This document shows, piece after piece, positions 1-64,000 of a stretch of 64,000 nt of DNA. The notes beneath the pieces are model-generated. The model was not told the origin of the DNA. It saw nothing but the letters and a program-made list of their open reading frames with translations, and made no database searches. The DNA is from Pseudomonas purpurea (lineage in GTDB: Bacteria; Pseudomonadota; Gammaproteobacteria; Pseudomonadales; Pseudomonadaceae). The first letter of the stretch is position 1, and the number at the start of each line of letters is the position of its first letter. The translations under genes and the position numbers were made by a program. The stretch lies in assembly GCF_039908635.1 (NCBI RefSeq), contig NZ_CP150918.1, positions 2,723,001 to 2,787,000 of the forward strand, written 5' to 3'.

Positions 1-531
1 GGCGAACAGGAACGCCGGAATCGCATAACCGACGATGATTGCCGAACTGGTCCAGACGTCGAAATGGCTGCCGTGCCGGGTGGCCTTGGCGATCCCCAGC
101 GGGATCGACACCAGGTACATGATCAACGTGCTCCACAGCCCGAGTGAGATCGATACCGGCATCTTTTCCTTGATCAGGTCGATGACTTTGGCGTCACGAA
201 AGAAGCTGTCGCCGAAATCCAGGTGGGCGTAGTTCTTGATCATGATCCACAAGCGTTCCGGCGCCGATTTGTCGAAGCCGTACATCTTTTCGATTTCCTT
301 GACCAGCGCCGGGTCCAGGCCCTGGGCGCCGCGATAGCTGGAACCGGCCACCGATACCTCGGCACCGCCGCCGGCAATGCGGCTGGTAGCGCCTTCGAAG
401 CCTTCGAGCTTGGCGATCATCTGTTCCACCGGGCCACCGGGAGCGGCCTGGATGATGATGAAGTTGATCAGCAGAATGCCGAACAGTGTCGGGATGATCA
501 GCAGCAATCGCCGAAAGATATACGCCAGCAT
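1..531 (-). CDS. nppB: ABC transporter inner-membrane permease (NppB/YejB type), 3' end cut by window edge
   Basis: First permease of a peptide-type ABC importer; only the N-terminal 177 codons are inside the window. The translation opens with a hydrophobic segment (about residues 8-30, [16 protein letters not shown]) followed by the periplasmic PGGPVEQ region typical of the YejB/DppB permease family. A further hydrophobic segment lies near the cut end. The start codon lies one base after the stop of the upstream binding-protein gene, so the two are co-transcribed and probably translationally coupled. In P. aeruginosa the orthologous operon nppA1A2BCD takes up peptidyl-nucleoside antibiotics; assigning that substrate here is inference from gene order. 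The ATPase and second permease should lie beyond position 1. Confidence 0.85.
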
Positions 532-532
532 G

Positions 533-2374
533 TCAGTGCTCCACGCCCGCAGGCTCGGCTTTTTCTTGGGTCAACACTTCGATGGCCGGTTTCGCGTCGG
601 GTTTGATCCACCAGGTGTCGATGCCGATGTCGTAGGTCGGTGAGGTTTTCGGGTGGCCGATGTGGTTCCAGTAGGCCACGCGCCAGCTCTTGATGTGCCA
701 GTTCGGGATCACGTAGTAGCCCCACTGCAGTACCCGGTCCAGCGCACGGGCATGGGCTACCAGGCTGTGGCGCGAGTCGGCGTTGATCAGTTCCTCGACC
801 AGTACGTCGACCGCCGGGTCCTTCAGACCCATGGTGTTGCGGCTGCCGGGCTTGTCGGCACTGTCGGTTTTCCAGAACTCGCGTTGCTCGTTGCCCGGAG
901 AGTTGGACTGCGGAAAACTGCCGACGATGATGTCGAAATCCCGTGAGCGCACGCGGGTGACGTACTGGGACACGTCGACCCGGCGAATCACCAGTTCGAT
1001 TCCCAGATCGCTGAGGTTGCGCTTGAACGGCAGCAGGATGCGTTCGAACTCGGTCTGGGCCAGCAGGAACTCGATGACCACCGGTTTGCCGGTGGCGTCG
1101 ACCATTTTGTCGTCGACAATCCGCCAACCCGCCTCTTGCAGGAGCTGATAGGCCTGGCGTTGTTGGGCGCGAACCATCCCGCTGCCGTCGGACACCGAGT
1201 TCTGGAAGGGTTCGGTAAAGGCCTGAACGGGGACCTTGCCCTTGAACGGTTCGAGAATCGCCAGTTGCTCGGCGTCCGGCAGGCCGGTGGCGGCCATCTC
1301 CGAGTTTTCAAAGTAACTGCGGGTGCGCACATAGGCGCCGTTGAACAGCTGTTTGTTGGTCCACTCGAAATCCAGCAACAGGCTCAGGGCCTGGCGCACG
1401 CGCACGTCCTGGAACACCGGGCGGCGCAGGTTGTAGACGAACCCTTGCATGCCGGTCGGGTTGCCGTTGGGGATCTGTTCCTTGATCAGCCGCCCTTCGG
1501 TCACCGCCGGGATGTTGAAGGCATTGGCCCAGGCCTTGGCCGTCATTTCCAGCCAGTAATCGAACTGCCCGGCCTTCAAGGCTTCCAGCGCTACGGTGTT
1601 GTCGCGGAAGTAATCGGTGGTCATCACATCAAAGTTGTAGAAGCCGCGATTGACCGGCAGGTCCTTGCCCCAATAGTCCTTGACCCGCTCATAACGGATC
1701 GAGCGCCCGGCCTTGACCTCGCCGACCTTGTACGGCCCGCTGCTCAGCGGGGCTTCCAGGTTGCCTTTGTTGAAGTCGCGGGTTTCCCACCAGTGCTTGG
1801 GCAATATCGGTATTTGGCCGAGGATCAGCGGTAATTCGCGGTTGCTGGTGTCCTTGAATTTGAACAGCACCCGCAACGGGTCTTCGGCAATCACTTCGTC
1901 GACATCGGCGTAGTAGGTGCGATAGAGCGGGGCGCCATCTTTGATCAGGGTCTGGAAGCTGAACACCACGTCTTCGGCCCGTACGGGATGGCCGTCATGG
2001 AAGCGCGCTTCGGGGCGCAGGTAGAAACGCACCCAGCTGTTGTCCGGGGCTTTTTCGATCTTGCCGGCGATCAGGCCGTACTCGGTGAACGGTTCATCCA
2101 GGCCGTGACGGGTCAGCGTGTCGTAGATCAGGAGAATGTTCCCGGCCGGCACGCCTTTGCTGATAAACGGGTTGAGGCTGTCGAAGCCACCGAATCCGGA
2201 CTGGCGGAATGTGCCGCCCTTGGGGGCATCGGGGTTCACGAAGTCGAAGTATTTGAAGTTCGCCGGGTACTTGGGCGGCTCGTTGTACAGGGTCAGGGCA
2301 TGTTGCGGCGCGGCGTGAGCGACGCCGACAAGTGCCGCAAAGACCAGACCCGGCAAAGTACGCAAAGACATCAT
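533..2374 (-). CDS. nppA2: Periplasmic solute-binding protein of peptide-type ABC transporter (second of two)
   Basis: Family 5 extracellular solute-binding protein (613 aa) of the YejA/oligopeptide class. It has a signal peptide ([15 protein letters not shown]), then the conserved block [15 protein letters not shown] and an FDSLNPF motif typical of YejA. The start is placed at 2374 because a GGAGA ribosome site lies just upstream and the ATG overlaps the previous gene's TGA by four bases (ATGA). Its neighbour is a paralogue of similar length; the pair matches NppA1/NppA2 of P. aeruginosa. It would capture the substrate in the periplasm and deliver it to NppBC. Confidence 0.85.
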
Positions 2375-4200
2375 TGGACGTTCTCCGAAGACTTCAGCCA
2401 CCACGCATTCAGGCCCAGGGTGTAGGGCGGTGTGGTGACGAACGCGAACCGGTTGCGGTACGCCAGGCGATGATAGTTGAGATACCAGTTGGGGATACTG
2501 TAGTGCTGCCAGAGCAGTACCCGGTCCAGGGCTTTACCGGCCGCCAGTTGTTCGTCGCGGTTCTTGGCGGCCAGCAACTGTTCCAGCAGGTGGTCGACCA
2601 CCGGATTGGCCACGCCCGCGTAGTTCTTGCTGCCCTTGACGCCCGCCTGGCTGGAGTGGAAGTACTGCCACTGTTCAAGGCCCGGGCTGAGGGTCTGGTC
2701 GAGGGTCATCAGGATCATATCGAAATCGAACTGGTCCAGGCGTTGCTTGTACTGGGCGCGGTCGACGGTGCGCAGATTCGCGTCGATGCCGATGCTGGCA
2801 AGGTTCTCGGCGTAGGGCTGGAGGATGCGCTCAAGGTTCGGGTTGACCAGCAGGATTTCGAAGCGCAACGGCTGCCCGGCGGCGTTTTGCAGGCGTTGGC
2901 CGTTGAGCTTCCAGCCTGCCTGCGCGAGCAGGCCGAGTGCCTGGCGCAGGGTTTCCCGGGGGATGCCCCGACCGTCGGTTTGCGGCAGGCTGAAGGGTTC
3001 GGTGAACAGTTTGGCCGGCAGTTGCTCGCGGTAGGGCGACAGCATCAGCCATTCATGGCCGACCGGGAGCCCGGTGGCGGAAAACTCACTGTTGGGGTAG
3101 TCGCTCATCGCCCGTTTGTAGGCGCCGCTGAACAGCGTGCGGTTGGTCCATTCGAAGTCGAACATCAGGCCCAGGGCTTCACGCACCTTGTCGTCGGCAA
3201 ACGTGCCGCGCCGGGTGTTCATGAACAGGCCCTGGGTTTGCGTGGGGATCTGGTGGGCGATCTGTGCCTTGATCACGTCGCCGCGCCGCACGGCCGGGAA
3301 GTGATAGCCGTTGGCCCAGTTCTTGGCCTGATGCTCGATGTAAATATCGAATTCGCCAGCCTTGAACGCCTCGAAGGCCACGTCGCTGTCGCGATAGAAC
3401 TCGACGTCCATCCGGTCATAGTTGTACTTGCCGCGGTTGACCGGCAAATCCTTGCCCCAGTAGTCCTTGACCCGTTCGAAGACCAGTTGCCGTCCAGGCT
3501 GGACCTGGGTGATCCGGTACGGCCCGCTGCCCAATGGCGGTTCGAAGGTGGTGGCCTTGAAGTCGCGGTCTTTCCAGTAGTGCTGCGGCAACACAGGCAG
3601 TTCGCCCAGGCGCAGGATCAGCAGCGGATTACCGGCGCGCTTGAACACAAACCGGATGCGCTGCGGGTTGAGGATGTCGACCCGTGACACTTCCTGAAGG
3701 TTGGTGCGGTACTGCGGGTGACCTTCCTTGAGCAGCAAGCGATAGGAAAATGCCACGTCATAAGCGGTGATCGGCGTGCCATCGTGAAAGCGTGCTTCGG
3801 GGCGCAGGTTGAACACCACCCAACTGCGGTCTTCGCTGTATTCGACCGACTGGGCGATCAGCCCATAACTGGACGCCGGTTCATCGCCGGACGGCGCGTA
3901 CTGGCCGGTGCCGACCATCAGCGGCTCATTCAGCTCATTGATGCCGTACTGCAGGAAGTTCGGCGTGGCGACCGGGCTGGTGCCTTTGAAGGTATAGGGG
4001 TTGAGCGTATCGAAGGTGCCAAATGCCATGACGCGCAAGGTGCCGCCCTTGGGCGCTTGCGGGTTGACCCAGTCGAAGTGGGTAAATCTGGCGGGGTACT
4101 TGAGTGTGCCGAACTGCGCATAACCGTGGCTTTCGGTGATCGTTGCCAGTGCGGGAAAGCTCAAGGCCAGGCTGATGAAGAGCAGGAGGAGGGGACGCAT
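2371..4200 (-). CDS. nppA1: Periplasmic solute-binding protein of peptide-type ABC transporter (first of two)
   Basis: Family 5 solute-binding protein (609 aa), paralogue of the next gene. It shows a signal peptide (LLLLFISLALSFPALA) and the shared HFDWVNPQAPKGGTLR and FDTLNPYTFKG blocks. A TTG three bases upstream also opens the frame, but the ATG at 4200 gives the better signal peptide; no strong ribosome site is visible for either. It is the first gene of the operon, transcribed away from mltD, whose terminator lies between the two. The two tandem binding proteins probably widen substrate range while sharing one permease; that is inference. Confidence 0.85.
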   Translation of the reverse strand: MRPLLLLFISLALSFPALATITESHGYAQFGTLKYPARFTHFDWVNPQAPKGGTLRVMAFGTFDTLNPYTFKGTSPVATPNFLQYGINELNEPLMVGTGQYAPSGDEPASSYGLIAQSVEYSEDRSWVVFNLRPEARFHDGTPITAYDVAFSYRLLLKEGHPQYRTNLQEVSRVDILNPQRIRFVFKRAGNPLLILRLGELPVLPQHYWKDRDFKATTFEPPLGSGPYRITQVQPGRQLVFERVKDYWGKDLPVNRGKYNYDRMDVEFYRDSDVAFEAFKAGEFDIYIEHQAKNWANGYHFPAVRRGDVIKAQIAHQIPTQTQGLFMNTRRGTFADDKVREALGLMFDFEWTNRTLFSGAYKRAMSDYPNSEFSATGLPVGHEWLMLSPYREQLPAKLFTEPFSLPQTDGRGIPRETLRQALGLLAQAGWKLNGQRLQNAAGQPLRFEILLVNPNLERILQPYAENLASIGIDANLRTVDRAQYKQRLDQFDFDMILMTLDQTLSPGLEQWQYFHSSQAGVKGSKNYAGVANPVVDHLLEQLLAAKNRDEQLAAGKALDRVLLWQHYSIPNWYLNYHRLAYRNRFAFVTTPPYTLGLNAWWLKSSENVQ

Positions 4201-4268
4201 CAAGTCAGAGATCCGATCCAGGCGGCTTGGGCTTTATGGTCGGTACAGTAACAGCTTGTATCAGCAGG

Positions 4269-4307
4269 AAAAAGGCCACCGCGCAAAGCCTTCCGGTGGC
4301 CTTTTTT
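4269..4307 (-). terminator. Rho-independent terminator after mltD
   Basis: Inverted repeat AAGGCCACCG ... CGGTGGCCTT with A-run on one side and T-run on the other, so it can act on both strands. It lies 6 bases past the mltD stop on the minus strand. Confidence 0.85.
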
Positions 4308-4313
4308 CGACAC

Positions 4314-5732
4314 TCAGTGCGGGGAAGATACCGTCAGCATCTGGCCGGGCTTGAGGGCCTGGCCGACGCGTGGATTCCAGCGCTTGAGGTGTTGCATCTC
4401 AACATTGAAACGCTTGGCGACGATGTACAGCGAATCGCCTTGCTTGACCTTGTACTGGGTCTGTTTCTTGTTGTTGCTGGCAACCGTAGTAGTTTTGCGG
4501 CGGGTGTCCTGCATGACCAGCGTCTGGCCAACCTTGAGGTTGTTGCCGCTCATGTTGTTCCAGCGTTGCAGGTCCTTGACGTCGACCTTGTTGGCCTTGG
4601 CGATCTGCGCCAGGTTGTCGCCGCGTTTGACCCGGTAGGCGCGCTTGAGCTTGGCCAGTTCCTGGCTGTCGGCGCCGTCGAAGACCGGTTTGAGCGCACG
4701 CTTGCTGATCAGCTCTTCGGGTTTCATGGTCGACAGGCTGGCGGTCAGCAGTTGCGCCTTCGACGTCGGCACCAGCAGGTGCTGCGGGCCGTCGATGGTG
4801 GTGCGCTGCTTGAAGGCCGGGTTGAGCTGGAACAGCTCGTCTTCGTCGATGTTGGCCACCGCGGCAACCTTGGACAGGTCCATGCGCTGGTTGATTTCGA
4901 CGACTTCGAAGTAAGGTTCGTTGGCGATCGGGTTCAGGTTCACGCCGTAGGCTTCCGGCGCCAGTACCACTTGTGACAGGGCCAGCAGCTTGGGGACGTA
5001 AGCCTGGGTTTCCGACGGCAGCGGCAGGTTCCAGTAGTCGGTGGGCAGGCCGAGCTTCTCGTTACGCTCGATGGCCCGGCTCACGGTGCCTTCGCCAGCG
5101 TTGTAAGCCGCCAGGGCCAGCAGCCAATCACCGTTGAACATGTCGTGCAGGCGGGTCAGGTAGTCCATGGCTGCGGTGGTCGACGCGGTGATATCGCGGC
5201 GGCCATCGTAGAACCGGGTCTGGCGCAAGTTGAAGTAACGCCCGGTGGACGGAATGAACTGCCACAGGCCGACGGCATCCGCGCGGGAATAGGCCATCGG
5301 GTTGTAGGCGCTTTCAATCACTGGCAGCAGCGCCAGTTCGAGCGGCATGTTGCGTTCTTCAAGGCGTTCAACGATGTAATGGATGTACAGGCTGCCGCGT
5401 TCGCCGGCGTTCTCAAGGAACGAAGGGTTGCTGGCAAACCACAGGCGTTGCTGCTCGATACGCGGGTTGACGCCAAGCCCTTCCTGCAACTGGAAGCCCT
5501 GGCGCATGCGTTCCCAGACGTCCTGCGGAACCTGTGGAGCCGGTTTCTCGTTGAGCCAGACTGGCTTCTGCTTGACCCGGGTGGAGAGATTTTGAGCGTG
5601 CGCCGCGTCGGTCTGCGGCACGTGGCCGGAGCTTTGGCAGCCCGCCAGTGTGGCGGACACAGCCACTGCGATGGCCTGCGCCAAGCGCGTCAATGCGTCT
5701 GAATGGATGGATTTACGGATAGATGACGACAT
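4314..5732 (-). CDS. mltD: Membrane-bound lytic murein transglycosylase D
   Basis: Cleaves the glycan strands of peptidoglycan, forming 1,6-anhydromuramic ends, at the inner face of the outer membrane. The 472-residue product has a lipobox (TLAGC, Cys32), an SLT catalytic domain with the predicted acid Glu140 in LLPVIESAYNP, and two C-terminal LysM repeats (YRVKRGDNL and YKVKQGDSL) for murein binding. The ATG at 5732 was chosen over the one 24 bases upstream because it starts the lipoprotein signal directly. It ends in a strong terminator. Gene order with gloB matches other pseudomonads. Confidence 0.92.
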   Translation of the reverse strand: MSSSIRKSIHSDALTRLAQAIAVAVSATLAGCQSSGHVPQTDAAHAQNLSTRVKQKPVWLNEKPAPQVPQDVWERMRQGFQLQEGLGVNPRIEQQRLWFASNPSFLENAGERGSLYIHYIVERLEERNMPLELALLPVIESAYNPMAYSRADAVGLWQFIPSTGRYFNLRQTRFYDGRRDITASTTAAMDYLTRLHDMFNGDWLLALAAYNAGEGTVSRAIERNEKLGLPTDYWNLPLPSETQAYVPKLLALSQVVLAPEAYGVNLNPIANEPYFEVVEINQRMDLSKVAAVANIDEDELFQLNPAFKQRTTIDGPQHLLVPTSKAQLLTASLSTMKPEELISKRALKPVFDGADSQELAKLKRAYRVKRGDNLAQIAKANKVDVKDLQRWNNMSGNNLKVGQTLVMQDTRRKTTTVASNNKKQTQYKVKQGDSLYIVAKRFNVEMQHLKRWNPRVGQALKPGQMLTVSSPH

Positions 5733-5832
5733 TGGCTGGAAGTAAGTTCCGGGCAAAAATGTCGGGCGATTCTAGAAAGCGCAGGGGGTGCGGTCAACCA
5801 TTCAGAATTTTTGGACCAATAATGCCCCCCCC

Positions 5833-6600
5833 TTAGAACTTATCTTTCCAAGCTCTCAGGGCTGCAAAAACCTCACTTGGAGCCCGGTTATCTACCCCGT
5901 TCCGTTCGTCCACTTTTTCTTTAACAGATGTTTCACCGGTACGCAGAAACGGGTTGGTGAGCTTTTCCAGGGCGAGGGTGGAAGGCAAGGTCATGCGGCC
6001 GGACTCGCGCAGTTGACGGACTTTCTCCACGCGTTCGGCAATGTCCGGGTTGTTCGGCTCCACGGCCTGGGCGAAACGCAGGTTGCTCTGGGTGTATTCG
6101 TGGGTGCAGTAGACCAGCGTATCCTCGGGCAGCGTTGCGAGACGGCTCAGCGAATCATGCATTTGTCGGGGCGTGCCCTCGAACAGGCGCCCGCAACCGG
6201 CGGCGAACAAGGTGTCGCCACAGAACAGCAGCCCGTGGTGGTAATACGCGATATGGCCCAGGGTGTGACCTGGCACCGCATACACGTCGAACGCCCAACC
6301 GAGTACGTTGACCTGGTCGTTGTCCTGGAGCGCCACGTCGCGGGCCGGAATATTTTCGCTCGCCGGACCGTACACCGTGGCCCCGGAGATTGCTTTCAGG
6401 TGTTCGACACCGCCCACATGATCGTGGTGGTGATGGGTGACCAGGATGTCACTGAGCGTCCAGCCCGGATGAGCCGTCAACCACGCGAGCACGGGCGCGG
6501 CATCGCCGGGGTCGACCACGGTGGCACGCTGGGTGCGGTGGTCCTGTAACAACCAGATGTAGTTGTCGGTGAAGGCGGGCAGGGCACTGATCTGTATCAT
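5833..6600 (-). CDS. gloB: Hydroxyacylglutathione hydrolase (glyoxalase II)
   Basis: Hydrolyses S-lactoylglutathione to lactate and glutathione, the second step of methylglyoxal detoxification. The 255-aa product has the metallo-beta-lactamase metal site [10 protein letters not shown] (His56-His61), a GHTLGHI motif and a late FCGDTLF motif, all diagnostic of GloB. The start at 6600 gives the standard N-terminus [16 protein letters not shown]; longer upstream codons are not family-like. It is divergent from the methyltransferase gene at 6666, leaving 65 bases for both promoters. Confidence 0.93.
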
Positions 6601-6665
6601 CGTCGGAGTCGCCAAGCGGAAAACATTGGCGCATCTTAGAACTTCTTGCCGAGTTGGAGAATGCA

Positions 6666-7427
6666 ATGACTGATAAAGCGTTCGCTCAGGCTGATCCTGA
6701 CTGGCTGACACTGATCAGTGCGGCCCGTGAGTGGCTGGCAGGTCCCCTCGGGCAGTTTTTGCTGGATGAAGAACGGCGCATGCTCGAAGACGAGTTGGGG
6801 CGGTTCTTCGGTGGTTACCTGGTGCATTACGGGCCATCGGCCGAGACCCCGCCCGCTGCGCCGCAAGTGCAGCGCAACGTGCGCCTGGGCGCACCGTTGC
6901 CCGGTGTCGAGATTGTCTGCGAAGAACAGGCCTGGCCGATCAGTGAGCACGCGGCCGATGTGGTGGTGATGCAACATGGCCTGGATTTTTGCCTGTCGCC
7001 CCACGGCTTGCTGCGTGAGGCCGCCAGCGCGGTGCGTCCCGGCGGGCATTTGCTGATTATCGGCATCAACCCCTGGAGCAGTTGGGGCTTGCGCCACGTA
7101 TTCGCCCAGGATGCCTTGCGCAAGGCGCGCTGCATCTCGCCGTCGCGGGTGGCCGACTGGTTGAACCTGCTGGGCTTCGCGCTGGAGAAACGCCGCTTCG
7201 GGTGCTATCGTCCGCCGCTTGCGTCCCAGGCCTGGCAGGCTCGGCTGGCCGGGTGGGAGCGCAAGGCCGGTGACTGGCAGTTGTCTGGCGGTGGTTTCTA
7301 TCTATTGGTGGCACGCAAGATCGTGGTCGGGTTACGCCCGGTGCGACAGGTGCGTCGCGAGCCGATGGGCAAACTGATTCCGCTGCCGATGGCCAAGGTC
7401 AACCGTCGCCATCATATGGACCCCTGA
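6666..7427 (+). CDS. Class I SAM-dependent methyltransferase (UbiE/BioC-like fold)
   Basis: A 253-aa predicted methyltransferase. Visible motifs are the post-II region [12 protein letters not shown] and the motif-III-like [21 protein letters not shown], seen in the family that sits between gloB and rnhA in Pseudomonas. The canonical GxGxG loop is poorly formed, so the substrate and even activity are uncertain. The ATG at 6666 is preceded by GGAGA five bases away; a TTG four codons earlier is less likely. It lies next to rnhA but a GC-rich hairpin separates them. Confidence 0.75.
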
Positions 7428-7442
7428 GTACTCTAAATTTCC

Positions 7443-7462
7443 GGCCGGGCCTGCGCCCGGCC
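7443..7462 (+). terminator. GC-rich hairpin between methyltransferase gene and rnhA
   Basis: Perfect 8-bp stem GGCCGGGC / GCCCGGCC with a 4-base loop, 15 bases after the methyltransferase stop. No T-run follows, so it may be an RNA-stabilising or Rho-assisted end rather than an intrinsic terminator. Confidence 0.35.
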
Positions 7463-7518
7463 TCAGGCGTTGCCGATCATTGATGGGCAAGCCACAGGCA
7501 TTTTCTGGATAGATTGGC

Positions 7519-7971
7519 ATGAGCGATAGCGTAGAACTCTTCACCGATGGCGCCTGCAAGGGCAACCCTGGCCCTGGCGGCTGGGGCGCATTGCTGGTGT
7601 GCAAGGGCGTTGAAAAAGAACTGTGGGGCGGCGAAGCCAACACCACCAACAACCGTATGGAGTTGATGGGCGCCATTCGTGGCCTGGAAGAACTCAAGCG
7701 TTCCTGCGACGTGCTGCTGGTGACCGACTCGCAGTACGTGATGAAAGGCATCAACGAGTGGATGGACAACTGGAAAAAGCGCGGCTGGAAAACCGCCGCG
7801 AAAGAGCCGGTGAAAAACGCTGACCTGTGGAAGTTGCTCGACGAGCAGGTCAACCGCCATAACGTGACGTGGAAGTGGGTACGCGGGCACATCGGCCACC
7901 ACGGCAACGAACGTGCCGACCAGTTGGCCAACCGTGGCGTTGATGAAGTGCGCGGTTACAAACAAGACTGA
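7519..7971 (+). CDS. rnhA: Ribonuclease HI
   Basis: Degrades the RNA strand of RNA-DNA hybrids. The 150-aa product carries all catalytic carboxylates at canonical positions: Asp10 ([15 protein letters not shown]), Glu48 (NNRMEL), Asp70 (VTDSQYV), His124 (GHIGHHGNE) and Asp134 (NERADQLA). Length and sequence are close to the E. coli enzyme. It lies upstream of dnaQ in the same direction, with a minus-strand DUF2388 gene between them, unlike the divergent rnhA/dnaQ pair of enterics. Confidence 0.96.
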
Positions 7972-7996
7972 TGATTGCACCGGCACCCACAGGAAA

Positions 7997-8311
7997 TCAC
8001 AGCATCAGGATAACGGTTGCCAGTTGCTGGTCCGAGTACACCTGACCGGCCAGCACACTGCGCATCCGCTCCAGCGCCGCTTCAATCCGGACCCCGCGAA
8101 TCTTCCCTTCGCTGGCCACGAATGCCGCCGCATCGTCCTTGGCGGCCACTACAATCTTGTCATCCTTGAACGAACCGCTGGTGCCCTTGGTGGAACTCAT
8201 GGTCAGGCTCAGGGTAATGTCGGTGCTGATCACCAGGCTGGTCGCCCGCACGGTGGTGCTGATCAGGCTGCCCATCACCAGGGCGGTGATGAGTAGGGTT
8301 GTCGTTGTCAT
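7997..8311 (-). CDS. DUF2388 domain small secreted protein
   Basis: A 104-aa product with a signal peptide (TLLITALVMGSLISTTVRA) and the C-terminal block DDKIVVAAKDDAAAFVASEGKIRGVRIEAAL, which matches the Pseudomonas DUF2388 family. Function is unknown. The ATG at 8311 was preferred to a TTG 20 codons earlier because it begins a clean signal sequence. It is convergent with rnhA and divergent from dnaQ. DUF2388 members are often present as several paralogues per genome; that is family knowledge, not seen here. Confidence 0.75.
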   Translation of the reverse strand: MTTTTLLITALVMGSLISTTVRATSLVISTDITLSLTMSSTKGTSGSFKDDKIVVAAKDDAAAFVASEGKIRGVRIEAALERMRSVLAGQVYSDQQLATVILML

Positions 8312-8503
8312 GAGGTGCGCAATGCCTGTGAATAATGCAGGCATGCACGCTAACAACGGACGCCTCGCCAATCTTTATGAGCTTTGCTAAGGATTGTTAA
8401 AAACTGCGCAGCGCGCTCTGCCCGTCGGCAAGCGCCCCGGTGCCCAAGAGCATGCTAAAATCCGCGCCTTTTGCACGATAGACCCGTTGAGAGCTGACCA
8501 CTG

Positions 8504-9265
8504 ATGGCCAACAGATCCGTTGTACTCGATACCGAAACCACCGGCATGCCGGTGACCGACGGCCACCGGATTATCGAAATCGGTTGCGTCGAGTTGATCG
8601 GTCGGCGCCTGACCGGCCGGCATTTCCACGTTTACTTGCAACCGGACCGCGAGAGTGACGAGGGCGCGATTGGCGTCCACGGCATCACCAACGAGTTCCT
8701 GGTGGGCAAGCCGCGTTTCGCTGAAGTGGCCGATGAGTTCTTTGAATTCATCAAGGGCGCGCAGCTGATCATCCATAACGCGGCGTTCGACGTCGGCTTC
8801 ATCAATAACGAATTCGCCCTGATGGGCCAGAAAGATCGGGCTGACATCACGCAGCACTGCTCGATCCTCGACACCCTGATGATGGCGCGTGAGCGTCACC
8901 CGGGGCAGCGCAACAGCCTCGATGCCTTGTGCAAACGCTACGGCGTCGACAACTCCGGCCGTGAGCTGCACGGCGCATTGCTCGACTCGGAGATTCTTGC
9001 CGACGTCTACCTGACCATGACCGGCGGCCAGACCAGCCTGTCGCTGGCCGGTAACGCCTCTGACGGCAACGGCTCGGGTGAAGGTTCGGGTAACCGTGCC
9101 AGCGAGATTCGTCGTTTGCCAGTGGATCGCCAGCCAACCCGCATCATTCGCGCCAGCGAAGCGGACCTGGCAGCCCACGCTGCCCGGCTTGAAATCATTG
9201 CCAAATCCGCCGGTGCCCCGGCACTGTGGACTCAGTTGCTCGAGGCCGAAAACCCGGCTCAGTAA
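8504..9265 (+). CDS. dnaQ: DNA polymerase III epsilon subunit (3'-5' proofreading exonuclease)
   Basis: Proofreading subunit of the replicative polymerase. The 253-aa product has the Exo I motif VLDTETTG (Asp9, Glu11), Exo II around IIHNAAFDVGF and Exo III HGALLDSEILADVY. A flexible Gly/Ser-rich linker (about residues 186-200) precedes the C-terminal tail that binds the alpha subunit in the E. coli homologue. The downstream gene ldcA starts 119 bases later and probably has its own promoter. Confidence 0.96.
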   Translation: MANRSVVLDTETTGMPVTDGHRIIEIGCVELIGRRLTGRHFHVYLQPDRESDEGAIGVHGITNEFLVGKPRFAEVADEFFEFIKGAQLIIHNAAFDVGFINNEFALMGQKDRADITQHCSILDTLMMARERHPGQRNSLDALCKRYGVDNSGRELHGALLDSEILADVYLTMTGGQTSLSLAGNASDGNGSGEGSGNRASEIRRLPVDRQPTRIIRASEADLAAHAARLEIIAKSAGAPALWTQLLEAENPAQ

Positions 9266-9384
9266 TGTGGGCGGGCGACCTTTTGTTACAAGACAGCGCG
9301 CCGTGGGATGACGTGCAGTGCCTCAAGCTTCTACGCTGAGGTCATTGGCAGGCCACGGCCCGCCGCTTCAGGACGCCGAGCCCC

Positions 9385-11640
9385 ATGTACAAAGACTTGA
9401 AATTCCCGATCCTTATCGTTCACCGCGACATCAAGGCCGACACGGTCGCCGGTGATCGGGTGCGCGGTATCGCCCGGGAGCTGGAGCAGGAAGGTTTCAG
9501 CATTTTCTCGGCGGTCGATTACGCCGAAGGACGGCTGGTCGCGTCGACGCACCACGGCCTGGCCTGCATGCTGATTGCCGCCGAAGGCGCCGGGGAAAAC
9601 ACCCATCTGTTACAGAACATGGTCGAGTTGATTCGCCTGGCCCGTGTTCGTGCGCCGCACCTGCCGATTTTTGCCTTGGGCGAACAGGTCACGCTGGAAA
9701 ACGCTCCGGCCGATGCCATGAGTGAGCTCAACCAGTTGCGCGGCATTCTTTACCTGTTCGAAGACACCGTACCGTTCCTCGCCCGGCAAGTGGCGCGGGC
9801 AGCGCGCAACTACCTCGATGGTCTGTTGCCACCGTTTTTCAAAGCGTTGGTGCAGCACACCGCCGACTCCAACTATTCCTGGCACACCCCCGGCCATGGC
9901 GGCGGCGTGGCCTACCATAAAAGCCCGGTGGGGCAAGCGTTTCATCAGTTTTTTGGTGAGAACACCTTGCGTTCGGACTTGTCGGTTTCGGTGCCGGAGC
10001 TGGGTTCGTTGCTTGATCACACCGGTCCGCTGGCCGAAGCCGAGGCACGTGCAGCGCTGAACTTTGGTGCCGACCACACGTTCTTCGTGATCAACGGCAC
10101 CTCGACCGCCAACAAGATTGTCTGGCACGCCATGGTTGGGCGCGACGATCTGGTGCTGGTGGACCGCAACTGCCATAAATCGGTGTTGCACGCGATCATC
10201 ATGACCGGGGCGATCCCGCTGTACCTGTGCCCTGAACGTAACGAGCTGGGGATTATCGGGCCGATTCCACTGAGCGAGTTCAGTCGCGAGTCGATCCAGG
10301 CCAAGATCGACGCCAGCCCGCTGACGGTGGGTCGGGTGCCCAAAGTCAAAATGGCCGTGGTCACCAACTCTACCTACGACGGCCTCTGTTACAACGCCGA
10401 GCTGATCAAGCAAAGCCTGGGCAACAGCGTCGAGGTGCTGCATTTCGATGAGGCCTGGTACGCCTATGCGGCGTTTCACGAGTTTTTCGCCGGGCGTTAC
10501 GGCATGGGCACTTCGCGCACCGCCGACAGCCCGCTGGTGTTCACGACTCACTCGACGCATAAGCTGCTCGCGGCGTTCAGCCAGGCGTCGATGATTCATG
10601 TGCAGGACGGTGGCGCCCGGCAACTGGACCGTGACCGTTTCAACGAAGCGTTCATGATGCACATCTCGACGTCGCCGCAATACAGCATCATCGCTTCACT
10701 GGACGTAGCGTCGGCCATGATGGAAGGTCCGGCCGGCCGGTCGCTGTTGCAGGAAATGTTTGATGAGGCCCTGAGTTTTCGTCGTGCGCTGGCCAATTTG
10801 CGTCAGCACATCGCCGCGGATGACTGGTGGTTTTCCATCTGGCAGCCACCCTCGGTGGAAGGCATCGACCGGGTCGTCACCGAAGACTGGCTGTTGCAGC
10901 CCGATGCCGATTGGCATGGCTTTGGCGGAGTAACGGACGACTATGTGCTGCTCGACCCGATCAAGGTGACCCTGGTCATGCCCGGCCTGACGGCGGGTGG
11001 CGCCCTGAGCGCGCGCGGGATTCCGGCGGCGGTGGTCAGCAAGTTTCTCTGGGAGCGCGGGCTGGTGGTCGAGAAGACCGGTCTGTATTCGTTCCTGGTG
11101 CTGTTTTCCATGGGCATTACCAAAGGCAAATGGAGCACGCTGTTGACCGAACTGCTGGAGTTCAAGCGCAGCTACGACGCCAACACCAGTCTGGTGACCT
11201 GCCTGCCGTGCATCGCCCGGCAGGATGTCGCGCGTTATCAGGGCATGGGGTTGCGCGATCTGTGCGATCAACTGCACGCCTGTTACCGCAGCAATGCCAC
11301 GGCCAAACACTTGAAGCGCATGTACACCGTGCTCCCGGACATCGCCATGAAACCGGCCGATGCCTACGATCATCTGGTTCGTGGCGAGGTCGAGGCCGTC
11401 TCGATCGATGCGTTGCAGGGCCGTATCGCTGCGGTAATGCTGGTGCCGTACCCACCGGGGATTCCGCTGATCATGCCCGGCGAACGCTTCACCGAGTCGA
11501 CCCGTTCGATCAACGATTACCTGGCGTTTGCCCGCACCTTCGACAGCAGCTTTCCGGGCTTTGTTGCCGATGTGCATGGCTTGCAACATGAAGACGAGGG
11601 CAATGGGCGGGTCTATACCGTCGATTGCATCAAGGTTTGA
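9385..11640 (+). CDS. ldcA: Lysine decarboxylase (PLP-dependent, Orn/Lys/Arg decarboxylase fold)
   Basis: Converts L-lysine to cadaverine. The 751-aa sequence is collinear throughout with what I recall of P. aeruginosa LdcA (PA1818), including the same length. It has an N-terminal wing/response-regulator-like domain (1-130), the PLP-binding core with Lys393 in THSTHKLLAAFSQAS, and a C-terminal domain. Position after dnaQ also matches P. aeruginosa. The GNAT gene follows 14 bases after its stop, suggesting co-transcription. Specificity for lysine rather than arginine or ornithine rests on similarity to LdcA. Confidence 0.9.
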   Translation: MYKDLKFPILIVHRDIKADTVAGDRVRGIARELEQEGFSIFSAVDYAEGRLVASTHHGLACMLIAAEGAGENTHLLQNMVELIRLARVRAPHLPIFALGEQVTLENAPADAMSELNQLRGILYLFEDTVPFLARQVARAARNYLDGLLPPFFKALVQHTADSNYSWHTPGHGGGVAYHKSPVGQAFHQFFGENTLRSDLSVSVPELGSLLDHTGPLAEAEARAALNFGADHTFFVINGTSTANKIVWHAMVGRDDLVLVDRNCHKSVLHAIIMTGAIPLYLCPERNELGIIGPIPLSEFSRESIQAKIDASPLTVGRVPKVKMAVVTNSTYDGLCYNAELIKQSLGNSVEVLHFDEAWYAYAAFHEFFAGRYGMGTSRTADSPLVFTTHSTHKLLAAFSQASMIHVQDGGARQLDRDRFNEAFMMHISTSPQYSIIASLDVASAMMEGPAGRSLLQEMFDEALSFRRALANLRQHIAADDWWFSIWQPPSVEGIDRVVTEDWLLQPDADWHGFGGVTDDYVLLDPIKVTLVMPGLTAGGALSARGIPAAVVSKFLWERGLVVEKTGLYSFLVLFSMGITKGKWSTLLTELLEFKRSYDANTSLVTCLPCIARQDVARYQGMGLRDLCDQLHACYRSNATAKHLKRMYTVLPDIAMKPADAYDHLVRGEVEAVSIDALQGRIAAVMLVPYPPGIPLIMPGERFTESTRSINDYLAFARTFDSSFPGFVADVHGLQHEDEGNGRVYTVDCIKV

Positions 11641-11654
11641 GGACGTTTCCCAGC

Positions 11655-12257
11655 ATGCAACCGGTCATGAACCCCAAGCACCCCGGACTCGCGGTGCGCG
11701 TCGCCGACGAGGGCTTTGCCCCATATGTCTGGGGCAGCGATTTCAGTTTCAATGTCAGTGCCTACGCCACGCCGCAACTGGGGCAAGCAGTCGAGCAGTG
11801 GCCGCTTGAGGCGATCACCCCGTATCGCAAGTGCTACGGCATTGATCCGGAGGAGTTCAGCAGCTTTCGCGATGCGCCCGACAGCGAGATTTTCATGGCG
11901 TTCCTGGACGACTGTCCGGTCGGGCACGTGGTGGTCAGCACTAACTGGAACGGCTTTGCCCATATCGACGAACTGGCAGTGCATGCTCCGGCACGCCGTC
12001 ATGGCGTGGCCAAGGCTTTACTGGACGTTGCGCAGTTCTGGAGTCGCAAGAAGAAGCTGCCGGGCATCATGCTGGAAACCCAGAACAACAACCTTGGCGC
12101 CTGTCGGCTCTATGAGCGCTGCGGGTATGTGTTGGGCGGGATCGACCATCTGCGTTATCGCGGGATCGACCCGAACACCGCCGAGGTGGCGATTTTCTGG
12201 TATCGCCTGTTTGATAACCCGCTGGAGAGCGTGCTCAACTCGTCAACAGCGTTGTAG
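11655..12257 (+). CDS. GNAT family N-acetyltransferase
   Basis: A 200-aa acetyltransferase. The acetyl-CoA site is visible as HIDELAVHAPARRHGVAKALL (motif A, with R-R-H-G-V-A) and CRLYERCGYVLGG (motif B). The substrate is unknown; directly following ldcA, it could act on a polyamine or a lysine-derived compound, but that is inference from position. The start at 11655 has a GAGGA site 11 bases upstream; an ATG four codons later is possible. Its 3' end overlaps the convergent LysR gene by 23 bases. Confidence 0.8.
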   Translation: MQPVMNPKHPGLAVRVADEGFAPYVWGSDFSFNVSAYATPQLGQAVEQWPLEAITPYRKCYGIDPEEFSSFRDAPDSEIFMAFLDDCPVGHVVVSTNWNGFAHIDELAVHAPARRHGVAKALLDVAQFWSRKKKLPGIMLETQNNNLGACRLYERCGYVLGGIDHLRYRGIDPNTAEVAIFWYRLFDNPLESVLNSSTAL

Positions 12258-13128
12258 CTTGCTCGGTGATGATGGCCAGCAGTGTTTGTGTTGCAGGCGA
12301 GGGCGTGGCATTGGCCAGGGTCAGGGCGTAAAGGCTGATCGGCACGGCGGGTGACACGGGGCAGACATCCAGCCCGCTGGCCTTGGCGCCGCGTGCGGTG
12401 AACGGGTCGACGATGGCCAGACCTTCCCCGGCCTCGACCATGCAGCGCATCATCTGGTGGGTCTGCACGCGTGTCTGGATCACCGGCGCGGGGCGCAAGG
12501 CCTGCAACTTGCTGTCGAACACTGCATTCAGCGGGTCATGTCCTTCCAGCCCCAACAACGCCTGACCGGCCAGGTCTTGCAGGGCAATGTATTTTTGCTT
12601 GGGTTGCAGCCAGCCGTGAGGGGCGAGCAACTGGAGCTTGCCCTGGGCGATTGCCTGGCAGTGGATATCGCTGTGTTCGGGGTCATGCAGGCTCAAACCC
12701 AGGTCGCTTTCGCGCAGCAGCAGGCTCCTGACGATGTCGCGGGTGGGCTGGGCGAGGAGTGAGCAAGGGACATCGGGGATGCGGCGGCGCAAGGCCGCGA
12801 TGCTGTGTGGCAACAAGTGTTCTGCCAGCGGCGGGGTGCAGATGATTCGCAGCGGTGGCGCCTGGTACTGCTTGAGGCTGCTGGCGAGCCGTTGCAGCGG
12901 TTCAATGGCTTCGTAGACGTGGGCAATCTCGACGTGCAGCTCACGTGCTTCGCGGGTCGCCTGCAAGCGCCCACGTACACTGGCGAACAGCATGAAACCG
13001 AGTTGCCCCTCGGCGTCGCGCAAAATCCCTTCGACCTCAGCCACCGACAACTGCAGCATTTCGGCGGCGGTGCCCAAATGGCTGGTTTGCAGGAGCGCCT
13101 GGATCACTTCGATATGACGTAAACGCAT
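12235..13128 (-). CDS. LysR family transcriptional regulator
   Basis: A 297-aa regulator with an N-terminal winged helix-turn-helix (residues 1-60; HLGTAAEMLQLSVAEVEGIL is a divergent form of the usual AAxxLxxSQPAVS helix) followed by a periplasmic-binding-like effector domain. No obvious divergent target gene lies directly upstream; the next gene at 13217-13453 is on the same strand. It converges with, and overlaps, the GNAT gene. The effector is unknown. Confidence 0.85.
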   Translation of the reverse strand: MRLRHIEVIQALLQTSHLGTAAEMLQLSVAEVEGILRDAEGQLGFMLFASVRGRLQATREARELHVEIAHVYEAIEPLQRLASSLKQYQAPPLRIICTPPLAEHLLPHSIAALRRRIPDVPCSLLAQPTRDIVRSLLLRESDLGLSLHDPEHSDIHCQAIAQGKLQLLAPHGWLQPKQKYIALQDLAGQALLGLEGHDPLNAVFDSKLQALRPAPVIQTRVQTHQMMRCMVEAGEGLAIVDPFTARGAKASGLDVCPVSPAVPISLYALTLANATPSPATQTLLAIITEQATTLLTS

Positions 13129-13216
13129 GCGTGAAGTCCATGTTCAGCAGGTGAGGGATTCAGTGACTGAATCCTAACCCAAGTCCGCGCATATGACTTC
13201 TGCTCATAACGGCGGG

Positions 13217-13453
13217 TTATGAGGCAACGTTGGTTTCCGGTTCGCGGATGATGGTGACATTTGACTGCACCAACAAGAACTCATTCTCGTCGAGCTTGTT
13301 GACGCGATCGCCAATGGCCAGACGATAGGTGGTGACGGGCTCCGAGCCGGCGATGCCGTCTGAAGACGGGGTGGATTCCTGGAACTCATGCACTGAATAG
13401 ACACGGCCTTCGGCGTCTCTTGCATGGAATTGTCCGACGAGTACTGCTGCCAT
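13217..13453 (-). CDS. Small conserved hypothetical protein (78 aa)
   Basis: Encodes 78 residues with no signal peptide and no membrane segment; the sequence (AVLVGQFHARDAEGRVYSVHEFQE, then YRLAIGDRVNKLDENEFLLV) looks like a small all-beta protein. An AGAGG ribosome site lies 10 bases before the ATG. I do not recognise the family by function. It stands alone between the LysR gene and chrR. Confidence 0.65.
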   Translation of the reverse strand: MAAVLVGQFHARDAEGRVYSVHEFQESTPSSDGIAGSEPVTTYRLAIGDRVNKLDENEFLLVQSNVTIIREPETNVAS

Positions 13454-13636
13454 CTGCTTAGAACCTCTGGAGATAAGACACTCAATTTGCGGTTCTGTAG
13501 ACCGTCGTTAAGCGCGGTAAGTTTTCCTGCGGGAAAAAAATAGTCGAGTGGGGCGATTCTGTGAATCGGCGTGCATTGATTGCACCGAATCATCTATAAC
13601 TACTGGCTCCTTTAGCCAGATAGTCGGGAACTCCCC

Positions 13637-14194
13637 ATGAGCAAGGTTTATACGGTTGCTGTGCTGGTCGGTAGCTTGAGAAAACAGTCGATCAACCGCA
13701 AAGTCGCGTTGGCGCTGGCCGAATTGGCTCCGGCAAATCTCAAGCTGAACATCGTCGAAATTGGCGATTTGCCACTCTACAACGAAGACATCGACGTAGC
13801 ACCGCCCGCAGCCTACAGCACTTTCCGAAATCAGGTGAGCTCATCCGACGCAGTGCTGTTCGTGACACCGGAATACAACCGCTCGGTTCCGGCCCCCATG
13901 AAGAACGCGATTGACGTCGGTTCGCGGCCTTATGGCAAGAGTGCCTGGAGTGGCAAGCCGGGTGCCGTGATCAGCGCATCGCCCGGCGCCATTGGCGGTT
14001 TTGGTGCCAATCACCATCTGCGTCAGTCGCTGGTGTTCCTCGATGTGCCTTGCATGCAGCAGCCCGAGGCCTACCTGAGCGGCGCAGGCTCGATGTTTGA
14101 TGAGGCAGGCAAGTTATCCGAAGCGACGAGGCCGTTCCTGCAAAAATTTATCGATGCCTATGGCGCCTGGGTCGAGTTGCACAAGAAGGCCTGA
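13637..14194 (+). CDS. chrR: NAD(P)H-dependent FMN reductase, chromate/quinone reductase
   Basis: Flavodoxin-fold enzyme of 185 aa that reduces quinones and can reduce chromate. It closely resembles P. putida ChrR in length and blocks: the FMN-phosphate loop VGSLRKQSINRK near the N-terminus, the EIGDLPLYNEDI stretch, and LFVTPEYNRSVPAPMKNAIDVGSRP around residue 75. Physiologically it probably protects against redox stress by two-electron quinone reduction. It precedes arsR-arsB in the same direction with a 122-base gap, so joint regulation is possible but not shown. Confidence 0.88.
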   Translation: MSKVYTVAVLVGSLRKQSINRKVALALAELAPANLKLNIVEIGDLPLYNEDIDVAPPAAYSTFRNQVSSSDAVLFVTPEYNRSVPAPMKNAIDVGSRPYGKSAWSGKPGAVISASPGAIGGFGANHHLRQSLVFLDVPCMQQPEAYLSGAGSMFDEAGKLSEATRPFLQKFIDAYGAWVELHKKA

Positions 14195-14316
14195 CGCAAT
14201 GCCGGACGGTGCGCGGGGATACCGCGCGCCATTCGGGGATGATTGAACCCGTGGCTTTACGGGATGGGCGCAATTCAATATATTCGCCAATCCATATGTG
14301 TTTCGATTTCCTGCTC

Positions 14317-14712
14317 ATGTCCGAAATCCTCAATCCCACAGAGCTGTTCAAGGCTCTGGCCGACGAAACCCGCAGCCGAATTGCCTTGCTGGTTGTTCGC
14401 GAAGGCGAGCTGTGCGTGTGCGAGCTGACCGCAGCGCTGGAGCTCAGCCAACCTAAAATCTCTCGCCATCTGGCGCAGTTGCGCAGCACCGGGGTACTGG
14501 CGGATCGCCGTCAGGGGCAATGGATTTTTTATCGCCTGCACCCGCAACTGTCGCCATGGGCGGTCACTTTGCTGCAAGGCACGCTTGAGGCCAATCAGGC
14601 CCTGGCTCGCTGCCGACGTGCAGCGCTTGCAAGCCATGAACGAGCGGCCGACACGCTGCTGCTGATTCCTACCTTTCACATTCTGTTATTCAAAGGCTGT
14701 TGCGCATGCTGA
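14317..14712 (+). CDS. arsR: ArsR family arsenite-responsive repressor
   Basis: A 131-aa SmtB/ArsR repressor. The metalloid site ELCVCEL (Cys33, Cys35) lies at the start of the recognition helix region, as in E. coli type ArsR, followed by [19 protein letters not shown]. The tail ends in an extra Cys-rich GCCAC. An in-frame TTG-initiated extension upstream is rejected because it adds 36 non-family residues. The stop codon overlaps the arsB start by 7 bases, so the two are translationally coupled. The AT-rich stretch at about 14270-14310 is the likely operator/promoter. Confidence 0.9.
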
Positions 14713-15989
14713 CCGCGTCGTTGATTTTTCTGCTGACCATTACCTTGGTGATCTGGCAACCCAAAGGCCTGGGCGTTGGCTGGAGTGCCGTGCTGGGCGC
14801 TGTGCTGGCGCTGTTGGCCGGCGTGGTGCAGGTCAGCGATATTGCGGTGGTCTGGGAGATCATCTGGAACGCCACCGGGACTTTTGTTGCACTGATCATC
14901 ATCAGCCTGCTGCTGGACGAGGCCGGGTTCTTTGCCTGGGCGGCGTTGCATGTTGCGCGTTGGGGGCGCGGCAGCGGACGCAAGCTGTTCGCCTACATGG
15001 TGTTGCTGGGGGCGCTGGTGTCAGCCTTGTTTGCCAATGACGGCGCGGCGCTGATCCTCACGCCGATTGTCATCTCGATGCTGCTGGCGTTGCGTTTTTC
15101 AAAAACCGCGACCCTGGCATTTGTGATGGGCGCCGGGTTTATCGCCGACACCGCGAGCCTGCCGCTGGTGGTGTCGAACCTGGTCAACATTGTTTCGGCG
15201 GACTTTTTTCACATCGGTTTCAATCGCTACGCGGCGGTGATGGTGCCGGTGAACCTGGTGAGTGTCGGCGCGACGCTGGCGGTATTGATGTGGTTTTTTC
15301 GTCGAGACATTCCGCGTGATTATGCTCCCGAAGACCTGGCAGACCCGGCCAGTGCAATCCACGACAAAGCCACGTTCATGGCTGGCTGGTGCGTGTTGGT
15401 GATTTTGCTGCTCGGCTGTTTTGTCCTGGAAGCCTGGGGCATTCCCATCAGTGCAATCTCGGCGGTGTGCGCTGCGTTGCTGTTGGCCATTGCCGCACGA
15501 GGGCACAAGATCTCCACGCGCAAGGTGATGAAAGAGGCGCCCTGGCACATCGTGATTTTTTCGCTGGGCATGTACCTCGTGGTGTACGGCTTGCGCAACG
15601 CGGGCCTGACCGCGTACCTGGCCGGCTGGCTCGACGTTTTTGCCGGTTACGGGGTGTGGGGCGCCGCGATGGGCACCGGGCTGCTGACCGCGCTGCTGTC
15701 CTCGATCATGAACAACCTGCCGACCGTGCTGATTGGCGCCTTGTCGATTGATGCCAGCCAGGCCACGGGGGTGGTGAAGGAGGCGATGGTCTACGCCAAC
15801 GTGATCGGCAGTGACCTGGGGCCGAAAATCACGCCGATCGGCAGCCTGGCCACGTTGCTCTGGCTGCATGTGCTGGAACGCAAGGACATCCTCATCGGTT
15901 GGGGGTACTACTTCAAGGTCGGGATCGTGCTGACGGTGCCGGTATTGCTGGTGACCCTGGCCGCCCTGGCGATGAGGTTGTCCGTTTGA
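14706..15989 (+). CDS. arsB: Arsenite efflux permease ArsB
   Basis: Inner-membrane As(III)/Sb(III)-proton antiporter of 427 aa, close to the length of the E. coli protein. Many hydrophobic helices are evident, with the conserved [15 protein letters not shown] and [18 protein letters not shown] segments and a late [17 protein letters not shown] motif. It overlaps arsR. No arsC or arsH follows: the next gene, on the opposite strand, ends 5 bases after the arsB stop. Arsenate resistance would therefore need a reductase encoded elsewhere. Confidence 0.93.
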
Positions 15990-15994
15990 CGGGT

Positions 15995-16861
15995 TTATTC
16001 CGGGCGCTGGATCATGAAGCCAATGCCCGCAGGTTTGAGGAATAACTCCAGCAAGGTGTCTTGCTGACGGCGTGGGAGGTGCTCGCAGCGCTCAATCAGC
16101 GTCTTCGACCACGCCAGGGCGCTCGGCGCAGGCCAGGGCGCGCCGTTGGCCTCGAAGATCTGGATGAAGTTGAAGCCAGCCTGCTCAACGAGGCCGTAGA
16201 GCTCTTCTACCCGGAAATCGCCGTCGCGAGGGTGATAGACCACGTCGTGAAGGTTGATCAGTTTTTCTTGTTCGGTTTTCTCTTCGCCATAGACCAGCGG
16301 GCGGAAATGCGCCGGGATCAGGTCCTCGATCAGCTTCAATCTGTCGGGGTGGGACGCGTCGATCGCCAGGTGCGTGAGCATTTCGCGCAGATCATGCAGC
16401 TCCCGGCGCCCCAGCGAAGCGTAAGTCCAGAGGTAGCAATAGCCACCTGGTCGCACGAAGTTGAACAGTTTGTTCAAGCCTGCCTGGATGTCATGCAGGT
16501 GATGGAGTACGCCGTGGCAATAGACAAAATCAAAGCCCTTGAGATCGGGATTGTCCTCGTTCAGGTCACGCTGCTCGAACGTCAGGTTGGCGACTTCCCT
16601 GGAGACTTTGAGGTCACGGGCATAACGAATCGAGTTCTGTGAGCGGTCAAAGGCCAGGATTTCAAGCTCCGGGCACTGTTCGGCCCAGTCGACGGTGACG
16701 CAGCCCGTGCCGCAACCGACTTCAAGGGCGCGCCCCTTGATCGCCTTGCTCCTGATCGCCGGGATCAGGAATGTCCCCGCGTAATCGTTGTGGTTGCCAA
16801 AGGTGGGGTAAGGGTATGCCTCGTACATCCCGATCACCTGGTTATCCTTGTCCTTATCCAT
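15995..16861 (-). CDS. Class I SAM-dependent methyltransferase, last gene of putative biosynthetic operon
   Basis: A 288-aa methyltransferase with a clean SAM-binding motif I (ALEVGCGTGCVTVDWA) and the post-II GFDFVYCHGVLHHLHD segment typical of small-molecule methyltransferases. The N-terminal YEAYPYPTFGNHNDY resembles the methyltransferase group found in polysaccharide and secondary-metabolite loci. The start at 16861 is chosen because GGGAG sits five bases before it and an upstream ATG would include that site. It lies 45 bases after the MATE gene in the same operon and is predicted to methylate the operon's product or an intermediate. Acceptor unknown. Confidence 0.78.
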   Translation of the reverse strand: MDKDKDNQVIGMYEAYPYPTFGNHNDYAGTFLIPAIRSKAIKGRALEVGCGTGCVTVDWAEQCPELEILAFDRSQNSIRYARDLKVSREVANLTFEQRDLNEDNPDLKGFDFVYCHGVLHHLHDIQAGLNKLFNFVRPGGYCYLWTYASLGRRELHDLREMLTHLAIDASHPDRLKLIEDLIPAHFRPLVYGEEKTEQEKLINLHDVVYHPRDGDFRVEELYGLVEQAGFNFIQIFEANGAPWPAPSALAWSKTLIERCEHLPRRQQDTLLELFLKPAGIGFMIQRPE

Positions 16862-16906
16862 ACTGACTCCCATTGCAGGTGGTTTGAGCCCGTGCGGCTC
16901 GGTTGA

Positions 16907-18274
16907 TCAATACTCAAGCGTGACGTCCAGCCTGGCCTGGTGGGCATGCTGCTTCCATTGGCCGCTGCGCCATCGGCGGTACATCAGCAGGCCGCGGCAC
17001 CATTCGTCCAGGGTCATGGCGATCCAGATGCCGATCAGCCCCAGTTCAAAGTGTGCGGCGAGTGTCCAGCCGCCGAGCACCATGATTCCCCAGATGGAGA
17101 GGGGCGCGACCAAGAGGATGTAGCGAATATCCCCGGTGGCCCTCAAGGCATTGACCACGACAAAGTTCAGGACCCTGCCGGGCTCTAGAATGAGCCCGAT
17201 GAGCATCAGTTTGGCGCCGGTGGAAATGATCTCGGGGTTGTCGGTGAACAGGGCGAGCAGGAAAGGCGTGGCACACGCCACGGTAATGGACATGGGCACC
17301 GCAATCATCAGGCCGATTTTCAGGCTTCGGTGCAATTGTCGGTTGGCCGCCTCGATGTCCCCGGCGCCGATCATGTGCCCGACGATAATCTCCGTGGCCA
17401 GGCCGATGGCGATGCTGTAGACCATCACCATCAAGACGATCTGAATCGTGTAGGTCAGGGTCGCCAGGGTGTTGCCACCCAGGCTGGCGCACAGGGCGGT
17501 GATGGTCATGTAGCCCAGGAACCAGCAAATGCCTTCGCCTGCCGCTGGCAGCCCCAACTGGAGAATGCGTTTGAAGGTGCGCGGGTCGAAGCTGACGATG
17601 TGCTTGAACTCAAAGACGAAGCCGGTATGGCGTTTCACCAGAAACCACAGGATGCAGCAGGCAATGATCCGGCTGACCACCGTGGAGATGGACACACCCA
17701 ACACCCCGAGTTCGGGAAGGCCGAAGTGCCCGTACAGCAGCAGGTAGTTGCCGCCCAGGGTCAGGATGTTCTGCGCAAGTGCCACGATCATGGGGGCCTT
17801 GGTATGCCCGTTGGCGCGAAGAATCGCACACAGGCATTGCATCTGCGCCTCGATGAAGAGCGTGCCGCCCACCAGCATCAAGAACGGATAGGCCAGTTCG
17901 CGCAAATCGAAGGTCAGGTGCAAGGCCGCGAATATGTCGCCCGGAAACAGCAACACCAAGGCGCTGATGATCAGGCCCAGCCACGTGCAGGCCGTCATCG
18001 CATTCCTGGCGATCCGGTTCGCCCCGGCAGGGTCATTGGCGCCCAGGTGGTGGGTGGTCAGGATGCTCGAACCAATGGCCAGCGGCCCGAACAGCAGAAT
18101 GGCCAGCACATTGATCTGATTGGTCGATCCCACCGCCGCAACGGCCTGGTCCGAGATATGGCTGATCATGAAGGTATCGATCAGCCCGACGGACAAGCGC
18201 AGCAGTTGCTCGATCAGGATCGGCCAGGCCAGGTGCAAGGCACCTCGGCTCATGACTGAGGAGGGGGCGCTCAT
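16907..18274 (-). CDS. MATE family efflux transporter
   Basis: Multidrug and toxin extrusion antiporter, 455 aa with about 12 hydrophobic helices. The N-terminal helix starts LHLAWPILIEQLLRLSVGLIDTFMISHIS, the usual MATE opening, and the two halves repeat the pattern. It begins 4 bases after the YdcF-like gene, so it is part of the same transcript. In this context it is the likely exporter for the product of the operon, giving secretion and self-protection; that role is inference. Confidence 0.85.
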   Translation of the reverse strand: MSAPSSVMSRGALHLAWPILIEQLLRLSVGLIDTFMISHISDQAVAAVGSTNQINVLAILLFGPLAIGSSILTTHHLGANDPAGANRIARNAMTACTWLGLIISALVLLFPGDIFAALHLTFDLRELAYPFLMLVGGTLFIEAQMQCLCAILRANGHTKAPMIVALAQNILTLGGNYLLLYGHFGLPELGVLGVSISTVVSRIIACCILWFLVKRHTGFVFEFKHIVSFDPRTFKRILQLGLPAAGEGICWFLGYMTITALCASLGGNTLATLTYTIQIVLMVMVYSIAIGLATEIIVGHMIGAGDIEAANRQLHRSLKIGLMIAVPMSITVACATPFLLALFTDNPEIISTGAKLMLIGLILEPGRVLNFVVVNALRATGDIRYILLVAPLSIWGIMVLGGWTLAAHFELGLIGIWIAMTLDEWCRGLLMYRRWRSGQWKQHAHQARLDVTLEY

Positions 18275-18278
18275 CGCA

Positions 18279-18932
18279 TCATTCTTGCGCGGCCTTGATC
18301 AAATGGCCGCTGAAACCCTGCTTGACCAGATACTCCCACGCATTGAGAACCGACTCTGGCAGGGCATGTTCGGCCTGGAAGCCGAGCTTTGGGTATTCGA
18401 TGATCCGCTGTATATCCCCGACCATTTCCTCGATCAAACCGTACAGACCGACGATGTTGGAGACATCGGCCGGGAACCGGATGTCCGGTGCGTCCAGGGA
18501 CGCCTGGAGTTCGGGCCAGACTTTTTTCACGACCAGGCCAAGGCGCAAAATGGCATTGGGTTTGGTCAGGACGATGGCGCTGTTCAACTCACCGAACAGC
18601 GCTTTGGTAAAGGCAATGTTCTCACCGAAATTGGTGGCCTTGTCCTCGACAAAAATGGCGCTGGCAGGCACACCCGACTCGAGGGCCAGGCGCCGGAAAA
18701 CGTGGGACTCGGGGTCTTCCCAGAGGTGGTGAGTCCAGTTGCCCTTGTTGCCAGTGAAGATGATCACGGGCGCCAGGCCTTGCTTGTACAGCGCGCAGGC
18801 GTGTTCTCCCACCCTCAGGTCATAAGAACAACAAACGATGATCGCGTCGCTGGGCGTGTGTTGACGGCCTGAAGACATGTAGTCCCAGAGCTGGGTGGCG
18901 CATTGCAGGGTGCGTGTCGGCTTTTCGCTCAT
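18279..18932 (-). CDS. YdcF/DUF218-like protein
   Basis: A 217-aa protein of the ElyC/SanA/YdcF superfamily: DAIIVCCSYDLRVGEHACALYKQGLAPVIIFTGNKGN, then ATNFGENIAFTKAL and a third block AIVLTKPNAILRLGLVVKKVWP. It lacks the membrane anchor of SanA/ElyC and so resembles cytosolic E. coli YdcF, which binds SAM but has no defined reaction. Within this operon it sits between a glycosyltransferase and an exporter, so a tailoring or quality-control role for a small glycoside is conceivable. I cannot assign a reaction. Confidence 0.75.
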   Translation of the reverse strand: MSEKPTRTLQCATQLWDYMSSGRQHTPSDAIIVCCSYDLRVGEHACALYKQGLAPVIIFTGNKGNWTHHLWEDPESHVFRRLALESGVPASAIFVEDKATNFGENIAFTKALFGELNSAIVLTKPNAILRLGLVVKKVWPELQASLDAPDIRFPADVSNIVGLYGLIEEMVGDIQRIIEYPKLGFQAEHALPESVLNAWEYLVKQGFSGHLIKAAQE

Positions 18933-18988
18933 CGTAGGTCCGTTTACGTGGTCGTGGTTGAGGCGGCGTGCAGCTGTTGATCCGGGAT

Positions 18989-19831
18989 TCAGGCGGACAT
19001 CAGGTTAAGGTTTTCCCAGCCTTTTTCGCCGCGCTCCAGAATCACCGGGTCCTTGTGCTTGGCGTACATGTATTCCAGGTTTCGCAAGCCACTGTCGGTG
19101 TTTTCGGTTTCGTTCTTGGGATGGGGATAGTGAATCCCGCAGGCGTTTCGGCACAGTTTGAAGGCAATGCCCTGCTTGTATAGCCGATAGGCCAGCTCAT
19201 CGTCTTCACAGCCCCAGGACTCGAAGCGGTTATCGAACAACCCGACGTCCAGCAGCACCTGGCGTTTGACCGAGGTATGGCACCCCCAGAACAGGGCCCA
19301 CGGGGCGGGCATCCGGTTCATGTCATCGGCAAAGTGGCTGTACACCTCTTCGCGGATGTCCAGGTGGATTTTCTGACGCTCGAAAGTGCGCAACGTGCCT
19401 TCCAGGTCCTGTAGGTCAATGGCCTGGATCAGTTGCCGGGCCGTGGCGTCGTGCTGTTGGAACGCGTAGGTGTAGGCATTGACGGCGATGTCATGGGTGG
19501 TGCTTTCATGGGCGGCCTGATGGCAGCGCAACGCATCCTTGTGCAGCAGAATGCCGGTGTCGATGCCCACGCAGATCTCATGTTTGCTGGAGGCAATGCC
19601 CAGGTTGCGTGCGGCGGCGGCCCTGAACCCGAGATCGTCCTGATAGATGTACTTGATGTCCTGGAACGGCCGGTGGCTGTCGACCACTGCCCGGGTGTCA
19701 TCGGTTGACCCGTCATCGACCACGATGACGTCGTATTGGTCTTTGGCCAGCGTCTGCTTGCGCAGTGCGTCCAGCGTGAAATCCAGCAGTTGCCGCCGAT
19801 TGTAGGTCGGAATAATGACACTGATTTTCAT
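18989..19831 (-). CDS. Family 2 glycosyltransferase with C-terminal GT7-like domain
   Basis: GT-A fold glycosyltransferase of 280 aa. The N-terminal half opens ISVIIPTYNRRQLLDFTLDAL with the nucleotide-binding VVDDGSTDDT. The C-terminal half has the galactosyltransferase-like block ESWGCEDDELAYRLYKQG seen in GT2 proteins with a GT7 C-terminal domain. The position where the metal-binding DxD is expected reads GIDTGIL, so the second acidic residue is missing. The ATG at 19831 was chosen because it begins the canonical beta strand; GGGAGG lies 12 bases upstream. The preceding HAD gene ends within 30 bases of the start. Confidence 0.82.
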   Translation of the reverse strand: MKISVIIPTYNRRQLLDFTLDALRKQTLAKDQYDVIVVDDGSTDDTRAVVDSHRPFQDIKYIYQDDLGFRAAAARNLGIASSKHEICVGIDTGILLHKDALRCHQAAHESTTHDIAVNAYTYAFQQHDATARQLIQAIDLQDLEGTLRTFERQKIHLDIREEVYSHFADDMNRMPAPWALFWGCHTSVKRQVLLDVGLFDNRFESWGCEDDELAYRLYKQGIAFKLCRNACGIHYPHPKNETENTDSGLRNLEYMYAKHKDPVILERGEKGWENLNLMSA

Positions 19832-19860
19832 GATGTTCGGGCGCCTCCCTGGCAGATTTT

Positions 19861-20505
19861 TCAATCGTTATGCAGCGTCAGTGTTTCAAAGGTGTCAATG
19901 ATCTGGCTGGCACCGTGACTGATCAGCTCTTGCCCGAGGCTGGCTGTTTTCGCGTAGCCATAGGTGTAACAGCGGGCCGCCACCGCCGATTTTACGCCGG
20001 AGATCGAGTCTTCGATGGCCGTCGCATGCTCGACATTCAAGGCGTTTTTGGCCTGGACATACGGATCGCCCGCCGGCTTGCCATGTTTGACGTCACTGCG
20101 GGTGATGATCACGTCGAACATCGACGTGAGGTCATGGATGTTCAGGACATGCTCGACCCGTTCCCGCCAACTGCTGGTCACCAGCCCCAACGGCATGGCC
20201 TGGGCCTTGCTCTGTGTCATCAACTCCTGCATGCCGACGTTCAGTGGTGAGAAAGCGTCCTTCTCAAGTTCGAACACCCGTTGATACAGCTGTTGCCGGT
20301 GGTGCGGGGCCAGGTCGGAAAACAGCCGGAGCAGGGTCTGTGGACCGGGAATGCCATGGATGTGGTCCTCTATCTGCTGGGCGTCAAGCGTGTAGCCAAA
20401 CTGCTTCGCGGCCTCGGCCCATGCCCATTCGATCGCTTCCCGTGAGTCGATCAGCACACCGTCCATGTCGAGCAGCAGGGCTGTTTTCTTCGCTGGCGTT
20501 GGCAT
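19861..20505 (-). CDS. HAD family phosphatase/phosphomutase (beta-phosphoglucomutase-like)
   Basis: A 214-aa haloacid-dehalogenase-fold protein with motif I LLLDMDGVLIDS (nucleophile Asp13, acid Asp15), a helical cap, motif II around LGLVTSSWRERV, and motif III/IV KHGKPAGDPYVQA and AIEDSISGVKSA. This arrangement fits phosphoglycolate/beta-phosphoglucomutase-like enzymes acting on small sugar phosphates. It lies 9 bases after the carbamoyltransferase gene. The likely role is dephosphorylation or phosphoryl shift of a sugar intermediate in the same pathway; the substrate is unknown. Confidence 0.8.
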   Translation of the reverse strand: MPTPAKKTALLLDMDGVLIDSREAIEWAWAEAAKQFGYTLDAQQIEDHIHGIPGPQTLLRLFSDLAPHHRQQLYQRVFELEKDAFSPLNVGMQELMTQSKAQAMPLGLVTSSWRERVEHVLNIHDLTSMFDVIITRSDVKHGKPAGDPYVQAKNALNVEHATAIEDSISGVKSAVAARCYTYGYAKTASLGQELISHGASQIIDTFETLTLHND

Positions 20506-20514
20506 GACGCCTCC

Positions 20515-22236
20515 TTACTTTCGTTTCACGACGAGCTGGTCGTTGATGAACAGGGCTTCGACGATCCCGTCATGCACCGTGGTGGCGGCTTCCTGCGGGG
20601 TGTTGATGATCGGTTCTTCATGGCGGTTGTACGACGTATTGATCAAGGACGGTTCACCGGTCAACTGAAACCACTTGTTCAGCAGTTCATAAAGGAACGG
20701 GTCGGCTTTTTCGGAGATGATTTGCGGCCGGGCAGTGCCGTCCACGTGTACCACGGCAGGGCACATTTCTTTCATCAGGTCGGTGCAGTCATAGGTCATG
20801 GTCATGCTGTGCGCCGCACGGTCATCGACAGACCATTGGTTGTAGCAGAGGTGGGCCAGGTTTTCCGGGGTGATGGGGGCAAACGGCATGAACTCGGTTC
20901 GGTTCAACCGCTTGTTCAACCAGTCATTGATGGTTTTATCGCGTGCATGAAAGATGATCGAGCGTTTGCACAGGGCTCGCGGGCCGTACTCCATTGCGCC
21001 GCGCACCACGCCGATGATTTTGCTCTGGCCGATCAGGTCGATCATTTCGTCCTGAATGTTTGCACCGTAGACATTCAAACCGTCTCTGGACAGTTCACCA
21101 CCGATCATGTCCGTGTCATCGTGGTCCGGGCCCAGGGCCATGGTGTCCAGGTTGGGGCTCAACCGGTACTTTTTCGCCGAAGCCGCGACGGCAGCGGCCA
21201 GCGCCAGGCCGCCATCGCCCATGCAGGGCAGCACGTAGACGGTGTTGACACCCGGGAGCTCGCGTATGCGCTGATTGAGTTTCACATTGCCGAAGACACC
21301 CCCGGCCAGGCATACGTTGCGCGGACGGTCCACTTCAATATGGTTGGAAACGATGGCGGTAATCAGGTCTTCGAGGTGTTTCTGTGCGGCGGCGGCAATG
21401 TCTTCCGGGCGGTACTTGGCGACTTCCAGCCGCAGCTCCTCGGAGAATTCATCGTAATAAGGTTGAAACCACGGCCCGCAGTTGGCGCGCAGCCTGCCGT
21501 TTTCCAGGCCGATCATTTTCTGCATCAGGGGCATGCAGGTTTCAGGGTTGCCTTTTGCCGCCAGGCCCGTGACTTTGCCTTCATGGCGGTTGGGCAGGTA
21601 GCCCAGGAGTTTGGTGATGCGCCCGTAAAAGTAACCGAGGCTGTCGGTCGAGGTTTCGCGTTGCAACACCTGTGCGTTCAGTTGGGTGTAGTCCGTGACG
21701 GTGAGGGACTGGAAGTCCCCCCGGCCATCACATGTCACCACCAGGGCATCATCGAACCCGGAGCAGATGTATGCGCCCAGTGCGTGGGTTTCATGGTGGT
21801 CGAGCATGTGGGTCGAGCCACTGAAGCCGCTGGTAGTTGCAAAATCGACAAACTCGGTGCGTGCACCTTTGTCGTTTTTTATTTCATTGTGAATGCGCTC
21901 GTTTATGCAGTTCCAAGTGACAGTATCGTTGCTGTCAACTTCACGCAGGCGTTCGGTATATAAGTTCAAGTGCAGTTCGGGGTTGAACCCCGCCGACCAT
22001 CCATAAGCCAGGTCTGTCACTTCGTGGATACTCAGGTTGGCGGCTTTGAGTACATGTTCGATGGACTTGTGCGGCCATCCCTTATGCCCCTTGATTCGAC
22101 TGAAACGTTCTTCTTGTACGGCCGCGATGATTTTGCCGTTAATAATCAGGCAGGCGCTGGAGTCATCGTTATTGGTGACGCCAAGGATCGCGTGAGTGTT
22201 CGGGCGAGCGGTGACAGTATCCAGAGTTGCTTCCAT
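20515..22236 (-). CDS. NodU/CmcH-type O-carbamoyltransferase
   Basis: Transfers a carbamoyl group from carbamoyl phosphate, via carbamoyl-adenylate, to a hydroxyl group. The 573-aa product has both family domains: the Kae1-like N-terminal half with the metal site DHHETHALGAY (His147, His148, Glu149, His151) and the C-terminal half with GAMEYGPRALCKRS and EPSLINTSYNRHEEPI. Relatives carbamoylate Nod factors (NodU), cephamycin (CmcH), tobramycin (TobZ) and novobiocin (NovN). The canonical PRALGxRS reads PRALCKRS here. The start at 22236 follows a GGAGA site; a GTG four codons earlier is less likely. It is the first gene of the tight six-gene operon. Confidence 0.88.
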   Translation of the reverse strand: MEATLDTVTARPNTHAILGVTNNDDSSACLIINGKIIAAVQEERFSRIKGHKGWPHKSIEHVLKAANLSIHEVTDLAYGWSAGFNPELHLNLYTERLREVDSNDTVTWNCINERIHNEIKNDKGARTEFVDFATTSGFSGSTHMLDHHETHALGAYICSGFDDALVVTCDGRGDFQSLTVTDYTQLNAQVLQRETSTDSLGYFYGRITKLLGYLPNRHEGKVTGLAAKGNPETCMPLMQKMIGLENGRLRANCGPWFQPYYDEFSEELRLEVAKYRPEDIAAAAQKHLEDLITAIVSNHIEVDRPRNVCLAGGVFGNVKLNQRIRELPGVNTVYVLPCMGDGGLALAAAVAASAKKYRLSPNLDTMALGPDHDDTDMIGGELSRDGLNVYGANIQDEMIDLIGQSKIIGVVRGAMEYGPRALCKRSIIFHARDKTINDWLNKRLNRTEFMPFAPITPENLAHLCYNQWSVDDRAAHSMTMTYDCTDLMKEMCPAVVHVDGTARPQIISEKADPFLYELLNKWFQLTGEPSLINTSYNRHEEPIINTPQEAATTVHDGIVEALFINDQLVVKRK

Positions 22237-22409
22237 ACATCTCTCCACTAATTAGTTATTTTTAAACAGTGAGTGCAACGGACTGATGAACTGTTCAGGC
22301 CGTTGTCGAGTGCATCGGGTGGTGCTCGGCACGTTGCGTGATGAGCATGGGCATCTGTTACGAACGGGGGGATTGACCCTGCGGCGGCTCCCCCGTCCTC
22401 GCGCTCTGC

Positions 22410-24611
22410 CTAAGGGGCCAGGCGTTGCTCTTTCAGTTCTATCTGGGTCGACAGCGGGTGCTCCAGGGCATTGATGCCGGCACTGATGCGGTACTGGCCG
22501 GGGCGGATGTGCCAGCCGCTGTTCGTCGAGTCGAATCGGGCCAGCAGGCGCGGATCGACAGTCACGGACACCTGGCCTGTTTCGCCGGGGGCCAGGGTGA
22601 TGCGTTGCCATCCCGCCAGGCGCGCGGGGACGCCTTCAAGCCCCTTGACGTAAAACTGCGGGGTGTCGGTCCCGGCGCGGCCGCCGTGGTTGGTCACCGC
22701 CATGCGGATCACCAGTCGAGCGTCTTCGTCGACGCTGGCGTGGAGCTGGTCGTAGCTGAAACGGGTATAGGACAGCCCGTGACCAAAGGGGAACAGCGGC
22801 GTCTTGCCTTCACGGGCGAACCACTTGTAGCCCACGTCCGCGCCTTCTATGTCGTAGCTCACATCAAACAGGCCCCGGCGCGGTTCGCCCGGGTTGGACG
22901 TGGTGGTCGCCGGGTCCTGCATCAGCGGGCGTGGCAACTGTTGCTCGTCCTGGGGGAAGGTCATGGGCAGGCGCCCGGACGGATTGACCCGGCCAAACAA
23001 AACGCCGGCAATCGCCTGGCCGCCCCTGGAACCGGAATACCAGGCCTCGACCACCGCTGGCACCTGCTTGAGCCACGGCATCTTCACTGGCCCGCCGGTT
23101 TCCAGTACCACCACGGTCCTGGGGTTTGCGGCGGCAATCGCTTGAATCAGTCGTTCCTGATCGTTGGGCAGGCTCAGGTCGCGGGCGTCGATGGCCTCGG
23201 CCATCCACTGTTCGGCAAACAGGATGACCGCATCGGCCGTACCGGCCAGTTGCGTGGCTTTCGCCAGGTCCGAACCGTCGTTGTAGACGATTTCAGCCTT
23301 GCCGGCGTGCGCGCGAATCGCGTCCAGCGGCGAGGAGGGGTGATAAATGATCGTGTCGATAAACGGATTGTTTTTGACCGGCGAGGGTACCCGCAGGCTG
23401 CCCACGGGAATGACCTGGCTGGAGCCGCCGCCCGACAGCACGCCTTTGTCGGCATGGCGGCCGATCACCACAATGCGCTTGAGGTTCTTGGCCAGGGGCA
23501 ATTGGTTGTGGTCGTTCTTGAGCAGCACGATGCCTTGCTCGGCAATTCTCTGGGCGACGCGAGCATGGCTGTCGAAGTCGACGCCGGCAACGGTCGCCGG
23601 GTTGTCCAGGCTGCCCACGGCGAACAGGCTGCGCAGGATGCGACTGACCATGTCATCGAGCCGGGCCTGCGATACGGCACCGTCGGTCACGGCTTTTTTC
23701 AGCGGCGCGCCGAAGAAGACCTCGGGGTCCAGGTTCTCGCCCGACTGTTGGTCCAGCCCGGCCAACACGGCTTTTTCCGTGGAGTGGGTGGCGCCCCAGT
23801 CGGACATGACCCAGCCTGGGTAATTCCAGTCGCCTTTCAATACCTGGTTGATCAGGAAATCGTTTTCTTCGGCGTACACACCGTTGATGCGGTTGTAGCC
23901 GGTCATCACCGCGCCAGGCTTGCCCGTTTCGATGGCCAGTTGAAATGCCAGCAGGTCCGACTCACGGGCCGCAGCTTCCTGAAGGTTGGAACTGACCATG
24001 ACTTTGCCGGTTTCCTGGGCATTCAGCGCAAAGTGCTTGATGGTTGACACCACATTGCGGCTTTGAATGCCCGCGATGCTCTGGCCGGCCAGGGTGCCTG
24101 CCAGCAGCGGGTCTTCGCCCAGGTACTCGAAGTTACGGCCGTTGCGCGGCTCGCGGGTGAGGTTCACACCGCCGGCGAGCATCACTGCGAAGCCTTTGGC
24201 GTGCGCTTCCTGGCCGATCACCTCGCCTTGGGCCCGGGCCAGCGCAGGGTCGAATGTTGCTGCCAATGCCAGCCCTGAAGGCATGGCCGTTGCGTTGTCG
24301 CCGACACGAATGCCGCTGGGGTTGGCGACGCCCAGGCTCGCGTCGCTGATGTGCAGGGCCGGCAGGTTGAGGCGGGAGATCCCGGGCCAGTAGGCCGCGG
24401 TCCCCAGCGCGCCCGGCGGTATGGGGGTGCCCCTGACCGGCAGCCCGAAAGGCAGGTGCAGCAGCGAGATTTTTTCGTCCAGGGTCATGGACTGGGTCAG
24501 CGCCGTGGCGCGCTGTTGCGGCGTGCCTTCAGCGGGTTGACCGGCCGCCATGGCAGGCGTGGCGCTGAGCAGTGAGAGCGAAAGAAGGTAGCATCCGGCT
24601 TTAATGATCAT
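22410..24611 (-). CDS. Secreted family 3 glycoside hydrolase (beta-glucosidase)
   Basis: Predicted periplasmic beta-glucosidase of 733 aa. A signal peptide (CYLLSLSLLSATPAMA) precedes the GH3 N-terminal barrel with STIKHFALNAQET and the catalytic nucleophile Asp271 in PGWVMSDWGATHS. The GH3 C-terminal domain (about 370-580) and a fibronectin-III-like domain (about 640-720) follow. It is 173 bases upstream of the carbamoyltransferase gene in the same direction. It could be independent sugar metabolism, or it could deglycosylate the operon's product outside the cytoplasm. The 22.25-22.41 kb gap holds a weak G/C-rich hairpin without a T-run. Confidence 0.88.
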   Translation of the reverse strand: MIIKAGCYLLSLSLLSATPAMAAGQPAEGTPQQRATALTQSMTLDEKISLLHLPFGLPVRGTPIPPGALGTAAYWPGISRLNLPALHISDASLGVANPSGIRVGDNATAMPSGLALAATFDPALARAQGEVIGQEAHAKGFAVMLAGGVNLTREPRNGRNFEYLGEDPLLAGTLAGQSIAGIQSRNVVSTIKHFALNAQETGKVMVSSNLQEAAARESDLLAFQLAIETGKPGAVMTGYNRINGVYAEENDFLINQVLKGDWNYPGWVMSDWGATHSTEKAVLAGLDQQSGENLDPEVFFGAPLKKAVTDGAVSQARLDDMVSRILRSLFAVGSLDNPATVAGVDFDSHARVAQRIAEQGIVLLKNDHNQLPLAKNLKRIVVIGRHADKGVLSGGGSSQVIPVGSLRVPSPVKNNPFIDTIIYHPSSPLDAIRAHAGKAEIVYNDGSDLAKATQLAGTADAVILFAEQWMAEAIDARDLSLPNDQERLIQAIAAANPRTVVVLETGGPVKMPWLKQVPAVVEAWYSGSRGGQAIAGVLFGRVNPSGRLPMTFPQDEQQLPRPLMQDPATTTSNPGEPRRGLFDVSYDIEGADVGYKWFAREGKTPLFPFGHGLSYTRFSYDQLHASVDEDARLVIRMAVTNHGGRAGTDTPQFYVKGLEGVPARLAGWQRITLAPGETGQVSVTVDPRLLARFDSTNSGWHIRPGQYRISAGINALEHPLSTQIELKEQRLAP

Positions 24612-25109
24612 CGACGTTTTCCTGGAGACGGGCCCTGTGGAAAGTCCGGGCCATGCGTCTTCTAAAGCTTGTCTGATATTAAGTAGGGGTCTGACGCATA
24701 GGTCTTTGTATACAGTGCGTCATCAATAGGCATCTGCTGTTATTAGAGGTGGCGAGCGAACTTTTCTTGAGCGTGCAGTTATCAATGGCGCTCGTCGCAT
24801 TCGTATATAGCGGATCCGAATATGTAGGAAGGCAGATTCTGTGACACCTACCAGATTTGGTAGGTGTTATTTTTTTGAAGTCATGAGCGGGTTGGGTGGT
24901 ATGCAGTGCGTCAATCGCGACTTGCCCAGTATGTGCGGCATTTAAGTACTCGCTGGCCAATAACAGCCCGTCGGCAGAAGTTAAAGCGGCTTTCCATGTT
25001 CGTTTGGATACTGTTTTTGCATAACGTTATTCTTTTTTCAAATACGCCATTAACGGTAATAAATATATGGGGGTACGCCTGTGCTCAAACCGTTTGAATC
25101 TGCACCCGC
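24612..25109 (+). other. AT-rich gene-free stretch with an orphan terminator
   Basis: About 500 bases between the GH3 start and the DUF1853 stop. It is clearly poorer in GC than its neighbours. Two short open frames exist (24679-24960 minus, 24906-25097 plus), but neither has a ribosome site, codon bias or family-like sequence. The only strong signal is a plus-strand terminator hairpin near 24844. It marks the right edge of the accessory segment. Confidence 0.6.
24844..24876 (+). terminator. Orphan rho-independent terminator
   Basis: Perfect 9-bp stem ACACCTACC / GGTAGGTGT with a 6-base loop, followed by TATTTTTTT on the plus strand. No plus-strand gene precedes it for more than 8 kb, so it either ends an unannotated small RNA or is a remnant. 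Confidence 0.7.
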
Positions 25110-26057
25110 TCAAACCCCCGGGACGTTCGGCCAGCGGTCAGCGACCAGAAACAACCGTTCGGCCTCTTCCCAGTTCCCGGAAGGGGTTTGCACCAGGCGC
25201 ACCAGTAATTGCGCCGGAGCATCGACGGCCAGTGCGTCAAGCCATTGCGCCAGTTGTGCTTCGTCCCACGTGTGCTCGGGGGAGTAGTGCGCCGGGGCAA
25301 GCCAGGCGTGGCGTGGCAGGGGTTGCCAGAGGCCGGGCGGGCTCTGGGCGATGAAGGCAGGCCAGTCGCGCTGATGCAGCCAGCGCCCGTGCAAGTGTTG
25401 CGGGTGGGCGCCGAGGGGCGGCGAGGCCTTGCCGGGCCAGGGGTAGAGCAGGTATCCGCCGAGCCACAGGTGTGCGCTGAAGTGTTGAATGTCCAGGGCG
25501 CCGAGCATTTCCAGGCTTTCGGCCCGGGCGGAGATCGGCAGTTGGTGCTCGCTCAGGTGGGCCAGCTTGCGGTCAAGCCGGTCATGGCAACCGGGTCCCA
25601 ACCACTGCTCGGTGTGCTGGCCATTGCCGTTTTGCGGTCCGAGGTACAGTTTGATGGCCAGTTCCAGGTGGTGGACTCCGTCACGATCACGCAGCAGCAT
25701 GTCCAGTTCGCCCAGGGTATGTCCGCCGCGCCGGATCGGCAGGTTGGCCGCCAGTAGCTGCACGCCTGGCGCGTGCTGTACCGCAAATTGCCACAAGCGT
25801 TCGTAATAGAGGCCCAGGCGATGGGTTCTGCCCAATTGCAGCCAGTGCTGCAAGGTGTGACTGTCCTGGTCCAGTTGCCGGAGCCAATGCGCCAACAGCT
25901 CGGGTGCCTGCACCCAGTCGCTGCCGGCCAGCGGGTGGCGCTGTGGCCAGGGCGTCTGGTCGAGCATGGGTGGGGCGAGAATGACCCACGCGAGATCGCG
26001 CACGGGCGGCTGGCGCAACTGACGCGGCAGGTCGAGCAAGTCGGGGAACAGGATCAT
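25110..26057 (-). CDS. DUF1853 family protein
   Basis: A 315-aa protein matching the proteobacterial DUF1853 family: an [13 protein letters not shown] start, [15 protein letters not shown], then [30 protein letters not shown]. The last block (E-x-D ... E-x-A-x-K) has the spacing of a PD-(D/E)XK nuclease-like core, so a nucleic-acid role is possible; this is pattern inference, not known. It is divergent from nadK with about 105 bases between starts. No clear ribosome site precedes its ATG. Confidence 0.8.
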
Positions 26058-26161
26058 GTTGCGAGCATAGCGCCTAACGTCGTGGCTGAAAGGATTTTGT
26101 CTACGGCCCGCTTTCGCCCATAATCGTGGTTTTCGCCGTCGCAGACCCTCGCAGGAGCCCC

Positions 26162-27052
26162 ATGGAGCAATTTCGTAATATCGGCATCATCGGTCGCCTG
26201 GGCAGTTCGCAGGTGCTGGATACCGTTCGCCGACTGAAACGATTCCTGCTGGACCGTCATTTGCACGTGATTCTCGAGGACACCATCGCCGAAGTCCTGC
26301 CGGGCCACGGCTTGCAAACCTCGTCGCGCAAGATGCTCGGTGAAGTCTGTGACATGGTCATCGTCGTGGGCGGTGACGGCAGCCTGCTCGGCGCGGCTCG
26401 GGCCCTGGCGCGGCACAACGTCCCGGTGCTGGGGATCAACCGTGGCAACCTGGGTTTTCTGACCGACATCCGCCCGGATGAACTGGAAGTCAAAGTCGCC
26501 GAAGTGCTCGACGGGCATTATCTGGTCGAGAACCGCTTCCTGCTGCAAGCCGAAGTCCGTCGCCACGCCGAGGCCATTGGCCAGGGCGATGCACTCAACG
26601 ACGTGGTGCTGCACCCCGGCAAGTCGACGCGGATGATCGAGTTCGAGTTGTACATCGACGGCCAGTTCGTGTGCAGCCAGAAGGCCGACGGCCTGATCGT
26701 CGCCACGCCCACCGGTTCGACCGCCTACGCGCTGTCGGCGGGCGGGCCGATCATGCATCCCAAGCTCGATGCCATTGTGATTGTGCCGATGTACCCCCAT
26801 ACCTTGTCAGGAAGGCCCATCGTGGTCGATGGCAACAGCGAGTTGAAAATCGTCGTGTCCAAGGATATGCAGATCTACCCGCAAGTCTCCTGTGACGGGC
26901 AGAACCATTTCACCTGCGCGCCGGGTGACACCATCACTGTCAGCAAGAAGGCGCAGAAACTGCGGCTGATTCATCCGCTGGACCACAACTATTACGAAGT
27001 CTGCCGGACCAAGCTTGGCTGGGGCAGCCGGTTGGGGGGTGGAGGCGACTGA
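26162..27052 (+). CDS. nadK: NAD kinase
   Basis: Phosphorylates NAD to NADP with ATP. The 296-aa product has the GGDGS motif ([15 protein letters not shown]), the [10 protein letters not shown] substrate loop and the [20 protein letters not shown] second motif ([16 protein letters not shown]). The ATG at 26162 has AGGAG five bases upstream and gives the usual [12 protein letters not shown] start. The stop overlaps the next start (TGATG), beginning a run of translationally coupled genes through position 30 kb. Confidence 0.95.
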
Positions 27053-28023
27053 TGCTCGATCCCGCGCGTAGCTACGACCTGATCGGTGACGTGCACGGTT
27101 GCGCTCATACCCTTGAGCATCTGCTTGACCGACTCGGGTACCACAAGGTGGCAGGCGTCTGGCGCCATCCATCCCGCATGGCCGTGTTTCTCGGCGACAT
27201 CATTGACCGCGGCCCGCGGATTCGCGAGGCGCTGCACATCGTTCACGACATGGTCGAGGCCGGTCAGGCGCTGTGCATCATGGGCAACCATGAGTTCAAC
27301 GCCCTGGGCTGGAGCACCCCGGCACCGCCCGGCAGCGGCAAGCAGTACGTGCGCGATCACACGCCACGCCACGCCCGGCTGATCGACGAGACCCTGACCC
27401 AATTTGCGCACCATCCGGCGGACTGGCACGACTTTCTCGCGTGGTTCTACGAGATGCCGCTGTTCGTCGATGCCGGTCGTTTCCGGGTGGTGCATGCGTG
27501 CTGGGACGGTGGCTTGATCGACGTGTTGCGTGGCCAGCACCCCGATGGCTGCGTCGATGAACACTTCCTCCAGGCTGCCGCCGTGTCCGGCAGTTTCGCC
27601 TGCATGGCGTTCGACCGCTTGCTGCGCGGCACCGACATGCGCCTGCCGCACGGGTTGACCATGACCAGCGGCGACGGTCTGACGCGTTCGTTCTTCCGCA
27701 CCAAGTTCTGGGAAGACAACCCGCAAACCTACGGCGACATCGTGTTCCAGCCCGACGCCTTGCCTGAGCCGGTCGCCCGCACGCCACTGTCCTCGGTGGA
27801 GAAAGACACCTTGCTGCGCTACGGCGTCGACGAACCCTTGCTGTTCGTCGGGCATTACTGGCGCAGTGGCAAACCGGCGCCGATCCGGCCGAACCTGGCA
27901 TGCCTGGATTACAGCGCCGTGCTTTACGGCAAACTGGTCGCGTATCGACTGGATCAGGAAACCCGTCTCGACCCCCGTAAATTTGTCTGGGTCGATGTCG
28001 AGCGGCCGGAGGGGGTGCAATGA
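27052..28023 (+). CDS. Calcineurin-like metallophosphoesterase
   Basis: A 323-aa phosphoesterase with the full metal-binding series: YDLIGDVHGCAHTLEHLL (Asp, His), FLGDIIDRGPR (Asp), IMGNHEFNALGW (Asn, His) and later VVHACWD and FVGHYW histidines. It resembles the bis(5'-nucleosyl)-tetraphosphatase (PrpE/ApaH-like) and Ser/Thr phosphatase branch; the substrate is not determined. It overlaps nadK and the rhomboid gene by one and four bases respectively, so it belongs to the nadK operon. Confidence 0.85.
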   Translation: MLDPARSYDLIGDVHGCAHTLEHLLDRLGYHKVAGVWRHPSRMAVFLGDIIDRGPRIREALHIVHDMVEAGQALCIMGNHEFNALGWSTPAPPGSGKQYVRDHTPRHARLIDETLTQFAHHPADWHDFLAWFYEMPLFVDAGRFRVVHACWDGGLIDVLRGQHPDGCVDEHFLQAAAVSGSFACMAFDRLLRGTDMRLPHGLTMTSGDGLTRSFFRTKFWEDNPQTYGDIVFQPDALPEPVARTPLSSVEKDTLLRYGVDEPLLFVGHYWRSGKPAPIRPNLACLDYSAVLYGKLVAYRLDQETRLDPRKFVWVDVERPEGVQ

Positions 28024-28892
28024 GTGCAGTCGCGGTATTACGCCTGCCGCTGGCGGTGGACTTGAGCGGGTTCGTCCAGTTGCTGCAACGCATGCAAGTG
28101 CCCCATCGCGTCAGCGAAGAGGCGGGCGAACAGGTGCTCTGGGTGCCGGACTCGATCAGCGAAGATGTGCGCTCCTTGTACGAACGCTTTCCGGCCGGCG
28201 ATCCCGAGCAGCAGTTGGACATTCCGGCGATGCAAGTGCCAATGCAGCGCCCGGGCTTTGTCGAGCAATTGCGTCATAGCCCGATGACGGCGCTGGTGTT
28301 GCTGCTGAGTGTGATTGTCGGCGCGGTGACGCTGCTCGGTGACAACCTCGACACGATGCGCTGGCTGACCTTTCTTGAGTTTCGCATCGCGGGCGAGTAC
28401 ATCCAGTTCACGCCATTGGCCGACAGCCTGGCGGCGGGGCAGTGGTGGCGGCTGATCACACCGATGCTGATCCACTTCGGCTTCCTGCACCTGGCCATGA
28501 ACGGCATGTGGTACTGGGAACTGGGGCGGCGCATCGAGTTGCGTCAGGGCAGCATCAACCTGTTGGGTTTGACGTTGCTGTTCAGCCTGGTGTCGAACTA
28601 CGCCCAGTACTATTACGGCGGCCCGGGTTTGTTCGGCGGCCTGTCGGGCGTGCTGTATGGCCTGCTCGGGCATTGCTGGATCTATCAACTGCTGTCGCCG
28701 AACCCGGCCTATCGCCTGCCTCGCGGGGTACTGGTGATGATGCTGGTGTGGCTGCTGCTGTGCCTGTCGGGGCTGGTCTCGATGATCGGTTTCGGCGAAA
28801 TCGCCAATGCGGCGCACGTCGGCGGGCTGCTCGTCGGATGCCTTACCGGTTTGTTGGGTGGCGTCTACAGCCGCCGTAAACTGGCCGTCTAA
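28020..28892 (+). CDS. Rhomboid family intramembrane serine protease
   Basis: A 290-aa GlpG-like protease. An N-terminal cytosolic domain (about 1-85) is followed by six hydrophobic helices. The catalytic Ser lies in GGLSGVLYGLLGH and the catalytic His in NAAHVGGLLVG; the HFGFLHLAMNGMWYWELGRRIE loop matches the rhomboid L1/TM2 H-x-x-x-N oxyanion pattern. It starts within the stop of the metallophosphoesterase gene (ATGA). Substrates are not predictable. Confidence 0.9.
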   Translation: MSAVAVLRLPLAVDLSGFVQLLQRMQVPHRVSEEAGEQVLWVPDSISEDVRSLYERFPAGDPEQQLDIPAMQVPMQRPGFVEQLRHSPMTALVLLLSVIVGAVTLLGDNLDTMRWLTFLEFRIAGEYIQFTPLADSLAAGQWWRLITPMLIHFGFLHLAMNGMWYWELGRRIELRQGSINLLGLTLLFSLVSNYAQYYYGGPGLFGGLSGVLYGLLGHCWIYQLLSPNPAYRLPRGVLVMMLVWLLLCLSGLVSMIGFGEIANAAHVGGLLVGCLTGLLGGVYSRRKLAV

Positions 28893-28911
28893 ATTTTTGT
28901 GTGGAGACGTC

Positions 28912-29172
28912 ATGTCCTCGTTTAGTGAAATGATCAACAACATCACCCCCGAGATCTACCAGAGCCTGAAACTGGCGGTCGAGATCGGCAAGTGGTCCGA
29001 CGGTGGCAAGCTCACCGCCGAACAGCGTGAACTGTCGCTGCAAGCGATGATCGCCTGGGAGATGCAGAACCTGCCCGAGGAAGAGCGCACCGGTTACATG
29101 GGGCCGCAGGAATGCAGCTCCAAGTCGATCGAAGTGCCGAATATCCTGTTCAAGTCGGATGCCATCCATTGA
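28912..29172 (+). CDS. YeaC family protein (DUF1315)
   Basis: An 86-aa soluble protein with the sequence pattern of the YeaC/DUF1315 family: MINNITPEIYQSLKLAVEIGKWSDGGKLT followed by QREL, QAMIAWE and a terminal DAIH. A GGAGA site precedes the ATG at 28912; a longer in-frame reading from 28807 overlaps the rhomboid gene and is rejected. Function unknown. Its stop codon overlaps the TTG start of the next gene. Confidence 0.85.
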   Translation: MSSFSEMINNITPEIYQSLKLAVEIGKWSDGGKLTAEQRELSLQAMIAWEMQNLPEEERTGYMGPQECSSKSIEVPNILFKSDAIH

Positions 29173-29999
29173 TCGAGATTGGCCGTGGTGCAATCAGCAA
29201 GATGTCGGCGCGCCTCGACGCGTCGGCCGTGCAGTACGCGTTTCGCCTGGACGACACCGAGGTGCCGGTCAATCCCCTGATCGGCAGCACCGTGCGCCTG
29301 GAATACCTGGGGGCGATTCACTGTACCCATTGCGGACGCAAGACCAAAACCAGTTTCAGCCAGGGTTACTGCTACCCGTGCATGACCAAACTGGCGCAGT
29401 GCGACCTCTGCATCATGAGCCCGGAGCGCTGCCATTTCGACGCCGGCACCTGCCGTGATCCGGCCTGGGGCGAGCAGTTCTGCATGACCGATCATGTGGT
29501 CTATCTGGCCAACTCGTCGGGGGTCAAGGTCGGGATTACCCGCGCCACCCAGTTGCCGACGCGCTGGCTCGACCAGGGCGCGAGCCAGGCGTTGCCGATC
29601 ATGCGGGTCTCGACCCGTCAGCAGTCGGGTTTCGTCGAAGACCTGTTTCGCAGTCAGGTGGCCGATAAAACCAACTGGCGCGCGTTGCTCAAGGGCGATG
29701 CGGTCGCGGTGGACCTGGCTCAGGTTCGCGATCAGTTGTTCGCCAGTTGCGCCGAAGGCCTGCAAGGGTTGCAGGAACGCTTCGGGCTGCAAGCCATTCA
29801 ACCGGTCAGCGACATCGAGCCGATTGAAATCCGTTACCCGGTCGAGCAGTACCCGGCCAAGATTGTCAGCTTCAACCTGGACAAGAACCCGATTGCCGAA
29901 GGCACGCTGATGGGGATCAAGGGCCAGTACCTGATCTTCGACACTGGTGTCATCAATATTCGTAAATACACGGCTTACCAACTCGCCGTGCATCACTAG
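29169..29999 (+). CDS. DUF2797 protein with N-terminal zinc-ribbon
   Basis: A 276-aa protein with a cysteine-rich N-terminal half: CTHCGRKTKTSFSQGYCYPC, then CDLC and C-x6-C pairs, consistent with two zinc sites. The segment VVYLANSSGVKVGITR resembles a GIY-YIG-like core. I place the start at the TTG at 29169, which overlaps the YeaC stop (TTGA) and gives the natural LIEIGRG N-terminus; the first ATG (29202) would cut into it. A UUG start with no strong ribosome site implies coupling to YeaC translation. Function unknown. Confidence 0.8.
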   Translation: MIEIGRGAISKMSARLDASAVQYAFRLDDTEVPVNPLIGSTVRLEYLGAIHCTHCGRKTKTSFSQGYCYPCMTKLAQCDLCIMSPERCHFDAGTCRDPAWGEQFCMTDHVVYLANSSGVKVGITRATQLPTRWLDQGASQALPIMRVSTRQQSGFVEDLFRSQVADKTNWRALLKGDAVAVDLAQVRDQLFASCAEGLQGLQERFGLQAIQPVSDIEPIEIRYPVEQYPAKIVSFNLDKNPIAEGTLMGIKGQYLIFDTGVINIRKYTAYQLAVHH

Positions 30000-30025
30000 G
30001 CGTGCCCCAGTAGAAGGACTCCCGC

Positions 30026-32683
30026 ATGCGCACCGAACAACCGAAGATGATTTACCTGAAGGACTATCAGGCCCCCGAATACCTGATCGACGAGACGCAC
30101 CTGACCTTCGAGTTGTTCGAGGACCACAGCCTGGTCCATGCGCAACTGGTGATGCGCCGCAATCCGGCCCGTGGCGCGGGTTTGCCGCCGCTGGTGCTCG
30201 ATGGCCAGCAGTTGGAGTTGCTGTCGGTGAAACTGGCGGACGCCGAACTGGGCACCGCTGACTATCAAGTGACTGACAGCCACCTGACCCTGCACCCGAC
30301 CCGCGAACACTTCACGGTCGATACCAGCGTCAAGATTCACCCGGAAACCAATACCGCCCTTGAAGGGCTGTACAAATCCGGCGGCATGTACTGCACCCAG
30401 TGCGAGGCCGAAGGTTTCCGCAAGATCACCTATTACCTCGATCGCCCGGACGTGATGAGCGTCTTCACCACCACGGTCATTGCCGAGCAGCATCGTTACC
30501 CGGTGCTGTTGTCCAACGGCAACCCGGTGGGCAGCGGCCCGCAGGACGATGGCCGTCACTGGGCAACCTGGGAAGACCCGTTCATGAAACCGGCGTACCT
30601 GTTTGCGCTGGTGGCGGGTGACTTGTGGTGCGTCGAGGACGCCTTCACCACCATGACCGAGCGCTCGGTGGCGCTGCGCATTTACGTCGAGCCGGAAAAC
30701 ATCGACAAATGCCAGCACGCCATGAACAGCCTGAAGAAGTCCATGCGCTGGGACGAAGAAGTCTACGGTCGCGAGTACGACCTGGACATCTTCATGATCG
30801 TGGCGGTCAACGACTTCAACATGGGCGCCATGGAGAACAAGGGCCTCAACATCTTCAACTCCAGCGCCGTGCTGGCCCGCGCCGAAACCGCGACCGACGC
30901 CGCGCACCAGCGTGTCGAAGCCATCGTGGCCCACGAATACTTCCACAACTGGTCGGGCAACCGCGTGACCTGCCGCGACTGGTTCCAGCTGTCGCTCAAG
31001 GAAGGCTTCACGGTGTTCCGCGATTCGGTCTTCTCCGCCGACATGAACTCGGCCACGGTCAAGCGCATCCAGGACGTGGCCTACCTGCGCACGCACCAGT
31101 TCGCCGAAGACGCCGGCCCCATGGCCCACGCCGTGCGCCCGGACAGCTTTATCGAAATCTCCAACTTCTACACCCTGACGGTCTACGAAAAGGGTTCGGA
31201 AGTGGTGCGCATGATCCACACCTTGCTGGGGGGCGACGGTTTCCGTAAGGGCAGCGACCTGTATTTCGAGCGCCACGACGGCCAGGCCGTGACCTGTGAC
31301 GACTTTATCAAGGCCATGGAAGACGCCAATGGTGTTGACCTGACCCAGTTCAAGCGCTGGTACAGCCAGGCGGGCACGCCGCGTTTGGCGGTCAGCGAGT
31401 CTTATGATGCTGCTGCGCAAACCTACAGCTTGACGTTCCGTCAGAGCTGCCCGCAAACCCCGGACAAAGTTGAAAAGCTGCCGTTCGTGATTCCGGTCGA
31501 ACTGGGTCTGCTGGACCGTAACGGTGCGCCGCTGGCCCTGCGCCTGGCCGGTGAAGCGACGGCTGGCGAAACGTCCCGCGTGTTGTCGGTGACCGAAGCC
31601 GAGCAGACCTTCACGTTCGTCGATGTCGCTGAGCAACCGTTGCCATCCTTGCTGCGTGGCTTCTCGGCGCCGGTGAAACTGAGCTTCCCGTACAGCCGCG
31701 ATCAGTTGATGTTCCTGATGCAGCACGACAGCGACGGGTTCAACCGTTGGGATGCCGGCCAGCAGTTGTCGGTGCAGGTGTTGCAGGAACTCATCACCCA
31801 GCACCAGCAAGGCGCCCCGTTGGTGCTCGATCAGCGTCTGGTCAGTGCCTTGCGCACCGTGTTGGCGGACGACACCCTGGATCAGGCCATGGTCGCGGAA
31901 ATGCTCTCGCTGCCAAGCGAAGCCTACCTCACCGAAATCAGTGAAGTGGCGGATGTCGAGGCGATTCATAGCGCCCGAGAGTTTGCGCGCAAGCAACTGG
32001 CCGAGCACCTGTTCGACGCCTTGTGGCAGCGTTATCAGGCCAACCGCGAGTTGTCGAAGAAAACCGCTTACGTTGCCGAAGCCGAGCACTTTGCCCGGCG
32101 TGGCCTGCAAAACATCGCACTGTCGTACCTGATGCTCAGCGGCAAACCTGACGTGCTGGCGGCGACGCTGGAGCAGTTCGAGACGTGCGACAACATGACC
32201 GAGCGCTTGACGGCGCTCGCGGTGTTGGTGAACTCGCCGTTCGAGGCCGAAAAAGCCACCGCGCTGGCCAGTTTTGCCGAGCACTTCAAGGACAACCCGC
32301 TGGTCATGGACCAATGGTTCAGTGTGCAGGCCGGCAGCGTTCTGCCGGGTGGTCTGGCACGGGTCAAGGCGCTGATGCAGCACCCGGCGTTCAACATCAA
32401 GAACCCGAACAAGGTGCGGGCACTGATCGGTGCGTTTGCCGGGCAGAACCTGATCAACTTCCATGCCGCTGACGGTTCGGGCTACCGCTTCCTGGCGGAC
32501 CTGGTGATCGAGTTGAACGCCTTGAACCCGCAGATCGCTTCGCGCCAATTGGCGCCGTTGACCCGCTGGCGTAAGTACGACGATGCGCGTCAGGCCCTGA
32601 TGAAGACAGAGCTTGAGCGCATTCGTGCCTCGGGCGAGCTGTCCAGCGATGTGTTTGAAGTGGTCAGCAAAAGCCTGGCCTGA
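30026..32683 (+). CDS. pepN: Aminopeptidase N (M1 family)
   Basis: Cytosolic zinc aminopeptidase of 885 aa that removes N-terminal residues from peptides. It has the exopeptidase motif GAMEN (residues 267-271) and the zinc site HEYFH (303-307) with the distal Glu in LKEGFTVFRD. N-terminal beta, catalytic and long C-terminal helical domains follow the E. coli PepN plan. It follows DUF2797 by 26 bases and may share its transcript. A hairpin without T-run follows near 32695. Confidence 0.96.
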   Translation: MRTEQPKMIYLKDYQAPEYLIDETHLTFELFEDHSLVHAQLVMRRNPARGAGLPPLVLDGQQLELLSVKLADAELGTADYQVTDSHLTLHPTREHFTVDTSVKIHPETNTALEGLYKSGGMYCTQCEAEGFRKITYYLDRPDVMSVFTTTVIAEQHRYPVLLSNGNPVGSGPQDDGRHWATWEDPFMKPAYLFALVAGDLWCVEDAFTTMTERSVALRIYVEPENIDKCQHAMNSLKKSMRWDEEVYGREYDLDIFMIVAVNDFNMGAMENKGLNIFNSSAVLARAETATDAAHQRVEAIVAHEYFHNWSGNRVTCRDWFQLSLKEGFTVFRDSVFSADMNSATVKRIQDVAYLRTHQFAEDAGPMAHAVRPDSFIEISNFYTLTVYEKGSEVVRMIHTLLGGDGFRKGSDLYFERHDGQAVTCDDFIKAMEDANGVDLTQFKRWYSQAGTPRLAVSESYDAAAQTYSLTFRQSCPQTPDKVEKLPFVIPVELGLLDRNGAPLALRLAGEATAGETSRVLSVTEAEQTFTFVDVAEQPLPSLLRGFSAPVKLSFPYSRDQLMFLMQHDSDGFNRWDAGQQLSVQVLQELITQHQQGAPLVLDQRLVSALRTVLADDTLDQAMVAEMLSLPSEAYLTEISEVADVEAIHSAREFARKQLAEHLFDALWQRYQANRELSKKTAYVAEAEHFARRGLQNIALSYLMLSGKPDVLAATLEQFETCDNMTERLTALAVLVNSPFEAEKATALASFAEHFKDNPLVMDQWFSVQAGSVLPGGLARVKALMQHPAFNIKNPNKVRALIGAFAGQNLINFHAADGSGYRFLADLVIELNALNPQIASRQLAPLTRWRKYDDARQALMKTELERIRASGELSSDVFEVVSKSLA

Positions 32684-32743
32684 TTCGGCGCGTTACCGCG
32701 GTTTGCCAGGCAGACCGCGGTGCTGCTCGATCCTCTGGCGTGG

Positions 32744-33728
32744 TCAGGCTTTCGGCTGCCACGCAAGGGGATTCACCAGGTTGGCCGGGCGTTCGCCGGC
32801 CAATGCCGTCAGCAGGTTCTCTACCGCGCAGCGCGCCATGGCCTCACGGGTTTCATGGGTCGCGGAACCGATGTGCGGCGTCGCCACCACGTTGCTCAAT
32901 TGCAACAGCTGCGAGTCGGCAGCCAACGGTTCACGTTCGAACACGTCCAGCCCCGCCCCGCGAATCCGGCCTTGCTGCAAGGCTTCGATCAACGCCGCCT
33001 CATCGACCACTTTGCCCCGTGAAATATTGATGAAGATGCTGTCGGACCGCATCAGGGCGAACGCCTGCGCGCCGATCAAGCCTTGGGTTTCGGTGGTCAA
33101 CGGCAGCGTCAGGCAAATGAAGTCAGCTTCCTGCAACAGCTGATTCAGGCTGCGAAACTGCGCGTTGAAGCGCTGTTCCACCGCCGGCTTGGGCGAGTGG
33201 CTGTGATAAATAACCGGCATGCCAAAACCGAAGTGCCCACGTTGAGCCAGTGCCTCCCCGATCCGCCCCATGCCGATAATCCCCAGCGTCTTGCCGTGCA
33301 CGTCGCTGCCGAAATGGGCCGGGCCGATGTTGCGTGTCCATTGTCCGGCACGCACCAGATTGGCCAGTTCCACTACCCGCCGTGCAGTCGCCAGGATCAA
33401 CGCGAAACCGGTGTCGGCGGTGGTTTCGGTCAACACGTCCGGGGTGTTGCTGAGCAGGACCCGGCGCTCGGTCAGGTAGTCGATGTCGTAGTTGTCGACG
33501 CCCACCGACACGCTGGCGATGGCTTCAAGCCTGGGTGCGAGGTCGAGCAGCGCGGCGTCGAGTTTCAGGCTTGCACCGAGCAGGCCCCTGAGCGTGGGGC
33601 AGGGCCTGGCACAGCTGCGCCAAGCCGTCGGTATCGAGGGTTTCGATCAGCGTCACGTGGGCCTGTGCCTCAAGTCGGGCCATCAACGGCGGCGAAAGTT
33701 TCTTGTACACAACGACGTGTTTTTTCAT
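32744..33728 (-). pseudogene. kguD: 2-ketogluconate-6-phosphate reductase, apparent +1 frameshift
   Basis: D-2-hydroxyacid dehydrogenase that would reduce 2-keto-6-phosphogluconate to 6-phosphogluconate. Two frames make one protein: the first 50 residues (from MKKHVVVYKKLSPPLMARL) read from 33728, then the frame switches. The downstream part has the NAD-binding [14 protein letters not shown], catalytic Arg in [10 protein letters not shown], Glu in EREPL and His in [11 protein letters not shown]. The break is in a run of four G (minus strand; 33585-33588). Removing one G joins HAQ to [10 protein letters not shown] and yields 327 aa, normal for the family. It is the last gene of kguEKTD. Real inactivation or a sequence error cannot be told apart here. 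Confidence 0.82.
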
Positions 33729-33749
33729 CGGTTCGGTCTCGTTTTCAAT

Positions 33750-35048
33750 TCAGGAATGGGCGACTACGGGACGATGCGCGGCGACCTTGGGTTGTGCCCG
33801 GTCACTGGCGCCGGGATTGAGGAACAGCGTCAGCACCACCGACAGCAGCAAGGCACCGCTCATCAACAGGTAGGACGCACCGGGCGAGCCGGTTGAACTG
33901 TTGAGGTAACCCACCAGATAAGAACCGCCAAATGAGCCGAGGGCGCCCATGCTGTTGATCAGGGCCATGGCGCCACCCGCGACGTTGGCCGGGAGGATTT
34001 CCGGGACGATGGCAAAAAACGGCCCGTAGGGCGCGTACATGCAGGCGCCGGCAATCACCAGCAGCGTGTACGACCACCAGAAATGTTCAGCGCCCAAGGC
34101 GTAAGAACCGTAGAAGGCAATCGAGGCGATCAGCAGCGGCGGCCAGACGAAACGCTTGCGCCGTTGAATCCGGTCCGAGCCCCAGGACACCCCGAGCATG
34201 GCAATCACCGCCGCGAGGTAGGGCAACGCCGACAACCAACCGGCCTCGACCATGTCCATGTGCGCGCCGTGCTTGAGGATCGACGGCAACCACAGCACGA
34301 AGCCGTAGACGCCGATGCTCCAGCAGAAAAATTGCAGGGCGAGGACGATTACCTTTGGTGAACGGAACGCCTCGGCGTAGTTTTTCACCGCTTTGATCCC
34401 GACCTGCTCGGCGGCCAGCGCGCTTTGCAGATCGCGCTTTTCTGCGGGGCTGAGCCATTTGGCATCGGCGGGCCGATCATCAGCCAGACGCCACCAGATA
34501 AAGGCCCACAGCACGGCGGGCAGGCCTTCGATGATGAACATCCAGCGCCAGCTGAAGTGCTGCACCAGATAGCCCGAGACCACCGACATCCAGAGCATGG
34601 TCACCGGGTTGCCGAGGATCAGGAAGGTATTGGCCCGCGAGCGCTCGGCACGGGTGAACCAATGGCACAGGTAAACCAGCATCGCCGGCATAACGGCGGC
34701 CTCGACCACCCCGAGCATGAAGCGGATGACAATCAGCATGTAGGCGTTGGAGACCACGCCGGTCAGCGTGGCCAGGCCGCCCCAGAGAATCAGGCTGACG
34801 AAGATCAGTTTCTTCACGCTGTGTTTTTGTGCGTAGATCGCTCCCGGCACCTGGAAGAAAAAGTAACCGAGGAAAAACAGTGCGCCCAACAGCGATGACA
34901 AGCCTGGGGTAATCATCAGGTCGGCGGCCATGCCCGAGGCGGCGGCAAAACCATAATTGGCGCGGTCCAGATACGCCAGGCTGTAGGTGATGAACACGAT
35001 CGGCATGATGTACCACCAGCGACGGCTGGCGAGTGTAGGGGTTTGCAT
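33750..35048 (-). CDS. kguT: 2-ketogluconate transporter (MFS)
   Basis: Inner-membrane symporter of the anion:cation (ACS) branch of the major facilitator superfamily, 432 aa with 12 hydrophobic helices. The start RRWWYIMPIVFITYSLAYLDRANYGFA has the ACS-family signature DRANYGFA. AGGAG precedes the ATG by 7 bases. It sits between kguK and kguD in the order known for P. aeruginosa and P. putida, so it is assigned to 2-ketogluconate uptake by context and family. Confidence 0.88.
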   Translation of the reverse strand: MQTPTLASRRWWYIMPIVFITYSLAYLDRANYGFAAASGMAADLMITPGLSSLLGALFFLGYFFFQVPGAIYAQKHSVKKLIFVSLILWGGLATLTGVVSNAYMLIVIRFMLGVVEAAVMPAMLVYLCHWFTRAERSRANTFLILGNPVTMLWMSVVSGYLVQHFSWRWMFIIEGLPAVLWAFIWWRLADDRPADAKWLSPAEKRDLQSALAAEQVGIKAVKNYAEAFRSPKVIVLALQFFCWSIGVYGFVLWLPSILKHGAHMDMVEAGWLSALPYLAAVIAMLGVSWGSDRIQRRKRFVWPPLLIASIAFYGSYALGAEHFWWSYTLLVIAGACMYAPYGPFFAIVPEILPANVAGGAMALINSMGALGSFGGSYLVGYLNSSTGSPGASYLLMSGALLLSVVLTLFLNPGASDRAQPKVAAHRPVVAHS

Positions 35049-35141
35049 GGTGGTGCTCCTGAGCTTGTTGTTTTTGTCGCAACAGGTAACGGTTCAAACA
35101 TTCAGTGACGGTGCAGCCCTCATCGTCGGATCGCCGCCCGG

Positions 35142-35228
35142 ATCAAGCTCGCCCCCACAGTTCATTTGCCTCGGGAATAGAATTGATGTTCGAAACCGAT
35201 CCCCTGTGGGAGCGAGCCTGCTCGCGAT
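35142..35228. repeat. REPIN fused into the 3' end of kguK
   Basis: One intact Pseudomonas REP arm (GTGGGAGCGAGCCTGCTCGC, about 35205-35224) and a degraded inverted arm (CAAGCTCGCCCCCACAG, about 35144-35160), the usual REPIN layout. The kguK stop codon lies inside the degraded arm. Confidence 0.75.
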
Positions 35229-36171
35229 TGGCGGTCTCAAACTCGACGGATAACTGAGCACGGGTCGGCAAGCCCTCCATGTCGCCACGGCTTTGCACGG
35301 CGCGGCTGCCGATCCAGTTGGCACGTTGCACCGCCTCGACGATGCTGTGTTTCTCCAGCAGAGCGCTGATCATGCCGACGGCAAAACCATCGCCCGCGCC
35401 GACCGTGTCGACCACGGTCTGTACCGGTACGCCCGGCACGAAGCCTTCGTCGGTGTGTGTTCGGTAATAGGCGCCTTCAGGGCCGAGTTTGATCGCCACG
35501 GCCTCGGCGCCGAGGTCCAGGTAAAACGCGGCGATGTCGCAAGGTTGGTCGAAACCGCTGAGCAAGCGCCCCTCGCTCAGCCCCGGCAACACCCAGTGGG
35601 CGAGGGCGGCGAGCCGGTTGATCTCGCGGATCATCAACGGTTCGCTGGCCCAGAGGTTGGGACGCAAGTTGGGGTCGAACGAGATACTGCGCCCGGCCGC
35701 CCGCATGCGGCTCATCAGTTCAAACGACAGGTCGCGCACCGAGGGCGACAGCGCCGGGGGGATGCCAGTGGCATGCAGATGCCGGGCGCCGAGCAGTTCA
35801 GGGACAATCGACTGCACAGACAAATGGCTGGCCGCAGAGCCGCGCCGAAAGTACTCGACCTGCGGGTCGCTGCCGTCGTTGGCGCGGGACTTGAGTTGAA
35901 AACCCGTGGGGTTTACAGGGTCTATGTCGACGTACGCGCACTCCAGGCCTTCTTCTTTTAACGTTTGAGTGACAAAGCTGCCCAGCGAGTCGGTCCCGAC
36001 CCGGCTCAGCCACGCCACGTTGAAACCGAGGCGTGCAAGGCCGATGGCGACGTTGCTGTCCGCGCCGGCAATGCGTTTGTGGAAGTGTTCAACCTGCGTC
36101 AGGTCCCCGCAGGTTTCGGCGACGAACATCGCCATGGTTTCGCCAAACGACAGCACATCGAATTCAGACAT
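35143..36171 (-). CDS. kguK: 2-ketogluconate kinase (PfkB family)
   Basis: Phosphorylates 2-ketogluconate. The 342-aa ribokinase-fold protein has the N-terminal VLSFGETMAMFVAE, the substrate GGADSNVAIGLARLG-type motif (IAGADSNVAIGLARLG) and the C-terminal anion-hole motif DTVGAGDGFAVGMISALL. GGGAG lies 7 bases before the ATG at 36171, and the start overlaps the kguE 3' end by 8 bases. The last 28 or so residues (from ANREQARSHRG) are encoded by a REPIN and are not kinase-like, so the native C-terminus has been extended or replaced. Confidence 0.88.
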   Translation of the reverse strand: MSEFDVLSFGETMAMFVAETCGDLTQVEHFHKRIAGADSNVAIGLARLGFNVAWLSRVGTDSLGSFVTQTLKEEGLECAYVDIDPVNPTGFQLKSRANDGSDPQVEYFRRGSAASHLSVQSIVPELLGARHLHATGIPPALSPSVRDLSFELMSRMRAAGRSISFDPNLRPNLWASEPLMIREINRLAALAHWVLPGLSEGRLLSGFDQPCDIAAFYLDLGAEAVAIKLGPEGAYYRTHTDEGFVPGVPVQTVVDTVGAGDGFAVGMISALLEKHSIVEAVQRANWIGSRAVQSRGDMEGLPTRAQLSVEFETANREQARSHRGSVSNINSIPEANELWGRA

Positions 36172-36947
36172 GAGCATTCTCCCGTCGGGATTGACCGAGA
36201 TGGGCGAGGGTGGCGACATGCTCGGCGGTCAACTGCACCAGGTCATTGCCTTGCAGCGGGTACTCCACCGCACGTATCACGCCGTGTGGCATCTGGTGCA
36301 GCAGGTGCTCCCATTGCAGCAGGTCACTTGGCGCGGGCGCGATGGCGACTGTTTTGCCGTCGGCCCGCCGCTCCACGGCTTTGCAATGCACGTAACCGAC
36401 ATACCGCCCCAGCAATCGCGCGGCGCTGAGGGGCGATTGGTCTTGCCAGTGCCAGTTGCCGATGTCGAAAGTCATCCGGATCGGCAGGGCCTGCTGTTCG
36501 ACCTCGGCGAAAAACCGTTGAAAGGGTTCGATCCGGCCGCCGTGCAAGGTCTGGTCGTTTTCCACCAGCAGGCGCAACGGGCTCCGGTTGAGGAGAAGGG
36601 CAAGTGCTTGCAGGTCATGGGTGTCGGTGAAGTACCCCAGGGACACTTTCAGCCAACGAGCGCCGAACGCCTGGGCCCGCAACAGGGTATCCGCCAGCAG
36701 CGGGTTGGGCCGCGACTGACCGGCCAGCCACAACTCCAGCGGCGCGGAGTACACGCAGGCCAAACCGTGCTGCGCGACGGCGCTGGCTACTGTTTCCGGT
36801 ACTTCATCGGTGAGCAGTTCTTCGCGCAGCTCGATGCAGTCGGCACCGGCCCTTGGCCAGCAACTCGACAAACGCTAACTGCCCACGCTGACGAACCAGA
36901 TCGGCGCCGTAGCTGGAGAGGCTGATGGAAACGGGTGATTTAGTCAT
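36164..36947 (-). pseudogene. kguE: Sugar phosphate isomerase/epimerase KguE, apparent +1 frameshift
   Basis: AP-endonuclease-2/xylose-isomerase-like TIM barrel, first gene of the 2-ketogluconate operon. From the ATG at 36947 the frame reads [32 protein letters not shown] and then goes out of phase; a second frame continues [17 protein letters not shown] to the stop. The break is in GGG (minus strand; 36850-36852). Removing one G gives [13 protein letters not shown] and a 260-aa protein of normal length. The remaining barrel shows the metal-site segments LVENDQT, MTFDIGNWHWQ and VGYVHCKAVE. A perfect PtxS-type operator sits 14 bases upstream of the start. Confidence 0.82.
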
Positions 36948-36960
36948 TGTTATTGGTCCC

Positions 36961-36974
36961 TGAAACCGGTTTCA
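36961..36974 (-). promoter_or_regulatory. PtxS operator upstream of kguE
   Basis: Perfect palindrome TGAAACCGGTTTCA, the known PtxS recognition sequence, placed 14 bases before the kguE start where a repressor would block the operon promoter. Confidence 0.88.
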
Positions 36975-36993
36975 TTTTTGTTCAAAAAAATAG

Positions 36994-38019
36994 TCAACCC
37001 AAAATCCCACGGGTAGACCCACGCTCAATCAGCCGTGCCGCAAAATCCAGCCGGCGTACCGGCCCGTCGTCGCCGCGCAAACGCTTGAGCAAACAGTCGA
37101 AGGCGCTGGCACCCATCTCGGCGGTGGGCTGGGCGAGGGCGGTAATGCCGCTGCCCACCAGTGGATACCAGTCCAGGTCATCCAGGGCGATCAGGCCGAT
37201 GTCATCAAACAGTGGGCAGCCCACCTCACGCAAGGCACGGGTGCCGGCAAGTGCCGCCACACCATTGGCACAAAACAAGGCTTTAGGTCCGGGGCCGGTC
37301 GAGGCAAGGAAGGTGCTCAGGTGCGAGTTCAGCGTGCTGTCGATCTCAAGCACTGAGCCTTGTGAGTCGGATTTTTGGGCCATCTGCGCCTTGAAACGGT
37401 TGATCCGTTCGACCCGTGAGCTGGTGCCGTCGTCGGCTTCTGTGACCAGCAGGATGTCGCGGTAACCGCGTTCATGCAGGTGGTTTAACGCCAGGTCCAC
37501 CGCTGCCGGGTTGTCCAGCCCGACCAGGTCGCTGTCGAGCAGATCGACCTTGCGGTCCACCAGTACCATGGGCAGTTCGCGGTGCAGTTCGCGCAGCTCA
37601 GTAAGGTGATGGCCGAGGGTGTTCACGATCAGGCCTTCGATGTTGTAGGAGCGTAACGCCGCCAGATGCTGGCGTTCCTGTTCGTCATCGCGGTCGGTGT
37701 TGCACACCACCAGGCTGTAGCCGTGCTGGCGGCAGGCGGTTTCGACGCCATGCATCACGGCAATCGAATACGGGTTACGGATATCGGCCATCAGCATGCC
37801 GATCAGCCGCGTGCGCCCGCGTTTCAGGCCTCGGGCCATCTGGTTCGGGCGGTAACCCAACTCGGCAATGGCCTGCTCGATCCGCAAGGCTGTGGCATCG
37901 GAAAGCAGGGCGCGGTCCTCGCCGATGAAGCGCGAGACGCTGGCCTTGGACACACCGGCGTGCTGGGCCACATCGAGCATGGTCACGCGGCTGCGCTGGG
38001 CGCTGGAAAATGTGTTCAC
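36994..38019 (-). CDS. ptxS: LacI-family repressor of 2-ketogluconate catabolism
   Basis: A 341-aa LacI/GalR repressor: N-terminal helix-turn-helix VTMLDVAQHAGVSKASVSRFIG, hinge YRPNQMARGLKRGRTRLIGMLMADIRNPY, then the sugar-binding domain. Position directly upstream of kguEKTD and the two TGAAACCGGTTTCA operators identify it as PtxS, which binds 2-ketogluconate and releases DNA. It is transcribed in the same direction as the kgu genes, with its own operator upstream, implying autoregulation. Confidence 0.92.
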   Translation of the reverse strand: MNTFSSAQRSRVTMLDVAQHAGVSKASVSRFIGEDRALLSDATALRIEQAIAELGYRPNQMARGLKRGRTRLIGMLMADIRNPYSIAVMHGVETACRQHGYSLVVCNTDRDDEQERQHLAALRSYNIEGLIVNTLGHHLTELRELHRELPMVLVDRKVDLLDSDLVGLDNPAAVDLALNHLHERGYRDILLVTEADDGTSSRVERINRFKAQMAQKSDSQGSVLEIDSTLNSHLSTFLASTGPGPKALFCANGVAALAGTRALREVGCPLFDDIGLIALDDLDWYPLVGSGITALAQPTAEMGASAFDCLLKRLRGDDGPVRRLDFAARLIERGSTRGILG

Positions 38020-38056
38020 GGTTCGAAGCCTTTTTTGGAATTGTCATGGGTGGCGC

Positions 38057-38070
38057 TGAAACCGGTTTCA
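38057..38070 (-). promoter_or_regulatory. PtxS operator upstream of ptxS
   Basis: Second perfect copy of TGAAACCGGTTTCA, 38 bases before the ptxS start, consistent with negative autoregulation known for PtxS. Confidence 0.88.
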
Positions 38071-38158
38071 GAAAACACCAAAGCCTTGTGTGCGTCAAGT
38101 GTGTCGGTGGCGGACCAATCCGCACAGAGGTACTAAAACAGACGAACGGTCTAAAGAC

Positions 38159-38174
38159 CTGTCAGATCTGACAG
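38159..38174. promoter_or_regulatory. 16-bp perfect palindrome upstream of the 38326 gene
   Basis: CTGTCAGATCTGACAG is an exact palindrome about 150 bases before the 38326 start, in the 306-base gap between ptxS and that gene. Its half-site recurs upstream of the 43423 gene. It looks like an operator; the factor is unknown. Confidence 0.5.
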
Positions 38175-38325
38175 TAGCCGGTATCAGCGATAGGGCGTTT
38201 AATTTTCACCGGGACAAGGGAATCAGCAGCTCCTGTCGTCATGAACAGCGGGAGAGGTTGATGCGATCTCAGGCGTAGAGCGGCTGAGTTCAAATTAAGT
38301 GTTTAACGGTGATGGAGCGTACGCA

Positions 38326-40368
38326 ATGACGGCTAAACAGGATTTAGGAACAGCGCCACTGACAGCCTGGGAACTGGCTGAACAATCCCGGGCTAAACTT
38401 CGTTTGGGGGCGGATGAGCCTGGCTCGTCGGCTGCTGAAACCACTATTGAAGGTTTGCTGGTTGATAATCTGGTACCCAAGTCGATGCTTAATGTGGGAG
38501 CGATTAAGGCGCTACTGAGCGAATACGTTGGGGATGCAATTAATCCTCCTCATGATGGAGACACGTATCGAGTCAGGCTCAGGGGGCCAAACCTTCCACT
38601 AACCATCATTGTTCCTTCGACAGACCTTGGGCTAGTTGCTGATCGGAAATGGCCGAAGGAGATAGATTTCCCGACCGACAAGTTGCTCGATAATTGGAGC
38701 ACATCGCAAACCTCATCGACAGTGTATGAGGTACGCATCGAGGTCAAGAGCGGCACAGGCAATAACTGGAGCACCCCACCTTATGTGAAACTCGGGGTGG
38801 ACCGTTATCAACCCTACAAGAACAAACAGACAGACGCGGTCAATCAGCCGACAGGTGGAGTGTTTCGAAGCCCGCTTCCAGGCAAGGACCTGGACAATGA
38901 CTGGCTGGACAGGAACACTTTAGTGGAAGTGAACATTCCGGTTAACTATGCGTTCTATAGGTCCGATGACCAGGTCGAGGTGTTCTTCTCAGAGAACTAT
39001 TCACAATCAGCACCATCAGACCTTGTGTTCTCTGGCGCGTTACCCGCTAATGGCCAAGTGTTTTTTTCAGTGGCCGGGCTCACTCTGCAAAATAAAAAAT
39101 ATTACCTGTATTACCGGTTGACTGATGTCTCCGGGAACGTCAGTAGTGTTTCGCGTGATCAGTTCATAGAAGTGAATGTCCATCCGGCAGCCGTACTTGA
39201 TAAGCCGAAAGTCCCCAGTGCCATAAAGCCGGATACGCTCGACCTTGGCGATCTGAAAGGCACCGTTGTTGTAGAAGTGACACGGCCTGTAAACGGGCTG
39301 AGCAATGACAAGGTCGAAGGGTTCATCTCGGACCTTGCCGGTACGAAAAAATACTCGTTGGGGACAAGGGACCTGGGAAGTCAGTTGTTCCTGACCTTCC
39401 CAATGTACTATCACGAACACTTGGCGCCATTGTTTGGTGATGCTAAAGGTTCCGTCGAAGTCATGGCATATTACGAACACAAACGGGGTATCCAGGCCGC
39501 CAGGCCTTCACCTCAAGAAACTTTTCTTCTGAACTTTAATTACGCAGGTCCGATTTCCGAAGAATTGCCAAGTGATACGAACAAGAACATGGTCAATGTA
39601 ACCGTTATCGGCGCATCTAATGTGCCGAACAAACTAACGGCAGAAGACTTGAAAGGCGCTGTCTACATTTCCACCCCTATGGTGGAAGCAGGTAATGGCT
39701 GGAAGTCCGGGGCGAATGAGCGTGTCTTTATGTGGTACGGGGGGAAACAGGTTTTCCAAAAAAATCTGGAAGGTGATGAAACTGAACTCAGGGCAACTAT
39801 CACCCGTGAGATCCTCGAAGAAGTTGGCTCTGGAATCATTAAGGCTAACTGGACCATCGAATACCCAAATCAACCTAACAGAATGTCGTCTCAGTTACAG
39901 ACGGTAACCGTTGAAGAAGCAAGTGTGACGTTCCCGCCGCCCACGATTCCGATCGAAGATGGGGATGTGGTCAACTGTGAGGCGCTGGGGGGCGATGAAG
40001 AGTCTACAGATCGTTGGCTGAAAGTAGAGGTCGATGTAGATCCGTTATACATGCAGAACAAGGTGGTTGTTGTCCGTTCGATCGGTACATTAGACAAAGA
40101 GGGTCTGCAACCAATACTCGGGACTGAGTTCTATGGGCCCTATACAGTTGGTGGAGCGGAGACGGAGTTTGCGGTCGACATCAAACCGTACCTTCAGTAC
40201 ATCAAGCCTATCCAGCCTGCACCGGGCAGTGGCCAACCCAATGGCTACATCAAAGTGTGGTACGAAGTGCCGGTGGGTGGACAGACGATACCGTCGGCCT
40301 CTGTTATCAAGGAAGTGGACTTGATTGGCGACGGACATTACTGCGAAGGAACTCCCACCCGTAAGTAA
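38326..40368 (+). CDS. Large hypothetical protein with predicted tandem beta-sandwich domains
   Basis: A 680-aa protein without signal peptide, membrane segment or recognised catalytic motif. From about residue 60 on it is rich in alternating beta-strand pattern with recurring edge sequences such as YLYYRLTDVSGNVSSVS and LSVVIKEV-type ends, as in Ig-like/FN3-like repeats. The last part repeats a strand-rich VEVDVDPLY...VVVRSIGTL unit. GGAG lies 8 bases before the ATG at 38326. Its codon use is visibly more AT-rich than the flanking kgu genes, suggesting transfer. It precedes an autotransporter in the same direction but a hairpin separates them. Function unknown. Confidence 0.7.
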   Translation: MTAKQDLGTAPLTAWELAEQSRAKLRLGADEPGSSAAETTIEGLLVDNLVPKSMLNVGAIKALLSEYVGDAINPPHDGDTYRVRLRGPNLPLTIIVPSTDLGLVADRKWPKEIDFPTDKLLDNWSTSQTSSTVYEVRIEVKSGTGNNWSTPPYVKLGVDRYQPYKNKQTDAVNQPTGGVFRSPLPGKDLDNDWLDRNTLVEVNIPVNYAFYRSDDQVEVFFSENYSQSAPSDLVFSGALPANGQVFFSVAGLTLQNKKYYLYYRLTDVSGNVSSVSRDQFIEVNVHPAAVLDKPKVPSAIKPDTLDLGDLKGTVVVEVTRPVNGLSNDKVEGFISDLAGTKKYSLGTRDLGSQLFLTFPMYYHEHLAPLFGDAKGSVEVMAYYEHKRGIQAARPSPQETFLLNFNYAGPISEELPSDTNKNMVNVTVIGASNVPNKLTAEDLKGAVYISTPMVEAGNGWKSGANERVFMWYGGKQVFQKNLEGDETELRATITREILEEVGSGIIKANWTIEYPNQPNRMSSQLQTVTVEEASVTFPPPTIPIEDGDVVNCEALGGDEESTDRWLKVEVDVDPLYMQNKVVVVRSIGTLDKEGLQPILGTEFYGPYTVGGAETEFAVDIKPYLQYIKPIQPAPGSGQPNGYIKVWYEVPVGGQTIPSASVIKEVDLIGDGHYCEGTPTRK

Positions 40369-40392
40369 ATAAGGACAAGTCTCGCCACAAAG

Positions 40393-40416
40393 GGCGGAAA
40401 CACCTGTGTTTCCGCC
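40393..40416 (+). terminator. Probable terminator after the 38326 gene
   Basis: Stem GGCGGAAACA / TGTTTCCGCC with a 2-3 base loop, 25 bases past the stop. The following T-run is weak (TTGCATCTATTT). Confidence 0.6.
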
Positions 40417-40563
40417 TTGCATCTATTTGCAGGAATACACCTGCAAGCCGCCAAGAAAAGTCCTACATACGATAGGTGTTTGCATCCGTAGTCTCTCGGC
40501 GCTGACGGGCAGAGCCGGTTTCTGCCGAACTCTTCGAATCCTTCCATTTGGAAAGATCATCAG

Positions 40564-42903
40564 ATGGACGTATCCACGATGTCGATGAACACCCGCTTTA
40601 ACTTGAAACCTCTTGCCATTGCATTGGGAGGGTCTTCGCTGGCTCTGATGTCGTTGATGGCCAGCGAAGCCAGTGCTCGAGACCTGATCGGGGAACATTG
40701 GGCGATCGACGCCAGTGCTCCGGTTGAGTCCTGGGCGTTGGACAGGGACGCAATGTTGACCATCAATGGCGGTGAGGCTTTGGATATTCAGGCCTCGCAG
40801 TCGACGCTGAACGTTTTGGGAGGTACTACCCAGCACATTTATGCCGAGAGCGGTTCCAGTGTCCGCCTCGACAATGCCACCGTGAACAATACGGTCGGCG
40901 ACGCCGGACTCGAATTGGTCGAGAGCACGGCAACGATTACCAACAGCACGATTTCCAGTATTAACACGGGTCTGTTGGTGGCTCATTTTGAAGGCTCCAC
41001 AACGGGATCGACAGCCACCGTCAGCCAGAGCCACATTAGCGGACAACAAACCGGCGCCTGGGTGAACGCGTTCAGTCACCTCGGCCTGTCGAACTCGACG
41101 ATCGAGGGTACAGGCGCTATCAGTAACGGGCTGAAACTGCGAAGTGGTTCGGCGTCGGCCAGTGATCGTTCGCAGATCATCGGCGGGCAAAACGGCGTGA
41201 CGATTGAAGTCGGAGCGTTGGGCAAAAGCAGCCAGTTGGTGCTGGACAACTCGCACGTTGAGGGCAAAACCGGCTCCGCGATCGTCGTTGACAATGCCGG
41301 ACATGCCGGCAGCACGGATATTCAAATCCTCAACGGCTCCACCCTTGTGGGCGGCAATGGCACTATCGTGGACGTGCGGCGTGGCGCCTCGGTGAACATG
41401 ACCGTTGGCAATAGCGCGCTGGAGGGGAATGTCCAGGTGGCTGGCAACAGCAGCGCCCACCTGAACTTCACTCAGGGCGCACTGACCGGTGATGTGGTCG
41501 CCGAGGCCGGTAGCACTGCAACGGTGCAATTGCAGCAGGGCTCGCACCTGACCGGGCGCATGGAAAATGTCGCGGCGGTAGGCATCGACCATCAGTCCGT
41601 ATGGACCCTGACCGGCAACAGTCAGGTCGGTGAACTGGCGATGGACGGCGGCGCTGTCAGGTTTGGCGACCGTGATGCCTACTATCAACTGGACGTGGCC
41701 CACCTGTCGGGTGAAGGCCTGTTTTACATGGGCACCCATTTCACCACAGGCGAAACGGACGTCTTGAATGTCACGGGTACGGCCAGTGGTCAACATGAAC
41801 TGTTGATTGAAAGCACGGGTGTCGATCCGGCCAGTGGTCAGCCGATTACCGTGGTGCGCACCGAGGGCGGCGATGCGGTTTTTTCGTTGGCTAATACCAA
41901 TGGCGCGGTCGATCTGGGTACATATTCCTACGGCCTCAGTAAAGATGTCGCCAACAATGACTGGTTCCTTGATCCGACAAAACGCACTGTCAGCCCGTCC
42001 ACCCGCGTGGTCAGTGCGTTGTTCAACACGGCACCCACCGTTTGGTATGGCGAGCTGACGTCATTGCGCAGCCGCATGGGCGAAGTGCGGTTCAACACCG
42101 ACAAGTCCGGGGCCTGGAGTCGTGTTTACGGCAACAAGTACAACGTTGATGATGCCTACGGTGGCGGGTATCGACAAACGCAACAAGGCTTCGCCCTGGG
42201 CGCCGATGCGCCGGTTGCGTTCGGCGATGGTCAATGGTTGCTGGGTGTGATGGCGGGGCACAGCACCTCGGACCTGGACCTGAGTCAGGGCAGCTCCGGG
42301 TCGGTCAAAAGTTACTACGTGGGCAGCTATCTGACCTGGCTGGATGACGTGAGTGGGTACTACGCCGATGGCGTTATCAAACTCAACCGCTTCCAGAACA
42401 ACGCGAAAGTTGCAATGAGCGACGGTCAGCGTGCCAAAGGCGATTACAACACGACCGGTCTGGGCGGCTCGGTGGAGTTCGGGCGGCACATCAAGCTCAA
42501 GGATGGTTACTTTGTCGAGCCGTTTACTCAGTGGTCGACTGTGTTTGTTCAGGGGCAGAGTTATGACCTGGACAATGGCTTGCAGGCCAGGGGCGACCGG
42601 TCTTACTCGTTGCTGGGCAAGGCTGGCGTGACGGCAGGCCGCGACATTCCAATGAGTCGTGGTGGCACTGTGCAGCCCTATGTGCGCGCCGCTGTGGCCC
42701 ACGAGTTTTCCAAGAGCAATGAGTTCAAGGTCAATGACAATGCGTTCAACCATGACCTTTCCGGATCGCGTGTCGAGTTGGGCGCAGGCATCGCCATGAG
42801 TTTGACCGATCGCTTAAGTGTGAATGCCGAGGTCGAGTACATGAACGGCAACAACATTGAAATGCCGATCGGCGGGACGGTAGGCATTCAATTCAAGTGG
42901 TAA
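40564..42903 (+). CDS. Autotransporter with pertactin-like passenger (type Va secretion)
   Basis: A 779-aa surface protein. An N-terminal secretion signal (about 1-38, with LGGSSLALMSLMASEASA) precedes a passenger of parallel-beta-helix type: repeated short segments rich in N, G, S and T with phrases like LDNATVNNTVGDAGLELVESTATITNSTI. A linker near 480 leads to the C-terminal beta-barrel (about 490-779) with AWSRVYGNKYNV, and it ends in QFKW, an aromatic C-terminus suited to BAM insertion. No protease motif is evident, so adhesion or biofilm function is more likely. The start at 40564 has a GGAAAG site 10 bases away; ATGs at 40579 and 40585 are alternatives. Confidence 0.88.
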   Translation: MDVSTMSMNTRFNLKPLAIALGGSSLALMSLMASEASARDLIGEHWAIDASAPVESWALDRDAMLTINGGEALDIQASQSTLNVLGGTTQHIYAESGSSVRLDNATVNNTVGDAGLELVESTATITNSTISSINTGLLVAHFEGSTTGSTATVSQSHISGQQTGAWVNAFSHLGLSNSTIEGTGAISNGLKLRSGSASASDRSQIIGGQNGVTIEVGALGKSSQLVLDNSHVEGKTGSAIVVDNAGHAGSTDIQILNGSTLVGGNGTIVDVRRGASVNMTVGNSALEGNVQVAGNSSAHLNFTQGALTGDVVAEAGSTATVQLQQGSHLTGRMENVAAVGIDHQSVWTLTGNSQVGELAMDGGAVRFGDRDAYYQLDVAHLSGEGLFYMGTHFTTGETDVLNVTGTASGQHELLIESTGVDPASGQPITVVRTEGGDAVFSLANTNGAVDLGTYSYGLSKDVANNDWFLDPTKRTVSPSTRVVSALFNTAPTVWYGELTSLRSRMGEVRFNTDKSGAWSRVYGNKYNVDDAYGGGYRQTQQGFALGADAPVAFGDGQWLLGVMAGHSTSDLDLSQGSSGSVKSYYVGSYLTWLDDVSGYYADGVIKLNRFQNNAKVAMSDGQRAKGDYNTTGLGGSVEFGRHIKLKDGYFVEPFTQWSTVFVQGQSYDLDNGLQARGDRSYSLLGKAGVTAGRDIPMSRGGTVQPYVRAAVAHEFSKSNEFKVNDNAFNHDLSGSRVELGAGIAMSLTDRLSVNAEVEYMNGNNIEMPIGGTVGIQFKW

Positions 42904-42937
42904 TGGGCGATTAATTATTTATCGCGTCCAATCCTAT

Positions 42938-42969
42938 AAGCCCTGTCTCTATTGAGGCAGGGCTTTTTA
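42938..42969 (+). terminator. Terminator after the autotransporter gene
   Basis: Stem AAGCCCTG / CAGGGCTT with extra pairing in the loop, followed by TTTTTAT on the plus strand. It ends the autotransporter and lies just before the stop of the convergent 42974 gene. Confidence 0.8.
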
Positions 42970-42973
42970 TTTG

Positions 42974-43423
42974 TTATTTCGCGCTGGTTAACAGAGTATC
43001 GAATTTTCCATCGGCCGCGGTGGAGCGAGCATGAGCGTCTTTCTTTTTGATCTGCACGGTAAAGTCACCTGAAAAGTGGCTGCCTGCAACGTCGAGCTGA
43101 ATTTCTATATCGCCTGAAATTGCCAACTCACTGGCCGGGTTTTGTGGGTCCGTGTAATCAACGAGTTCAATGCTAACGAAGCCTTGTTTGTCCTCACCGA
43201 CCTTATGGCTCCCGCTGGTGAGTGTCTTGGAAAATACGATGATAAACACCCGCAGGCGCTTTTCATCGTCATCCTTTTCAGTGGCTTCCACCACCCAGGT
43301 TTCACCCCGGTTAGGGCTTGTGCTACTGCGCAGTGCCGTCCCGCTGGCCTTGAAGGGGGCGGCATCCTCCAACGTGACGTCGAAGTAGTCTTGTGTGCGG
43401 GTATTCCTTGCGGCTACGTTCAT
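42974..43423 (-). CDS. Small hypothetical protein, likely beta-rich
   Basis: A 149-aa protein with no signal peptide and no cysteine; it is rich in charged residues and beta pattern (YFDVTLEDAAPFKASG, KRLRVFIIVFSKTL, FVSIELVDY, DIEIQLDVAG, FTVQIKKKD). AGGGAG lies 9 bases before the ATG at 43423; a longer reading to 43480 is less likely. I do not recognise the family. It converges on the autotransporter gene, and an inverted repeat sharing a half-site with the one upstream of 38326 lies about 95 bases before its start. Confidence 0.65.
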   Translation of the reverse strand: MNVAARNTRTQDYFDVTLEDAAPFKASGTALRSSTSPNRGETWVVEATEKDDDEKRLRVFIIVFSKTLTSGSHKVGEDKQGFVSIELVDYTDPQNPASELAISGDIEIQLDVAGSHFSGDFTVQIKKKDAHARSTAADGKFDTLLTSAK

Positions 43424-43516
43424 GATTGCTTTCTCCCTGGCAATTAACAAAGAATCCACAAATAGGTAACCATCGCTCACTCATGGATTAACTAATCAGA
43501 GCTCAATAGAGTAGCC

Positions 43517-43546
43517 CTGTAAACTGTCAGATATACCAGTTTACAG
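43517..43546. promoter_or_regulatory. Inverted repeat upstream of the 43423 gene
   Basis: CTGTAAACTG ... CAGTTTACAG, 10-bp perfect arms with 10 bases between. It contains ACTGTCAGAT, matching the half-site of the palindrome at 38159. Likely operator or attenuating hairpin; no T-run follows. Confidence 0.45.
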
Positions 43547-43651
43547 TTGATGTTTTATGTGGGCTGTTGTTAGAGGGGCTTGTGTGTGGGGTGTTATTTA
43601 AAAAGCCTATAATCGTTAGTTGGAATCATTATTACTGTCCCCGTTTTTTCA

Positions 43652-44293
43652 TCAGGTGAACAACCCCGCAGCAATATTAATCGAGAAGCCGAGTATGGCG
43701 GTGTTGAATAGAAACCCGATCAATGACTGCGCGAGAACAACTTTGCGCAAGCCACGGGTCGCGACCCCGACATCGGACGTTTGCACTGCCACACCGATGG
43801 TGAAGGAGAAATACAGGAAGTCCCAGTAATTGGGGTTCAGTTGCCCTTCGGCAAACCGCAGTGCGGGTTCCTTGCCGTTCCAGGTGTAGAACAGCCGGGC
43901 GTAATGCACGCTGAAGATGACCCCGATCAACAGCCAGGAACCGATGACCGTCAACCCGGTAAAGCCGTAGTGCAGCAGCCGGCGGCTGGTCTCCAGTTCT
44001 TTGCTGCCAGCCAGTTCGAAGGTAATGGTGGCGAGGCTGGCGATGGCCGCGATGCAGACGATGAACAGCACCAGACCGGCGTTTTCATCCTCGATCTCGG
44101 CGATGCGTTTGACGTCGTTGGCTTTTGACCGGACGGTCAGCCAGATCATCAGCGCCAGGTAGCTCCAGACCCCGGCGTTCCAACCGATCAGCATTTTGCT
44201 GATGAATGTATCGGCTGGCGCCAGGATGCCGACTGCCACCCCTAGCAGGGTGGCGGCGGTCAGGCGAGGGTGGGTGCGCAGGAGGTGGGGCAT
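43652..44293 (-). CDS. DUF1345 membrane protein
   Basis: A 213-aa integral membrane protein with about five hydrophobic segments. It contains the DUF1345 block [71 protein letters not shown], whose end resembles the pore/helix of two-TM potassium channels ([13 protein letters not shown]). Function unknown. It is monocistronic, flanked by an AT-rich gap on one side and a REPIN on the other. Confidence 0.85.
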
Positions 44294-44378
44294 GGAGGCT
44301 CGATACGTCGGGGCTGTGCAAACACCTTAGCTCAGCGCCGTCCGTTGTGACCACCGAGGCGACAGCGACACAAAAAAG

Positions 44379-44466
44379 TGTGGGAGCGAGCTTGCTCGCG
44401 ATAGCGGTGTAAAAGCCAACATAAATGCTGGATGTTACGGCCTCATCGCGAGCAGGCTCGCCCACA
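44379..44466. repeat. REPIN (two inverted REP sequences)
   Basis: Two Pseudomonas REP arms in opposite orientation, GTGGGAGCGAGCTTGCTCGC and GCGAGCAGGCTCGCCCACAG, about 35 bases apart, between the DUF1345 start and the RND permease stop. Confidence 0.88.
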
Positions 44467-44484
44467 GGTAAAAGGTGTTGCTTG

Positions 44485-47400
44485 TTAGATGCTTTTATGA
44501 CGCTTGCGGACCAGCTTCATCACCACCACAAAAAACACCGGTACAAACACCACGGCCAACGTCGCCGTGATCATGCCGCCGATCACACCCGTGCCGATGG
44601 CTTGCTGGCTCGCCGAACTCGCACCCGTGGCAATGGCCAGTGGCACGACGCCGAGGATGAACGCCAGCGAGGTCATGACAATCGGCCGCAGACGCAAGCG
44701 AGCCGCTTGCACCGTGGCGTCGATCAGGTCATGGCCTTCGTCATACAGGCTCTTGGCGAACTCGATGATCAGGATCGCGTTTTTCGCCGACAGGCCAATG
44801 ATAGTGATCAGCCCGACCTTGAAGAACACGTCGTTGGGCATCCCGCGCAAGGTCACGGCCAACACCGCACCCAGCACCCCGAGCGGCACTACCAGCAGCA
44901 CCGAGGTCGGGATCGACCAGCTCTCGTACAGCGCCGCCAGGCACAGGAACACGATCAGCAACGACAACCCCAGCAGAATCGGGGCCTGGCTGCCGGACAG
45001 ACGTTCCTGCAACGACAACCCGGTCCATTCCTGACCCAGGCCCTGCGGCAGTTGCGCGACCAGTCGCTCGATTTCGGCCATGGCTTCACCGGTGCTGTGG
45101 CCGGCAGTCGGCTCACCGGAAATGCTGATAGCCGGGTAGCCGTTGTACCGCGTCAACTGCGCCGGGCCCTGGGTCCATCGGGCCTGGACGAATGCCGACA
45201 GCGGCACCATTTTTCCGGCGTTGTTGCGTACGTGGATCTTCAGCAAATCGGCAACCTGGCTGCGTTGATCGCCTTCGGGCCTGCACCACCACCCGTTGCA
45301 TCCGTCCCTGGTTGGGGAAGTCGTTGATGTAGGCCGAGCCGACCGCCGTGGACAGTACGTTGCCGATGTCGGCAAAGGACACCCCCAAGGCGTTGGCCTG
45401 CTTGCGGTCGATCTCCAGTTGCACTTGCGGTGCTTCAGCCAGAGCGCTTTCGCGCACATTCATCAGGACCGGACTTTTCTCTGCCGCCGCCAGCAACTGG
45501 GTGCGGGCTTCCATCAGCGCGGCATGCCCGAGACCGCCACGGTCTTGCAGGCGGAACTCGAAACCGCTGGACGTACCGAGGCCATCCACGGGCGGCGGCA
45601 ACACGGAATAGGCCACCGCGTCCTTGATCTGGCTGAGGGCGATGTTGGCCCGGTCGGCGATCGAAGCGGCCGAATCTTCATGACCCCGCTCAGACCAGTC
45701 CTTGAGCGTGGTGAACGCCAGCGCGGCGTTCTGGCCACTGCCGGAGAAACTGAAACCCAGGATCACCGTACTGTCGCCCACGCCCGGTTCGCCGGCGTTG
45801 TGCGCTTCAATCTGTTCCACCACCTGCACCGTGCGGTTCTTGCTGGCACCGGGTGGCAACTGAATGTCGGTGATGGTGTAGCCCTGGTCTTCGACCGGCA
45901 AGAACGAGGAGGGCAGGCGACTGAAACACAGGCCCAGCGCGATCAGCAGCAGGCCGTAGATCAGCAGGTAACGACCGCTGCGTTTCAGCGCATAGACCAC
46001 CCAGCCTTGATAGCGCTCGGTCAACTGTTCGAAACGCCGGTTGAACCAGCCGAAGAAGCCACCCTTGGCGTGGTGCTCGCCCTTGGCGATGGGTTTGAGC
46101 AGCGTGGCGCACAGGGCCGGGGTCAAGGTCAGGGCGAGGAACGCCGAGAACAGGATCGAGGTGGCCATCGACAGCGAGAACTGTTGGTAAATCACCCCCA
46201 CGGAACCCTGCATGAACGCCATCGGGATAAACACCGCCACCAGCACCAGGGTGATACCGATAATCGCCCCGGTGATCTGGCCCATGGCCTTGCGGGTAGC
46301 CTCTTTGGGCGACAGGCCTTCCTCGGTCATGATCCGTTCGACGTTCTCCACCACCACGATGGCGTCATCCACCAGAATGCCGATGGCCAGGACCATGCCG
46401 AACATCGTCAGCACGTTGATCGAGAAGCCCAGCGCCAGCATGGTCGCGAAGGTGCCCATCAACGCGACTGGCACCACCAGGGTCGGGATCAGCGTGTAGC
46501 GGATGTTTTGCAGGAACAGGAACATCACCGCAAACACCAGCAACATCGCCTCGCCCAGGGTGTAGACCACTTTGGTGATCGAGACCTTGACGAACGGCGA
46601 GGTGTCGTACGGGATCTTGTACTCCACGCCGGCCGGGAAGTAGCGCGCCAGTTCGTCCATCTTCTCGCGCACCAGGGTCGCCGTGCTCAGGGCGTTGGCG
46701 CCGGGCGACAACTGCACGCTGACGGCGGTCGACGGCTTGCCGTTGAGGCGGGTGGAGAACTGGTATTCCTGGCTGCCGATTTCGACCCGCGCCACATCAC
46801 CGACGCGCACGGTGGAGCCGTCCGGGTTGGCGCGCAGCACGATGTCGGCGAATTCTTGCGGCGTCGACAGTTGGCCTTTGACCAACACCGTCGCGGTGAT
46901 TTCCTGAGTGGTGCGCGCCGGCAGGTCGCCGATGCTGCCGGCCGAGACCTGGGCGTTCTGCGCAACAATCGCGGCATTCACATCGGCCGGGGTCAGGTTG
47001 AAACCGATCAGCTTCTGCGGGTCGATCCAGATCCGCATGGCGCGCTCGGCACCGTACAACTGGGCCTTGCCGACACCGTCCAGGCGCTTGATTTCGTTCA
47101 TCACGTTGCGCGCCAGGTAATCGCTGAGCGCTACGTCGTCGAGCTTGCCGTCACTGGAGGTCAGGGTGATCAGCAGCAGGAATCCGGCCGACACTTTCTC
47201 GACCTGTAACCCTTGCTGAGTTACCGCTTGCGGCAGGCGCGACTCGACAACCTTGAGGCGGTTCTGCACATCAACCTGCGCCATTTCCGGGTCAGTACCA
47301 GGTTGGAACGTCGCGGTGATTGCGGCGTTGCCGAGGCTGCTCTGGGATTCGAAGTACAGCAGGTGGTCGGCGCCGTTGAGTTCTTCCTCGATCAGGCTGA

Positions 47401-47584
47401 CCACACTTTCGTCGATGGTTTGCGCCGAAGCGCCAGGGTACGTCGCGTAGATTTCGACTTTGGGCGGTGCGACGTTGGGGTACTGCGCCACGGGCAGTTG
47501 CGGAATGGCTAAGCCACCTGCCAGCAGGATGAACAGCGCGACCACCCAGGCGAATACGGGGCGGTCGATAAAGAAGTGCGGCAT
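44485..47584 (-). pseudogene. RND efflux inner-membrane permease, apparent +1 frameshift
   Basis: Proton-driven drug efflux pump of the HAE1 family. From the ATG at 47584 the frame reads FFIDRPVFAWVVALFILLAGGLAIPQLPVAQYP, with the IDDAIVVVENVER helix and DKQANALG-type docking region, then breaks at about residue 769 after RMQRVVVQA. Another frame continues [25 protein letters not shown] through the last helices ([11 protein letters not shown]) to 44485. The break is in GGGCC (45277-45281, plus strand). Removing one base joins VVVQA to EGDQRSQV and gives 1032 aa, the usual length. It follows the adaptor gene by 16 bases. No outer-membrane channel gene follows. Confidence 0.87.
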
Positions 47585-47600
47585 AAAGTCTGCTTCCTGG

Positions 47601-48758
47601 CTACTGGCCTGAAACCTGGGCGAGGGGAAGAGGGGTGTCGTCGATCTGCACTTTTTCGCCGGGGCGGGCGTGTTGCAGACCTTCGACGACAATGCGGTCA
47701 CCGGGCTTGAGGCCACCGGTGACGATCCAGCGATCCTTTTGCACCGACGCCAGTTGCACCGGTTGCAGGCTGACGCGGGCATCGGCGTCCAGCAGCAGCA
47801 CTTGGGCGATGCCGGCGCTGTCACGCTGGATCGCCCGTTGCGGCACGCTGATACCTTGCTGATTCACCGCTTGTTCCAGGCGCACGCGAATGAAGCTGCC
47901 CGGCAGCAGGTCGAGGTCCGGGTTGGGGAACTCACTGCGCAGAATGATCTGGCCGGTGCCCGGGTCGACGCTGATGTCGGCAAACAGCAACTTGCCGGGC
48001 AATGGATACAGGCTGCCGTCATCTTGAATCAAGGTGGCTTTGGCCTGGTCCTGGCCGACCTGCTGCAATTGCCCGGAGCGGAAGGCGCGGCGCAGGTCGT
48101 TGAGCTCGCGGGTCGACTGGGTGAGGTCGGCATGGATCGGGTTCAACTGCTGGATCAGCGCCAGCGGCGTGCTTTCGTTCTGGCCGACCAGCGCGCCTTC
48201 GGTGACCAGCGCACGGCCGACCCGTCCGGAAATCGGCGCGGTGACGGTGGCGTAACCCAGGTTCAGCTTCGCCCGTTGCACGGCGGCCTGATTGGCCGCC
48301 ACGTCTGCGGCCGTCTGCCGGGCCGCGGCGCGGGCGTTGTCGTAATCCTGGGCGCTGATGGCGTTGCCTTCGATCAACTGGGCATAACGCTGCTCTTGCA
48401 AGCGCGCCTGGAAGGCATTGGCCCAGGCTTTGCGCAGCGCCGCTTGTGCGCTGTCCAGGTCGGCCTTGAACGGTGCCGGATCGATGCGAAACAGGACGTC
48501 GCCCTGTTTGACGTCGCTGCCTTCGCGAAAGGTGCGTTGCAACACCACGCCAGCGACCCGTGCACGGACTTCGGCAATCCGCGGCGCGGCGATGCGTCCG
48601 CTCAGTTCGCTGGTGATCGACAGTGGCCGGGCTTCGATGGTTTCGATGCGCACGGTGGCCAGTGGCGCTTGTTCTTCGGCGGTTGAGGACTTGTCACACG
48701 CGCTCAGCGTCAATGCCAATGCAATCAGGCCAAGCTTCGCAAACAGGTTCTTTGACAT
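47601..48758 (-). CDS. RND efflux periplasmic adaptor lipoprotein (MexA type)
   Basis: Membrane-fusion protein of 385 aa linking the RND pump to an outer-membrane channel. It has a lipoprotein signal (LIALALTLSACDKS), lipoyl halves (RARVAGVVLQRTFREGSDVKQGDVLFRID and ATVTAPISGRVGRALVTEGALVG) around a coiled-coil hairpin (about 95-165), then beta-barrel and membrane-proximal domains. It is the first gene of the operon with the frameshifted permease. The upstream region carries a REPIN and then a divergent two-component system that may regulate it. Confidence 0.9.
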   Translation of the reverse strand: MSKNLFAKLGLIALALTLSACDKSSTAEEQAPLATVRIETIEARPLSITSELSGRIAAPRIAEVRARVAGVVLQRTFREGSDVKQGDVLFRIDPAPFKADLDSAQAALRKAWANAFQARLQEQRYAQLIEGNAISAQDYDNARAAARQTAADVAANQAAVQRAKLNLGYATVTAPISGRVGRALVTEGALVGQNESTPLALIQQLNPIHADLTQSTRELNDLRRAFRSGQLQQVGQDQAKATLIQDDGSLYPLPGKLLFADISVDPGTGQIILRSEFPNPDLDLLPGSFIRVRLEQAVNQQGISVPQRAIQRDSAGIAQVLLLDADARVSLQPVQLASVQKDRWIVTGGLKPGDRIVVEGLQHARPGEKVQIDDTPLPLAQVSGQ

Positions 48759-48920
48759 GTGGATACCCCAATAATGACCCTGGCATGCTACGGGCAGGCG
48801 ACGAGGGTAGCGGTGAAGCTTTGTAGGTGCTGTGTGAAATTGTGTGAAGGTTTTGCTCGTGAACGCTTGAGGCCGTATATCCTTTGCGCCTTGATTTCTA
48901 ATGCGACTGATTAGATCGCT

Positions 48921-49012
48921 ATCGCGAGCAGGCTCGCTCCCACAGGGATTTCATGTGAGCACAGATTATGTGAACACCTCCGATCAACTGTGGGAGCGGG
49001 CCTGTTCGCGAT
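48921..49012. repeat. REPIN between efflux operon and two-component system
   Basis: Inverted REP arms GCGAGCAGGCTCGCTCCCAC (about 48924-48943) and GTGGGAGCGGGCCTGTTCGC (about 48990-49009). It fills most of the 294-base gap between the divergent genes, close to the start of the response regulator gene. Confidence 0.85.
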
Positions 49013-49052
49013 GGCGATTCATCAAGCGCCACTGTAATTTCTGGAAACACCC

Positions 49053-49754
49053 ATGCCCAACATCCTGCTGGTCGAAGACGACAGCGCCCTCTCCGAACTG
49101 ATCGCCAGCTACCTGGAGCGCAACGGTTACCAGGTCAGCGTGATCAGCCGTGGCGACCATGTGCGTGAACGTGCGCGGGTCAACCCGCCGGACCTGGTGA
49201 TCCTCGACCTGATGCTGCCGGGCCTGGATGGCTTGCAAGTCTGCCGTTTGCTGCGTGCCGACTCGGCGACCCTGCCGATCCTCATGCTCACCGCCCGCGA
49301 CGACAGCCACGATCAGGTGCTGGGCCTGGAAATGGGCGCCGACGACTACGTCACCAAACCTTGCGAGCCGCGTGTATTGCTGGCGCGGGTGCGAACCTTG
49401 CTGCGGCGCAGCAGTTTGAACGAACCGCAGGCGGCCAGCGACCGGATTCTCATGGGCAACCTGTGTATCGACCTTTCGGAGCGCACCGTGAGCTGGCGCG
49501 AGCAATTGGTCGAACTCTCCAGCGGTGAATACAACTTGCTGGTGGTGCTGGCCCGGCACGCTGGCGAAGTACTGAGCCGCGACCAGATCCTGCAACGCTT
49601 GCGCGGCATTGAGTTCAACGGCACCGACCGCTCGGTGGACGTGGCGATTTCCAAGTTGCGACGCAAGTTCGACGACCACGCCGGCGAAGCGCGCAAGATC
49701 AAGACCGTGTGGGGCAAGGGATATCTGTTCAGCCGTTCCGAGTGGGAATGCTGA
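49053..49754 (+). CDS. OmpR/RstA-type response regulator
   Basis: A 233-aa regulator: receiver domain with the acidic pair in LLVEDDSAL, phosphoacceptor Asp52 (VILDLMLPG) and Lys in VTKPCEPRVLL; then an OmpR-type winged helix ending SVDVAISKLRRKFDDHAGEARKIKTVWGKGYLF. It is most similar in pattern to RstA-like regulators. The kinase gene starts 4 bases after its stop. It is divergent from the MexA-like adaptor gene, so control of that pump is plausible. Confidence 0.9.
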   Translation: MPNILLVEDDSALSELIASYLERNGYQVSVISRGDHVRERARVNPPDLVILDLMLPGLDGLQVCRLLRADSATLPILMLTARDDSHDQVLGLEMGADDYVTKPCEPRVLLARVRTLLRRSSLNEPQAASDRILMGNLCIDLSERTVSWREQLVELSSGEYNLLVVLARHAGEVLSRDQILQRLRGIEFNGTDRSVDVAISKLRRKFDDHAGEARKIKTVWGKGYLFSRSEWEC

Positions 49755-49758
49755 GACC

Positions 49759-51060
49759 ATGCTGCGCATTCTGATTCGTCTGTACCTGATTACGATCGTC
49801 ACGTTCAGCGCGGCGATCTATCTGGTGCCGGACCTGGTGATCAAGGTCTTCCACGAGCGTTTCCAGAATTACAACCTGGATCACTCTCGTGGCTTGCAGA
49901 GCCTGATCGTCAAACAGTTCCACTCTGTGCCGACTGAGGAGTGGTCGGCGCTGGCCACCCAGATGGACCACGATTTCCGCCCGTTGCAGGTGGCACTGGT
50001 GCGTATCGACGATGCGGATTTCACGCCCTATGAAACCGAACGCTTGCAGCGCGGTGAAAACGTGGTGCGCCTCGGCGATTGGGGCTGGCGCACGTTGACG
50101 GTGGCGCCGCTGAATGAACAGTTGGCGGTCAAGTTGGCCGTTCCGCCGGACCCGCTGGACGTGAACCTGCTCTACTGGAGCATCAATGTGTTGATCGGTG
50201 CGGCGCTGCTGGCCTGCCTGTTGATCTGGCTGCGCCCGCACTGGCGTGACCTGGAGCGCCTGAAAGCGACCGCCGAACGCTTTGGTAAAGGGCATTTGAG
50301 CGAACGCACACAGATCCGCCCGAGCTCGAACATCGGCAGCCTGGCCCATGTGTTCGACACCATGGCCGGTGACATCGAGAACCTGTTGAACCAGCAGCGC
50401 GACTTGCTCAACGCGGTCTCTCATGAACTGCGCACACCGTTGACGCGTCTGGATTTCGGCCTTGCGCTGGCGCTGTCCGATGATTTGCCGGCCGCCAGCC
50501 GTGAACGGTTGCAGGGCCTGGTGGCGCACATCCGTGAACTGGACGAGTTGGTGCTGGAGTTGCTGTCTTACAGCCGTTTGCAAAACCCGGCGCGTTTGCC
50601 GGAACAGGTCGACGTGTCGCTGGACGAGTTCATCGACAGCATTCTGGGCAGCGTCGATGAAGAACTGGAGTCGCCGGACATCGTCATCGATGTCCTGCTG
50701 CACGGCCAGCTCGAACGCTTCACGCTTGACCCGCGCCTTACCGCACGGGCGATCCAGAACCTGCTGCGCAACGCTATGCGCTACTGCGAAAAACGCATTC
50801 AGATTGGCGTGCAGGTCTGTGCCAGGGGCTGTGAAATCTGGGTTGATGACGACGGTATCGGTATTCCCGACGACGAGCGTGAGCGAATTTTCGAACCCTT
50901 CTATCGCCTGGACCGCAGCCGTGACCGCGCCACGGGCGGGTTTGGCCTGGGCCTGGCCATCAGCCGCCGGGCGCTGGTGGCCCAGGGCGGCACACTGACG
51001 GTTGAAGCGTCGCCGCTGGGCGGGGCGCGTTTCAAGTTGTGGTTGCCGGCGCCTGTTTGA
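49759..51060 (+). CDS. Sensor histidine kinase (RstB-like)
   Basis: A 433-aa membrane kinase. Two transmembrane helices (about 5-25 and 137-157) bracket a short periplasmic sensor. A HAMP segment (WRDLERLKATAERFGKGHLSERT) leads to the H-box NAVSHELRTPLTRLDF with the phosphorylated His222. The ATP-binding domain has the N box (IQNLLRNAMRYC), G1 (WVDDDGIGIPDDER) and G2 (GFGLGLAIS). The ATG at 49759 is four bases after the regulator stop; a longer out-of-family extension is rejected. Signal unknown. Confidence 0.92.
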   Translation: MLRILIRLYLITIVTFSAAIYLVPDLVIKVFHERFQNYNLDHSRGLQSLIVKQFHSVPTEEWSALATQMDHDFRPLQVALVRIDDADFTPYETERLQRGENVVRLGDWGWRTLTVAPLNEQLAVKLAVPPDPLDVNLLYWSINVLIGAALLACLLIWLRPHWRDLERLKATAERFGKGHLSERTQIRPSSNIGSLAHVFDTMAGDIENLLNQQRDLLNAVSHELRTPLTRLDFGLALALSDDLPAASRERLQGLVAHIRELDELVLELLSYSRLQNPARLPEQVDVSLDEFIDSILGSVDEELESPDIVIDVLLHGQLERFTLDPRLTARAIQNLLRNAMRYCEKRIQIGVQVCARGCEIWVDDDGIGIPDDERERIFEPFYRLDRSRDRATGGFGLGLAISRRALVAQGGTLTVEASPLGGARFKLWLPAPV

Positions 51061-51160
51061 TCTATGGAACTCACGCCCGCGTGGGTTCTGTTCAACTCCG
51101 GGGTGATCATCAATACGCGCCGATGGCCTGCACAGTCCTGCTTTTGGCCGATGCACTGCC

Positions 51161-51190
51161 TTACAGCCGCTTGCGCTGACTTGTTATAGT
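51161..51190 (+). promoter_or_regulatory. Possible sigma-70 promoter for the dienoyl-CoA isomerase gene
   Basis: TTACAG, an 18-base spacer and TATAGT, about 38 bases upstream of the 51228 start. The -10 box is good and the -35 box is poor. Confidence 0.35.
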
Positions 51191-51227
51191 TCGGGCTTCA
51201 TTTTTCGCTCCAGTAAGGATCACTGCC

Positions 51228-52040
51228 ATGCCCGAATACCAAGCCTTGCGCGTCGAACTGACGGATAAGATCGCCCATGTGCAGATCAATCGTCCGGAAA
51301 AAATCAACGCCATGAACGCGGTGTTCTGGACCGAAATCGTCGATATCTTCCAATGGATCGACGACACCGATGAAGTCCGTGCGGTCGTGATCAGCGGGGC
51401 GGGCAAGCATTTTTCTTCCGGCATCGACCTGATGTTGCTGGCCTCGGTGGCCAATGAAATGGGCAAGGACGTGGGCCGCAATGCGCGCCTGCTGCGTCGC
51501 AAGATTTTGCAGATGCAGGCGTCTTTCAACGCGGTCGACAACTGCCGCAAACCGGTATTGGCGGCGATTCAGGGCTATTGCCTGGGCGGGGCCATCGATC
51601 TGATTTCTGCGTGCGACATGCGCTATGCCGCCGAAGACGCGCAGTTCTCGATCAAGGAAATCGACATGGGCATGGCCGCTGATGTGGGCACCTTGCAGCG
51701 CTTGCCGCGCATCATCGGCGACGGCATGCTCCGCGAGCTGGCCTACACCGGGCGTACCCTGGGCGCCGAAGAAGCGCGTAGCATTGGCCTGGTCAACCGC
51801 GTCTACCCGGACGTGGCCAGCCTGCTCGACGGCGTGATGGGCATCGCCCGTGAAATTGCCGCCAAGTCTCCGATTGCGATTGCCGGGACCAAGGAAATGA
51901 TCACCTACATGCGCGATCACAGCATCAACGATGGCCTGGAATACATCGCCACCTGGAACGCCGCTATGCTTCAATCCACCGATCTGCGGGTGGCCATGGC
52001 CGCGTCGATGAGCAAGCAGAAACCCGAATTCCTGGATTGA
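51228..52040 (+). CDS. Delta(3,5)-delta(2,4)-dienoyl-CoA isomerase (crotonase family)
   Basis: Crotonase-fold enzyme of 270 aa that shifts double bonds during breakdown of unsaturated fatty acids. It has the CoA/oxyanion segments GKHFSSGIDLMLL and IQGYCLGGAIDLISACDMRYA. The signature IKEIDMGMAADVGTLQRLPR carries both acidic residues (Glu and Asp) typical of ECH1-type dienoyl-CoA isomerases, rather than the paired Glu of enoyl-CoA hydratases. It is followed 6 bases later by nudC, so the two are probably co-transcribed, perhaps because NudC-type enzymes can act on CoA-like nucleotides. Confidence 0.85.
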   Translation: MPEYQALRVELTDKIAHVQINRPEKINAMNAVFWTEIVDIFQWIDDTDEVRAVVISGAGKHFSSGIDLMLLASVANEMGKDVGRNARLLRRKILQMQASFNAVDNCRKPVLAAIQGYCLGGAIDLISACDMRYAAEDAQFSIKEIDMGMAADVGTLQRLPRIIGDGMLRELAYTGRTLGAEEARSIGLVNRVYPDVASLLDGVMGIAREIAAKSPIAIAGTKEMITYMRDHSINDGLEYIATWNAAMLQSTDLRVAMAASMSKQKPEFLD

Positions 52041-52046
52041 GCCCAC

Positions 52047-52877
52047 ATGACTTCACGCTGGACCACCGCAGTACTGGATACCGATCAACCGGGTGGCTGG
52101 GCGGTGGCCCGCAGCCCCGAAGGTTTTCTGTTCGATGACAATGGCGCGCTGTTTCCACGCCAATGGCTGAAACGCCAGGACCTGTCGGTACTCGCCGAGC
52201 ATGGCATTGGTCACCTGGACGGCGAGCCGGTGTATCTGCTGGAGCTCAAGGCTCACAGCGATGTGCCGGGCTGCAGTTGGAAGGGGCTGCGGGCGTTCAT
52301 GCTCGAGGGCGATCACACCCTCTACAAGGTACTGAGTTACGCCGCGCAAATCGGCACCTGGGCGCGGGAGCATCGGTTTTGCGGCAACTGTGGCCAGCGT
52401 ATGACGCAAGTGCCGCGTGAACGGGCGATGTACTGCGCGCCCTGTGACTTGCGCAGCTATCCGCGGATTTCACCGAGCATGATCGTGCTGATTACCCGTG
52501 GCGATGAAATCCTGCTGGCGCGCTCACCGCGCTTTGTCACCGGGGTCTACAGCACGCTGGCCGGTTTCGCCGAGCCGGGGGAGTCGGCCGAGGATTGCCT
52601 GATTCGCGAGGTGCACGAAGAAGTGCAGGTCGAGGTGAAGAACATTCAGTACCTGGGCAGCCAGTGCTGGCCGTTCCCGCATTCGATGATGCTCGGTTTT
52701 CATGCCGAGTACGCCAGTGGTGAGATTGTCCCGCAAGCCGACGAGATCGAAGACGCCCAGTGGTTCAGCATTCATGCGCTGCCGCCGTTGCCGGCGTCGC
52801 GCTCGATTGCCCGTTACCTGATCGACGTCTACGTGGCGCGGCGCTTAGGCCACGCTGAACCAGTGCTGCCAGGCTAG
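52047..52877 (+). CDS. nudC: NAD(+) diphosphatase / deNADding enzyme
   Basis: Nudix hydrolase of 276 aa that cleaves NAD(H) and removes NAD caps from RNA. A zinc ribbon (FCGNCGQRM ... YCAPC) precedes the Nudix box [21 protein letters not shown]. The NudC-specific motif SQPWPFPxS is present as SQCWPFPHS, with Cys in place of the first Pro. It ends 33 bases inside the convergent TauE/SafE gene. Confidence 0.93.
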
Positions 52878-53624
52878 GCGCACGGTCAAGCCCAACACCA
52901 CGGTAATGAACACCGGGCGAATGAATTTCGCCCCGCCGCTGATGGCGGTGCGTGCGCCGAAGAATGCGCCGACCATCACCGACAGGCCCATGCTCAGGCC
53001 AATGATCCAGTCCACTTGCCCGGAAAAGATGAACACCGACAGCGCCGCGATGTTGCTGACGAAGTTCATGCTGCGCGCCACACCGCTGGCTTTCACCAGA
53101 TCGATGGGATAGAGCAGCAGGCTACTGACGGTCCAGAACGCGCCAGTGCCGGGACCTGCCACGCCGTCGTAGAAACCGAGGCTGAAGCCCTGGGTCGACT
53201 GCCATTTCTTTTTGATCGGTGCGTCGCTGTCCAGCGGTGCTTTCGGCGTGCCGCCAAACAACAGGTACAGGCCGCAGGCGAAGACGATCACCGGCAACAT
53301 TTTGTTCAGCCATTCGGCGGGCAGGTAGTGGGCGACGATGGCACCGGTCAGCGCACCGACCAGCGTGCCGACAATCGCATGCACCCACTGCCGTGGGTGA
53401 AACAGCTTGCGGCGGTAGAAGGTGAAACTGGCGGTGGCCGAGCCGAAGGTGGAGCTGAGCTTGTTGGTGCCCAGCACCAGGTGAGGCGGTAGCCCTGCCG
53501 TGAGCAAGGCCGGGGTGGTGAGCAAGCCGCCACCGCCGGCAATGGCATCGATGAAACCGGCAATGAAGGCGACAACGGCCAGAATGGCCAATGTGGTGAG
53601 GTCTACGCTGAGTTCGAAAGGCAT
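52845..53624 (-). CDS. TSUP (TauE/SafE/YfcA) family membrane permease
   Basis: A 259-aa inner-membrane protein with about eight helices, probably exporting or importing a small anion such as sulfite or a sulfonate. The family signatures are both visible: [22 protein letters not shown] in the first half and [19 protein letters not shown] in the second, marking the internal repeat. It is convergent with nudC (33-base overlap) and follows nhaB in the same direction after about 100 bases. Confidence 0.88.
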
Positions 53625-53723
53625 GGGATCGACTTATTCGGCGGAGGCGCAGAAGTGGCTGCGCCAAAGGCCGGTATCTTACCCATAACCGCGACACACG
53701 GCGACCGCTCTGCGCCGCTTCGT

Positions 53724-55228
53724 TTAGAGCCAGAAGCTCACGGCGTACCAGCCCAGCGTCCCCATGACCACGGTGTAAGGCAGCGCCATCCAGACCATCC
53801 GCCCGTAGGACAAGCGAATCAGTGGCGCGATGGCCGAGGTCAGCAAAAACAGAAACGCCGCCTGACCGTTCGGTGTCGCCACGCTGGGCAGGTTGGTCCC
53901 GGTGTTGATGGCAATCGCCAGCGTCTCGAAATGCTCGCGGCTCATGTGGCCGGAAATGAACGCCTGTTTCACTTCGGTGATGTAAATGGTCGCCACGAAC
54001 ACGTTGTCGCTGATGGCGGATAGCAGGCCATTGGCGATAAACAGCATGCCCGGCTGCTGATCGGCCGGCAGCGCCAGCACCCATTGGATCAGTGGGGTGA
54101 ACAGCTGCTGATCATGAATCACCGCCACCACCGCAAAAAACACCACCAGCAGCGCAGTGAACGGCATTGCATCCTTGAAGGCGTTGCCGATGCGGTGTTC
54201 TTCCGTGATGCCGGTGAAAGCGGTGATCAGCACAATCACCATCAGGCCGATCAACCCGACTTCGGCAATGTGAAACGCCAACCCTGCGATCAGGATCAAT
54301 GCCGCCAACCCTTGCACCAGCAACGCTGCGCGTTGGCGCGTGGTGCGTTCGGCGTTGTCTTCGGCCGCGTAATTGGCCAGTACGGCGCGCACGTTGTCGG
54401 GCAGCAGGGTACCGTAGCCGAACCAGCGCAGTTTCTCCAACAGCACGCAGGTCACCAGGGCCCCGCTACCAGCACGGGCAGCGAAACCGGGGCGACTTTC
54501 AGGAAGAATTCGGCGAAGTGCCAGCCCATCTCATGGCCGATCAACAGGTTTTGCGGTTCGCCGACCAGGGTGCACACGCCGCCCAGTGCCGTACCAACAG
54601 CGCCGTGCATCAGCAGGCTGCGCAGAAAGGCGCGAAATTGCTCCAGGTCACCGTGGTGCAGGGTGGGCAGGTGCTGGTCATCGCTGAACTCGCTGTCCTG
54701 GCGTGGGTCCGTGCCCGAGGCAACCCGGTGATACACCGAGTAAAACCCCACGGCAGCGCTGATGATCACGGCGGTCACGGTCAAGGCATCGAGAAACGCC
54801 GACAGGAACGCCGAGAGGAAACAGAACATCAGCGCCAGCAACGCTTTGGAGCGAACGCCCAGCAACAGGCGCGAGAACAGAAACAGCAGCAGGTCTTTCA
54901 TGAAATAGATGCCGGCCACCATGAACATCAGCAGCAGGATCACCGCAAAGTTGTGCAACAGCTCGTCATAGAGCGCCTGGGGCGTGGTCATGTTCAGCAG
55001 CAGGGCTTGAACCACCAACAAGCCGCCGGGCATCAACGGGTAGCACTTGAGCGCCATGGCCAGGGTGAAGATGAACTGCGCCACCAGCAGCCATCCGGCG
55101 GCTACCGGCCCGAGGGTCCAGAGGGTCAGCGGGTTGAGAACGAGGAAGGCAACAATGCTTGCTTTGTACCAGCGCGGCGAATGCCCGAGGAAATTGTGTA
55201 CGAACGCCTGGGCCATGGAACCGGACAT
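53724..55228 (-). pseudogene. nhaB: Na(+)/H(+) antiporter NhaB, apparent frameshift
   Basis: Electrogenic sodium/proton antiporter. The first frame runs from [22 protein letters not shown] to [10 protein letters not shown] and stops five bases later; the second continues [27 protein letters not shown] through [45 protein letters not shown] to the end. Both match E. coli NhaB end to end, with GLLTCLLVEK at the join. The break is in GGGCCCC (54458-54464, plus strand). The 1505-base span exceeds a 500-codon gene plus stop by two, so two extra bases (or one missing) explain it. The first frame alone lacks the second half of the transporter. Confidence 0.87.
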
Positions 55229-55326
55229 CGGCTGCTCCTTGTTTTAAGAAGCGCGCAACTTGCCGTAACAGAACCAGAAGATCAAGCACTTGAGCTTTGG
55301 CTTGGAGTCTGATCTTGCATCTGGAG

Positions 55327-56598
55327 CTAACCCAGATAACGCGCGACTACCGCACGGTAGTTGCCATCCAGAGAATAGCCAGCCACGACAATCGCGCCGT
55401 CGGCTTGCACGGCCAGCGAAGTCGCGGTATCGAGGCTGCGGCCCAGTCGGGTTCGAACCCAGCCATTGCCCCCGCCGAAGCTGAGATCCAGGCGTCCATC
55501 CGGCCAGTGTCGCGCCAGTATGAAATCAGCCTCGATCCCACCGATGGTGGCGCCAGCGGTCAGCACGCGACCATCGTCCAGACGCTGGGCGGCGGTCCAC
55601 TGGCAGTGGCTGCTGCCGATTTCATCCAGTTGCGCGCGCGCACCGAGCCCGTCGCCGCGCAGGGTCAATGACATGCACTGCATCGGATCACGGCTGCTGC
55701 CAAAGCCGTGCAGGTGACCGTCGAGGTGCTCGATCACCTGGCTGACCTGGGCGCTGCGTCCCTCGGCCTTGAAACTGAAATAGCCATGATCGGCAAAGCT
55801 GTTATCCAGGCTTCCGTCCGCTTCGAAGCGCACCAGCAAACCTTTCTGAGGCAGGTCGATTGAGCCGCCGACCACGATTCGCCCATTTCTTTGCAATAGC
55901 AGACTGCCCAGCCAGGTGTTCATCAATAGACGCCGGACCATGAGGAAACCACGGCCATTGAACGAAGTGTCGAGCGCGCCATGGGGTTCTAGCCTTATCA
56001 GGACGCCCACGTGATCGGCCAGTTCGTAGTGGTGATTGGCCAATATCAGAATCCGGCCGTCGAGTTGCACCTGGATCGGACAGGCTTCGGCGCCGGGAAT
56101 CCCCGGCGGTAGCCAGTCATCACGGCGCCCGACAGACAAATCGCCCGGCAGGCGTACGACTTGCACTCCCTGTGTGCCGAATCGAAGGTCTGGCTGCCCA
56201 TTTTTGTCGAACAGTGCCAGTGCCGGCAGCGTTCGATGGGCGCTTTCATAATGCAGGCCGGCCAACAGAATCCGCCCGTCACTCAGCAGGTGAACCGTGC
56301 CGCCCGTGGCTTCGCAATCTGTTTCGAACTGGCCGACGACACTGCCCTGATGGCCGAAGGTCACATCGGCAGAACCGTCCGCGTTGAGGCGTGCCATTCC
56401 AAAACGGTTGCCGGCAGGGAGGGTGACCTTGGCGCCGACCAGTAAGCGCCCCTTCGGGTCGACGGCAATACTGTTGGCCATGCACGAAAGGCTGTCGGGG
56501 AAAACCACGTGGGCCTTGCCGCCGCAGGCGAAGCCCTGATCGAGTTGCCCCGCCATGCCGAGGGGGGTTGCCGCCGCGAAAACGGTGTGGATGGACAT
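55327..56598 (-). CDS. Delta-60-repeat (DUF5122) protein
   Basis: A 423-aa protein built of about seven beta-propeller-like delta-60 repeats. Each has the form L-D-x-S-F-G-x-x-G ... Q-x-D-G-R-I-L-V-A-G: for example LDTSFNGRGF, LDNSFADHGYFSF, LDLSFGGGNGW, with GRLLVGAKV, GRILLAGL, GRIVVGGSI and GAIVVAGYS. No signal peptide is obvious. AAGGAG lies 8 bases before the ATG at 56598. Such proteins are often surface or extracellular; function unknown. Confidence 0.82.
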   Translation of the reverse strand: MSIHTVFAAATPLGMAGQLDQGFACGGKAHVVFPDSLSCMANSIAVDPKGRLLVGAKVTLPAGNRFGMARLNADGSADVTFGHQGSVVGQFETDCEATGGTVHLLSDGRILLAGLHYESAHRTLPALALFDKNGQPDLRFGTQGVQVVRLPGDLSVGRRDDWLPPGIPGAEACPIQVQLDGRILILANHHYELADHVGVLIRLEPHGALDTSFNGRGFLMVRRLLMNTWLGSLLLQRNGRIVVGGSIDLPQKGLLVRFEADGSLDNSFADHGYFSFKAEGRSAQVSQVIEHLDGHLHGFGSSRDPMQCMSLTLRGDGLGARAQLDEIGSSHCQWTAAQRLDDGRVLTAGATIGGIEADFILARHWPDGRLDLSFGGGNGWVRTRLGRSLDTATSLAVQADGAIVVAGYSLDGNYRAVVARYLG

Positions 56599-56902
56599 GC
56601 ACGCAACTCCTTGTGTGCCGACCGACTCCAAGGTTCCGGGGGCAATTACACGAGGGAGTCATTCAATCCCTGAACAAGGTGTTGCACAACTGTCATAAAT
56701 TACAGGTGAAGGGGTGTTTTGGGCCTGATCAGTGTCTTTTCGACCCAGTAGTAAGTTCGCTAAACAAAATGTAGTGAGGGCATGAGCACGGCTGCTGCCC
56801 AGACGCAAACAACGCTGCGCGGATTCAGGCAACTAAGCAAGAGCGGGGCGGTGATCAAAGTTACACTAAGGCGCGCAGGAATGAGGCGAGGCAGTTGAAT
56901 CG
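56599..56902. other. Gene-free gap upstream of the delta-60-repeat gene
   Basis: About 300 bases without a convincing coding frame. It must hold the promoter of the minus-strand 56598 gene. No repeat or clear operator was seen. Confidence 0.5.
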
Positions 56903-56940
56903 AAAAAGGGCGGATCACCGTCAGTGATCCGCCCTTTTTT
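56903..56940 (-). terminator. Terminator after the 56942 small gene
   Basis: Stem AAAAAGGGCGGATCA / TGATCCGCCCTTTTTT with a short loop, directly after the stop at 56942 on the minus strand. A- and T-runs on both sides make it bidirectional. Confidence 0.88.
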
Positions 56941-56941
56941 A

Positions 56942-57208
56942 CTACAGCGGCATGGTCCACGATTGCAACTCGTAGCCTTCTTCGCACAACTCGGCGCGGG
57001 CTTGTTGCAGTACGTTCGCCAGTTGTGTCGGGTCGGTGTAGGCGCTGCTTGGAATTTGTTTGCGACCGATGCGGGTGCTGGTGCGGTCGATGACGGTCAG
57101 GCTCAGTTCGCCGGTACCGTCCTGTGGGGCCCAGGCCACGCATTGAAACGGCTGGAATGCGTGGTTGGCAATCAAAAGAGCTTCGTTGATACGGAGCGGG
57201 GCGTTCAT
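56942..57208 (-). CDS. Small conserved hypothetical protein (88 aa)
   Basis: Encodes 88 residues starting MNAPLRINEALLIANHAFQPFQCVAWAP and containing GELSLTVIDRTSTRIGRKQIPSSAY. It is a soluble, mixed alpha/beta sequence without signal peptide. A GAGAAG site precedes the ATG at 57208. The strong terminator right after it supports a real monocistronic gene. Function not recognised. Confidence 0.7.
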   Translation of the reverse strand: MNAPLRINEALLIANHAFQPFQCVAWAPQDGTGELSLTVIDRTSTRIGRKQIPSSAYTDPTQLANVLQQARAELCEEGYELQSWTMPL

Positions 57209-57550
57209 GGGGTCTTCTCTCTGTGTGCCCAATCAAGTGATGTGCCGTCGGTTGGGCTTACCGTTCGGCTGGTTACTTGTACTGATGCCCGCAACAGGGG
57301 GGTGGGTCACACCCATTTAGCAGAAATTTCAACTTTCTTTCATATAGCCGGTTTTGCAGGGCTTTTTGAAAGCTGAATGAAAGGTTGGAGTCAGTCGCTA
57401 ACTCACTACCTGGGTTTTTATAACGGAATAGGTATTACCCCTATAGTCAAACGATACAAGGCGACGTCAAGTTCTTGCTAATGTTACAACCGGGTCAGCC
57501 AAATGACTGTTTCTAATAACATTTCCTAATTTTGGCGCCAAGGAACAGTC
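57209..57550. other. AT-rich divergent intergenic region before the sigma-54 regulator
   Basis: About 340 bases between the divergent small gene (57208) and the regulator (57551). The part from about 57330 to 57540 is notably AT-rich and should contain the regulator promoter and any control sites. No clear -24/-12 (GG-N10-GC) promoter or palindrome could be defended by eye. Confidence 0.5.
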
Positions 57551-58876
57551 ATGATCGAAGCCCCAGCGTTACGCCGCTTGCTCGTGGTCGATCCTTGTGA
57601 CGATTGCCACCGCCTGCTGCCCGGTTTGCGCATCATCGGTTGGGACGTCGACAGCTGTACGCTTGAAAACGCGGTCGACCGTTCCTGTGATGTCGGCCTG
57701 TTGCGCCTGCAACCGTTTCATCTGGAGCGGCCCGAGGCCGTCAAGGAACTCATCAGTCGCAGCGGTACAGAGTGGATCGCCGTGCTTAGCCAGGAAGTCC
57801 TGCGTTTACAGAACGTGGGTGACTTCGTGTGCGAATGGTTTTTTGATTTCCATACCTTGCCGTTCGATGTCTCCAGGGTTCAGGTCACCCTCGGCCGAGC
57901 TTTCGGCATGGCACGCTTGCGCGGCCAGGGCACGATCCATGTCGATCAGCCTGAACATGAGCTTTTGGGCGATAGCCGCTCGATCCGTGAACTGCGCAAA
58001 CTCCTGAGCAAACTGGCACCCACCGAGTCCCCGGTGTTGATCCGCGGTGAAAGCGGCACCGGTAAAGAGTTGGTAGCGCGAACCCTGCACCGCCAATCAC
58101 AACGTCACAGCAAACCGTTCGTGGCGATCAATTGCGGGGCCATACCCGAGCACTTGATCCAGTCCGAACTGTTCGGCCACGAGAAGGGTGCGTTTACCGG
58201 CGCGCATCAACGCAAGGTCGGGCGGATCGAGGCCGCCCATGGCGGGACCCTGTTTCTCGATGAAATCGGCGATCTGCCCCTGGAACTGCAAGCCAATCTG
58301 CTGCGTTTTCTTCAGGAAAAACACATCGAACGAGTGGGCGGCAGCCAACCGATTCCCGTGGATGTCCGTGTGCTGGCGGCCACCCACGTCGACCTTGAAG
58401 CCGCTATCGAAAAAGGGCGTTTTCGTGAGGATTTGTACTATCGGCTCAACGTTTTGCAGGTGATCACCGCGCCGTTGCGCGAGCGCCACGGCGACTTATC
58501 AATGCTGGCCAACCATTTTTCCCATTTCTACAGCCAGGAAACCGGTCGCCGGCCCCGCAGTTTCAGCGAGGACGCGCTGGTGGCCATGGGCAAACACGAT
58601 TGGCCGGGCAACGTTCGCGAACTGGCCAACCGGGTGCGGCGTGGCCTGGTGCTGGCCGAAGGGCGGCAGATCGAGGCTCGGGACCTGGGCCTGATCAGCC
58701 AGCTGGCAATTGCTACGCCCATGGGCACACTTGAAGATTACAAGACCCGTGCCGAGCGCCAGGCCTTGTGCGATGTATTGAATCGGCACAGTGACAACCT
58801 CAGCGTTGCGGCTCGGGTACTCGGTGTGTCACGCCCGACGTTTTACCGACTGCTGCACAAACACCAGATCCGTTAG
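57551..58876 (+). CDS. Sigma-54 dependent transcriptional activator with degenerate receiver domain
   Basis: Bacterial enhancer-binding protein of 441 aa. Domains: an N-terminal receiver-like domain (1-130) with no phosphoacceptor Asp (the expected strand reads DVGLLRLQP), as in VpsR/FleQ-type activators; an AAA+ core with Walker A GESGTGKE (166-173), the sigma-54 contact loop GAFTGA (213-218) and Walker [12 protein letters not shown]; and a C-terminal Fis-type helix-turn-helix ([20 protein letters not shown]). It converges on fapF across a shared terminator. Proximity suggests control of fap or of another biofilm trait, perhaps with cyclic-di-GMP as ligand as in VpsR/FleQ; this is inference. 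Confidence 0.87.
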
Positions 58877-60258
58877 GGCGCGGCAACGTAAAAGGCCCGC
58901 TGCGATTGACGTCGCAGCGGGCCTTTTGCGTCAGCGGTGTGGATCAGAAGTAGTACGGGAATTTCAGGCTGAAGGTGAAGTCCGGGGCGTCGGGCGTCAG
59001 GGCCGATGGACAGGTTGGGAACAATGGTCAGGTTGTCGGTGGCCGCAACGGTCATGCCGACGTTGAAGTAACCGGCGTTGGCGTCGCTGGACACCACCGA
59101 TTGCCAACTGCCGCCGTCTTGCTTGAGCTTGCTTTGGCGTTGCACCAGGTCAGACACAGAGAACGACATACTCATCTTCTCGTTCAACGCAAAGGCTACG
59201 CCCGCGCCGATCTGGAAGCTGTCGCCCAGCTTTACTTTGCCAGGGGTTTTGATGTTGACCCTGGAACTGATGTCGTCGAACGACTCTTCCAGGTTATGTG
59301 TGTAGGAAAGAGTACCAAAGAGTACGGCCGGGTCGAAGGTCTTGACCAGCGAGATGCCCGGCGTGATCGACCAGACACCGTTGCCGGTCGGCAGGTCGTC
59401 CGGTACGAACAGGTTGGTGTTAGGCCCGGTCTGGCGCAGCTTGATCCCGAAAGGCTCCTTGCCGGTAGGTGCCTTGACCCGCAGGGTAACCACGGCGTCC
59501 GGGTAGTTGACCGACTCGTCGAGGAATTTATAGGCAATGCCGAAGTTCACGTCACCAATGGTCGGGTCCTGCGTCACGTCCTGTTCGCTGAGTGCGCCTG
59601 CGTCACCGCCTGCTGCACCGCCGGACTGGTAGGTCGACTCGCGGTAGATCACCGGCACGTTCACGTCGAACTGCCATCGGTTGTTGAGGTTGTAGCGGCC
59701 CGTGAGGTCAAGGGTCCAGTTATCGGCCTTGATACGGTCGAGGTTGATGTTGCCCAGGAAGATCGAGTCCAGTGCAAGGAAACCGTTGAGAATCAACTGC
59801 CGGGTGTCATAACGCGAATAGGTCAGCCCGGTTTCGAAACTGAACTTGCCCCCGCCAAAGAACCCGCTGGCCTCGTCGTAGAGGTTGGAAACACTCTGTG
59901 CGGGTTGGGAATCGTCTTGCAGCGATTGCCCGTATGAACCGCCCGCGGCCCCAGCTCCCCCTGCTGCGCCCCCTGACGCCGCTTTGGCGCCTGTTCTCGC
60001 AACCTGCTGGTTGCCCTTCATGTCCGCTGGCGACTTGGCCAGACGTTTAGGAGGAGGCGAGGCCGGTTGATCTTCTACCTGACGAACCCGTTGCTCGAGT
60101 ACCGCCAGCGCCTTCTGTTGCACTTCGTATCGTTGCTTCAACTCCAGAAGTTCCTGTTTGAGGGTCTCTACATCGCCATTCGGTGCTGCTTGCAGCAGCG
60201 CCGCTGGAAAGAGAGTGCTCAGACATACAACTGCGCGTAGTGACACCGATCGATACAT
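58873..60258 (-). CDS. fapF: Fap amyloid outer-membrane secretion pore, C-terminus apparently frameshifted
   Basis: Trimeric outer-membrane beta-barrel that exports FapB, FapC and FapE. It has a signal peptide, an N-terminal coiled coil ([23 protein letters not shown], about 29-65), a Gly/Ala linker and a C-terminal barrel. As read, the final 40 or so residues after NLSIG are not membrane-like and the frame runs through the terminator. Removing one base from GGGCC at 59000-59004 gives [22 protein letters not shown] with a stop at 58944. That is an ideal aromatic outer-membrane C-terminus and a 437-aa protein. Last gene of fapABCDEF. Confidence 0.88.
58890..58927. terminator. Bidirectional terminator between sigma-54 regulator and fapF
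   Basis: Perfect 16-bp stem AAAAGGCCCGCTGCGA / TCGCAGCGGGCCTTTT with a 6-base loop. It serves the plus-strand regulator gene and the minus-strand fap operon. The frameshifted fapF reading frame runs through it, which supports the view that the real fapF stop is at 58944. Confidence 0.9.
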
Positions 60259-60304
60259 GAAATAAGCCGTCCCTTAAAGCCCAATGGTCGAGACTCAGCG
60301 TAGT

Positions 60305-61051
60305 TCAATATCCCATAGTGCGTAGTCCTTTGAGTTGCGTCAGGTTGCAGTCCAGTGCACCGGGACTTGGGCCGTTGTTATTAAGAACGACGCTGAGTTG
60401 CGTCAGGTTGTTGACCATGTTGCTGTTGCCCAGTAAACGGGTGTTCTGCAGCAAGCCACCCTGGGCGACCTGTTGCAGGGCGCTGCCCTGGTTGTTGTTG
60501 GCCTGAATGGCCATTTGAATGCCGCTGCCGGTGGCTGAAACGGCAATGGAACCTGCCGCGTTATTGGCGCTGATGGTTTGACCGGCGGTCAGCACCTGGC
60601 CGGCCGGGGTCACAATAGGAGGAGGGCTGTTGCTTTCCTTCACATCAATGGCAACGTTGTTGTAAGCCGAGTTGCCATCACCTGCGGCACGCACACTTTG
60701 GGTAATGCCCTGGGTGCTGCTCAACGCCGCTCCGCCGATCACATTGCCAGTGCCTTGCAGGGCAGGGGTGCCGTTACCGGTCTGCTTGATGGTTGAGACA
60801 TAAAATTCGGGTTTTATGGTGGCAGCCTGAATCTGCAGGGCGCTTGATGCGCCGATCAGGTCGCCGCTGGCATTGCGCCAGGTACTGCTCATGACAACGC
60901 CGAAGCTGATGATTCGCCCCGGCATGACATACCGACCACGCAGTTGGGCGAGCTCGGAATCTTTGATCTCTATCGGTTTGAATCCTGCACCCGCATACGC
61001 CGGGATGCTTGCTACCAGGCAGGCGGCGGCCAGCCAGTATGAACTTTTCAT
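60305..61051 (-). CDS. fapE: Fap amyloid minor component FapE
   Basis: A 248-aa secreted protein exported with the fibre. It has a signal peptide (WLAAACLVASIPAYAG), then ELAQLRGRYVMPGRIISFGVVMSSTWRN, a characteristic FapE opening. The rest is Asn/Gln/Ser-rich with NNNQGSALQQVAQGG. A single Cys near the end (GALDCNLTQLKGLRTMGY) is noteworthy. GGGAG lies 7 bases before the ATG. It lies between fapD and fapF in the standard order. Confidence 0.88.
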   Translation of the reverse strand: MKSSYWLAAACLVASIPAYAGAGFKPIEIKDSELAQLRGRYVMPGRIISFGVVMSSTWRNASGDLIGASSALQIQAATIKPEFYVSTIKQTGNGTPALQGTGNVIGGAALSSTQGITQSVRAAGDGNSAYNNVAIDVKESNSPPPIVTPAGQVLTAGQTISANNAAGSIAVSATGSGIQMAIQANNNQGSALQQVAQGGLLQNTRLLGNSNMVNNLTQLSVVLNNNGPSPGALDCNLTQLKGLRTMGY

Positions 61052-61095
61052 CTGCTGCTCCCGGAGCGTCCTGCCCCTTTATCTTTGTCAGGCGC

Positions 61096-61776
61096 CTAAA
61101 AGAAGTCGCTCTGGATGAATCCAAAGTCCATCAGCTCTGCGTCATTGACGGGATTGAAACCATTGAGTTTGTTTCGTGCAGTCAACGGTTCCGGCGGATC
61201 GAGCAAGGCATTGCCCTTGTCGTAACCGGGTCCAATAATCGCAAACACAATGCCGTTCCAGCCTTTGACAAAGTCCTCGTGGGAGTAGCGTTTATGGCCT
61301 AGTACCGGATCGCCAACGTAGACCCAGTCTTTTTGTGCGCGCTGCAACACCACGAAGTGCTTGTAACCACGGATTTCTATCAGGACCACCACCGGAATCG
61401 TGACGGCCTCCAGTTTTTCGGGAGGGATCCGGTAGCCCCGGGCACGCATGCCGATGCTTTCTATGTAGCGCTTCATGTCCAGCATGGAGAACCCCTGAGT
61501 ACGAACAAGGTTCTGGTCTGCCTTGACCAGCATGCCTTTGATGATGTGCTCCTCATCGACGTCGAGCCAGTAGGCTTGGCGTAACACCGTTGCCAGTGCG
61601 GCGGCGCCGCAGCTGAAGTCGGTTTTTTGTTCGACCAGGTCGCTGAATTTGCGCTCACGAATACTTTGCACATGCTTGTAGACAGTAACGCCGCCGGGAA
61701 GAATCGTGACGGGCATCTGTGCGGCCTGAGTCAGGCCAGTCAGGCTGAGCAGGAAGGTGAGGGCAGCAACTCGCAT
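61096..61776 (-). CDS. fapD: Fap system C39-like cysteine protease FapD
   Basis: Periplasmic papain-like protease of 226 aa required for Fap export in studied strains. After a signal peptide (ALTFLLSLTGLTQA), the C39 catalytic set is complete: Gln50 and Cys56 in VEQKTDFSCGAAALATVL, His140 in GYKHFVVLQ and Asp156 in YVGDP. An intact active site suggests real proteolysis, unlike inactive C39-like domains. It is the first gene after the hairpin that separates structural from export genes. Confidence 0.9.
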   Translation of the reverse strand: MRVAALTFLLSLTGLTQAAQMPVTILPGGVTVYKHVQSIRERKFSDLVEQKTDFSCGAAALATVLRQAYWLDVDEEHIIKGMLVKADQNLVRTQGFSMLDMKRYIESIGMRARGYRIPPEKLEAVTIPVVVLIEIRGYKHFVVLQRAQKDWVYVGDPVLGHKRYSHEDFVKGWNGIVFAIIGPGYDKGNALLDPPEPLTARNKLNGFNPVNDAELMDFGFIQSDFF

Positions 61777-61805
61777 GGTCGATCCGCCTTGTGGGGACTG
61801 TAGAA

Positions 61806-61825
61806 AAGCCCCGTTTCCGGGGCTT
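61806..61825 (-). terminator. Hairpin with T-run between fapC and fapD (partial terminator)
   Basis: Stem AAGCCCCG / CGGGGCTT with a 4-base loop, followed by TTTTC on the minus strand, 15 bases past the fapC stop. The T-run is short, so some read-through into fapDEF is expected. Confidence 0.75.
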
Positions 61826-61839
61826 CTTGATCATCGCAG

Positions 61840-62832
61840 TTAGAAAGTGTTGCCGCCTTGGCAGGCTTTGCAACCAGCAGCGATGGACAGCGAGTTGCTT
61901 TGTTGGTTGCCCACGCCTGCTGAAACGTTGGCACCGCCGTTACCCGAGAAGCCGTTCATCGAGTTGGTCATGCTGGCGTTGTTGATCACTGGGTTTTTCC
62001 AGCCATCTTTGGTCAGCACTTGCCAGGTTGCATAGCCAGCCAGTTGGAAGTTCCCTTCTTCGTGGAAGGTCAGCTTGTCGCCTTTGTTGCCTCCGCCATT
62101 TCTGTCGTCGCCATAACCACCATGGTGGTCGTCTTTATCTTCGACATACCCTTTGCCGTCGCCTTCGTATTTGCCAGCTGCATAGAAGGTGCTGCGCAGA
62201 GTGTCTGTTTTGTAGGTCCGGTCAGCTTTGTTGCTCACATCCAGACCGCCGGAGTATTGGTTGGCATTCGCGGATGCTGTCGCAACACGTCCACCGGACA
62301 CGGCAATAGCCAGGTTGTTTTTCTGTTGGTTGAAGTCGCCGGCAGTCACGTTGATACCAATGTTGCCGGAGCCGCCGTTGCCAGCGCTGTTGAGCGTGGC
62401 GTTATCTTTGGTGGAGTGATTTTTGACGGTGTTATCGGTGTTGTACTGGTTCGCGTAGGACTGCGCATCAGCAGAACCGAAGATGAAGCTTTCATCAGCG
62501 GTAGCAATGGCAGCGGCGTTGTCTTGTTGGTTGCCGTCCCCGGCCGCCACGTTAGCGCCCATGTTGCCGTTGGAACCGTTCAGGGAGTTGTCAGCCTTGG
62601 CAGTGTTTTCGGTGCCCTGGTTGCGCACCGAGTTGTCCTCGCTGGTTTGTTCGTCCCCGACATAGGCGCTAGCGCCAGAGTTGATTGAAAGTTTCTGTTC
62701 CCAGGTTGGGCCGTCATGCCTGTGATGGTCCTGGTGGTGACGGCCACGATCGTTATCGCCGGCTTGTGCTGCTATTGCGATGACGGATGCCAGCGCAAAG
62801 ACCAGTGGTTTGAGAGCCATTGTAGGTTTCAT
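61840..62832 (-). CDS. fapC: Major functional amyloid subunit FapC
   Basis: Main fibre protein of the biofilm amyloid, 330 aa. After a signal peptide (FALASVIAIAAQAG) and a His-rich stretch (HHQDHHRHDG), three imperfect amyloid repeats share the pattern GxxGxNxxAGxxNQQxNxxAIA: near residues 90-110, 150-180 and 295-320. They are joined by linkers, the second one Gly/Asp-rich (DDHHGGYGDDRNGGGNKGDK). A C-terminal CKAC (CxxC) motif is present, as in other FapC proteins. GGAG lies 8 bases before the ATG. Confidence 0.93.
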   Translation of the reverse strand: MKPTMALKPLVFALASVIAIAAQAGDNDRGRHHQDHHRHDGPTWEQKLSINSGASAYVGDEQTSEDNSVRNQGTENTAKADNSLNGSNGNMGANVAAGDGNQQDNAAAIATADESFIFGSADAQSYANQYNTDNTVKNHSTKDNATLNSAGNGGSGNIGINVTAGDFNQQKNNLAIAVSGGRVATASANANQYSGGLDVSNKADRTYKTDTLRSTFYAAGKYEGDGKGYVEDKDDHHGGYGDDRNGGGNKGDKLTFHEEGNFQLAGYATWQVLTKDGWKNPVINNASMTNSMNGFSGNGGANVSAGVGNQQSNSLSIAAGCKACQGGNTF

Positions 62833-62895
62833 GGTGTTTCTCCGTGCTTATTAGTTGGTTAAGTGTTGGTACTTTCTAATCGCACTTCGGTTGGG

Positions 62896-63474
62896 TCAGT
62901 CACTGACCCGGATGCTCAGGGTGTTAGCCATTCGGTTCCCCACCCCGGCACTCTGGTTCACCTGAATCACTCCTCGGCTGCCGGTGAAGGCCTGGTCGCT
63001 GGTAACGACCTGGCGGCTGCCTTGCGAAGCGCCAGTTGCTCCTGAGTTTGGTAACAACGCCACGTTCTGTTGGGACAGGGCGCTGTCGTCGACGCTCTGC
63101 GGTTGAGCACTGATGCTGATCCGCATGGCATTGATCATCTGGTTGTTGGCCCCGGCGGCCTGGTTGACGCCCAGTGCCCCGTTGCCGTTGCTGAAAGAGT
63201 TGCCGCCAATCGAACTGCTCGCATCCATCGAAGGGTCGGCAGGCGTTGTCAGCTTCTGCTTGAGGCTGCTGGTGGCCTGGGCCTGGGTGCCGATGGCGAT
63301 GGCGCGGCTGTTGACCTGTTGTTGCTGGTCGCCAGCGGCCTGGTTGATCATCATGTTGCCTTTGTACTGCGCTCCGGAATTGTCGAGGGTCGCGTTGTTG
63401 ACAACGTTCACAGCCGAATCAGCCATGGCGCAGGTGCACCCCAGCAGCGCTATAAACAGAAGGGATCGATTCAT
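62896..63474 (-). CDS. fapB: Minor amyloid subunit / nucleator FapB
   Basis: A 192-aa secreted protein related to FapC. After a signal peptide (LLFIALLGCTCAMA), three repeats carry the phrases NQAAGDQQQQVNSRAIAIG, NQAAGANNQMINAMRISIS and NQSAGVGNRMANTLSIRVS. It lacks the CxxC motif and ends at the third repeat, as FapB does. The ATG lies one base after the fapA stop, with a G-run as ribosome site. It is thought to nucleate FapC polymerisation. Confidence 0.92.
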   Translation of the reverse strand: MNRSLLFIALLGCTCAMADSAVNVVNNATLDNSGAQYKGNMMINQAAGDQQQQVNSRAIAIGTQAQATSSLKQKLTTPADPSMDASSSIGGNSFSNGNGALGVNQAAGANNQMINAMRISISAQPQSVDDSALSQQNVALLPNSGATGASQGSRQVVTSDQAFTGSRGVIQVNQSAGVGNRMANTLSIRVSD

Positions 63475-63475
63475 C

Positions 63476-63925
63476 TTATTTACCCCCCATGTTGGTCAGC
63501 GGAGAAAGGCCGGCGCTGATTGAGCGGTTAATGGTTCCCGAGATCTCGCTACCGCCGCCGCCACCGTGACCGGCACCCATGCCGGGCATCCCGTTGGCAT
63601 TGGTCAGTGAGTTCAGGCCGGCGTTGCCATTACCATTGGGAACGACTGTTCTGTTGATAATGCTTGAGCCACTGCTGACGCCAGCAAAGTCGCGATCATT
63701 GAGTTCGGTGCCGGTGGTTTGAACAACGCGGGCCGACGGGTTGGCGCTGACAGTGTTGGGATAGGGGTCTTTGTCACGTGATCTGCCAATCGGCGTCGGT
63801 TGCACGTCACGTTGCAGGACGATCACGCCATTGCCGTCCGCGAACACGGGCAGGCTGATAACAGAACTGAATGCACATCCAAGCAGCAGGAGGCGGGTTA
63901 AGCCTTGGTTATTGGTTGTCGCCAC
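63476..63925 (-). CDS. fapA: Fap periplasmic protein FapA
   Basis: A 149-aa secreted protein, first gene of the fap operon, reported to influence the balance of FapB and FapC in the fibre. It has a signal peptide (LLLLGCAFSSVISLPVFA) and a low-complexity Gly/Asn/Ser-rich tail (GMPGMGAGHGGGGGSEISG). It starts with GTG at 63925, preceded by AAGGAG 7 bases away. Only 75 bases of upstream sequence are in the window, and no sigma-54 promoter is visible in them. Confidence 0.88.
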   Translation of the reverse strand: MATTNNQGLTRLLLLGCAFSSVISLPVFADGNGVIVLQRDVQPTPIGRSRDKDPYPNTVSANPSARVVQTTGTELNDRDFAGVSSGSSIINRTVVPNGNGNAGLNSLTNANGMPGMGAGHGGGGGSEISGTINRSISAGLSPLTNMGGK

Positions 63926-64000
63926 GTCGGCACTCCTTTCTCTTCTTGTACGCGCTGGCCCTGGTCAGCGTTGCGTTGCGAAGGAGAGAGCAGAAGCTGT

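Follow-up and report, generated by a model that had tools for sequence, protein, structure and literature searches.

A putative accessory operon for an exported O-carbamoylated glycoside, inserted between arsB and a DUF1853 gene of a Pseudomonas genome

The closest counterpart of the locus described here is a cassette encoding an O-carbamoyltransferase (CT), an MFS protein, a HAD phosphatase and a YdcF protein, which we detected in about 20 genomes (Pseudomonas and one Xylophilus). By sequence it fits PA2066-PA2069 of P. aeruginosa, strain PA7 (L040) being used in place of PAO1 for this comparison. Our literature search returned no product for PA2066-PA2069; the passages on these loci in PMC7775676 and PMC12607905 hold expression tables only, in one of which all four genes are down (PMC7775676). 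For the gene set of our locus, the search returned no product, substrate or expression datum. With the TobZ, NovN, GdmN and NodU clusters our locus has in common the Carbam_trans_N/C architecture and the ligand motifs, but it differs from them in that none of its seven genes belongs to a scaffold family for a polyketide, aminoglycoside, coumarin or Nod factor. The NodU model yields 121.2 bits on our CT, far under its cut-off of 1000. Saxitoxin-type clusters combine a CT with a MATE protein; this type was set aside, as a PKS-like core family is absent from the seven genes of our locus. In the DesR/OleR systems of macrolide reactivation, as here, a GH3 enzyme with a signal-like start is encoded beside a glycosyltransferase gene, whereas our locus has no macrolide genes and a GT2 enzyme instead of a GT1 enzyme, presumably the type found in the macrolide systems. 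Finally, according to the available text of PMC8064604, a CTase has been recycled among variant small-molecule clusters (gvg and gvg-like) of Pseudomonas and other bacteria; like our locus, the cluster for formylaminooxyvinylglycine (gvg) and its relatives of unknown product carry such an enzyme. The gvg cluster, compared by its description in that text, was set aside because its formyltransferase (gvgI), amidinotransferase (gvgD) and LysE (gvgK) families are absent from our seven genes.

The locus lies in a window of 64,000 nt (the whole stretch of DNA that was analysed) and comprises the following features:

15990..25115, no strand: insertion, from the arsB/DUF1853 adjacency elsewhere and from blastn and alignment versus four fetched empty sites
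15995..16873, minus strand: class I SAM-dependent methyltransferase (MT; Methyltransf_12, 71.5 bits; also Methyltransf_31 and Methyltransf_25; no NCBIfam model above its cut-off)
16907..18274, minus strand: MATE-family exporter (MatE, 162.1 bits; TIGR00797, 207.6 bits, cut-off 147.4)
18279..18932, minus strand: YdcF/DUF218 protein (PF02698, 54.1 bits)
18989..19831, minus strand: GT2 glycosyltransferase, chondroitin-synthase-like (Glycos_transf_2, Glyco_tranf_2_2, Glyco_transf_7C)
19861..20505, minus strand: HAD phosphatase, beta-phosphoglucomutase-like (HAD_2, 94.5 bits)
20515..22236, minus strand: CT of the TobZ/NodU family, operon gene 1 (Carbam_trans_N/C, TobZ match)
22410..24611, minus strand: GH3 beta-glucosidase-like enzyme, 733 aa, probably secreted or periplasmic (Pfam GH3 N/C and Fn3-like)
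24612..25109, no strand: low-GC spacer, no recognised gene

As proposed in an earlier, sequence-only reading, all six operon ORFs are found on the minus strand at these coordinates, 5 bp separate arsB from the MT gene, and the five intergenic gaps do not exceed 56 bp (CT-HAD 9, HAD-GT2 29, GT2-YdcF 56, YdcF-MATE 4 and MATE-MT 33 bp). Gaps of 4-56 bp and the absence of any strand reversal suggest one transcript, in support of the single co-directional operon postulated there. The GH3 gene has the same orientation and lies 173 bp upstream of the CT gene. Also in line with that reading, Pfam (families counted only above curated cut-offs) assigned none of the seven genes to NRPS/PKS, nucleotide-sugar or regulator families.

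The suspicion that the block is an island was borne out as well, since it is without counterpart in the arsB-DUF1853 sites of relatives. ArsB and DUF1853 genes are adjacent in 13 of the 31 other genomes with an ArsB match, whereas in the window they are separated by an insertion of ~9.1 kb consisting of the six-gene operon and the GH3 gene. Its left end is the arsB stop codon, with homology to the empty sites stopping at 15987; the right end is at or just before the DUF1853 stop codon, where homology restarts at 25116-25118. The presumed "AT-rich scar" at 24612-25109 indeed has 47% GC versus 56-66% in the 11 genes measured, and contains a terminator-like hairpin of 13 pairs on the plus strand (24841-24870). 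An 8-bp direct repeat near both ends (CCGTTTGA, 15982 and 25090) was rejected, its length being that expected by chance (shuffle mean 8.0). In a check for mobility, no tRNA was found in the window; tblastn of 72,556 plasmid records gave no plasmid-borne CT relatives at 1e-60.

The CT starts at ATG 22236, with GTG 22248 as a possible alternative. Its domains span the whole length (Carbam_trans_N, 125.7 bits, residues 21-354; Carbam_trans_C, 161.5 bits, residues 405-575), and the structures of TobZ (E 2.4e-54), NovN and GdmN were matched. Numbered from GTG 22248, the protein contains the motifs HHETHA (151-156), CDGRG (173-177) and MGDGG (343-347), whose residues H151, H155, D174 and D345 correspond, by motif and spacing and not by structure, to the metal ligands H133, H137, D156 and D333 of GdmN as given in the available text of PMC9633730. 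With domains and ligand motifs (HxxxH, D, D) intact, the TobZ-type assignment holds: judged by these features, the enzyme is a class III (TobZ-type) O-carbamoyltransferase, for which ATP-dependent carbamoyl transfer to a hydroxyl group is predicted. In the large genome draws for CT, GH3 and GT2, apparently at most 2-6 candidates were scored per genome. On this basis, the GT2 had no match at 1e-30 in any of 389 further genomes drawn from the order, and the CT was matched at 1e-100 in five of the 398 genomes drawn from the phylum, the source genome included (38-41% identity in the other four). When 179 genomes were drawn from the order, the CT was matched in the source genome alone. The stretches fetched around the four CTs of the phylum draw contained no HAD and no YdcF gene, but weak MT matches in two cases (43 and 49 bits) and in one a weak GT2 match (62 bits), 5.5 kb off.

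The link to the PA2066-PA2069-type cassette is provided by three proteins: CT (52-54% identity), HAD (39-48%) and YdcF (49-56%). In all three cassette-bearing genomes compared, the best match of the island HAD was the cassette HAD (145-152 bits, next match 40-41 bits). The HAD protein contains the motifs DMDGV, VTSS, GKPAGDP and IEDS, which we take to be catalytic, as we do DDGSTDD and WGCEDD in the GT2 and MSDWG at residue 269 of the GH3. An AlphaFold2 model of the YdcF protein (mean pLDDT 95.8) matched E. coli YdcF (3ca8; TM 0.80, E 7.2e-10), and the structure comparison gave no ligand clue beyond this protein. YdcF loci were collected by exact hits to either of two peptide patterns, a scan that may omit the records closest to the source genome. 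Among 45 such loci of named genomes, 15 encode a CT in the flanking sequence retrieved (at most 10 kb), all of them together with HAD; an MFS-cluster gene is present in 14 of these, with Pfam confirmation on one such locus. YdcF occurs without CT in the other 30, of which 28 also are without HAD, some loci being short at a contig end. In the genus draw, CT, HAD and YdcF were found together at all nine Pseudomonas CT loci, four of which, judged from contig size, are the same as named loci. By sequence comparison, the CT, HAD and YdcF of the island are specific homologues of the cassette genes. The conserved co-occurrence that the sequence-only reading named as a check applies to CT, HAD and YdcF, and probably to CT and GT2; no other genome in our searches showed all six genes in this order. 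Its remark that no described pathway has this gene set overlooked the CT-HAD-YdcF trio of the cassette.

As in the 15 named cassette loci, the island HAD gene directly precedes that of YdcF and the CT gene is upstream. Unlike the cassette, the island encodes a MATE and not an MFS protein (no MFS family among its seven genes by Pfam) and adds GT2, methyltransferase and GH3; HAD follows CT after 9 bp with no MFS gene between, MATE comes after YdcF, and the CT sits in another part of the CT tree.

With moderate confidence, we read the island as an accessory operon whose product would be a small O-carbamoylated and methylated glycoside destined for export, representing an elaborated variant of the CT-MFS-HAD-YdcF cassette. 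We infer the "carbamoyl-glycoside" product from the enzyme families, and substrate, step order, product and transport direction are to be understood as predicted. The HAD protein would dephosphorylate a phosphorylated precursor drawn from primary metabolism, which would account for the lack of a scaffold enzyme gene. The C-terminal YrdC-like domain of the CT would convert carbamoyl phosphate and ATP to carbamoyl-AMP, and its N-terminal Kae1-like domain would use this to carbamoylate a small sugar or polyol at a hydroxyl. GT2 may use a housekeeping UDP-sugar to attach a second sugar, the methyltransferase may add a methyl group, and MATE would export the product, replacing the MFS pump of the cassette. 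Pathways of this kind could be missed by cluster finders that require an NRPS/PKS-like core. An orphan operon is now tied to an uncharacterised P. aeruginosa cassette, which offers a comparative handle, namely one core (CT, HAD, YdcF) in two versions with different exporters and added enzymes. Solving either product would shed light on the other and might assign a pathway role to a DUF218/YdcF protein.

We consider it unlikely that the operon instead modifies a surface glycan (LPS or capsule). The source genome has a second CT at 594758 (30% identity to the island CT), and some CT match, mostly of ~27-32% identity and taken by us as largely of LPS-core type, was obtained in 42 of 57 sampled genomes. 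The GT2 (start ATG 19831; TTG 19864 in the ORF tool) resembles polysaccharide synthases, with a match to chondroitin synthase in the PDB (2z87/2z86, E 2.7e-33), and the papers found on DUF218 relatives deal with the envelope. However, nucleotide-sugar, initiating or lipid-carrier transferase, polymerase and ligase families are absent among the seven insertion genes, the exporter is a PF01554 MATE protein, and the sister cassette has an MFS protein.

Rather improbable is a true pathway limited to the CT-HAD-YdcF trio, with GT2, MATE and MT as unrelated passengers of the island. None of the 45 YdcF loci, the 15 cassette loci included, gave a match to any of these three at 1e-4, and the full gene set was seen nowhere else. 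Against this stand the gaps pointing to one transcript and the apparent linkage of CT and GT2 in metagenomes. Among the best 120 CT and the best 119 GT2 matches (one further GT2 match had no usable contig size), three contigs appear to be shared, as judged from equal-sized contigs in both match lists and not from read contigs. Their CT ranks are 1, 2 and 6 and their GT2 ranks 1, 6 and 5; the CTs concerned are P0001, P0002 and P0006, with longest contigs of 12,789, 11,656 and 12,070 bases. Two are diverged cases, with CT/GT2 identities of 56/46% and 53/50%. None of the three was matched in the YdcF list, whose rows give only the longest contig per cluster. In a CT tree (quick method, midpoint root), all three GT2-linked CTs fall within the nine-row group of the window CT (SH-aLRT 98); as the match lists are ordered by similarity to the window, close placement in the tree is favoured. 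By label shuffling, their clustering lacks significance, since 300 of 500 shuffles gave values as low, with six labelled rows only. P0006 sits on a long branch whose position is unsure, and the path from the window CT, P0001 aside, is no shorter to its own group than to some outside rows (path lengths: P0003 1.57, P0005 1.58, P0002 1.59). From the apparent shared contigs and the tree group, CT and GT2 probably belong to one pathway.

The role of GH3 as a pathway member, suggested earlier, was not confirmed: homologues (45-58% identity) occur in seven other Pseudomonas genomes, all without CT, and in none of nine others with CT. GH3 may therefore be a passenger; a product-unmasking enzyme is likewise possible. 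At four of the seven loci no recognisable common neighbours were seen, with genes called by a simple codon-score caller that left large gaps at some loci. A DesR-like self-resistance, in which GT2 would glycosylate the carbamoylated compound inside, MATE would export the inactive glycoside and secreted GH3 would deglycosylate it outside, is highly doubtful: GH3 lies in the same insertion and orientation close to the CT gene and starts with a signal-peptide-like stretch (judged from sequence without a signal-peptide program), but this distribution of homologues argues against it, the glycosyltransferase is GT2 by Pfam and not of the inactivating GT1 type, and the best PDB match, DesR (4i3g, 365.5 bits), scores barely above another beta-glucosidase (7ms2, 356.6 bits). 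A long shot would be a new class of small carbamoylated, methylated glycosides, built without a classical scaffold enzyme from a primary-metabolic sugar phosphate, which MATE would export in glycosylated, masked form and the co-inherited GH3 would unmask outside the cell, with the PA2066-PA2069-type cassette making a simpler parent compound. The GC content of the GH3 gene (64.5%) is above that of the six operon genes (56.3-61.0%), a further point against the DesR-like scheme.

A GH3 gene and a compact operon of six genes share the minus strand between arsB and the DUF1853 gene, in the following order:

22410-24611, minus strand: GH3 gene, 173 bp before the next gene
20515-22236, minus strand: O-carbamoyltransferase (CT) gene
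then, on the minus strand: phosphatase-like (HAD), glycosyltransferase (GT2), DUF218 protein (YdcF), exporter-family (MATE) and methyltransferase (MT) genes; successive gaps from CT to MT of 9, 29, 56, 4 and 33 bp

The convergent arsB gene lies 5 bp from the operon end. All seven genes have clear Pfam families (Carbam_trans_N/C, HAD_2, Glycos_transf_2 plus Glyco_transf_7C, DUF218, MatE, Methyltransf_12 and GH3), and catalytic motifs are found in CT, HAD, GT2 and GH3. The one-strand, six-gene operon described by the sequence-only reading, with its gaps of 56 bp or less and its family assignments, is thereby borne out. No NCBIfam equivalog model scored above its cut-off for the seven genes; subfamily models did so for MATE and HAD only.

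The proposal that the block is an island also held. Homology to relatives in blastn ends at 15987 and restarts at 25116-25118, delimiting ~9.1 kb, the GH3 gene included. This block is absent from four of five fetched relatives (L086, L087, L088 and L090), in which the DUF1853 side comes ~10-145 bp after arsB; in the fifth (L089) this interval holds 1.9 kb that give no blastn match to arsB. Since the spacer is longer in three of the four empty sites than at the right end in the window, the right junction is placed only approximately. We also searched 57 genomes with the DUF1853/NAD-kinase side (DNA) and ArsB (protein): ArsB matched in 31 other genomes, and in 13 of these 8-304 bp separate arsB from the DUF1853 match; in the remaining 18 the two are far apart or on different contigs. 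None of the 56 other genomes had a match to this GH3 at 1e-100. GC content is 56.3-61.0% in the six genes, 64.5% in GH3 and 47.2% in the spacer. The 64-kb window contains no tRNA genes, and an 8-bp repeat near both block ends has the length expected by chance. On the plus strand, positions 24841-24870 hold a terminator-like hairpin of 13 pairs that ends in a T tail; no gene on that strand was recognised immediately before it.

Scanning 84,980 species genomes with a pattern derived from the YdcF alignment yielded 45 loci. CT is present in 15 of them (52-54% identity), always with HAD (39-48%) directly before YdcF; two loci have a HAD match without CT, and in 28 YdcF stands alone within the fetched flanking DNA. 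In this set, co-occurrence was found for CT, HAD and YdcF; GT2, MATE and MT had no match at 1e-4 in any of the 45 loci. The CT-bearing loci belong to Pseudomonas (14, including P. aeruginosa PA7, L040) and Xylophilus (one, L053), and 14 of the 15 carry an MFS-cluster gene; for L100, a locus of the same type, the MFS, HAD and DUF218 assignments were confirmed by Pfam. Within the genus, CT was detected at E 1e-100 in 10 of 398 genomes, the window's own included, and all nine others have CT, HAD and YdcF together. Four of these nine loci are taken to be the same as named loci of the YdcF scan; allowing for this overlap, the cassette is present in about 20 distinct genomes. The kinship of the window HAD is specific, because in all three genomes tested the cassette HAD scored 145-152 bits and the next HAD 40-41 bits. 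Judged from sequence, the core of the window operon (CT, HAD, YdcF) is a recurrent cassette without a solved product. The remark of the sequence-only reading that it knew of no described pathway with this gene set overlooks the cassette; the operon is a variant of a kind already known, though uncharacterised.

In gene order (CT-MFS-HAD-YdcF) the cassette agrees with PA2069-PA2068-PA2067-PA2066 of P. aeruginosa. PMC7775676 lists these as a probable carbamoyl transferase, an MFS transporter, a hydrolase and a hypothetical protein, and its expression table for a medicine that inhibits quorum sensing gives negative values for all four. PA2067-PA2069 appear in a MexT-regulon table (PMC12607905). 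Literature searches found no product of PA2066-PA2069. In nine of the 15 cassette loci an Amidohydro_3 gene (cluster C5; Pfam on L100) lies within 7 kb of YdcF, for example at L024:10652-12106 and L100:10341-11798; it has no counterpart in the window operon. Another uncharacterised CT neighbourhood is that of L104, where the CT (41%) has a Glyco_trans_1_2 protein, a methyltransferase and a radical SAM/SPASM protein next to it.

In a quick, midpoint-rooted tree of 121 CTs, the window CT and P0001, which are 95% identical, form a pair within a group of nine rows (SH-aLRT 98), and the cassette CTs of Pseudomonas (P0034 and P0041, for example) lie apart from this group; beyond P0001, the window CT is about as far from its own group as from rows outside. 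Among the best matches, exactly three contig sizes are common to CT (ranks 1, 2 and 6) and GT2 (ranks 1, 6 and 5). CT and YdcF have two in common, each with a CT that the tree places among those of the cassette, and GT2 and YdcF have none. The three GT2-linked CTs all fall inside the window's group, a clustering that is not significant on label shuffling (300 of 500 as low, with six labelled rows only); the placement of P0006, on a long branch, is uncertain. A CT-GT2 link is probable from these data, and we think that such a pair defines a separate branch of these pathways, chiefly on the grounds that the three size matches all lie in the top six of both lists and that no other CT-GT2 pair coincides. 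The closest solved structure to GT2 is a chondroitin synthase, and a search of 389 further genomes of the order at 1e-30 gave no other GT2 match.

Class III carbamoyltransferases are described as adenylating carbamoyl phosphate with ATP in the YrdC-like domain, followed by transfer to the acceptor in the Kae1-like domain (PMC9633730). With CT accompanied by HAD, GT2, MT and MATE, the product would most likely be a small glycoside, O-carbamoylated and methylated, that is built on a phosphorylated primary metabolite and exported. It is possible that GH3 takes part, in that GT2 would glycosylate the compound in the cell, MATE export it and GH3 remove the sugar outside, in a DesR-like manner; other beta-glucosidases score nearly as high as the best GH3 structure match (4i3g). 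GH3 homologues of 45-58% identity occur in seven other Pseudomonas genomes, none of them among the nine others with CT, and GH3 may be a passenger.

The AlphaFold2 model of YdcF (mean pLDDT 95.8) matches E. coli YdcF (3ca8, TM 0.80), with no other match reaching E 0.001 in the PDB search; 35 columns are invariant across the 38 aligned sequences. YdcF/DUF218 relatives (40-55%) without CT or HAD matches (L023, L030, L041, L042, L045, L052, L056, L057, L059, L060 and L063-L065) come from Planctomycetota, Aquitalea and Halomonas-type genomes; this YdcF subfamily therefore functions outside the carbamoyl cassette as well.

Elsewhere in the window, GC per kb falls to 0.50-0.60 at 38-44 kb, lower than in most other parts, which points to a further acquired block; there (38299-42903) a 689-aa ORF that matches no Pfam family precedes a pertactin-type autotransporter. 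The ORF at 44485-45459 (minus strand) matches nothing but the final ~256 positions of ACR_tran and so represents just the C-terminal part of an RND pump gene.
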